Origin: an uncultured Verrucomicrobia subdivision 3 bacterium
GTDB taxonomy: Bacteria > Verrucomicrobiota > Verrucomicrobiia > Limisphaerales > UBA11358
Length of the DNA stretch: 32,275 nt
Assembly (NCBI GenBank): GCA_903889895.1
Contig: CAISYZ010000193.1
Coordinates: 1-32,275, forward strand
Direction: 5' to 3'
A model generated the notes under the pieces. The model did no database searches, was not told the origin of the DNA, and worked only from the letters and a program-made list of their open reading frames with translations. Below, piece after piece: positions 1 through 32,275 of this stretch. A program made the translations under genes and the position numbers. Positions within the stretch are counted from its first letter, which is position 1. Every line of letters starts with the position of its first letter.

Positions 1-84
1 AACTTGCCAGACCCAAAATTCACATCTTGTCCGGCAAGACGTTGAACCTAGCTCAAGGCAAGAATTTTGTCAAATTGCAGCAAA

Positions 85-1434
85 TCAGTGTATATCCCCG
101 GGATCTTCCATCAACTCCGTCATCGGCAAAGCAATTCGCTGCCGGTTCGAGGTGTAGTGGCTGCTGGTCGTCCCAATGTCGGCGTGCCGCAGCGCCGTCA
201 TCGCAGCATACAATCCGAAGTGCTGATTGATCATGCTGCCAAATTCCTTCCGCAACGTGTGCAGCGGTTTGTCAGATTTCACCCCTTTACTCCTGAGCCA
301 ATCATAAAGTTTCTGAAACGTCGGCTCCGCCCGGTAGTAACGCAAGTTGGCGTTCGGTCGCGCAGGCGAGTTCGATTCGATGACGAAACCAACTGAGACC
401 TTCGGTTTGAACCGCCCAATCTCTTTTGCCAGCGCCGGGTCGATTTCCACCCCGGCGGCGCTTTCAGCCGATTTCAAACCATGATGTTCCGTTGTCGCCA
501 CCTCGATAACACCCTTGTCCAAGTGGACGTGCGTCCATTCCAAGCCATCAATCTCACCTTTTCTCAATCCCACACCCAGACCTAATAGGAAAGCGAGGTA
601 AACACCCGAGTTGGTTTCAGCCAGTTCCGCTTTGGCGTCGTTGAACAATTGTTTCGGATCCAAGTTGCTGGTGTATTTTGGTGCGCGGTTCTTTTCTACC
701 TTCACGCCCTGAAATGGCAGCGGATCCGGCAGCCTCAAATTCAAACGGTCAATCCATTTACGGGAAAATAAAGCGCGAGCACATCGCAGATACGAGTTGG
801 CCGAACGGACGGCACGTTGCCGGGCCTGCGGATTCACATCCCGCTTCTTGATATATTGAACCCGCCAGTCATTCAACCGGTTGGCTGTGATGCGGGTCAA
901 CTTCACGGCATGCACCTTTTCCAGCCACGCGGCTCGCTGTCCGTCCCGGTAGGAGAATTTGGCCGGATCTTCGCCAAACTCATGAATGTCTGCCACGAGC
1001 CGGCGAAAATAACTGGCGTAGTTTCGGAAGGTTCTGGCCTTCAGTCCGGATTTGGCGTCCACCGCTGCTAGGAAATCACCCACAGTGGGATCATCGCGGC
1101 GCACCACCATCTCAGGATTGTATTGTGCCTCGGCGGCGTCCCAGCCCTTGGCGACAATGTTCAGATAAATATCCCGGGCCTTGATGGCGGCGGCATCTTT
1201 ATTGTTCGTGCCAAGGGCGAAGCCTTTGCGCCGGCCCAGGTGTTGGATTCTAATTGACCATTCGTTGACCTCGACTAGTTTGCCTTCATGAGTGTAACAA
1301 CGCCGTTCCAAGCGCACCTTCCAGAAGTCGGAATGCGTCTTGGCCACTCCGCGCCGGGGCAAATCAGCAAGTTGAATCTTGACCACTTCTTGGCCACTTT
1401 TCAGGTTTTGTCCGATGGTTTTAGGTTGTCTCAT
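85..1434 (-). CDS. Tyrosine recombinase (phage-type integrase)
   Basis: A 449-residue site-specific recombinase that would integrate or excise a mobile element by DNA strand exchange. The C-terminal catalytic domain carries the family residues in the right order: Arg291 (in GLRKGE), a Lys candidate at 321, His392 and Arg395 (in HTLRKE), His417 (in LRHADIG) and the nucleophile Tyr427 (in SSHYTS). The N-terminal half, about residues 115-225, reads as the helical core-binding domain, preceded by about 100 residues that could bind arm sites. The ATG at 1434 is chosen because it gives a full-length protein. About 100 bp upstream lies the 3' half of a tRNA-Arg, so the integrase sits against its own attachment site. 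The gene is visibly less GC-rich than the genes right of the tRNA scar, consistent with transfer. The catalytic set is complete, so the protein is probably functional. Subfamily and element type cannot be told from the window. Confidence 0.92.
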   Translation of the reverse strand: MRQPKTIGQNLKSGQEVVKIQLADLPRRGVAKTHSDFWKVRLERRCYTHEGKLVEVNEWSIRIQHLGRRKGFALGTNNKDAAAIKARDIYLNIVAKGWDAAEAQYNPEMVVRRDDPTVGDFLAAVDAKSGLKARTFRNYASYFRRLVADIHEFGEDPAKFSYRDGQRAAWLEKVHAVKLTRITANRLNDWRVQYIKKRDVNPQARQRAVRSANSYLRCARALFSRKWIDRLNLRLPDPLPFQGVKVEKNRAPKYTSNLDPKQLFNDAKAELAETNSGVYLAFLLGLGVGLRKGEIDGLEWTHVHLDKGVIEVATTEHHGLKSAESAAGVEIDPALAKEIGRFKPKVSVGFVIESNSPARPNANLRYYRAEPTFQKLYDWLRSKGVKSDKPLHTLRKEFGSMINQHFGLYAAMTALRHADIGTTSSHYTSNRQRIALPMTELMEDPGDIH

Positions 1435-1530
1435 GTTGTGTCAGAATCCGGCCAATAACCTAATTCCAGAGCCTAAAATACGCAACAGAATAAAACTTAA
1501 CACAACTTGAGGCAACATTGATGATTCCAA

Positions 1531-1575
1531 CTTCGGATCAGAAGGTTGCAGGTTCAAGTCCTGCCGGATGCACCA
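1531..1575 (+). other. 3' half of tRNA-Arg(UCG): attachment-site scar
   Basis: The bases fold as the 3' half of a tRNA. They give an anticodon loop with TCG at 1533-1535, a 3' anticodon strand at 1538-1542, a 5-base variable loop, a perfect 5-bp T stem (1548-1552 with 1560-1564) around a 7-base TTCAAGT loop, the 3' acceptor strand CGGATGC (1565-1571), discriminator A and encoded CCA. The bases before 1531 cannot complete the anticodon stem (two of five pairs fail), and no D arm or 5' acceptor strand is present. This is what remains when an element recombines into the anticodon/T-arm part of a tRNA gene. The intact copy should lie at the other element end, left of the window. Identity as Arg rests on the TCG anticodon. 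Confidence 0.8.
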
Positions 1576-1617
1576 GTTCGATTGGCCTTTTTTGCTGGCC
1601 GGCTGTTCAAATAATTT

Positions 1618-2445
1618 ATGCGCCTGTTTGAATCCATCATTGACGCGAACCATCGCGCGGTCGCCGGCGATGCCAGCGCCGGTCTGCGTCCCGCGGATTT
1701 TGCGGACGCATTGCCGGTCATCGCGCTGACGTGCGTGGATCCGCGTCTGAATGCGCTGTTTCCCAGCGCGCTCGGCCTGCCCGGCGAACAATTCATCTGG
1801 CTGCGCAATGCCGGCAACATCATCACCGGCCCGCTCAGCAGCACGATGCGTTCGCTCGCGCTGGCGTGCGCCGTGAAAGGCGGCGAGGAAATTGCCATCA
1901 TCGGTCACACGGATTGTCAGGTCGCGAAGACGACGATGGTGGTGCTGTTGGATAAATTGAAAGAGCTGGGCGTGGACCGCAGCCGGTTGCCGGACAACCT
2001 GAGCGACTTCTTTGGCACGTTCGGCAGCGAGCGGCAGAATGTCATCAAGGCCGTGGAATTCGCGCGGAGCAGCCCGCTCATTGGCGCAAAGATTCCCGTG
2101 CATGGCCTGATGATTGAGGTCGCCACCGGCAAGCTGGACTGGGTGGTGAACGGCTATGAGACGTTGACCGCGCCCGCGCAGGCGAAGGTGGCGATGCCAG
2201 AGTTCGCGGCGCTCGGCGCGCTCGGCGCGGACAAGGGCTTTGATTTGGGTGAGATGAAATTTCCCGAAATGAAAATCGGTGATGCGGCAGTGAAGCCGCT
2301 GGTGATGCCAACGCCGCCCGTCGGCGCAGACGAGCCACCGGTTGTTGAAGCGCCGAAAGCACAACCGCCCACCTTGCCGCCGTTGCGAAAGAAATCACCG
2401 CCCCCGCCGCCCATCCAGCCGCGGCCGCGGTTTCCCGGTCGCTGA
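1618..2445 (+). CDS. Beta-carbonic anhydrase-like protein with proline-rich tail
   Basis: Predicted zinc enzyme for reversible CO2 hydration, cytoplasmic, with no signal peptide. The beta-class signature is intact: Cys39, Asp41 and Arg43 in TCVDPRL (the Cys ligand and Asp/Arg dyad), then RNAGN at 63-67, then His97 and Cys100 in GHTDCQ as the other two zinc ligands. The catalytic part ends near residue 185. Beyond it lies an unusual tail of about 90 residues, very rich in proline and ending in basic residues, that is not part of the normal fold. Its stop is one base from the stop of the convergent GH20 gene. It is the first chromosomal gene after the tRNA scar, which argues it is host DNA and not element cargo. 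The ATG at 1618 is used because the first helix begins there; no clear ribosome-binding site is seen. A divergent member with another hydrolytic role is possible. Confidence 0.82.
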   Translation: MRLFESIIDANHRAVAGDASAGLRPADFADALPVIALTCVDPRLNALFPSALGLPGEQFIWLRNAGNIITGPLSSTMRSLALACAVKGGEEIAIIGHTDCQVAKTTMVVLLDKLKELGVDRSRLPDNLSDFFGTFGSERQNVIKAVEFARSSPLIGAKIPVHGLMIEVATGKLDWVVNGYETLTAPAQAKVAMPEFAALGALGADKGFDLGEMKFPEMKIGDAAVKPLVMPTPPVGADEPPVVEAPKAQPPTLPPLRKKSPPPPPIQPRPRFPGR

Positions 2446-2446
2446 T

Positions 2447-4234
2447 TCAGCGCCAGTCGCCCCGCTGATAATCTTCCCGCCGCCATTTCAAGAACGGGGT
2501 GCAACGTTTTGGCGTCGCCTTGTTGCGTGATGGCCAGTAAGCGTTAAAATCTTGCTCCAGCTTTTGCAATGCGCGGATGCCTCGTTTTGCCATCTTTTCC
2601 GCCGCGGAAGTTTTTCCGGCAGTGACGGCCTGTTGCCACAACATGAACTGGCAGGATTGCTCCGCCATGCGCGCGGTCAGATCCAGTTCGCGCAGCAGGA
2701 GCTTGCCGGAGGCGGAAGCTGGTTCGGCGCGGAGCAGGGTGGCGCGTTGCTTTTGAATTTCCCTCAAAGCCGCGACAATTTTCTTCGCGGGAATCTTTGC
2801 GAACCACTTCAATCCGTTCCGGCAAAACAATTCGCGCTCCGCCGGTTTGGGCGCGGCGATGACCGTGCCGAGCGGCGTTTCGTTGACGGTTTTCACGCCG
2901 AGCTGTTGATGCGCGAAACCAAGGGCAAAGCCCGCTTCAGCCAGCTTGCCGGTGGCATCTTCAAACACATCGCGGCTCAAAACTTTGGCCAGAACTTTTT
3001 CGTCCAGCGTTTTCGTGTTCCACGCCAGCGCCGCGCCGGCGGCGAATAACGGCCAGCTCACGGCTAGCGGTTGCTGATGCCCGCCGTCGCCCCAGTCAGT
3101 GTTAAGGAAACCAATCGCGCCAAACTTCTTCCCCGCCTTCGCGGCGGCGCGGAGGTTGGCGAGGGCGTTGTCGTGCTTGCCGATGAGCGTTTGCCAAGTC
3201 GAAGTGCCTGGGCAGATGTAAAAGGGAATTTTTGCCTTGGCGAACTGCGCGGCTTCCTTGGCAAACGGATGATTCGCTTCGTAGCCCCAGTTCATTGCGA
3301 TGACGTTCGCGGGCAGCTCGCGGATGAGTGCGGGATGTTTCAAAATGATGTCGCCCCAGAACATCATCTTTCGGTCACGCGCGGAAACTTCCCGATGAAG
3401 CTGCTTCAGAAAGTCGAGATAGACACGGCCTTGGCCTTTCGCGGCGGAAAGCTTTTTGCTTTGGCCTTTGCCCAAGTCCCACGTTTCGTCGCCGCCGATG
3501 TTGAAGAACTCGCTGGAAAAGTTTGGCAGCAACTCGTCGTAAAGCCCGCGCAGAAAGGGCAGGGTGCCGGGATGGTTCGGGGCGAGTGTGGTCGGGCGGC
3601 GTAGAAAATCCTTGGTCTCGGCAAGAAAAGGCTCGGACAGTTCGCCAAGATTTTTCAGACGTGGGTCTTCGAGAAAATAACGCAGGTGACCGAAGGAATT
3701 CTGGTTCGGAACCAAATCAATTCCCAGTCTGCGACAACGCGCATCGAGCGTTTTGATTTCCTTCGCCGTGAGCGCGCCCCAGCTTTGCCAGATGCGTTTG
3801 TATTTCCGATAAGCGAACGTGTGCTCGGTGTAAAGTTGCAGCTCATTGATTTTTAAATCCGCCAGTTTTTCGGCAAGATCAAGCAGCGTCTCTAGTTTAG
3901 GCACGCGGCCGCGCGAAATGTCGAGCATGACGCCCCGCCGCGCGAAATCCGGCCAGTCGCGAATCTTCAGGCAGGGAAGTTTGCATCCATATTCGCGGAC
4001 CAATTGTCGCAAGGTCGCCTTTGCTGCACGCAGGCCGCCGGTGTCGCGAAAATGAATTTCAATTCCATTTTTGGCAATCGTCAGCGTATAGCTTTCGGGA
4101 TGATTCGGCGTTTTTTGGAGTTCATGCTTCAGTGTGAGGTTTGGACATGCTGGAGCTTGAACTCCAACTGGCTTGGGCAAAAGAAAACTCCCCGGTCGCC
4201 TTTCCAGCGAGCGGGGAGTGGGAATCAGATTCAT
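2447..4234 (-). CDS. Beta-N-acetylhexosaminidase-like glycoside hydrolase (GH20)
   Basis: A 595-residue protein of the GH20 hexosaminidase group, which removes terminal beta-linked GlcNAc or GalNAc through the substrate acetamido group. The N-terminal 90 residues resemble the small domain preceding GH20 barrels. The barrel follows, with RRGVMLDISRGRVP near residue 100 (family strand 1) and the catalytic Asp249-Glu250 pair in GGDETWDLG. FWGD and MNWGYEA further on are typical substrate-pocket tryptophan segments. The last 150 residues are helical and lysine-rich. No signal peptide is seen, so it may act on imported oligosaccharides. The ATG at 4234 is preferred over an in-frame TTG at 4252, which would overlap leuD; the chosen start lies 7 bp after the leuD stop, so the two may be co-transcribed. 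Exact substrate is uncertain. Confidence 0.82.
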   Translation of the reverse strand: MNLIPTPRSLERRPGSFLLPKPVGVQAPACPNLTLKHELQKTPNHPESYTLTIAKNGIEIHFRDTGGLRAAKATLRQLVREYGCKLPCLKIRDWPDFARRGVMLDISRGRVPKLETLLDLAEKLADLKINELQLYTEHTFAYRKYKRIWQSWGALTAKEIKTLDARCRRLGIDLVPNQNSFGHLRYFLEDPRLKNLGELSEPFLAETKDFLRRPTTLAPNHPGTLPFLRGLYDELLPNFSSEFFNIGGDETWDLGKGQSKKLSAAKGQGRVYLDFLKQLHREVSARDRKMMFWGDIILKHPALIRELPANVIAMNWGYEANHPFAKEAAQFAKAKIPFYICPGTSTWQTLIGKHDNALANLRAAAKAGKKFGAIGFLNTDWGDGGHQQPLAVSWPLFAAGAALAWNTKTLDEKVLAKVLSRDVFEDATGKLAEAGFALGFAHQQLGVKTVNETPLGTVIAAPKPAERELFCRNGLKWFAKIPAKKIVAALREIQKQRATLLRAEPASASGKLLLRELDLTARMAEQSCQFMLWQQAVTAGKTSAAEKMAKRGIRALQKLEQDFNAYWPSRNKATPKRCTPFLKWRREDYQRGDWR

Positions 4235-4241
4235 CTGCGAA

Positions 4242-4793
4242 TCACTTCGCAATCATGCCGCTGTTGCGGGCGTAATTGAACAGCCCGCCGGCATCCACCA
4301 CCGGGCGCACGTCGCCGAGCGGCTTGAATTTGTAAACCTTGCCGGTGTCCTTGACCGTCACGGTCGCGGCGTCGAGGTCCACGGTCACGACATCGCCGGT
4401 TTTCAAAATATCGCAGAGGCGGTCGGCACATTCGCAGGGATACAGTTCGCCGGTGGCGACGCAGTTGCGGAAGAAAATACGGGCAAAACTTTCCGCGAGG
4501 ACAATTTCGCAATTCGCCGAACCCATCGCGATGGGCGCGTGTTCGCGGGAGCTGCCGCAGCCGAAGTTTTTGCCGGCGACGACGATGGGATATTCGCTAT
4601 CGAGCTGGCCTTCCTTGACGTAGCGATTGGGATAAAGCGACGCGGGCAGGCCGTCGAGCGCGTAGCTGCCGAGCTTCTCGTATTCCTCGGCGATGGTGGG
4701 CACGAGGTTGAGAAATTGCGCGGAGATGATCTGGTCGGTGTCAATGTTGTCGCGCACCACATAGACTGGGCCGGTGAAAACAGATTTCGTCAT
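4242..4793 (-). CDS. leuD: 3-isopropylmalate dehydratase small subunit (LeuD), aconitase swivel domain
   Basis: Small subunit of isopropylmalate isomerase, which converts 2- to 3-isopropylmalate in leucine synthesis when paired with the iron-sulfur subunit LeuC. The 183-residue sequence has the swivel-domain hallmarks: [10 protein letters not shown] near the N-terminus and [14 protein letters not shown] in the middle, which binds substrate, then SFARIFFRN. Length fits the short bacterial/archaeal type (about 165-200). The start is set at the ATG at 4793 because the protein then begins just before the conserved [11 protein letters not shown] strand; an upstream in-frame TTG at 4832 adds residues with no family match. 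No leuC is next to it; the divergent neighbour is a pectin enzyme and the downstream one a GH20 gene, so LeuC must be encoded elsewhere. A homoaconitase small subunit is the main alternative. Confidence 0.88.
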
Positions 4794-4927
4794 GCCCAGA
4801 ATCTGCCGTTTGCCGCCGCAATTTTCAATCAAATATCCTTGTCGTTACCAGCGGCGCGCGGTTTTTGCGGTAAAAGTTTTGTCGCCGACCGGGGCTGGCT
4901 TTTGCTAAGTTGGGACTTTCCTCCCAT

Positions 4928-6175
4928 ATGAAGCTGAAATATTTTTGCTGGCTGGGCTTGATGGCATTGATGGGCTGTGTGCTGGTGCGGCCGCAACCAA
5001 ATCAATACGCCGGCGCAACGCCGCTGGTCTGGTCGCAGCGGCTGGCCGCGTCCGAGATGGCGCGGCGCGGCGATTCGCTCGCCTGGCAGCCGGGCGGCAA
5101 GGCGAAATGGGATTATGCTGCCGGATTGTTCACGTTGTCGTTGCTCAAGCTCAATGAAATCGCGCCGGATGCTCGGTATGTCAACTATTCGGAGAAAGCA
5201 ATCGGATCATTCGTCTCGCCGGACGGTGAAATTGCCACCTACAAACCCGCGGAATACCAGCTCGACGCCATCAATCCGGGCCGGACGTTGCTCGCGCTCT
5301 GGCAGACTGAGGGCGATCGTGAGCGAAAATGTTTTTTTGGCTGTGCCAATCTGGTGTTGCAATTCTTGCAGCAGCCGCGCACGCCGGACGGCGGCTTCTG
5401 GCACAAGCAAAGATACACGAACCAAATGTGGCTGGACGGGATTTACATGGCCGAGCCGTTCTATTGCGCCATGGGGCCTTATCTCAAAGATCCGACCTCA
5501 GCTTATGACGAGGTGGCGCGGCAGATTCAGTTAATTGACACGCATACTTACGACGCGCGGACGGGATTGCATCATCACGGATGGGACGCCGCCAAGGTGC
5601 AGCCGTGGGCCGACCCGGTGACCGGCTGTTCGTCAAACTTCTGGGGTCGCGGCGAAGGCTGGTTGGCGATGGCTCTGGTGGATGTGCTGGACACTTTCCC
5701 AACCAATCATCCCGCGCGCGCGCAAATCATCGCCACGTTGCAAAAGACGGCGGCGGGCATCGTGAAATGGCAAGACGCCCAAACCGGTTTGTGGTGGCAG
5801 GTGCTTGATGCGGGCGGGCGCAAAGGCAATTATCAGGAAGCCACGGCGTCCGCGATGTTCGTCTATGCGCTCGCGAAGGGCGTAAACCACGGCTACCTGT
5901 CGCGCGACCTCATTCCGGCAATCCAGAAAGGCTATGCCGGCATCATTCAAAATTTCATCCGATCAGACGGCGCGGATCGCTCGTCACTCACACAATGTTG
6001 CCAGGTGGCCGGCTTGGGTGGCGCGCCGGGCAGCGGACATTACCGCGACGGCAGTTTCAATTATTACATCAGTGAGCCCATCGTGGCGAACGACCTCAAA
6101 GGCGTCGGGCCGTTTATTCTGGCGGGGATCGAACTGGAAAAACTGGGCGCGGTGCCGATGGCAAATCAGCCGTAA
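4928..6175 (+). CDS. Lipoprotein glycoside hydrolase GH105/GH88 (unsaturated rhamnogalacturonyl hydrolase type)
   Basis: A 415-residue (alpha/alpha)6-barrel enzyme expected to remove the unsaturated uronic acid from the non-reducing end of oligosaccharides left by pectin lyases. The ATG at 4928 gives a lipoprotein signal: basic start, hydrophobic stretch and a LMGC lipobox with Cys17, so the enzyme is probably membrane-anchored in the periplasm or on the surface. An in-frame TTG at 4910 would only add six residues. Family landmarks are YQLDAINPGRT (Asp113), MWLDGIYMAEPF (Asp170, the position of the general acid/base) and FWGRGEGWLAMAL (residues 238-250). It is transcribed divergently from leuD and followed 54 bp later by a second GH105-type gene on the same strand, so the two probably work on related substrates. 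Confidence 0.87.
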   Translation: MKLKYFCWLGLMALMGCVLVRPQPNQYAGATPLVWSQRLAASEMARRGDSLAWQPGGKAKWDYAAGLFTLSLLKLNEIAPDARYVNYSEKAIGSFVSPDGEIATYKPAEYQLDAINPGRTLLALWQTEGDRERKCFFGCANLVLQFLQQPRTPDGGFWHKQRYTNQMWLDGIYMAEPFYCAMGPYLKDPTSAYDEVARQIQLIDTHTYDARTGLHHHGWDAAKVQPWADPVTGCSSNFWGRGEGWLAMALVDVLDTFPTNHPARAQIIATLQKTAAGIVKWQDAQTGLWWQVLDAGGRKGNYQEATASAMFVYALAKGVNHGYLSRDLIPAIQKGYAGIIQNFIRSDGADRSSLTQCCQVAGLGGAPGSGHYRDGSFNYYISEPIVANDLKGVGPFILAGIELEKLGAVPMANQP

Positions 6176-6229
6176 CTCTTTTATCGTTTCGACATCTATC
6201 AACGCATCTGTTATCCGAATCACCTGCAC

Positions 6230-8554
6230 ATGAAAATCAACATGCTTCGCTCCGTTGCGTCCATCGCCGGCATCAGTTTGGCTCTCCACCTTCCGGCGCA
6301 ACCGGCTTCGTCGGAGATCGCACCCAAGCCCGTTCTCGAACTGATGCAGCGCGTCGCCGACTGGCAGCTCGCGCATCCGTCGCTCACCACCAATCGTCCC
6401 GCCACCGGCTGGGTGCAGGCCGCCGGCGACGCCGGCATGATGGCGCTCGCCGGCATTTCCGGCGACGTGAAGTATCGCGATGCCATGTTCGCGCTCGGTG
6501 AAACGAACAGTTGGCAACTTGGTAAAAAACTTTATGACGCGGACGACCATGTCATCGGCCAGACTTGGGCGGAATTGTATTTGCTTTACCGCGCGCCGAA
6601 AATGATTATGCCCCTGCGCGCGAAATTTGATGCGGTAATTGCCAAGCCTTCTCAGGTGACTGATATGCATTTCGGTGCGAAGGAAAATCCCAAGACCCGC
6701 GAAATTTGGAGTTGGGCGGATTCGCTGTTTATGGGGCCGCCGACATGGGTGCGCCTTTACGCGGCCACCGGCGATGAGCGTTACCTGAATTTCGCCGTTA
6801 AGGAATGGTGGCGCACGACGGATTTCCTCTACGACAAGGACGAGCATCTGTATTTCCGCGACAACCGGTATTTCACCAAGAAGGAGGCGAACGGCCAGAA
6901 AGTATTCTGGGGTCGTGGCAACGGCTGGGTGATGGCCGGCCTCGTCCGCGTGTTGCAATATTTGCCGACGAACCATCCCGACCGGCCGCGCTTCGAGCAA
7001 TTGTTCAAGGACATGGCCGCCAAAATCCTGACCTGCCAGCAGCCGGATGGACTCTGGCGCGCGAGCCTGCTTGCCCCGGACAGTTATCCGCTCAAAGAAA
7101 CCAGCGGCTCCGGTTTTTACACCTACGCGCTGGCGTGGGGTGTGAACCAAGGCTTGCTCGACCGCGCGCAATTTGAACCTGCCGTGCGCAAGGCGTGGGC
7201 CGCGCTCGTCAGCTGCGTGGATGCCGATGGCAAACTGACGCACGTTCAGCCCATCGGTGCGGACCCGAAGAAATTTGCGGAGAACTCCACGGAAGTTTAC
7301 GGCGTCGGCGCGTTCCTGCTCGCGGGCAGCGAGGTTTATCGGATGGCGATTTTTGAAAACAATAAAGCTGTCACGGTTAAAGTAATAAATCCGGCAAACT
7401 TCTGGCGTGAAAATGAAACAGTTGAAATTAACCCCGACACTCTAACAACGACCAATGGAGCTTATATGTTCGCAGTCATGGAAGGAGCTTCTTCACGCAT
7501 TTTAGATTCGCAGCTTTATTCAGAGTTAAATAAGCACCCTGGTTCAGAAAGGCCGCACGAAACCAAATTGCTTTTTCAGGTTGATCTTTCACCTGGTGAA
7601 ACGCGGACATACTCCATTCTAGTTCTAAGCGTTGCCGCAATGGATTATCTGCCGGAACCAATCGTAAAAACCTTTGCCCGCTACGTTCCCGAACGCTACG
7701 ACGATTTTGCGTGGGAAAGCGACCGCATCGCGCATCGCACTTACGGCCAGGCGCTCATCAAAGCCGAACACACCATCAGCAGCGGCCCGGATGTCTGGAT
7801 CAAAAAAGATCACCGCCTCATCGTGGACGTGATGTATGCCACGAAACATTATCACGAGGACAACGGCTCGTTCATGGACGATTACCGCGTCGGCGCGAGC
7901 CGCGGCTGCGGCGGCATCGGCATCTGGGACGGCAAGAAACTTTTCACGTCCAGCAATTATCGCAACTGGAAGCTCATCACCACCGGCCCGATCCGCTCGG
8001 AGTTTGAACTGACTTACGACGCCTGGGACGCCGGCAACGGCCGGATGGTTTCCGAGACGAAGCGTTACAGCATTGACGCCGGCTCGTGGATGACCAAGGC
8101 GCAAAGCACTTTCACCAGCGACGACAAATCGCCGCTCACCATCGGCATCGGCCTGGCTGAGCGCGCGTGCCCGACGAACCGCGAAGAATTCTACGGTCGC
8201 GACCAAGCCGAAGGCTGGCTGGCCTATTGGCAGCCGGAAGACAAACCCAAAGGCACCATCGGCGACGCCATCATTTTGCCGAAAGACTCCGTGAAGGAAT
8301 TCACCAACGACAATCCTGAAATGCCCGACAGCGTGAAGCACGCGAACGTCCCGCAGCCGACGCACGAAGGCTACCCGGCCATCCGCAACCAGCTCGCGAT
8401 TGCGCGGGCGGAGGTCGGCAAGCCGTTCGAGTATTATTTCGGCGCGTGCTGGGACCGCAGCGGCGATTTTACGAACCACCTGCAATGGGAGGATTATGTG
8501 AAACGCTTCGCCGAGCGCCGCGACCAGCCGTTGCAGGTGTCGGTGGGGAATTAA
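6230..8554 (+). CDS. Secreted two-domain protein: GH105-like barrel plus DUF4861-like region
   Basis: A 774-residue exported protein with a signal peptide over about residues 1-27. Residues about 30-375 form a GH88/GH105-like barrel: YDADDHVIGQTWAELY, WADSLFMGPPTW (general-acid Asp in the usual SWADSLFM setting), FWGRGNGWVMAGL and TSGSGFYTYALAWGVN. Residues about 375-774 match in character the DUF4861 family, which often accompanies pectin and ulvan degradation genes, with GASRGCGGIGIWDG and CWDRSGDF near the end. The fusion suggests a tethered enzyme for unsaturated uronosides; the role of the second half is not established. The segment at 7350-7640, at the domain junction, is strikingly AT-richer than both flanks. 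The gene follows another GH105 gene by 54 bp, probably in one transcript, and ends at a large palindrome. Confidence 0.85.
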   Translation: MKINMLRSVASIAGISLALHLPAQPASSEIAPKPVLELMQRVADWQLAHPSLTTNRPATGWVQAAGDAGMMALAGISGDVKYRDAMFALGETNSWQLGKKLYDADDHVIGQTWAELYLLYRAPKMIMPLRAKFDAVIAKPSQVTDMHFGAKENPKTREIWSWADSLFMGPPTWVRLYAATGDERYLNFAVKEWWRTTDFLYDKDEHLYFRDNRYFTKKEANGQKVFWGRGNGWVMAGLVRVLQYLPTNHPDRPRFEQLFKDMAAKILTCQQPDGLWRASLLAPDSYPLKETSGSGFYTYALAWGVNQGLLDRAQFEPAVRKAWAALVSCVDADGKLTHVQPIGADPKKFAENSTEVYGVGAFLLAGSEVYRMAIFENNKAVTVKVINPANFWRENETVEINPDTLTTTNGAYMFAVMEGASSRILDSQLYSELNKHPGSERPHETKLLFQVDLSPGETRTYSILVLSVAAMDYLPEPIVKTFARYVPERYDDFAWESDRIAHRTYGQALIKAEHTISSGPDVWIKKDHRLIVDVMYATKHYHEDNGSFMDDYRVGASRGCGGIGIWDGKKLFTSSNYRNWKLITTGPIRSEFELTYDAWDAGNGRMVSETKRYSIDAGSWMTKAQSTFTSDDKSPLTIGIGLAERACPTNREEFYGRDQAEGWLAYWQPEDKPKGTIGDAIILPKDSVKEFTNDNPEMPDSVKHANVPQPTHEGYPAIRNQLAIARAEVGKPFEYYFGACWDRSGDFTNHLQWEDYVKRFAERRDQPLQVSVGN

Positions 8555-8559
8555 AATTG

Positions 8560-8621
8560 TCGCGCGAAAGACACGAAGGCGGCGAAGTCTTTCCCTCGCC
8601 AACTTCGCGGTCTTCGCGCGA
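8560..8621. repeat. Intergenic palindrome between convergent genes
   Basis: A 62-base imperfect palindrome fills the gap between the GH105/DUF4861 gene and the convergent eda gene. The outer arms (8560-8568, TCGCGCGAA, with 8612-8620) pair almost completely, and an inner pair GGCGAAGT (8581-8588) with ACTTCGC (8602-8608) adds a second stem. It could serve as a two-way transcription terminator, though it lacks a long T run, or be one copy of a dispersed palindromic repeat. Only one copy is seen in this window. Confidence 0.6.
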
Positions 8622-8628
8622 AACAGTG

Positions 8629-9267
8629 TTAAGCTTTTGCCGCCGCAATCACTTTCATCGCCTCGGCCGTGAGCGCGGTGATTTGCTTCCAATTTTTTTC
8701 CGCAATTAATTTCTTTTCGGCCATCCACGAGCCGCCGACAGCGGCGACCTGCGGAACGGCGAGGTAATTCGGCAGCGTGGCGGCGGTGATGCCGCCGGTG
8801 GGGACGAATTTCACGCCCGTGTGGCCGAACGGCCCGGCCAGCGCCTTGAGCGCGTTCACACCGCCGAAGGTTTCCGCCGGGAAAAATTTCAGGTGCTTCC
8901 AGCCGAGGTCGAGCGCGGCCATGACTTCGCTCGGCGTGATGACGCCGGGGAAAAGCGGCAACTTTGCGTCATGCGCGGCTTTCGAAACGGCTTCGCTCAG
9001 GCCGGGCGAGACGCCAAATTGCGCGCCGGCATCCACCGCCGCCTTCACGGTGTCCGCCGTGAGCAGCGTGCCCGCGCCGACGATGGCGTGGGGCAGCGCC
9101 TGGCGGATGCGCTTAATGGATTCTGCCGCGCCGGCGGTGCGGAAAGTTACTTCGATGCAGTTCAGTCCGCCCGCGATGAGCGCTTCGGTGAGCGGCACGG
9201 CGTCATCGGCCTTGTCAATGACCGCGACGCAGACGAGCCGTTGTTGGAGGAGGGAATCTATGTTCAT
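8629..9267 (-). CDS. eda: KDPG/KHG aldolase (2-dehydro-3-deoxyphosphogluconate aldolase)
   Basis: A cytoplasmic class I aldolase splitting 2-keto-3-deoxy-6-phosphogluconate to pyruvate and glyceraldehyde-3-phosphate, in the Entner-Doudoroff and uronate pathways. The 212 residues match the family length. Visible active-site parts: Glu39 and Arg43 in IEVTFRT, GAGT at 64-67, FPGVITPSE, the Schiff-base Lys127 in LKFFPAE, and the phosphate-binding PTGGI. The ATG at 9267 places the family start correctly. It is convergent with the GH105/DUF4861 gene and divergent from clpC. With the two GH105 genes nearby it supplies the last step of galacturonate/unsaturated uronate catabolism, although the intermediate steps (ketodeoxyuronate isomerase, dehydrogenase, KDG kinase) are not in the window. 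A KDPGal aldolase specificity is possible. Confidence 0.93.
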   Translation of the reverse strand: MNIDSLLQQRLVCVAVIDKADDAVPLTEALIAGGLNCIEVTFRTAGAAESIKRIRQALPHAIVGAGTLLTADTVKAAVDAGAQFGVSPGLSEAVSKAAHDAKLPLFPGVITPSEVMAALDLGWKHLKFFPAETFGGVNALKALAGPFGHTGVKFVPTGGITAATLPNYLAVPQVAAVGGSWMAEKKLIAEKNWKQITALTAEAMKVIAAAKA

Positions 9268-9447
9268 AAAGTTGAACCGCCATTATCGCAAATCCGGCGG
9301 CGGGAGTGAACTGGATTTTGGTTTGCCTTGTTAACCGGTTTTATTTTCTGTGCGGCAGGTGAAAGCAGGCATCGCCGGGGCGCGCGGACAGATTTTTGCT
9401 GCTTGGCGTTGGACAAAACCACCAACTCGTAGCAAACTACTTGCAGT

Positions 9448-11964
9448 ATGAGCGAAGAGTCCATGAGCAATTTCACACCCCGCGCGCAGCAGGTGCTCGC
9501 GCTGGCGCGCAAAGAGGCCGACCGCCTCAATCACAACTTTCTGGGCACGGAGCATTTGCTCCTGGGCCTCATCAAACTCGGCCAGGGCGTCGCCGTCAAC
9601 GTGCTGCAAAGCATGGGCATCGACCTCGAAACCGTCCGCCTCGAAGTCGAGAAGCAGGTCGGCAGCGGGCCCGACCAGAAGATGATCGGCAACATCCCAT
9701 ACACGCCGCGCGTGAAGAAAGTCATCGCGCTCGCGCAGAAGGAAGCGAAGAATCTCAATCACACCTACGTCGGCACCGAGCATCTGTTGCTCGGCCTGCT
9801 CCGCGAAGGCGACGGCGTGGCGGCGAAAGTTCTCCGCGCGCTGGATGTGGACATCGAGGAAGCCCGGCAACGTGTCTTGAAGGAGCTTGATCCGAATTTC
9901 GCCGCGCAGCAAGGTGGCGAGGAAGCCGCGCCGCAACCCGGCGAACCCGCGCCGGAAAAAGCCGCCGCCGGCGAGAAAAAGGGCGAAGTCAAAACACCCG
10001 CGCTCAAGGCCTTTGGCCGCGACCTCACCGAAATCGCGCGCAAGGGCGACATGGACCCGGTGATTGGCCGCTCAAGCGAGATTGAGCGCGTCATCCAAAT
10101 TCTTTGCCGTCGCACGAAAAACAATCCCGTGCTGCTCGGCGAAGCGGGCGTGGGCAAGACCGCCATCGTCGAAGGTCTCGCGCAGGAAATCGCCAAGGGC
10201 AATGTGCCGGAAATTTTGTTGAACAAGCGCGTCGTCACGCTCGACCTTGCGCTAATGGTGGCCGGCACGAAGTATCGCGGCCAGTTCGAGGAACGCATCA
10301 AGGCGGTCATGGACGAAATCCGCCGCGCGAAGAATGTCATTCTCTTCATTGACGAATTGCACACCATTGTCGGTGCGGGCAGCGCGGAAGGCACGATGGA
10401 CGCGAGCAACATCATCAAGCCCGCACTCTCGCGCGGCGAGATGCAGTGCGTCGGCGCGACGACGCTCAACGAATATCGCAAATACATCGAGAAGGACGCC
10501 GCGCTCGAACGCCGGTTCCAATCGGTCAAGGTCGAGGCGCCCTCGATTGAGGATGCCATCGCGATTTTGAAAGGCTTGCGCCACAAATACGAGGAGCATC
10601 ACAAGGCGGAGTTCACCGATACGGCCGTCGAACAGGCGGTGAAGCTCTCCGACCGTTACATCACCGACCGTTTTCTGCCGGACAAGGCCATTGACGTTTT
10701 GGACGAGGCCGGTTCCCGCGCGCGCATCACCACGATGACGCGTCCGCCGGAGATCAAGGCGATGGAAGCCGAGATTGAAGTCGTCAAGGGCAAGAAGGAA
10801 GGCGCGATTAAGAATCAGGACTTCGAAGGCGCGGCCAAGATGCGCGATGAAGAAAAGCGGGCGAAGGAAAAGCTGGAAACGCTTCTCAAGGAATGGCGCG
10901 CCAAGGGTGACGAGAAACGCGTCGTCGTCGGCGAAGATGAAATTTTGCAGGTCGTCGCCAAGTGGACGGGCATTCCGCTCAAGCGCATGGGCCGGGACGA
11001 AATGTCCCGCCTGCTCACCGTCGAGACGGAGATGGAAAAAGTTGTCGTCGGTCAGAAGGAGGCCGTCTCGGCGCTATGCAAGGCGCTCAAGCGTTCGCGC
11101 GCCGATTTGAAAGATCCGCGCCGCCCCATCGGCACGTTCCTGTTGCTCGGCCCGACGGGCGTGGGCAAGACCCTTTTGGCCAAGACGCTCGCCGAACAGA
11201 TGTTTGGTGATGCCAAATCGCTCATCCAGCTCGACATGAGCGAATACATGGAGAAGTTCAACGTCTCTCGCCTCGTCGGTTCGCCGCCCGGCTATGTCGG
11301 TTACGAGGAGGGCGGCCAGCTCACCGAGAAGGTCCGGCGCAATCCGTATTCCGTCGTGCTCTTCGACGAGATTGAGAAGGCGCATTCGGACGTGTGGAAC
11401 ATGCTTTTGCAGATTCTGGAAGAAGGCAAGCTGACCGACAGCATGGGGCGCGTGGTGAATTTCCGCAACACCATCATCCTGATGACCTCGAACGTCGGCA
11501 GCGATACCATTCGCAAGCAGTCCACGCTCGGTTTCTCGCCCATCACCGACGAGAGCAGCTACGAGAAGGCGCGCGAACGCGTTTTGGAAGAGGCGAAGAA
11601 AACCTTCCGCCCTGAATTCCTGAACCGCCTGGACGACTTGATTGTGTTCCGCTCATTCACCAAGCCCGACCTTATCGCGATCTTGAGCCTCGAAGTCGAG
11701 AAGGTGCTGGAACGGCTGCGCAAGAAAAACCTCCAACTCCAGCTTGACGACAAGGCGAAGGATTTGCTTGTGGAGAAGGGCTACGACCCGCAATACGGCG
11801 CACGGCCGATGCGCCGCGCCGTCGAACGCTTCTTCGAAGATCCGTTGGCCGAGGAAATCCTCAAGGGCACGCTCACCGAGGGCGGCCTGATTCTCGTCAC
11901 CGCCGACAAGGACAAGCTGCTCTTCAACCAGAAGCCCGCCACCGAAGGCGCGGTGGCGAGTTGA
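9448..11964 (+). CDS. clpC: ATP-dependent Clp protease ATP-binding subunit ClpC
   Basis: An AAA+ unfoldase of the Hsp100 family that feeds proteins to ClpP. Domains in order: two Clp-N repeats (about residues 8-80 and 85-150, each with an [13 protein letters not shown] core), a charged Ala/Pro/Glu-rich linker (152-185), the first AAA module with Walker A GEAGVGKT (231-238) and Walker B LFIDELH, the UVR-type coiled segment near 450-480 that marks ClpC as opposed to ClpA or ClpB, and the second AAA module with Walker A GPTGVGKT near 568-575. The LGF tripeptide near 694-696 is the expected ClpP-docking loop. The length of 838 fits ClpC. Two starts are possible, ATG 9448 and ATG 9463 (MSNFTPR); the first is kept. 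It is monocistronic, ending at a clear terminator. Confidence 0.96.
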
Positions 11965-11984
11965 ATTACCGCCGCTTAACCACC

Positions 11985-12011
11985 AGCCGCGTTGAAAAAC
12001 GCGGCTTTTTT
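11985..12011 (+). terminator. Rho-independent terminator of clpC
   Basis: A 7-bp GC-rich stem, AGCCGCG (11985-11991) with CGCGGCT (12000-12006), an A-rich loop and a following T run. It starts 20 bases after the clpC stop and ends about 30 bases before rfbA, so clpC and the sugar cluster are separate transcripts. Confidence 0.85.
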
Positions 12012-12042
12012 GTTGGCGAATGACGCCGGTAATTTCTACGCT

Positions 12043-12933
12043 ATGACACAAATGAAAGGCATAATCCTCGCCGGCGGTGCCGGTTCGCGGCTGTATCCGC
12101 TCACGCTCGTCGCGAGCAAGCAGCTCCAGCCGGTCTATGACAAGCCGATGGTTTATTATCCGCTCACGACGCTCATTGAGGGCGGCATCCGCGAGCTGTG
12201 CCTCATCTCCACGCCGCATGATTTGCCGCGCTTCAAGCAGCTCCTCGGAGACGGCAGCCGCTTCGGCGTGACGATTGATTATCGCGAGCAGGAAAAACCG
12301 GCGGGCATCGCGCAGGCGTTCCTCATCGCGGAAAGCTTCATCGGCAAGGATTCCGTGACGCTGATTCTCGGCGACAACATTTTCTACGGCGGCGACACGT
12401 TCCAGAAGGCGTTTGCGGATTTCAAGTCCGGCGCGACGATTTTCGGTTATCACGTCAACGACCCCGAACGCTACGGCGTGGTGGAATTTGATGCGACCGG
12501 CAAGGCGGTTTCCATCGAGGAAAAACCGAAGGCGCCCAAGAGCAATTACGCCGTTCCCGGCCTTTACATCTACGACAACGAAGTCGTGGCTATCACCAAA
12601 AACCTGAAACCGTCCGCGCGCGGTGAACTGGAAATCACGGCGGTGAACGTGGAGTATCTGCGGCGCGGCACGTTGCGCGTGCAGCGGCTGAACCGCGGCT
12701 TCGCGTGGTTGGACGCCGGCACAAGCAGCAGCCTGCACGAGGCGAGCGCGTATGTGCAGACCATCGAGAAGCGCGCCGGCATCAAGATCGGCTGTCCCGA
12801 GGAGGCGGCGTTCCGCAGCGGCCTCGCGACGCTGGCGCAGTTGGAGCAGATTGTCACCGCGATGCCGAACTGCGAATACCGCGAGTATCTGGCGAAGGAA
12901 GTGGTGGCGGAGGCAAAACGGCTCACAAAATGA
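12043..12933 (+). CDS. rfbA: Glucose-1-phosphate thymidylyltransferase
   Basis: Makes dTDP-glucose from dTTP and glucose-1-phosphate, the first step of dTDP-L-rhamnose synthesis, in the cytoplasm. The 296 residues fit the RmlA length. The nucleotide-binding signature GGAGSRLYPLT is at 11-21, followed by KQLQPVYDKPMVYYP, and the metal-binding Asp lies in LILGDNIFYGG near residue 111. The C-terminal half has EEKPKAPKSNYAVPGLYIYD and AWLDAGTSSSLHEAS, both characteristic of the enzyme. The start is the ATG at 12043; the reading frame is open further up only through the clpC terminator, using TTG. It leads a cluster with an NRS/ER-like reductase and rfbB; a 102-bp repeat-bearing gap follows it. 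Confidence 0.96.
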   Translation: MTQMKGIILAGGAGSRLYPLTLVASKQLQPVYDKPMVYYPLTTLIEGGIRELCLISTPHDLPRFKQLLGDGSRFGVTIDYREQEKPAGIAQAFLIAESFIGKDSVTLILGDNIFYGGDTFQKAFADFKSGATIFGYHVNDPERYGVVEFDATGKAVSIEEKPKAPKSNYAVPGLYIYDNEVVAITKNLKPSARGELEITAVNVEYLRRGTLRVQRLNRGFAWLDAGTSSSLHEASAYVQTIEKRAGIKIGCPEEAAFRSGLATLAQLEQIVTAMPNCEYREYLAKEVVAEAKRLTK

Positions 12934-12939
12934 AACTTA

Positions 12940-13031
12940 ATTTTCAATTGCCAATTGCCAATCGCCAATTTGTCAGTCCGAGCGATGTGGCTGGTTTCAA
13001 TTGGAAATTGCAAATTGGAATTTGGAAATAA
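12940..13031. repeat. AT-rich imperfect inverted repeat built on CAATTGCCAATT-like words
   Basis: The gap between rfbA and the reductase gene holds repeated CAATTGCCAATTGCCAAT words on the left and AATTGGAAATTGCAAATTGG words on the right, which are imperfect reverse complements around a GC-richer middle. The composition is unlike the coding DNA on both sides. It may be a dispersed palindromic element; a role in RNA stability between the two genes is possible but unsupported. Confidence 0.5.
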
Positions 13032-13035
13032 GAAT

Positions 13036-13983
13036 ATGATATTACTTCTCGGTGCCACCGGTTACATCGGCGAGGCGTTTGCGCGCGAATTGATGCGGCG
13101 TGGTGAAAAGTTCATTTCGCTGTCGCGCAAGGACGTGGATTACACGCGCTTCGACGCATTGCTTGGCTTCCTGCGCGCTAACAAGATTTCCTTCCTTATC
13201 AACAGCGCCGGCTACACCGGCAAGCCGAACGTGGACGCGTGCGAATTGGACAAGGCGGGCACGCTGCTCGGCAACGCGCTGCTGCCGCAGACCATCGCCC
13301 ACGCGTGTTTCGCGGCTAACGTGCCGTGGGGACACGTTTCGAGCGGCTGCATCTTTGCCGGCGCAAAAATTTCAGAAAACGGAAAAGTCCGCACGGAAAA
13401 AGACATGACGCAGCCGGCGTTGCACGCGCTGGTGGAGGCGAAGTCGCCGAAGGTTTTGGGCTTCGACGAGAACGACACGCCGAATTTTTCCTTCCGAGAT
13501 TTGCCATGCAGCTTTTACAGCGGCACCAAGGCGCTCGGCGAGGAGGCGATGGCGGGCATTGGCCAGAGCTATGTCTGGCGGCTGCGCATCCCGTTCGACG
13601 AGTTTGACAACAAGCGGAATTATTTGAGCAAGGTGCAGCGTTACGCGAAGGTTTATGACAATGTGAATTCCATTTCGCACCGCGCGGATTTTGTGAGCGC
13701 CTGTCTCGACACCTGGAAACTGCGCGCGCCTTTCGGCATCTACAACGTGACGAATCCCGGTTACGTCACCACGCGGCACGTCGTGGAGCAGATTGAAAAA
13801 TTCCTCAAGCCGCCGCGCAAGTTTGAGTATTGGACGAGCGACGCGGAGTTTTATCAAATCGCCGCCAAGACGCCGCGTTCCAACTGCGTCATGGATTCGT
13901 CCAAGCTCTTGTCCGTCGGCGTGAAAATTCGCGGCGTGGAAGAGGCATTGGAAAATTCGTTGAAGAACTGGAAACCCGAATAA
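13036..13983 (+). CDS. NAD(P)-dependent sugar-nucleotide reductase of RmlD/NRS-ER type
   Basis: A 315-residue short-chain dehydrogenase-type enzyme with GATGYIG (6-12) for the cofactor and Tyr161/Lys165 in FYSGTKALGEE as catalytic YxxxK. It sits where rfbD is expected, but its sequence reads more like the C-terminal half of plant RHM or NRS/ER and the mimivirus homologue: LINSAGYTGKPNVDACE, SGCIF with Cys105, SFYSGTKA, RIPFDEFDNKRNYLSKV, NVTNPG and a late RSNCVMDSSKL. Those enzymes perform both 3,5-epimerisation and 4-keto reduction. Because no rfbC is present, the same dual role is inferred here, acting on dTDP-4-keto-6-deoxyglucose from RfbB. The start is the ATG at 13036, directly before the dinucleotide fold; the longer frame runs back through the repeat. 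rfbB follows after 9 bp. An ordinary RmlD with rfbC elsewhere is the alternative. Confidence 0.85.
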   Translation: MILLLGATGYIGEAFARELMRRGEKFISLSRKDVDYTRFDALLGFLRANKISFLINSAGYTGKPNVDACELDKAGTLLGNALLPQTIAHACFAANVPWGHVSSGCIFAGAKISENGKVRTEKDMTQPALHALVEAKSPKVLGFDENDTPNFSFRDLPCSFYSGTKALGEEAMAGIGQSYVWRLRIPFDEFDNKRNYLSKVQRYAKVYDNVNSISHRADFVSACLDTWKLRAPFGIYNVTNPGYVTTRHVVEQIEKFLKPPRKFEYWTSDAEFYQIAAKTPRSNCVMDSSKLLSVGVKIRGVEEALENSLKNWKPE

Positions 13984-13992
13984 TCTTTGCAC

Positions 13993-15003
13993 ATGAATCT
14001 ACTTATCACCGGCGGCGCGGGCTTCATCGGATCGAACCTCATCCACCACGTCATTGACGACGCGAAGGTGACAAAACTCGTCAATCTCGACTGCCTGACT
14101 TATGCCGGGCGTTTGGAAAATCTGGAGAAAGTCGCCAAGCATCCGAAATATGTTTTCGAGAAGGTGGATTTGCGCGACAAGGCGGCGACACTGCGCGTCG
14201 TGGAGCAGCATGGCATCACGCACGTCATGCACCTTGCGGCGGAATCGCACGTGGATCGTTCCATCACCGGGCCGGGCGATTTCATCACGACGAATATTCT
14301 CGGCACGTTCAATTTGCTCGAAGCCTGCCGTGGTTTTTGGAACGGCAATTTTACCGGCAAAAAGTTTCACCACGTTTCCACCGACGAAGTTTACGGCTCG
14401 CTCGGCGCGACTGGTTTGTTTACTGAAACCACGCCTTACGCGCCGAACTCGCCGTATTCTTCCAGCAAGGCGTCGTCCGATTTTCTGGTGCGCGCGTATC
14501 ATCACACTTACGGGCTGCCGACGGTTATCACGAATTGCTCGAACAATTACGGGCCGTTTCAGTTTCCGGAAAAATTGATTCCCGTCGTTATCCAGAGCGT
14601 CATCGCGCGCAAGGCGATTCCCGTTTATGGCGACGGCATGAATGTCCGCGACTGGCTTTACGTCCGCGACCATGCTGAAGCGTTATGGACGGTGCTGGGC
14701 AAGGGCGCGCTCGGCGAGACTTACAACATCGGCGGCCACAACGAATGGGCGAACATCCACATCGTGCAGTTGATTTGTGATACGATTGATGAATTCGCGC
14801 CGCAACTCGGCGGCAAGTCGCGATCGCTGATCACCTACGTCAAGGACCGTCCCGGTCACGACCGCCGCTACGCGATTGACGCCACGAAAATCCAGCGCGA
14901 ACTCGGCTGGGTGCCGGCGCACAAGTTTGAGCAGGGCATTCGCGAGACCATTCGGTGGTATCTCGACAATCAGAATTGGGTGCAAGCCGTGTTGAAGAAA
15001 TGA
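13993..15003 (+). CDS. rfbB: dTDP-glucose 4,6-dehydratase
   Basis: Converts dTDP-glucose to dTDP-4-keto-6-deoxyglucose using bound NAD+. The 336 residues show the extended SDR pattern: GGAGFIG (7-13), [10 protein letters not shown], the catalytic STDEVYG at 129-135 with Asp131-Glu132 that carry out dehydration, YSSSK at 155-159, then [17 protein letters not shown] and [20 protein letters not shown] near the C-terminus is family-specific. The ATG at 13993 is used; the TTG two codons earlier is not needed. It is the third gene of the dTDP-sugar cluster and lies 9 bp behind the NRS/ER-like gene, strongly suggesting co-transcription and shared substrate flow. Confidence 0.97.
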
Positions 15004-15042
15004 TTCGTTGAACGCCGGTGCCGGCGCTAACATCTAAACGTC

Positions 15043-16407
15043 ATGCACCGCGCCAAAATAATCCTCCTGCTAGCCGTCCTGCTACCGGCGATGATTGCGT
15101 CGTCGGCAAATTCCATCGTTTGGGACACGAAGCAAAATTCCGTCAGCGCGGATGTTCGCGGTGAGGCATTGTGGACGTTGCTGGAGGACATCGCACATCA
15201 GACTGGCTGGCATATTTTTGTGGAACCAGGCTTGAGTCAGAAGGCGGATGTCAAATTCTCCGGCCTCAATTCCGGTGACGCGCTCAAAAAATTGCTCGGC
15301 GATTTAAATTTCGCCTACGTTCCCAGGACCAACGAGGCTGACCAACTTTACGTTTTCGCGACCACCATGCGTGCCGCGACGCAACGGGTTAGTGCCGCTG
15401 TCACGAACAAAGCGACGGTGGCGAAGCACGTCGCCAACGAACTCATCGTGAAGGTGAAGCCGGGCACGGACATTGACGCACTGGCGAAATCGCTCGGCGC
15501 AAAAGTTGTCGGACGCAATGACAAGCTGGGTATTTACCGGCTGCAATTTGCCGATGCCGCCGCCACGGATGCCGCGCTCGCCAGTTTGCAAAATAATCCC
15601 GATGTGGCAGCGGTGGATTATAATTATATCTACGATGCGCCGCCAACGCCGCAGACGTTAGCGAATGCCACCGGTGGCCCGCCAAAGCTGACGCTCGATA
15701 ACACCGCGCCCGGCGATCCGTGCAATCCGGTGATAGGTTTGATTGACACGGCGGTGCAGCCGTCCGGCGGCGCGCTTGATCAGTTCATGTTGCCGCCGGT
15801 TTCCGTGGTGAGCGACAGCAGCGCGAGCACCAGCGGCATCACGCACGGCACGGCGATGTATCAGACGATTTTGAACGCAGTTTCGCAATCATCCGGCGGA
15901 CATACCGGCGTGAAAATTTTGCCGGTGCAGGTTTTTGGCGCCGGCGAATCAGCCACGACCTGGAATGTGGCGCTCGGTGTGCAGGCGGCGGTGGATGGGG
16001 GCGCGACGGTGTTGAACATGAGCCTCGGCGGCGCGGGCGATAGCACGGTTTTGTCGGACATCATCCAGCAGGCGCTCGCGAAAGGTGTTGTCATCTTTGC
16101 GGCGGCAGGCAACACGCCGGTCAGCACTCCGACGTATCCGGCGGCGATTCCTGGCGTCAATTCCGTGACAGCGTTGAGTTCGCCCGGCCAACTGGCGCCG
16201 TATGCAAATTATGGAAGTTTTTCCGCGCTGGCCTTGCCGGGCAACAGCATTGTGTATCAGGGTGGCCAAGCGTGGATGGTGCAAGGCACTTCGCCGGCGA
16301 CGGCTTATGCGACGGGAATAGCGGTGGGCACGAAGTCGGTGAACTGCGCGGGCTGGTCGCAGATTGAAAGTGCAATGCAACAGAAATTTCCCGTGCCGGC
16401 GAAATAA
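15043..16407 (+). CDS. Secreted subtilisin-family (S8) serine protease with an STN-like N-terminal domain
   Basis: A 454-residue exported protease. A signal peptide covers about residues 1-23. Residues about 33-107 (VSADVRGEALWTLLEDIA through DQLYVFA) look like the STN fold found at the N-terminus of secretins and TonB receptors. Residues about 132-195 (ELIVKVKPGTDIDAL) resemble the fervidolysin-type propeptide. The peptidase domain has the full S8 triad in order: Asp235 (GLIDTAV), His268 (THGTAMY) and Ser417 (GTSPATA), with oxyanion Asn357 in AAAGN. It is therefore probably active. The protein is shorter than many subtilases, with an abbreviated end after the Ser region. It begins 40 bp after rfbB and may be read from the same transcript, but a functional link to sugar synthesis is not evident. 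Confidence 0.88.
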   Translation: MHRAKIILLLAVLLPAMIASSANSIVWDTKQNSVSADVRGEALWTLLEDIAHQTGWHIFVEPGLSQKADVKFSGLNSGDALKKLLGDLNFAYVPRTNEADQLYVFATTMRAATQRVSAAVTNKATVAKHVANELIVKVKPGTDIDALAKSLGAKVVGRNDKLGIYRLQFADAAATDAALASLQNNPDVAAVDYNYIYDAPPTPQTLANATGGPPKLTLDNTAPGDPCNPVIGLIDTAVQPSGGALDQFMLPPVSVVSDSSASTSGITHGTAMYQTILNAVSQSSGGHTGVKILPVQVFGAGESATTWNVALGVQAAVDGGATVLNMSLGGAGDSTVLSDIIQQALAKGVVIFAAAGNTPVSTPTYPAAIPGVNSVTALSSPGQLAPYANYGSFSALALPGNSIVYQGGQAWMVQGTSPATAYATGIAVGTKSVNCAGWSQIESAMQQKFPVPAK

Positions 16408-16418
16408 AAGAATCAAAA

Positions 16419-16475
16419 GTTGGCAGTCAGGATTTTGTGCTGGTGAAAAGTCTGCCCTAACTTCCAACTGCCAAC
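16419..16475. repeat. Inverted repeat between convergent genes
   Basis: GTTGGCAGT (16419-16427) pairs perfectly with ACTGCCAAC (16467-16475) across a 39-base spacer. It follows the subtilase stop and precedes the end of the small convergent membrane-protein gene. It may end transcription from one or both sides, although no T run is attached, or be a remnant of a dispersed element. Confidence 0.4.
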
Positions 16476-16493
16476 GCCTATCTCCCGAGACCG

Positions 16494-16649
16494 TTAGTGT
16501 GATTGGCAGCCGAACTTAATAAAAGTGCCGAGGAAAACGCCGACCGCCGCAAGCAGCAGCCACGGCTGCCCCTTGAGCATTTCAATGATGCCCCAACTGA
16601 TGAAGAACGCGAACAGCGCGAATGTCGTTATGGCCAGCGTAAATTTCAT
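16494..16649 (-). CDS. Small two-helix membrane protein, 51 residues
   Basis: A short reading frame from ATG 16649 to TAA 16494. The protein starts MKFTLAITTFALFAFF, forms a first hydrophobic segment at about residues 4-23, has a short polar turn with EMLKGQPW, then a second hydrophobic segment at about 30-44, and ends in KFGCQSH. The lone lysine-bearing turn and the basic end fit a hairpin with both ends in the cytoplasm. Its regular membrane pattern and a start about 50 bp after the end of rex, in the same direction, support a real gene. Similar small proteins with a K-G-x-P-W-L-L core occur in Verrucomicrobiota to the best of recollection, with no known function. No clear ribosome-binding site is seen. 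Confidence 0.6.
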   Translation of the reverse strand: MKFTLAITTFALFAFFISWGIIEMLKGQPWLLLAAVGVFLGTFIKFGCQSH

Positions 16650-16701
16650 TCGCGAAAAAATAACAGCTTTCCGTTTTCATGCAAGCCTGTGGCGCGGACG
16701 G

Positions 16702-17334
16702 TCAGCCTTGAATAAAATAGCTTAGGTTTTCCAGCTCGATGGCGAGGTTGACGTTATTGACCATTACGTCCTCCGGCACGGCGAGGACGCTGGGAGAGAA
16801 ATTCAGGATACCCGCGATGCCCGCCTCGATAAGCTGGTTGGCGACGGCTTGGGCTACATCGGCTGGCACTGATAGAATTGCCATTTTCACGCTGTTCTCG
16901 GTGATGAAGTTTTTTAACTCGTCCATACCCAACAGCGGTTGCTTGAGTTCCTTATCGCGTTTCCGGCGTGGTTCGGCGTCAAACGCGGCGATGATTTCAA
17001 ATCCCTCTTTTTCGAATCCGCGATAGGAGAGCAGGGCGAGACCTAGATTACCGACGCCGACGAGGATGACTGGCTGCAGGCTGGACGTTCCCAGTTCTTC
17101 GGAAATTTTGAGTGAAAGCTCGTTCACGTCATAGCCCAGTCCGCGCGTGCCAAATGTGCCGAAGTAGGCGAGGTCTTTGCGGAGTTGCGTGGACTTGACG
17201 CCGGCGGCCTTAGCCAGCGCCTCACTGGAAACGGTGCCGATGTTGTTCTCTCGCAGCCGAGCTAGACAGCGCAGATAAATCGAGAGCCGGTATATCGTCT
17301 TGCGCGGAATGATGGGTCGTCCGATCCTTTTCAC
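16702..17334 (-). CDS. rex: Redox-sensing transcriptional repressor Rex
   Basis: A DNA-binding repressor that senses the NADH/NAD+ ratio and controls fermentation and respiration genes. Residues about 8-75 are the winged helix, with RKTIYRLSIYLRCL, VKSTQLRKDLAYFG and FGTRGLGYDV, nearly invariant in Rex. The Rossmann domain follows with GVGNLG at 93-98, AAFDAEP, and ILNFSP before the domain-swapped C-terminal helix (AIELENLSYFIQG). The length of 210 is standard. The start is GTG at 17334, which places the first helix correctly; there is no better ATG. The 716-base region upstream has no convincing gene and probably holds its promoter. A single TTGTGAA-like half-site near 17640 is not enough to claim autoregulation. 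Confidence 0.95.
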   Translation of the reverse strand: MKRIGRPIIPRKTIYRLSIYLRCLARLRENNIGTVSSEALAKAAGVKSTQLRKDLAYFGTFGTRGLGYDVNELSLKISEELGTSSLQPVILVGVGNLGLALLSYRGFEKEGFEIIAAFDAEPRRKRDKELKQPLLGMDELKNFITENSVKMAILSVPADVAQAVANQLIEAGIAGILNFSPSVLAVPEDVMVNNVNLAIELENLSYFIQG

Positions 17335-18050
17335 GAGCGCAAGCTAGCCGAGCGCGCCAAGTTCCGCAAGCGGATGTCCGTCTGGCTCCAATATTTATTG
17401 AGCTGGAAAATCTACTCATCATTGCCGGGTGTGACGACAGTCCCGGCTGGGTGGTAGATCCAGCCGCCGGAACGGGAACTTGAAGCCGCAGGTAGTATTG
17501 CAGGCAGACCAATGAATACTGCTGTTCAACTGTATGCAAATCGCATGCCAAACCGATTCGCTTGTTTTGTTGGGTAAAAACAACCGAATTTTCGCAGCAC
17601 AACCGGCTGCTTTGGTGAAAAATTATCTTGGCGGGCAAAAGTGTTCACAATTCAGTCGGGACTACGCCGGTGCCCAATGGTGGTGCGCTGCACGCTTAAT
17701 TCGCCGGATAATCCTTCGTGGCTGCATTTTCATGGGAGATTTTTATCATCCGTTTTTGCGGGCTGCATGTTACAGTCAATTGTTTTGTTGTAGGATGACG
17801 AGTGAATTATTCTTGGCATGGATTTTAAGATTTTTTTGTCGAATGCGGCAAGTCGGCAAGCGGGCTGCTAAAGTAACTGTTGATGATCAGAATTAAATCC
17901 GCCAGCCCGGCAGGTTCTGGGTTGGTGGAATCAACGGCCACCTTGAAAAATCAGGGCATAAGCTGCGGTGCGGAATTTTGCCCATCGCTGGCGGTGCTTG
18001 GTTTAGCTGTTGGCAAATGCCCACAGCGTTCAAAAAACAACTGACGGAAT
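17335..18050. other. 716-bp region without a convincing gene
   Basis: This lies between the divergent rex gene and the ATP-grasp operon, so it should carry both promoters. A 7-bp hairpin CGGCTGG/CCAGCCG sits at 17444-17466. A weak sigma70-like pair, TTGTTG at 17785 and TATTCT at 17808 with 17-base spacing, is a possible operon promoter but matches consensus poorly. Two reading frames (17534-17896, 120 residues, Cys/Arg-rich, and 17883-18044, 53 residues) look accidental. The base composition is mixed and AT-richer than the flanking genes. Confidence 0.6.
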
Positions 18051-19487
18051 ATGCTGAATCAATATAAGGTCAACCACGGTTTCGACGAAATGGCGGACGC
18101 GCAGGCGGCAGTGCGCCCACACTACCAGAAATTTCACCGGCTATTTGGCGAATTGACCGTGCCGGAGTTTCAGGCCAAACGCACGGCGGTGGACAACGCT
18201 TTTCTCCGGCAGGGTGTCACCTTCAACGTCTATGGCGATGCGGCGGGCGCCGAAAAGATATTCCCATTCGACTTGCTGCCGCGCATCATTCCGGCGAAGG
18301 AGTGGGAATTTCTGGAGCGCGGCCTGACGCAGCGCATCACCGCGCTGAATCTTTTCCTGCACGACATTTATCACGAGCAGAAAATCCTGAAGGACGGCGT
18401 GATTCCAGAATTTTACGTTTTGTCGGCAAAACATTTCCGGCGCGAGTTTGTGAACTTCAATGTGCCGAAGGATATTTACATTCACATTTGCGGCACGGAT
18501 TTGATCCGCGACAAGGACGGGAATTATCTCGTGCTGGAAGACAACGGCCGATGTCCATCCGGCGTCAGCTACGTTTTAGAAAACCGCCGCGCGATGAAGC
18601 GGGCGTTTCCGCAGATGTTTGAAGGCATCGGCGTGCGTCCGGTGGAAAATTATCCGCAGGAACTGCTCAAGTCGCTGAAATATATCGCGCCTGCTGGCGT
18701 CGCCGATCCGACGGTGGTGGTGCTTACACCCGGGGCCTACAACAGCGCGTATTTCGAGCATACCTATCTTGCGCGGCAGATGGGCATCGAGATTGTTGAA
18801 GGCCGTGATTTATTCGTGAAAGATTCGCGCGTGTTCATGCGCACGACGAAAGGCCCGCAGCCGGTGCATGTAATTTACCGGCGCATTGATGACGATTTCA
18901 TTGACCCGACGGTTTTTCGTCGCGATTCGATGCTCGGCGTGCCGGGGCTGATTCATGCCTATCGCGCCGGTAACGTCTCGCTCGCCAATTCCATCGGCAC
19001 CGGTATCGCTGATGACAAGGTGATGTATTATTTCGTGCCGCGCATGATCAAATACTACCTCGATCAGGAACCGATTTTGGGGAACGTCCCGACGTATCTA
19101 GCCAGCGAGGAGGCCGACAAAAAATACATTATAGAAAATCTGGAGAAACTCGTCGTCAAGGCGGCGAACGAATCCGGCGGCTACGGCATGCTCATGGGAC
19201 CGAAGGCGTCAAAGGCGGAAATTGAAAAATTCCGCGAACTGGTCATCGCCGAGCCGCGCAATTACATCGCGCAGCCGATGATCAACCTCTCGCAGCATCC
19301 GACCTGTTGCGACGATGTTTTTGAAGGCCGGCACATCGACTTGCGTCCGTTCATTTTGTCCGGCGAGCGCGTCAGCATCATTCCTGGTGGTCTCACGCGC
19401 GTCGCGTTGCGCAAAGGTTCGCTCGTCGTCAATTCGTCCCAGGGCGGCGGCAGCAAAGATACCTGGGTTTTGTATGGTGATGAATAG
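18051..19487 (+). CDS. Circularly permuted ATP-grasp protein (stand-alone)
   Basis: A 478-residue predicted amide-bond ligase that would activate a carboxylate as acyl-phosphate with ATP and join it to an amine. Family motifs: [10 protein letters not shown] near 57, [27 protein letters not shown], then [14 protein letters not shown] (163-174) with Glu163, Asp164, Asn165 and Arg167 expected to bind metal/nucleotide. [10 protein letters not shown] follows, then [14 protein letters not shown], whose glycine loop fits nucleotide binding, and [11 protein letters not shown] at the end. The N- and C-terminal halves are swapped relative to normal ATP-grasp enzymes. It is the first gene of six in a tight array with alpha-E and transglutaminase-like partners. 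Mycobacterial homologues are arranged similarly. Substrate is unknown; it has no signal peptide, so it works in the cytoplasm. Confidence 0.9.
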
Positions 19488-19514
19488 TTCCAAACCGATT
19501 TTGAAACATTTTTT

Positions 19515-20555
19515 ATGTTAAGCCGCGTTGCCAATTCCCTCTACTGGATGTCCCGTTACATTGAGCGCGCCGAGAATATCGCGCGCATCGTGGACGTGAA
19601 CCTGCAACTGCTCCTCGACATGCGCAGCCTCGACGAGAAGCAGCTCATCGCCTATTGGAAGCCCATCGTGATTGCCACCGGCGACGAGGAGGCGTTTTTC
19701 AAGGCGCATCCGCATGCCACCGGCGCGGCGGTCACGGAGTTTCTGGTTTTCGACAAAGAGAATCCGAATTCGCTCATCCAATCCATCTGTCAGGCTCGTG
19801 AAAATGCCCGCATGGTGCGCGACCAGATTACGCTGGAACTTTGGGAGGAATTGAACCGCCTTTATCTTTTTGTCCGCTCACCGCAGGCGCGCGAGGTCTG
19901 GAGGCGCAGCGCGACGGAGTTTTTTCAGGAAGTAAAATCCAGTTCGCTTCACATCATCGGCATCATTAACGCCACGCTCATCCACAACGAAGGCTGGTGG
20001 TTTGTGCAGGCTGGCCAATTTCTGGAGCGTGCCGACAAGACCACGCGCATTCTCGATGTGCGTCATGAAAGCCTGCCAGAGCGCGGCTTGCCGCAGAGCA
20101 TCAGCCCGGACGAAGCGCTGGGCTGGTCCGCTGTGCTCCGCTCGTGCAGCGCGTGGGACGCCTACAAATCCATCAACAGCGCCGATGTGCATCCGCGCCG
20201 CGTGGCGGAATTCCTTCTGCTCAGCGACCATTTCCCGAGATCGGTTCGCTTCTGCGTCAATGAATTGAACCGCGCGTTGCGCCGTATTTCCGGCGTGGCC
20301 GAAGGGCGGTTTTCCAATGACGCGGAAAAGCTCACCGGCCGCTTTTTGGCGGAACTTCAGTTCAGCAGTATCGAGGAAATCTTTGACGTAGGCCTGCACA
20401 AATACCTTGATGATGCGCAGCTAAAATTGATCAACATTGGCGACGCGTTGTTCCGCGCCTATATTTTTCAGTCGTTCGACAACCCGGATGAATTTCACAT
20501 GGTGCAACAGGAAGAACAGCAACAGCAGTTGAAATCGTTAATCATCCATCGGTAA
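19515..20555 (+). CDS. Alpha-E domain protein (DUF403)
   Basis: A 346-residue all-helical protein of the alpha-E family. The family start is plain: MLSRVANSLYWMSRYIERAENIAR, where the SLYWMSRYIERAE segment is the recurrent signature. Further on, WWFVQAGQFLERADKTTRILD at about residues 158-178 repeats the same pattern, and DHFPRSVRFCVNELNRALRRI is also typical. The function is not established; the family is known almost only next to permuted ATP-grasp and transglutaminase-like genes, and one proposal is that it shapes or tethers the peptide substrate. It begins 27 bp after the ATP-grasp stop, and the next gene begins 12 bp after its stop, so one mRNA is likely. No membrane segment or signal peptide. 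Confidence 0.92.
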   Translation: MLSRVANSLYWMSRYIERAENIARIVDVNLQLLLDMRSLDEKQLIAYWKPIVIATGDEEAFFKAHPHATGAAVTEFLVFDKENPNSLIQSICQARENARMVRDQITLELWEELNRLYLFVRSPQAREVWRRSATEFFQEVKSSSLHIIGIINATLIHNEGWWFVQAGQFLERADKTTRILDVRHESLPERGLPQSISPDEALGWSAVLRSCSAWDAYKSINSADVHPRRVAEFLLLSDHFPRSVRFCVNELNRALRRISGVAEGRFSNDAEKLTGRFLAELQFSSIEEIFDVGLHKYLDDAQLKLINIGDALFRAYIFQSFDNPDEFHMVQQEEQQQQLKSLIIHR

Positions 20556-20567
20556 CCGTAAATCACC

Positions 20568-23500
20568 ATGTCCATCCACGTCGCGCTCCACCACAAGACG
20601 CACTACAAATACGACCGGCTAGTCAATCTCGGCCCACAGGTCGTCCGGCTGCGGCCTGCGCCGCATTCGCGGACGCGCATATTGTCGTATTCGCTGAAAA
20701 TCACCCCGGAGAAACATTTCATTAACTGGGCGCAGGATCCGCAGGCCAATTATCAGGCGCGCTTGGTCTTTCCTGAGCCGACCCGCGAGTTTTGCGTCGA
20801 GGTGGATCTGGTGGCTGAGATGGCGGTGTTTAATCCGTTTGATTTTTTCCTCGAGCCGGACGCCGAACGCTTTCCGTTCGAATACGACCCCGCGCAAGAA
20901 CACGAGCTTGCGCCGTTCCAGCGCAAATGCTGGCTCACGCCGAAGTTCATGAAATATCTCGCGGCCGTCCGCAAAGATTTTCTTGGCGAAACTAAACGGC
21001 GAACCAAAAAAGAGCGGCTCGAAATTCCCTTCGAAGAAAAGCCGCGCACAATTGATTTTCTTGTCGCCGTTAACCAGCGGCTCTGGCAGGACATTAAATA
21101 CACCATCCGCCTCGAACCCGGCGTGCAGACGCCGGAGGAATCACTGGAAAAATTGAGCGGTTCGTGCCGCGACTCGGCGTGGCTGCTTGTGCAGCTGTTC
21201 CGCCACTGCGGGCTCGCCGCGCGCTTTGTCAGTGGTTATTTAATCCAGCTCAAGGCTGACTTGAAGTCGCTCGACGGTCCCAGTGGCGCGGAGAAAGATT
21301 TCACCGATTTGCACGCGTGGACGGAAGTTTATCTTCCCGGCGGCGGCTGGATTGGTCTCGACCCAACCTCCGGTCTGCTTGCAGGCGAGGGCCACATTCC
21401 GCTTGCCGCCACACCCGATCCGACGAGCGCCGCGCCCATCAGCGGTTTGATTGATGAATGCGAATGCGAATTTGCCCACGAGATGAACGTGTCTCGCGTC
21501 TACGAATCGCCGCGCGTCACGCTGCCTTACACCGACGCGCAATGGCGCAAGATTGAGGCGCTCGGCCATTCCATCGACGCCGATTTGAAAGTGAATGACG
21601 TGCGCCTGACGATGGGTGGTGAGCCGACGTTTGTTTCCGTGGATGATCCGGATGGCCCGGAATGGAATTTCACCGCCGTCTCGCACAAGAAGCGCACGCT
21701 TTCCGGCGAACTTATCAAGCGGCTCCGTAAAAAATTCGCGCCCGGCTCGCTGCTGCATTACGGCCAGGGCAAATGGTATCCGGGCGAACAGTTGCCGCGC
21801 TACGCGCTCGGTTGTTACTGGCGCAAGGACGGCGTGCCGATTTGGAAAGATGATTCGCTCATTGCCGACGAGTCGAAGGATTACGGCTTTGCAGCGAAGG
21901 ACGCGAAGGAACTGCTGTCGCGCATCGCCAAAATCACCGGCGCGGATCCAAAATATCTCATTCCCGCCTACGAAGACGCGTTTTATTATACCTGGAAAGA
22001 GCGCCGATTGCCGTCGAACGTCACGCCGGATAAATCCAATCTCAAGGACAAGCTGGAGCGCGAGCGCATCGCAAAAATATTTCAGCGCGGTGTGGATGAA
22101 GTCGTCGGCTACGCGTTGCCCATCAAGCGAGCGATGTATGGCAACCAGCCGGGCTGGATGTCCGGTGCGTGGTTTTTGCGCGATGACGACACGCTGTGGC
22201 TCATCCCCGGTGATTCGGCGATGGGCTTGCGTCTGCCGCTGGATTCGATTCCGTGGGTGGCGGAAAAAGAATTTCCGTGGATTCACCAGCAGGATCCATC
22301 GAATCCTAAGCTGTCGGAGTTGCCAAAAGAATTTCCTTATCAGCCGCGCAACCCGGAAACTTCCGGCCAGCAGTTCATTCGCCGCAAAGGTGGCGCGCCG
22401 TTGCCGGTGGGCTACGGTCCCGGCCAACGCGCGCAATATCGTGGTGACCTCGAAGAAGAGCGTGTCGAACTTCCGCCGTTGCCGCCGGAAATGGAATACG
22501 ACCCAAACCGCCGGCCGGTGCAGGGCCAATCCGCGCCATGGATCATTCGCACCGCAATGTGCGTCGAGCCGCGGGATGGTCGGTTGCATATCTTTATGCC
22601 GCCGGTTTCGACGACGGAAGATTATTTGGATTTGGTTGCCGGCATCGAAACCGCCGTCACTGAACTCGGCACTCCGGTTATCATCGAAGGCGAAACGCCG
22701 CCGCGCGATCCGCGCCTGAACAAGCTCGCTGTCACGCCTGACCCCGGTGTCATTGAGGTCAACATGCATCCGAGCAAATCGTGGGACGAACTGGTCGAGC
22801 GCACGACGGTGCTTTACGAGGAGGCGAGGCAGGCGCGGCTCGGCACGGAAAAATTTATGCTGGATGGCCGCCACACTGGCACCGGCGGCGGCAACCACAT
22901 CATTATCGGTGGCGATACACCGCAGGACTCGCCGGTGCTGCGCCGGCCGGATTTGCTGCGGTCGCTCATTTCGTATTGGCAGAATCATCCGTCGTTGAGT
23001 TGGCTCTTTAGCGGACTGTTTGTTGGTCCTACCTCGCAGGCTCCTCGCATAGACGAGGCTCGCAATGATTCGCTTTACGAACTCGAAGTCGCTTTCAAGG
23101 AACTGGAGCGCAACACGCAGCGGTTCGGCTACACGCCGCCGTGGCTCTGCGACCGGCTGTTCCGCAACCTGTTGATTGACTCCAGCGGCAACACACATCG
23201 CTCGGAGTTCTCGATTGATAAATTGTTTGCGCCGGAAAGTGCTTCCGGCCGGCTCGGGCTTGTGGAAATGCGCGCGTTTGAAATGCCGCCGCACGCGCAT
23301 ATGAGTCTGGCGCAGCATCTCGTCTTGCGCGGGCTGATCGCGAAATTTTGGAACGAGCCTTACAAAAACGGCCTCGTGCGTTGGGGCACGGACATCCATG
23401 ACCGCTGGATGCTGCCGCATTTTTGCGAAACGGATTTCCGCGATGTCATCGGTGATTTGCGCGCGTCCGGCTATTCGTTTGAATTCGACTGGTTCGCGCC

Positions 23501-24056
23501 GCATTTTGAATTTCGCTTTCCGCGCATCGGCGATCTGGAGCAGCGGGATCTGCAGATTGAACTCCGCACCGCGCTCGAACCGTGGCATGTCCTCGGCGAG
23601 GAGCCCGGCGGCGGCGGCACGGTGCGTTACGTGGACAGCTCGCTCGAACGCCTGCAAATCAAAGCGCGCGGTCTTGCCGGCGACCGGTTCGCCATCACGG
23701 TCAACGGCCATCGCGTGCCGCTGCATCCGACCGGCGTGAACGGCGAGGGCGTCGCCGGCGTGCGTTACCGCGCGTGGCAACCGCCAGGATGCTTGCAGCC
23801 GACTATCGCGCCGCACGCGCCGCTACGGTTTGATCTTTATGACACTTGGAATCAGCGTTCGCTCGGGGGCTGCACGTATCATGTGGCGCATCCGGGGGGA
23901 CGCAGCAACGACAAGTTTCCGGTGAACAGCTACGAGGCCGAATCACGGCGGCTCGCGCGGTTTTTCCGGCATGGTCATCAGCAGGGCAAGTTCCTGCCGC
24001 CGCCAAAAAACTTGAACGGCGACTTTCCGTTCACGCTCGATTTGCGTAATGTCTGA
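20568..24056 (+). CDS. Large transglutaminase-like/DUF2126 protein
   Basis: A 1162-residue two-part protein. Residues about 1-85 are the beta-rich bacterial transglutaminase N-terminal domain (HKTHYKYDRLVNLGPQVVRLRP). The papain-like core follows with Cys200 (GSCRDSAWLL), His249 (DLHAWTEVY) and Asp265 (IGLDPTSG), a complete triad for amide hydrolysis or transfer. From about residue 340 onward is DUF2126, with MGGEPTFVSVDDPDGPEWN near 349, MHPSKSWDEL, GTGGGNHIIIGG near 770 and VGPTSQAPRIDEARNDSLYE. Members of this class are usually near 1100 residues, so it is complete. DUF2126 has no established activity. The gene starts 12 bp after alpha-E, and its last 8 bases overlap the next start, indicating translational coupling. 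Its role may be to process or cross-link what the ATP-grasp enzyme makes. Confidence 0.92.
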   Translation: MSIHVALHHKTHYKYDRLVNLGPQVVRLRPAPHSRTRILSYSLKITPEKHFINWAQDPQANYQARLVFPEPTREFCVEVDLVAEMAVFNPFDFFLEPDAERFPFEYDPAQEHELAPFQRKCWLTPKFMKYLAAVRKDFLGETKRRTKKERLEIPFEEKPRTIDFLVAVNQRLWQDIKYTIRLEPGVQTPEESLEKLSGSCRDSAWLLVQLFRHCGLAARFVSGYLIQLKADLKSLDGPSGAEKDFTDLHAWTEVYLPGGGWIGLDPTSGLLAGEGHIPLAATPDPTSAAPISGLIDECECEFAHEMNVSRVYESPRVTLPYTDAQWRKIEALGHSIDADLKVNDVRLTMGGEPTFVSVDDPDGPEWNFTAVSHKKRTLSGELIKRLRKKFAPGSLLHYGQGKWYPGEQLPRYALGCYWRKDGVPIWKDDSLIADESKDYGFAAKDAKELLSRIAKITGADPKYLIPAYEDAFYYTWKERRLPSNVTPDKSNLKDKLERERIAKIFQRGVDEVVGYALPIKRAMYGNQPGWMSGAWFLRDDDTLWLIPGDSAMGLRLPLDSIPWVAEKEFPWIHQQDPSNPKLSELPKEFPYQPRNPETSGQQFIRRKGGAPLPVGYGPGQRAQYRGDLEEERVELPPLPPEMEYDPNRRPVQGQSAPWIIRTAMCVEPRDGRLHIFMPPVSTTEDYLDLVAGIETAVTELGTPVIIEGETPPRDPRLNKLAVTPDPGVIEVNMHPSKSWDELVERTTVLYEEARQARLGTEKFMLDGRHTGTGGGNHIIIGGDTPQDSPVLRRPDLLRSLISYWQNHPSLSWLFSGLFVGPTSQAPRIDEARNDSLYELEVAFKELERNTQRFGYTPPWLCDRLFRNLLIDSSGNTHRSEFSIDKLFAPESASGRLGLVEMRAFEMPPHAHMSLAQHLVLRGLIAKFWNEPYKNGLVRWGTDIHDRWMLPHFCETDFRDVIGDLRASGYSFEFDWFAPHFEFRFPRIGDLEQRDLQIELRTALEPWHVLGEEPGGGGTVRYVDSSLERLQIKARGLAGDRFAITVNGHRVPLHPTGVNGEGVAGVRYRAWQPPGCLQPTIAPHAPLRFDLYDTWNQRSLGGCTYHVAHPGGRSNDKFPVNSYEAESRRLARFFRHGHQQGKFLPPPKNLNGDFPFTLDLRNV

Positions 24057-26667
24057 CGCGGCCGACAATCCGGGCCGCCGCAACCGACCGCCGATGACGC
24101 AATCGCAATTTCAATCCGCGCCCGAGGACACCAGCTTCGCCAAAAAAGCGAAGCCGGAAAGCCTGTTGTCCGGCTACGAACGCGGTGCGGCCTTTGATGA
24201 GTTTCTCGCCGCCGACCAGCAGCCGCGTCCGCAATACGCCCGGCTGTTTGGCGCGCTCGAGGAGTTCGGTCCGGCCGAAATGCGCCACCGCCGCGATGCC
24301 TGCGAACGGCTCGTGAATGAGCAGGGCATCACCTACAACGTCTATGGTGACGCGCGCAGTTTGGAACGGCCGTGGCAGCTCGACCCGGTTCCCTTTGTCA
24401 TCGCGCCGGACGAATGGCGTGCCCTTGAGACGGGGCTGATCCAGCGCGCGACGCTGCTCAACCAGATTCTTGCCGACTGTTACGGTCCGCAGGAGCTCAT
24501 CCGCACCCACTGGCTTTCGCCGGCGATGGTTTTTGGGCAGCCGGATTTTTTGCGCCCGTGCCATGGCATCAGGATTCCCGGCAATACCTATCTGCATTTC
24601 TATGCGGCTGACTTGGCGCGTTCGCCGGATGGACGCTGGTGGGTGGTTTCCGATCGCACGCAGATCCCGACCGGCGCCGGCTACGCCCTCGCCAATCGCC
24701 TGGTCGTCTCGCGCATTTTATCGGAGCCGTTCCGCGACAATCATGTCCATCGGCTGGCTGGATTTTTCCGCGATACGCAGGCGGCGTTGATGAAACTTTC
24801 CCCGCGCGGCGCGGACAACGCCCGCGTGGTGATGCTCACGCCGGGACCGCTGAACGAAACCTATTTCGAGCAGACGTATCTCGCGCGTTATCTCGGCTAC
24901 ACGCTGGTCGAGGGGCAGGATTTGACCGTGCGTGACAACTGTGTGTGGTTGAAAACGCTCGCCGGGCTGGAACGGGTGGACGTCATCCTGCGCCGCGTGG
25001 ACGATGATTTTTGCGACCCGCTGGAATTGCGGAACGATTCCATCCTCGGCGTGCCCGGCCTGGTCGAAGCGGTTCGCGCCGGCAACGTCGTCTTGGCCAA
25101 TGCGCTCGGTTCCGGTCTCGTGCAAAGCCCCGCGTTCATGTCGTTTCTGCCCGGGCTGTGCAAACATCTGCTCGGCGAAGCGCTGACATTGCCTTCCGTT
25201 GCGACGTGGTGGTGCGGCCAAAAGGCGGCCCGCGAATATGTTCTGGAGCATCTCGATAAGCTGGTCGTGAAGCCCGCTTTCCGGATGCGCCTCCGCCTGC
25301 CGAACCCGGCCAAAGCGATGAGCGATGCCGAACGGGTGACGCTGCGGCGGCAAATTGAATTTGACCCCGACCTTTTCGTCGCCCAGGAGCGCGTCAAGTT
25401 CTCCACCGCTCCGATGTGGGAGAAAACCGGTCTCGTGCCGCGGACGGTGGAATTGCGCGTGTTTCTGGTCGCGACCGAAAATGGCTATCGCGTGATGCCC
25501 GGCGGGCTGACCCGCGTCTCGCCGGATGCCGGCGGACAATTAATCACCATGCAGCGCGGCGGCAGCAGCAAAGATACCTGGGTGATTTCCGAAACGCCGG
25601 TCGAGGAAGTCACTTTGCTCCACACCGCCGCCCAAAAAGTAGAGCTGCGGCGCACGGGGAACAATTTGCCCTCGCGGCTCGCGGACAATTTCTACTGGTT
25701 GGGCCGCTATTCCGAGCGCGCGGATGCCACGGCCCGCCTGTTGCGAAGCGCGTTGCTGCGGTCCAATCCCGAGCGCGCCGGCAGCGCGGAATCACTCATC
25801 GCGCCGTTGGTGCGGACGCTGGAGTTGCAAGGCCAGTTGCCCGAAATTTCCCAGAAGCCGGAGCTGTGCCAAAACGCCGAGGCCTTCGAGGCGGAGCTGC
25901 TGGCGGCGATTTTTGATCCGTCGCGCCCCGGCAGCCTGCGGCAGACGGCGCACCAACTCCAACGGCTCGCCACGCTGGTGCGCGACCGCACTTCGAATGA
26001 CATGTGGCGCGCGTTGAGCCGCCTGAACGACCGGTTGTCCACGCCGACGTCGAGCATCGTGATGCTGTCCGGCGATGCCACCGGCGTTTTGAATGAAACA
26101 CTGCTCGGGCTGGCGGCGTTCCAAGGTCTCGCGCGTGAGAACATGACGCGGGCGCAGGCCTGGCGGTTTCTCGACATGGGGCTGCGCATCGAGCGCGCCG
26201 TTTACATTTGCACTTTGCTCGAAGCGACGTTGTGTGCGCCCGAAGCGGAAAATCCCAGCCTGCTCGAAGCCGTGCTGGACGTGGTGGACAGCAGCATCAC
26301 GTTCCGTTCGCGCTACAATCTCGTGGCGACGCTCCCGGCCGTGTTCGATTTGGTTTTGCTGGATGATAAAAATCCCCGCTCGGTGCTCTTCCAGGTGAAC
26401 CAGCTGGCGAAACATTTTGAGAAATTGCCCAAGGAACGCGAGGAGGCGCCCGGTTCGGGAAAAAATATCCTCGCCAAATGCGTGAAGCGGCTGAATCAGG
26501 TGGACGCCCGCGAGCTCGCCGGCACCGGCGGCGACTGGTTGGCGAGCGATGTGGGCGCGGTCATCCGCGAGACGCTCCAGACGCTGCCGAAATTGTCGGA
26601 GGCCATCGCGGCGAGCTACTTTGCGCACGCGGAAATCTCGCGCACGGGGCGGGGGAGCGAGGCATGA
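24049..26667 (+). CDS. Fused circularly permuted ATP-grasp/alpha-E protein
   Basis: An 872-residue natural fusion of the two activities encoded separately upstream. After a disordered start of about 45 residues, the permuted ATP-grasp part runs to about 525: TYNVYGDARSLERPW, VVSDRTQIPTGAGYALANR, VMLTPGPLNETYFEQ, RRVDDDFCDP, GVPGLVEA, LVVKPAF and GGSSKDTWVIS. The alpha-E part begins near residue 540 with LPSRLADNFYWLGRYSERAD and repeats as FLDMGLRIERAVYICTLLEA. Compared with the stand-alone copy, VLEDNGR is replaced by VVSDRTQ and the ESGGYGM glycine loop is absent; this divergence is common to the fused clade as far as recalled, so it probably marks another substrate rather than decay. The ATG at 24049 overlaps the previous stop by 8 bases and its own stop overlaps the next ATG (ATGA). 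Confidence 0.92.
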   Translation: MSDAADNPGRRNRPPMTQSQFQSAPEDTSFAKKAKPESLLSGYERGAAFDEFLAADQQPRPQYARLFGALEEFGPAEMRHRRDACERLVNEQGITYNVYGDARSLERPWQLDPVPFVIAPDEWRALETGLIQRATLLNQILADCYGPQELIRTHWLSPAMVFGQPDFLRPCHGIRIPGNTYLHFYAADLARSPDGRWWVVSDRTQIPTGAGYALANRLVVSRILSEPFRDNHVHRLAGFFRDTQAALMKLSPRGADNARVVMLTPGPLNETYFEQTYLARYLGYTLVEGQDLTVRDNCVWLKTLAGLERVDVILRRVDDDFCDPLELRNDSILGVPGLVEAVRAGNVVLANALGSGLVQSPAFMSFLPGLCKHLLGEALTLPSVATWWCGQKAAREYVLEHLDKLVVKPAFRMRLRLPNPAKAMSDAERVTLRRQIEFDPDLFVAQERVKFSTAPMWEKTGLVPRTVELRVFLVATENGYRVMPGGLTRVSPDAGGQLITMQRGGSSKDTWVISETPVEEVTLLHTAAQKVELRRTGNNLPSRLADNFYWLGRYSERADATARLLRSALLRSNPERAGSAESLIAPLVRTLELQGQLPEISQKPELCQNAEAFEAELLAAIFDPSRPGSLRQTAHQLQRLATLVRDRTSNDMWRALSRLNDRLSTPTSSIVMLSGDATGVLNETLLGLAAFQGLARENMTRAQAWRFLDMGLRIERAVYICTLLEATLCAPEAENPSLLEAVLDVVDSSITFRSRYNLVATLPAVFDLVLLDDKNPRSVLFQVNQLAKHFEKLPKEREEAPGSGKNILAKCVKRLNQVDARELAGTGGDWLASDVGAVIRETLQTLPKLSEAIAASYFAHAEISRTGRGSEA

Positions 26668-27566
26668 AACCGGCCATGCACTACCGCATCACGCACCGCA
26701 CGCTTTACGAATACGCCGCGCCGGTGAGCGTCTCGCAGCACGTCGCCCGGCTGACGCCGCGCACCACGGCGGCGCAGTCGTATGCCGATTTCACCCTGCA
26801 CATCGAGCCGGCGCCCACGCTGCGCCGCACGCGCACAGATTACTTCGGCAATGAGCTGTGCTTTTTCAGCATTCAGGAACATCATCGCCGCTTGGAGATC
26901 ACCACGCAGAGCCGGGTGACGGTGAACGCCATGGCAAAAATTGACGTGACGGCCTCGCCGGCTTGGGAAGACGTCGCCAAACTTTTCCGGGACCCGGTTT
27001 CGCCGGCGGTGGTCGAGCCTTACGAGTTTGTTTTCGACTCGCCGCAGGTGCGCGCGGCCATGGGGCTGGCGGAATACGCGCTGGAAAGTTTTGCCGCCGG
27101 CACGCCCATCCTCGCCGGGGCGCAGGATTTGACGCGCCGCATCTACCAGGATTTCAAATACGACCCGAAGGCGACGACCGTGGCGACGCCGCTGGAGGAG
27201 GTCTGGGAAAAACGGCGCGGCGTTTGCCAGGACTTCGCGCATCTGGGCATCGCGTGTCTGCGCTCGCTCGGTTTGCCGGCGCGTTACGTCAGCGGCTATC
27301 TGCGCACGCACCCGCCGGCGGGCCAGCCGCGGCTCGTCGGGGCGGACGCGAGCCATGCGTGGTTCAGCGTGTTTTGTCCCGGCACCGGCTGGGTGGATTT
27401 CGACCCGACGAACAACTGTTTGCCGGACGACGAACACATCACCGTGGCGCAGGGCCGCGATTTTGGGGATGTCAGCCCCGTGGCGGGCATCATCACCGGC
27501 GGGGGCGCCCATGAAGTGCGGGTGTCGGTGGATGTCGAGCCGCTTAAAAATTCTGATGAGATTTGA
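26664..27566 (+). CDS. Transglutaminase-like protease-fold protein (first of two)
   Basis: A 300-residue papain-fold protein with the bacterial transglutaminase N-terminal beta domain (MHYRITHRTLYEYAAPVSVS, residues 5-24) and a catalytic core with Cys188 (RRGVCQDFAH), His231 (ASHAWFSVF) and Asp247 (WVDFDPTN). All three catalytic residues are present. The start is the ATG at 26664, forming an ATGA overlap with the preceding stop; the frame is open further up inside the fusion gene but that part is an overprinted shadow. It ends 11 bases into the next gene. Proteins of this type accompany ATP-grasp/alpha-E fusions and may cleave or transfer the amide bonds they form. Cytoplasmic by absence of a signal. 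Confidence 0.92.
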   Translation: MKPAMHYRITHRTLYEYAAPVSVSQHVARLTPRTTAAQSYADFTLHIEPAPTLRRTRTDYFGNELCFFSIQEHHRRLEITTQSRVTVNAMAKIDVTASPAWEDVAKLFRDPVSPAVVEPYEFVFDSPQVRAAMGLAEYALESFAAGTPILAGAQDLTRRIYQDFKYDPKATTVATPLEEVWEKRRGVCQDFAHLGIACLRSLGLPARYVSGYLRTHPPAGQPRLVGADASHAWFSVFCPGTGWVDFDPTNNCLPDDEHITVAQGRDFGDVSPVAGIITGGGAHEVRVSVDVEPLKNSDEI

Positions 27567-28386
27567 AATCACCCATCGCACGAGTTACACCTACGCCTCG
27601 CCGGTGCGCGACAGCTTCAACGAGGTGCGGCTGCAACCGTTCAACAACCACGTCCAGGTCGTCGAGAGCTTTCTGTTAAAAATATTGCCCGCCGCGCGCC
27701 TGCGGCACCGGCATGATTTTTATTCCAACGTCGTCCACCACTTCGAAATCATCGAGCCGCACTCAACCCTGACGGTCGAGAGCCAGTTACGGGTGATCAC
27801 GAGCAATCCACCGGTCATCGCGCCCGCCGCGGAGCCGTGGCCGCTGGCGCGCATCGGCGAGGCGCTGCGCGAACCGCGCGTGTTCGATTTTTTGCAGGAC
27901 AGCCATTTCGTGGAAATGTCTCCGGAAGTCTGGCGCTTCGCGCTCGACGCCACGGCGGGGCAGACCGATACCTGGCAGGCGGCGCTCGCGGTGATGCGCA
28001 TGGTGCATGCGGAACTGAAATACGAATCCAACTCCACCAGTGTCCACACGCATGCCCGCGATGTGCTGCGCGACAAACGCGGCGTGTGCCAGGATTTTGC
28101 GCACGTCATGATCGGCATGTGCCGCGCGCTGAAAATCCCCGCGCTCTACGTCAGCGGCTATCTCGCCACGGAGAGCGCCAGTGCCACCCACGCGTGGATG
28201 GAAGTCCTGATCCCCGGTCTCGGCTGGCGCGGGCTGGACCCGACGCACAACCGGCCGGTGGACGAAACTTACATCAAGCTCGCCGTGGGCCGCGACTATT
28301 CGGACGTCGCGCCGGTGGCCGGCAATTACAAGGGCACGACCGACCGCAAGCTGGAAGTCTCCGTCAAAATCACGCCGCTGTCGTAA
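27556..28386 (+). CDS. Transglutaminase-like protease-fold protein (second of two)
   Basis: A 276-residue relative of the preceding gene, with the same layout: N-terminal beta domain (MRFEITHRTSYTYASPVRDS) and a core with Cys178 (RGVCQDFAHVMIG), His212 (ATHAWMEVL) and Asp228 (RGLDPTHN). The N-terminus resembles its neighbour (EITHRT/RITHRT), but the middle differs, and the approach to His212 is shorter, so it is an old paralogue and not a recent copy. The ATG at 27556 overlaps the previous stop by 11 bases; earlier in-frame starts lie inside the neighbour. It is the last gene of the array; 95 bp without a strong terminator separate it from satP. An intact triad argues against a purely structural role. 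Confidence 0.92.
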   Translation: MRFEITHRTSYTYASPVRDSFNEVRLQPFNNHVQVVESFLLKILPAARLRHRHDFYSNVVHHFEIIEPHSTLTVESQLRVITSNPPVIAPAAEPWPLARIGEALREPRVFDFLQDSHFVEMSPEVWRFALDATAGQTDTWQAALAVMRMVHAELKYESNSTSVHTHARDVLRDKRGVCQDFAHVMIGMCRALKIPALYVSGYLATESASATHAWMEVLIPGLGWRGLDPTHNRPVDETYIKLAVGRDYSDVAPVAGNYKGTTDRKLEVSVKITPLS

Positions 28387-28481
28387 GCGGCATTTTCCCG
28401 CACCGTTGCGCTTGACCCCGTCCGCCGGGCAGGGCAATCTGCGCCCGTTCCCGCGCGAAAACCAACCAATATTACTCTGCC

Positions 28482-29075
28482 ATGAATGACGCCAACCTGA
28501 CGCAAATCAAGGACACCACCGCCAACCCCGCGCCGCTCGGCCTGCTCGGCTTCGGCATGACCACCGTGCTGCTCAATTTGCACAACGCCGGCTTTTACGA
28601 ACTCAACAGCATGATTCTCGCGATGGGTCTCTGCTACGGCGGCACCGCCCAGATCATCGCCGGCATCATGGAATGGAAGAAGGGCAACACCTTCGCCACC
28701 ACCGCCTTCATCTCCTACGGTTTTTTCTGGCTTTCGCTGGTCGGCCTGATTGTGCTGCCGCAATTGATTCCCACCATCAAGCCCACCAAGCCCGAAGCCT
28801 TCGCGGCGTATCTCGCCATGTGGGGCATTTTCACCGCCGTGATGTTCATCGGCACCTTTAAGCTGAGCCGCGCGTTGCAGGTGGTGTTCGGTTCCCTGAC
28901 CGTGCTGTTTTTCCTGCTCGTCGTCGTCAAGCTGGGCAGCACCGAGTCGTTCGAGCACGCCACGGGCTTTGAAGGCATCTTCTGCGGCCTCGCGGCGATT
29001 TACACCGGCCTCGCGCAGGTGTTGAACGAACTCGCCGGCAAAACCGTTCTGCCGCTTGGCGTCTTCAAAAAATAA
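28482..29075 (+). CDS. satP: Acetate uptake transporter, GPR1/FUN34/SatP family
   Basis: A 197-residue inner-membrane protein for acetate/succinate-proton uptake. The family signature NPAPLGL is at residues 15-21, just before the first membrane helix. About six hydrophobic segments follow, including [17 protein letters not shown] (the conserved helix 2 region) and [16 protein letters not shown] near the end. The length is that of bacterial SatP. The ATG at 28482 puts NPAPLGL at its usual distance from the N-terminus. It lies 95 bp after the transglutaminase-like genes on the same strand, but no functional link is apparent. Acetate uptake would suit a fermentation-product or pectin-acetyl economy; that is inference. 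Confidence 0.92.
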
Positions 29076-29162
29076 GGCGCCGGATTTGATTGGGTGCCGG
29101 ACAAAACCGTTGAAACCCGTGTCCGCCGAAATTCGTCCAACTCAGCCATGACTTTTACCACT

Positions 29163-29921
29163 ATGAAAACCAAACTATTCGTCGTCGCCCTCGCGGTGCA
29201 ACTCGCCGCCAGCGCGCAAACCAATGTCACCAGCACCAGCACCGCCGCCGCGGCCCCGGCTGCTCATGTCAATGCCGCGCTTATCCCGGTGAAACACCAG
29301 GGCAAGCGCACCGACGATGTCATTGCCCGCGCCAAGGCCGCGCCCGGTGATTACGACATTGAATTTATTGGCGACTCCATCACGCAGGGCTGGGAGACGC
29401 GCGGCTCCAACGTCTGGAACCAGTTTTACGGCCATCGCAAGGCCATCAACATGGGCGTTAGCGGCGACCGCACCGAACACGTTCTCTGGCGCTTCGAACA
29501 GGGCCAGCTCGATGGTATCAAGGCCAAGGTCGCCGTCCTGATGATTGGCACCAACAACTCCAACAAGAACAAAGACGGCACGGACACCTACACCGACAGC
29601 GATATTCTCGAAGGCGTCGTCGCGATTGTGAACCAGATCCGCACGCGCCAGCCGGACACCAAAATCATCCTGCTCGGCATCTTCCCGCGCGCCAAGACGT
29701 TCAGCCCGCAACGCGGCCGGTTGCTGGAAATCAATCAGGTCCTCGCCAAGCTGGATGACGGCCAGAATATTTTCTACATCGACTTCGGCTCGCAGTATGT
29801 CGAGCTCGACGGTTCCATCTCCAAAGGCATCATGGCCGATGCGCTGCACCCCGGCGAAGCGGGCTACAAGATCTGGGCCAACGCCATTGAGCCGAAATTG
29901 AAACAGCTCCTCGGCGAATAA
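29163..29921 (+). CDS. Secreted SGNH/GDSL-type hydrolase
   Basis: A 252-residue exported esterase-like protein. A signal peptide spans residues 1-19 (MKTKLFVVALAVQLAASAQ), followed by a Thr/Ala-rich spacer to about 40. The SGNH blocks are all there: Ser72 in IGDSITQGW, Gly in NMGVSGDR (97-103), Asn131 in MIGTNN, and Asp226/His229 in DALHPGEAGY. The spacing is like the platelet-activating-factor acetylhydrolase beta/gamma group, a type often found among carbohydrate de-acetylases in polysaccharide degraders. Start at 29163 is chosen for the signal peptide; earlier in-frame starts (GTG 29094, ATG 29148) would bury it. The gene is followed by a strong terminator. Substrate unknown. Confidence 0.9.
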   Translation: MKTKLFVVALAVQLAASAQTNVTSTSTAAAAPAAHVNAALIPVKHQGKRTDDVIARAKAAPGDYDIEFIGDSITQGWETRGSNVWNQFYGHRKAINMGVSGDRTEHVLWRFEQGQLDGIKAKVAVLMIGTNNSNKNKDGTDTYTDSDILEGVVAIVNQIRTRQPDTKIILLGIFPRAKTFSPQRGRLLEINQVLAKLDDGQNIFYIDFGSQYVELDGSISKGIMADALHPGEAGYKIWANAIEPKLKQLLGE

Positions 29922-29950
29922 GTTCCCGCGACCGATAATTGTTCCACCCA

Positions 29951-29979
29951 ACGCGCCGGATTCGTCCGGCGCGTTTTTT
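29951..29979 (+). terminator. Rho-independent terminator after the SGNH hydrolase gene
   Basis: A perfect 10-bp stem, ACGCGCCGGA (29951-29960) with TCCGGCGCGT (29965-29974), closed by a TTCG tetraloop and followed by a T run. It lies 30 bases after the stop. Confidence 0.93.
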
Positions 29980-30044
29980 CTTTCCAAACTGAGTTGTTAA
30001 TACACCTAATTAATTCAGCTTAATTCGTAATTTACGGCTTATGA

Positions 30045-30572
30045 ATGTTTGACGTTGATGCGCCTCTCGGTTTTAATTGGCGCATCACCGGTATGAAAAT
30101 TTGGGAAAAATTTTCAGCGTTGCCTGCCTACGCCACCCGCGCAGTCACCCAAAGTCCATACCCTGGTATCACCGTGGTTCACCGCGCCGCTGGCCGTTCC
30201 GCCACCCGCAGCGTTTCCCGTCCGCCCGCCCCAAACCATTCCGCCAACTCCTGCCTGCTTCGTCGGGAGGCCAATGGTAAAACGGCAAGCGGCCTCCCGC
30301 TTAGCCAGCGGGCCATTATCCGTTCGGCAAGGGGCCTCCGGCTTAAGCGGGAAGCCATTTTCCGAACGGCAAACCCCCTCCCGTTTAACCAGCGGGCTAT
30401 TATCCGAACGGAAAATGGCCTGCCGACGCGTCGGGAAGCCGTTTGCCGTTTGGCTAATTCCTTGAAAACAAGCCAATTGGCTACAAATAGTGGAAAAATG
30501 CCCCCAACCACCCGTCTGGGCGTCGCTTTACTGCCTGTCTCCATCGGTCAACAAACAACAACAAACAAATAG
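30045..30572 (+). CDS. Uncertain reading frame containing a 14-residue repeat
   Basis: A possible 175-residue protein starting at ATG 30045 and ending 6 bp before the next gene. Its first 70 residues match nothing recognised. From about residue 71 to 154 it consists of 14-residue units of the kind LPLSQRAIIRSARG, LRLKREAIFRTANP, LPFNQRAIIRTENG, LPTRREAVCRLANS. The frame is open mainly because the 42-bp DNA repeat contains no stops; other frames, including the opposite strand at 30179-30544, are equally open and also give repeated peptides. No signal peptide, fold or ribosome-binding site is evident. It may be coding, the leader of the next gene, or not translated. Confidence 0.25.
   Translation: MFDVDAPLGFNWRITGMKIWEKFSALPAYATRAVTQSPYPGITVVHRAAGRSATRSVSRPPAPNHSANSCLLRREANGKTASGLPLSQRAIIRSARGLRLKREAIFRTANPLPFNQRAIIRTENGLPTRREAVCRLANSLKTSQLATNSGKMPPTTRLGVALLPVSIGQQTTTNK
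30255..30506. repeat. 42-bp tandem repeat, five clear units plus one degenerate
   Basis: Units begin at 30255, 30297, 30339, 30381 and 30423, each exactly 42 bp; a sixth, decayed unit starts at 30465. They share the frame of a CGGGAAGCCAT or AGCGGGCCAT segment, then TTATCCGAACGG or TTTTCCGAACGG, then a C-rich end CCTC. Units 30297 and 30381 are most alike, and units 30339 and 30423 share another version, so an 84-bp higher period is visible. Adjacent units also pair as inverted repeats (GCCATTTTCCG in one, CGGAAAATGGC in a later one). There are no spacers, so it is not a CRISPR array. Confidence 0.85.
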
Positions 30573-30578
30573 AACATT

Positions 30579-31409
30579 ATGCCATCGCGCAAATTAGCCA
30601 ATAGCACACCTACCATTCTCCGCTGCCTCAAAACCGCGCGCGACGAATGGAAACGCACCGCCGCCCCCGACCGCGCCATCAACGCGGACCAATGGGCGCA
30701 ACTCGACGACACCAATCCCAAAGGCCTGTTGAACCTCATGCTCACGGCCAATGGCGGGGTGGATTCTGCGCTGGCCGCGCAAACTGCCGCCACCAGCAAA
30801 CTCACGGATGCTTCCGGCCGACTGGGCATGTTCTGCTCGCATTTCCATCAGGCGCTCGATAACGGCATTGCGCGCGGACTGTTTTCCCCGAGCGACCGGA
30901 ATTTTTACGAACGGCCCGCCACGGCCACCGCCATCCCGGTGTTGCAAGCGCAGGATGACATTGCCGAAACGGCGGAACTCATCGTCACCGGCGAAGCGGC
31001 CCGCGCCAAGGCCGCGCCGCCCGGCAAACCGTTGACCATGGATAGCGGGGTGAAATACGATAGCGGCGTGAAATGGGACTCTACCACCGGCGGTTTTGTG
31101 CCGATGGCCATGCCGAGCGCGGACGAGGTGGGCGCCTTGCTGACGCAGTTCCAGAGTGCCACCACGACGAGCGACCAGGCGCTGGTGGCCACGGATACCG
31201 CGCGTGAGGCGCTGGCGGTGATATATCCCGACGCGCTGGCGTTGGCCGTGGATATCTGCGACACGGTGGAATATTTCTACCGCAAAGATCCGGACGACAG
31301 CAGCCGCCGCGCGAAATGCGAACGCTGGGGCGTGGTCTATGCCTACGACGACGCCGTGGTGCCGCCCACGCCGCCGCCCACGCCCGTGACCGCGCCGCCG
31401 GCTCGGTAA
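30579..31409 (+). CDS. Hypothetical protein, function not recognised
   Basis: A 276-residue protein without a signal peptide or membrane segment. The N-terminal half is mainly helical, with alternating Ala/Asp/Leu-rich stretches; the middle contains a short internal duplication, MDSGVKYDSGVKWDSTTGGF (about residues 150-170). A conserved-looking C-terminal part reads DICDTVEYFYRKDPDDSSRRAKCERWGVVYAY, and the protein ends in a proline/threonine-rich tail. Codon use agrees with the host and base composition is normal, which supports a real gene. It follows the 42-bp repeat immediately and ends before a hairpin-rich gap. No domain is recognised and no function is suggested. Confidence 0.7.
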   Translation: MPSRKLANSTPTILRCLKTARDEWKRTAAPDRAINADQWAQLDDTNPKGLLNLMLTANGGVDSALAAQTAATSKLTDASGRLGMFCSHFHQALDNGIARGLFSPSDRNFYERPATATAIPVLQAQDDIAETAELIVTGEAARAKAAPPGKPLTMDSGVKYDSGVKWDSTTGGFVPMAMPSADEVGALLTQFQSATTTSDQALVATDTAREALAVIYPDALALAVDICDTVEYFYRKDPDDSSRRAKCERWGVVYAYDDAVVPPTPPPTPVTAPPAR

Positions 31410-31550
31410 AAAATGAGTAAACGCCAATTTGCCGCTAATACATGGCACGGAGCGGGCATCGTGAGGCCGAGGCGTGGCGGCGAACTACTTGACGCCTTGT
31501 CCACCTGAAAAGCTGCGAGCGACAGTTTTAATGTCCGTCTCGCCCACCGA
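31410..31550 (+). other. Noncoding leader with hairpins, possible small RNA
   Basis: No reading frame is convincing here. A hairpin forms between GCGAGCGAC (31515-31523) and GTCCGTCTCGC (31533-31543) with small mismatches, just before the strong terminator at 31551. A structured transcript ending at that terminator, or simply the 3' untranslated part of the preceding gene, would both fit. No known riboswitch or RNA family is recognised. Confidence 0.3.
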
Positions 31551-31580
31551 ACGGCCGCCAGCCATGGCGGCCGTTTTTTT
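31551..31580 (+). terminator. Rho-independent terminator
   Basis: A perfect 9-bp stem, ACGGCCGCC (31551-31559) with GGCGGCCGT (31566-31574), a 6-base loop and a run of T to 31580. It lies 142 bases after the hypothetical gene and 40 bases before the Ig/NHL gene, isolating the latter. Confidence 0.9.
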
Positions 31581-31619
31581 GCCAGGCAAAACAGGGTTGA
31601 CCGGGGGAAGAAAAATGGA

Positions 31620-32168
31620 ATGATGAAGCTCAATCCGAACATGAAAACTCTCTGGGGCAAACTGCTAGGCATGGGCTTGGGGCTGTGGACCGTCAGCCTG
31701 TTCGCTCAACCGGTCATCACCAACCAGCCGACGAGCCAGACGGTTATTTATGGCGGCAACGCCACGTTCAGCGTCATGGTCACCGGCGTCGGGCCGTTTA
31801 CCTATCAGTGGCAGTTCAATGGCACGAATCTGACGAATAATGCCATCACTACGGTCGCGGGAAGTGGAATTTCCGGCTTTGCCGGTGACGGCGGCGCGGC
31901 GACCAATGCGAAAATTTATTGCGCTGGTATTTCCGTTGATACCGTGGGTAATTTTTATATTGCGGATTATATCAACAATCGCATTCGGCGAGTGGATACC
32001 AATGGCAAAATCATCACCGTGGCGGGCACCAATAGCGGTGGATTCGCAGGCGATAGTGGGGCGGCCAACGGGGCCAAATTGAACGCACCATACGGTGTGG
32101 CGCTGGATGGGGTGGGGAATTATTTCATTGCTGACGAATCACTGCTGTCCGGTTTAGAAACCCAGTAA
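31620..32168 (+). pseudogene. Secreted Ig-like/NHL-repeat protein, truncated
   Basis: The frame begins with a signal peptide (MKTLWGKLLGMGLGLWTVSLFAQ, from the third Met at 31641; a GGGGGAAG ribosome-binding site at 31603-31610 favours the ATGs at 31620 or 31623). Residues about 33-78 are an Ig-like domain (QPTSQTVIYGGNATFSVMV, YQWQFNGTNL). NHL-type propeller repeats follow: ITTVAGSGISGFAGDGG, GNFYIADYINNRIRRVD, ITVAGTNSGGFAGDSG, then a second repeat that stops inside GNYFIAD. The next residues are unrelated and a stop follows within 11 codons. Normal relatives have four or more such repeats, so the gene is cut short near 32138, probably by an insertion. The intact form would be an outer-surface protein. 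Confidence 0.7.
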
Positions 32169-32275
32169 ACATTGATGGTTTTCGGTGTCTGGCGGTTGTG
32201 TGGTGGGTGGAAGTTGAGCAAGCGCCTGTGAAATGGGCATTTTCTCAAAGAGCGTGAGGCTCAAAATCTGTAAAA
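32139..32275. mobile_element. Probable end of an insertion sequence, running out of the window
   Basis: The sequence changes character inside an NHL repeat, at or near CACTGCTGTCCGGTTTAG (from about 32140), and the remaining 130 bases hold no long frame. CTGTCCGGTT resembles the terminal inverted repeats of some IS4-like elements, from recollection only. The stretch before a transposase start would look like this. The other end, the target duplication and the transposase are outside the window, so the family is a guess. Confidence 0.4.

Follow-up and report, generated by a model that had tools for sequence, protein, structure and literature searches.

The window, a 32,275-nucleotide stretch of DNA, carries between positions 18051 and 28386 six same-strand open reading frames in the order S, A, D, F, T1 and T2, which are separated by gaps of 27 and 12 bp or overlap by 8, 4 and 11 bases; the starts of T1 and T2 were read by inspection, the mechanical starts of the ORF lister being longer for both. 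Pfam matches and alignment identified S (18051..19487, + strand) as a stand-alone circularly permuted ATP-grasp protein (CP_ATPgrasp_2, PF14403, 551 bits) with a solved relative, 3n6x, and A (19515..20555, +) as a stand-alone Alpha-E protein (PF04168, 318 bits). D (20568..24056, +) consists of a transglutaminase-like domain with the residues C200, H249 and D265 fused to DUF2126 (Bact_transglu_N 88, Transglut_core 61 and DUF2126 1295 bits), and F (24049..26667, +) is an ATP-grasp/Alpha-E fusion (CP_ATPgrasp_2 516 and Alpha-E 231 bits). T1 (26664..27566, +; triad C188-H231-D247; Bact_transglu_N 89 and Transglut_core 75 bits) and T2 (27556..28386, +; 78 and 83 bits, respectively) are both transglutaminase-like. 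The gene number, strand, gaps and overlaps given in the preliminary description were exact to the base, its family assignments agree with the Pfam matches, and the spacing bears out the operon-like packing it proposed. The cytoplasmic location it assumed is supported by the hydropathy of the six proteins, whose highest 19-residue Kyte-Doolittle mean was 1.47 and none of which has a hydrophobic N-terminus.

NCBIfam models gave no match to any of the six proteins at an E value of 0.001, and sequence searches found no solved relative for A or for the DUF2126 part of D, which is predicted to be a glutamine-synthetase-like carboxylate-amine ligase. A likeness of Alpha-E to response regulators in the PDB (E 0.0085) disappeared once a profile was used. 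The divergent neighbour of the array is rex, encoding a redox-sensing repressor (16702..17334, − strand), which is not proposed to belong to the machine; Rex control of the array was considered, and no Rex operator with three or fewer mismatches was found near it.

Recurrence of the array

The relatives were compared in 81 loci, namely the window and 80 retained ones, several of which stop at contig ends; three DUF2126 pieces and transglutaminase-like matches shorter than 200 residues were left out of the locus counts. Fifteen of the 81 loci, the window included, show the order S-A-D-F-T-T, and because this order recurs, the array is a real unit and more than a chance assembly. Loci encoding D span seven bacterial phyla. 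Among 194 genomes of the window's phylum, with S and F distinguished on the basis of frame length and match score, F was present in 43, all 43 of which also carry S, and D in 35, which carry S in every case and F in 34. Two weak PF14403 matches that fell short of the cut-off, one in G139 and one that is an additional match in G052, were omitted from these counts, by which 50 of the 51 matching genomes have S. In a further set of 49 genomes, taken from 50 of the 80 loci, eight have S without a whole F, two are unclear, and two of the 39 genomes with F have no S. Within the window's own genome, whose assembly is 76% complete, the PF14403 and PF04168 matches are confined to the genes of the array.

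An inherited relic whose parts have no joint function in this lineage could be imagined, as parts occur apart elsewhere (D-F-T alone in 28 of the 81 loci, some of which are truncated where a contig stops), but the kept order, overlaps and residues, together with a dN that is lower than dS in each of the six genes when compared with eight relatives, make this extremely improbable.

The Cys-His-Asp triad is kept in D, T1 and T2 of the array, and across the loci it is found in 81 of 81 D proteins, while the stand-alone transglutaminase-like proteins keep the Cys in 77 of 80 and the His and Asp in 80 of 80. Transglutaminase-like domains may catalyse either hydrolysis or transfer. The trimming step of the ligate-and-trim system put forward earlier is compatible with these intact triads, but the domains may instead act by transfer, and a PF00227 (proteasome/Anbu) peptidase was not found in the incomplete genome, which leaves trimming as one conceivable activity.

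Active-site residues of the two ATP-grasp proteins

In S, a ten-residue motif (18534..18563, +) contains E163 and N165, the pattern of a Mg-binding E-x-N pair, and the glycine-rich loop SGGYG lies at residues 375-379 (19173..19187, +). Residue counts were made on 53 S and 100 F sequences (38 S and 58 F in an earlier first set, from which ten short or broken ATP-grasp frames were dropped), with L137 and the duplicate plasmid stretch L118 left out, the latter from the larger ATP-grasp tree as well; Alpha-E matches below 230 were also omitted. Both the E-x-N pair and the GGxG loop were present in 53 of 53 S. The roles given to these residues rest on pattern, conservation and the accessible part of PMC3581523, in which trypanothione synthetase binds two Mg ions through Asp330, Glu344 and Asn346, the same D...E-x-N order as in S, although an hhalign comparison of S and F with one glutathionylspermidine synthetase joined nothing and found no homology. 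Phosphate release from ATP is reported for the S-type protein of Yersinia bercovieri in the available text of PMC6376114.

In F, by contrast with the expected EDNGRCPSG, the motif reads SDRTQIPTG (24649..24675, +), and the stretch KPAFRMRLRL (25270..25299, +) replaces the K-x4-SGGYG loop. The E and N pair was found in none of the 100 F sequences (E alone in ten, N in none), and neither was the GGxG loop in any of them. Given this absence in 100 of 100 F, two ordinary ATP-grasp ligases in the array were rejected as a reading, and the preliminary treatment of both ATP-grasp proteins as ligases is not supported; judged by residues, only S looks like an ordinary one. The ATPase assays suggested earlier for both proteins would accordingly compare one likely enzyme with one likely pseudoenzyme.

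The ATP-grasp tree placed F and S on either side of one branch with an SH-aLRT of 100, both with 58 F and 38 S rows and with 100 and 53, and the Alpha-E tree (59 and 42 rows) separated the two Alpha-E groups by the same single split, also with an SH-aLRT of 100; these are quick, unrooted trees without bootstrap in which long branches were flagged. F is under selection, with dN of 0.15-0.29 against dS of 1.05-1.29 to the eight relatives, dS being near saturation. F would most likely derive from a duplicated S-A pair through fusion and the loss of both the Mg-binding E-x-N and its glycine loop, S presumably representing the older state. F is best read, from residues, trees, selection and its occurrence together with S, as a conserved pseudoenzyme partner, a predicted pseudo-ATP-grasp, and not as a second ligase. 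A search that covered little of the subscription literature turned up no account of a pseudo-ATP-grasp in this family.

Some residues of the ATP site are kept in F, with K or R at position 370 in 91 of 100, D or E at 150 in 95 of 100, and Q408, D285 and R432 also mostly kept, so nucleotide binding by F remains conceivable. These residues, and the signature D-R-T-Q that 58 of the 100 F sequences from several phyla have as their own, would also fit an F that is still an enzyme of changed chemistry, using ATP or another nucleotide at a D-R-T-Q site without the usual two Mg. This we regard as unlikely, as the loop and the E and N pair are lost throughout and even D-R-T-Q is gone from the diverged F of other families of the phylum.

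A sigma-54-like site upstream of S

At 181 nt upstream of S lies a sigma-54 (-24/-12) promoter-like site, CGGCAAG-N4-CTGCT (17854..17869, +; GG-N10-GC), recognised by the consensus GGcacg-N4-ttGC as given in the consulted portion of PMC5491218; the preliminary description does not mention it. When the count is limited to S genes preceded by 250 bases of sequence (37 in all and 19 of the verrucomicrobial type), the strict motif precedes S in 13 of the 19 verrucomicrobial-type loci and is lacking from the other six upstream regions. It occurs 14 times in total in the 779,326 strand-bases of these 19 loci, and not once in 500 sets of Markov shuffles. At a motif score of at least 14, sites were found upstream of 20 of 37 S, 17 of 78 D, none of 59 F and none of 41 A, compared with 19 of 1249 control frames, which are mechanical ORFs of more than 250 residues and some surely spurious. 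Based on this footprint, the array probably carries a sigma-54 (stress-type) promoter.

The window's genome encodes RpoN, above the NCBIfam cut-off, and also an activator, but no activator there reaches the NtrC cut-off (one is split by a contig end). Scanning the whole genome for the motif revealed no enrichment (15 sites against 19 for the reversed pattern), and of the 14 other sites, three at which a candidate gene follows or overlaps the motif were scanned and showed no nitrogen gene. The genes at these three sites are primase-like, AAA and of no family. Between the promoter-like site and S is a putative coding leader frame of 53 codons (17883..18044, +), whose position is kept and whose peptide is barely conserved; the protein database holds a single near-identical cluster, and a conserved precursor peptide is unsupported on both grounds.

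Regulation of related clusters has been described elsewhere. In Burkholderia cenocepacia, I35_5080-83 are common targets of sigma-54 and NtrC according to the text at hand of PMC5491218; this cluster encodes DUF404/407, DUF403, transglutaminase-like and large transglutaminase-like proteins, the last taken as D, and its dependence was measured, whereas the window offers a promoter-like site only. Since that cluster is NtrC/sigma-54 dependent, nitrogen limitation is the first condition suggested for the array, which may be activated by it. The PP_2685-2688 genes of Pseudomonas putida rise on poor nitrogen in the available parts of PMC8050072, PMC7801951 and PMC3325844. Other observations speak against such regulation: PP_2686-2688 still rise 14-20 fold in a P. 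putida rpoN mutant, although urtABCD do so as well, PP_2685 hardly rises in the same data (1.1 in the wild type; PMC7801951 Table 2), and the PP_2685 promoter was nitrogen-blind in a reporter (PMC8050072). Unchanged expression across various conditions is cited in PMC5666114.

The rise on poor nitrogen in Pseudomonas and the NtrC dependence in Burkholderia would suit nitrogen salvage, with the transglutaminase-like domains liberating nitrogen from amides or cleaving peptides and the ligases taking the fragments up again. The same holds for an Acidithiobacillus caldus plasmid copy about 5-10 kb from ntrC, glnL, glnA and an amidase, and for a link to urea domains that PMC3597751, in part, describes for marine metagenomes. 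Salvage nevertheless appears rather doubtful: induction shows when and not what, two ligases argue for bond making, and the contrary P. putida results apply here as well.

A proposed amide-bond machine and its relatives

Iyer 2009 reportedly described amidoligase neighbourhoods of permuted ATP-grasp, Alpha-E, transglutaminase and DUF2126 proteins with predicted peptide ligation, and the array belongs to this known kind of predicted peptide-ligase neighbourhood. All four domain families are present in the window, the transglutaminase-DUF2126 fusion included, but here the two modules form a single six-gene run, no PF00227 protein was found, and one ATP-grasp protein, F, is predicted to be a pseudo-ATP-grasp. 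The link to peptide formation drawn in the preliminary description is borne out by the available text of PMC2588565, which predicts that a transglutaminase-like domain fused to a carboxylate-amine ligase, as in Mycobacterium tuberculosis Rv2566, forms peptides; we read this family as DUF2126, a word that the literature search found in no paper. The search also found no substrate for this gene system.

The preferred reading, to which we lean with some reserve, is that the six genes form a single operon of sigma-54 type and encode a cytoplasmic machine acting on amide bonds, with S as ligase and F as pseudoenzyme. S, aided by A, would activate a carboxylate with ATP and join it to an amine; D would add a second ligase of glutamine-synthetase type, and its transglutaminase-like domain, along with T1 and T2, would cut or transfer amide bonds through the Cys-His-Asp triad; and F would probably associate with S and A, positioning, holding or gating the substrate. 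An S-A-F complex is something we infer, and the peptide might be either made or remodelled. When Anbu served as bait in Yersinia, none of the proteins of its operon emerged as a specific partner, according to the consulted part of PMC6376114, an experiment whose scope did not extend to S-A-F. The interpretation offered before is, on the whole, partly supported. Going further, F might be a dead ligase turned carrier that holds the growing or target chain in the S-A-F complex, with S-A and D adding units and the transglutaminase-like domains releasing it, a template-free, sigma-54-switched peptide factory; this version we think improbable. Eight residues, R95, E96, N97, D174, T176, R178, D181 and H295, are kept in stand-alone Alpha-E and are no longer the commonest in the Alpha-E of F.

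Peptide tagging or tag removal of the Anbu kind, with S and D tagging proteins before cutting, draws on the Anbu operon, whose S, A and transglutaminase-like partners (PMC6376114 and PMC5666114, both in part) are shared with the window, which adds D and F. It has little probability in our view, as no match to the NTN-hydrolase Anbu (PF00227) was found among the six genes or in the 76%-complete genome, any PF00227 match occurs in only eight of 50 genomes with S and three of 35 with D in the phylum, and the sections at hand of PMC2588565 favour small peptides for the transglutaminase-ligase family, finding no Pup-like small ORF nearby. An ATP-grasp and a transglutaminase-type protein also share the Rlo operon of Pseudomonas, one of them inactive; that operon differs from the array in its membrane and secreted parts, and its inactive part is the transglutaminase domain (PMC12239564, available text).

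If only one ATP-grasp protein can be an ordinary ligase, S is the protein to assay and F alone is expected to fail; if F is a required partner, reconstitution without it would hide the activity. Should F be a carrier, the eight Alpha-E residues would show which portion of A completes the active site of S, and the sigma-54-like promoter points to the growth condition to try first.

The array and the predicted pseudo-ATP-grasp of its fusion protein

The six genes of the array lie on the + strand at 18051-28386 in the order S-A-D-F-T1-T2, encoding a stand-alone permuted ATP-grasp protein (S), a stand-alone Alpha-E protein (A), a transglutaminase-like protein with DUF2126 (D), an ATP-grasp and Alpha-E fusion (F) and two transglutaminase-like (TG) proteins (T1 and T2). 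Strong Pfam matches were obtained for all six, and the gaps (27 and 12 bp) and overlaps (8, 4 and 11 bases) given in the preliminary description proved exact on re-reading of the ORFs. The intergenic gaps of the array carried none of the terminator-like patterns listed, which across the region were not rarer than chance (22 vs 16), and no TM segments or signal-like N-termini were seen in the array proteins. An 858-codon open frame antisense to D (21240-23816, - strand) was interpreted as a side effect of codon usage. The draft genome (4.14 Mb, 260 contigs, 76% complete) yielded neither a PF14403 or PF04168 match outside the array nor a PF00227 (proteasome-like NTN-hydrolase) protein.

The ATP-grasp length of S and F aligned with an hhalign probability of 100. 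In a first set of 38 S and 58 F, residues E163 and N165 (S numbering) and the GGYG loop were present in 38/38 S, whereas E, N and the loop were found in 0/58 F. Adding 43 F and 16 S drawn from plasmids and a survey of the window's phylum gave unique totals of 100 F and 53 S, in which E163 together with N165, and likewise the GGxG loop, occurred in 53/53 S vs 0/100 F. N165 (0/100 F) is the safest single mark of S vs F, because ten of the 100 F retain E alone. Other ATP-grasp residues were retained in F, namely D285 (100/100), Q408 (96/100), R432 (88/100) and K or R370 (91/100), and 58/100 F carried a D-R-T-Q signature. At four loci of phylum family f4 (L135, L136, L138 and L139), a strongly diverged F with RDELEQPRN or similar replacing DRTQ adjoins an S with intact motifs, and D is absent. 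In trypanothione synthetase, Asp330, Glu344 and Asn346 are reported to bind two Mg ions (PMC3581523), and the putative Mg-ligand role of E163 and N165 is carried over from these residues. By eye, the D-E-x-N-P spacing of a glutathionylspermidine synthetase encoded at locus L162 matches that of S, but no link between the two families was obtained with hhalign. Among eight relatives dN was well below dS for F, with dS near saturation, and by this measure F is under conservation and not decaying. From its residues, F is best read as a predicted pseudo-ATP-grasp whose E-x-N pattern and glycine loop are gone.

A single branch separated F from S in both ATP-grasp trees, and one branch likewise split the Alpha-E half of F from stand-alone A; the closest S relative in the tree was that of L090 (97% identity, Limisphaerales), which suggests that the host belongs to verrucomicrobial subdivision 3. 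The simplest story would be that the S-A pair was duplicated as a unit, then fused, and then lost its catalytic residues, a direction that we infer because the trees are quick and unrooted. The Alpha-E half of F retains R14, E17, R18, R24, R102, G149, G167, E171, R172 and P241; at R95, E96, N97, D174, T176, R178, D181 and H295 the residue found in A is no longer the commonest there. Since both halves of F are altered together, this suggests that the latter residues of A may serve the S active site.

Distribution of the gene set

A search for D in one genome per species (84,980 species) returned 218 places, and gene order was counted in the 80 loci retained plus the window (n=81), some truncated at contig ends. 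The S-A-D-F-T-T order (15/81) was confined to verrucomicrobial-type loci, and the majority of loci with D-F-T alone (28/81) were proteobacterial; S-A-D was found in 7/81 and S-A-D-F-T in 6/81. Across 194 genomes of the phylum, S occurred in 50, F in 43 and D in 35, with S present in 43/43 F genomes and 35/35 D genomes and F in 34/35 D genomes; as these genomes are relatives, a simple probability does not apply to this co-occurrence. G086 was the single phylum genome with S and D in which F was not found. The PF00227 protein was absent from 42/50 S genomes of the phylum. Among the 49 genomes behind 50 loci, where S and F were told apart by frame length and score, a whole F was found in 39 (S in 37 of them) and S without a whole F in 8; 2 were ambiguous.

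A full S-A-D-F-T set lies at 6243-15434 of a 91 kb IncFII plasmid of Enterobacter roggenkampii (NZ_CP116251.1, L116), neighbouring IS26, IS110 and arsC, a setting from which the five genes may move as a unit. Three loci titled Akkermansia muciniphila or Proteobacteria (L040, L076 and L051) encode proteins that cluster with verrucomicrobial subdivision 3, and their record titles are probably wrong.

The region upstream of S

A sigma-54 promoter-like site, CGGCAAGCGGGCTGCT, precedes S at 17854-17869 (+ strand). Scanning 250 bases upstream of each gene at a score of at least 14 of 16, such sites were found before S in 20/37, D in 17/78, F in 0/59, A in 0/41 and control ORFs in 19/1249, with p-values that are overstated because relatives are not independent. 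The motif YGGCAMG-N4-YTGCW preceded S in 13/19 verrucomicrobial-type loci and occurred 14 times in all in their 779,326 strand-bases; as the flanking DNA aligns poorly, it stands out as a footprint. Over the whole genome the motif was no commoner than its reversed pattern (15 vs 19), so that a regulon is not readable from it. RpoN is encoded (428 bits against an NCBIfam cut-off of 277), as are four strongly matching sigma-54 activators; two of the four have receiver domains, and none reaches NCBIfam's NtrC cut-off.

Between this site and S lies a leader ORF (17883-18044, + strand). An ATG stood 10-15 nt downstream of the site in 12/13 strict-motif loci, and the ORFs that it opens span 17-61 codons and in most cases terminate near the S start; the peptides were hardly similar between loci, and a database search returned one near-identical cluster only. 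The divergent neighbour of the array is rex (16702-17334, - strand), as in L090, L042, L041 and L035. A Rex-type palindrome, TTGTGAA-N4-TTCACAA, lies 12-13 bp upstream of the -24 element in L035, L041, L042 (one mismatch) and L046; it is absent before the -24 element of the window. No rex gene was found at the L046 locus.

Predicted chemistry and expression conditions

The TG triad of D was intact in 81/81, and stand-alone TG proteins retained Cys in 77/80 and His and Asp in 80/80 each. DUF2126, described by Pfam as a putative amidoligase, contains extended conserved blocks, GTGGGNH and FEMPP among them, and a TG-ligase family is classed among carboxylate-amine ligases (PMC2588565). The S-type protein of Yersinia bercovieri is reported to free phosphate from ATP, without stimulation by Glu, Gln or Anbu, the PF00227 partner of that related operon (PMC6376114).

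In Burkholderia cenocepacia, I35_5080-83 are reported 6.0 to 9.4 fold lower in an ntrC mutant (PMC5491218). For Pseudomonas putida, increases of log2 4.4 (PP_2685) and 4.0 (PP_2688) are reported on nitrate vs ammonium, yet the PP_2685 promoter is nitrogen-blind as a reporter (PMC8050072); nitrogen limitation raises PP_2686-2688 11 to 15 fold, with almost no rise of PP_2685, and an rpoN mutant, in which urtABCD behave similarly, also shows PP_2686-2688 up 14 to 20 fold (PMC7801951, Table 2). PP_2685-2687 are elsewhere reported up 7 to 11 fold (PMC3325844). On plasmid mpAca1.1 of Acidithiobacillus caldus (L160), roughly 5-10 kb separate D, S and A from ntrC, glnL and glnA. This set is also near an aliphatic amidase, and its D match is split in two pieces. 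Because of the Burkholderia, P. putida and A. caldus evidence, nitrogen limitation would be a good starting guess at the inducing condition of the array, but nothing firmer.

The kind of system is already known; new within the literature surveyed are the loss of the ATP site in F across phyla, the single split of F from S with the Alpha-E half included, the dependence of F on S, and the promoter footprint before S. Collectively, S and A would most likely act as a putative ligase in carboxylate activation and joining, with D as a second, predicted ligase; the TG domains of D, T1 and T2 would cut or transfer, and F would serve as a conserved non-catalytic partner.
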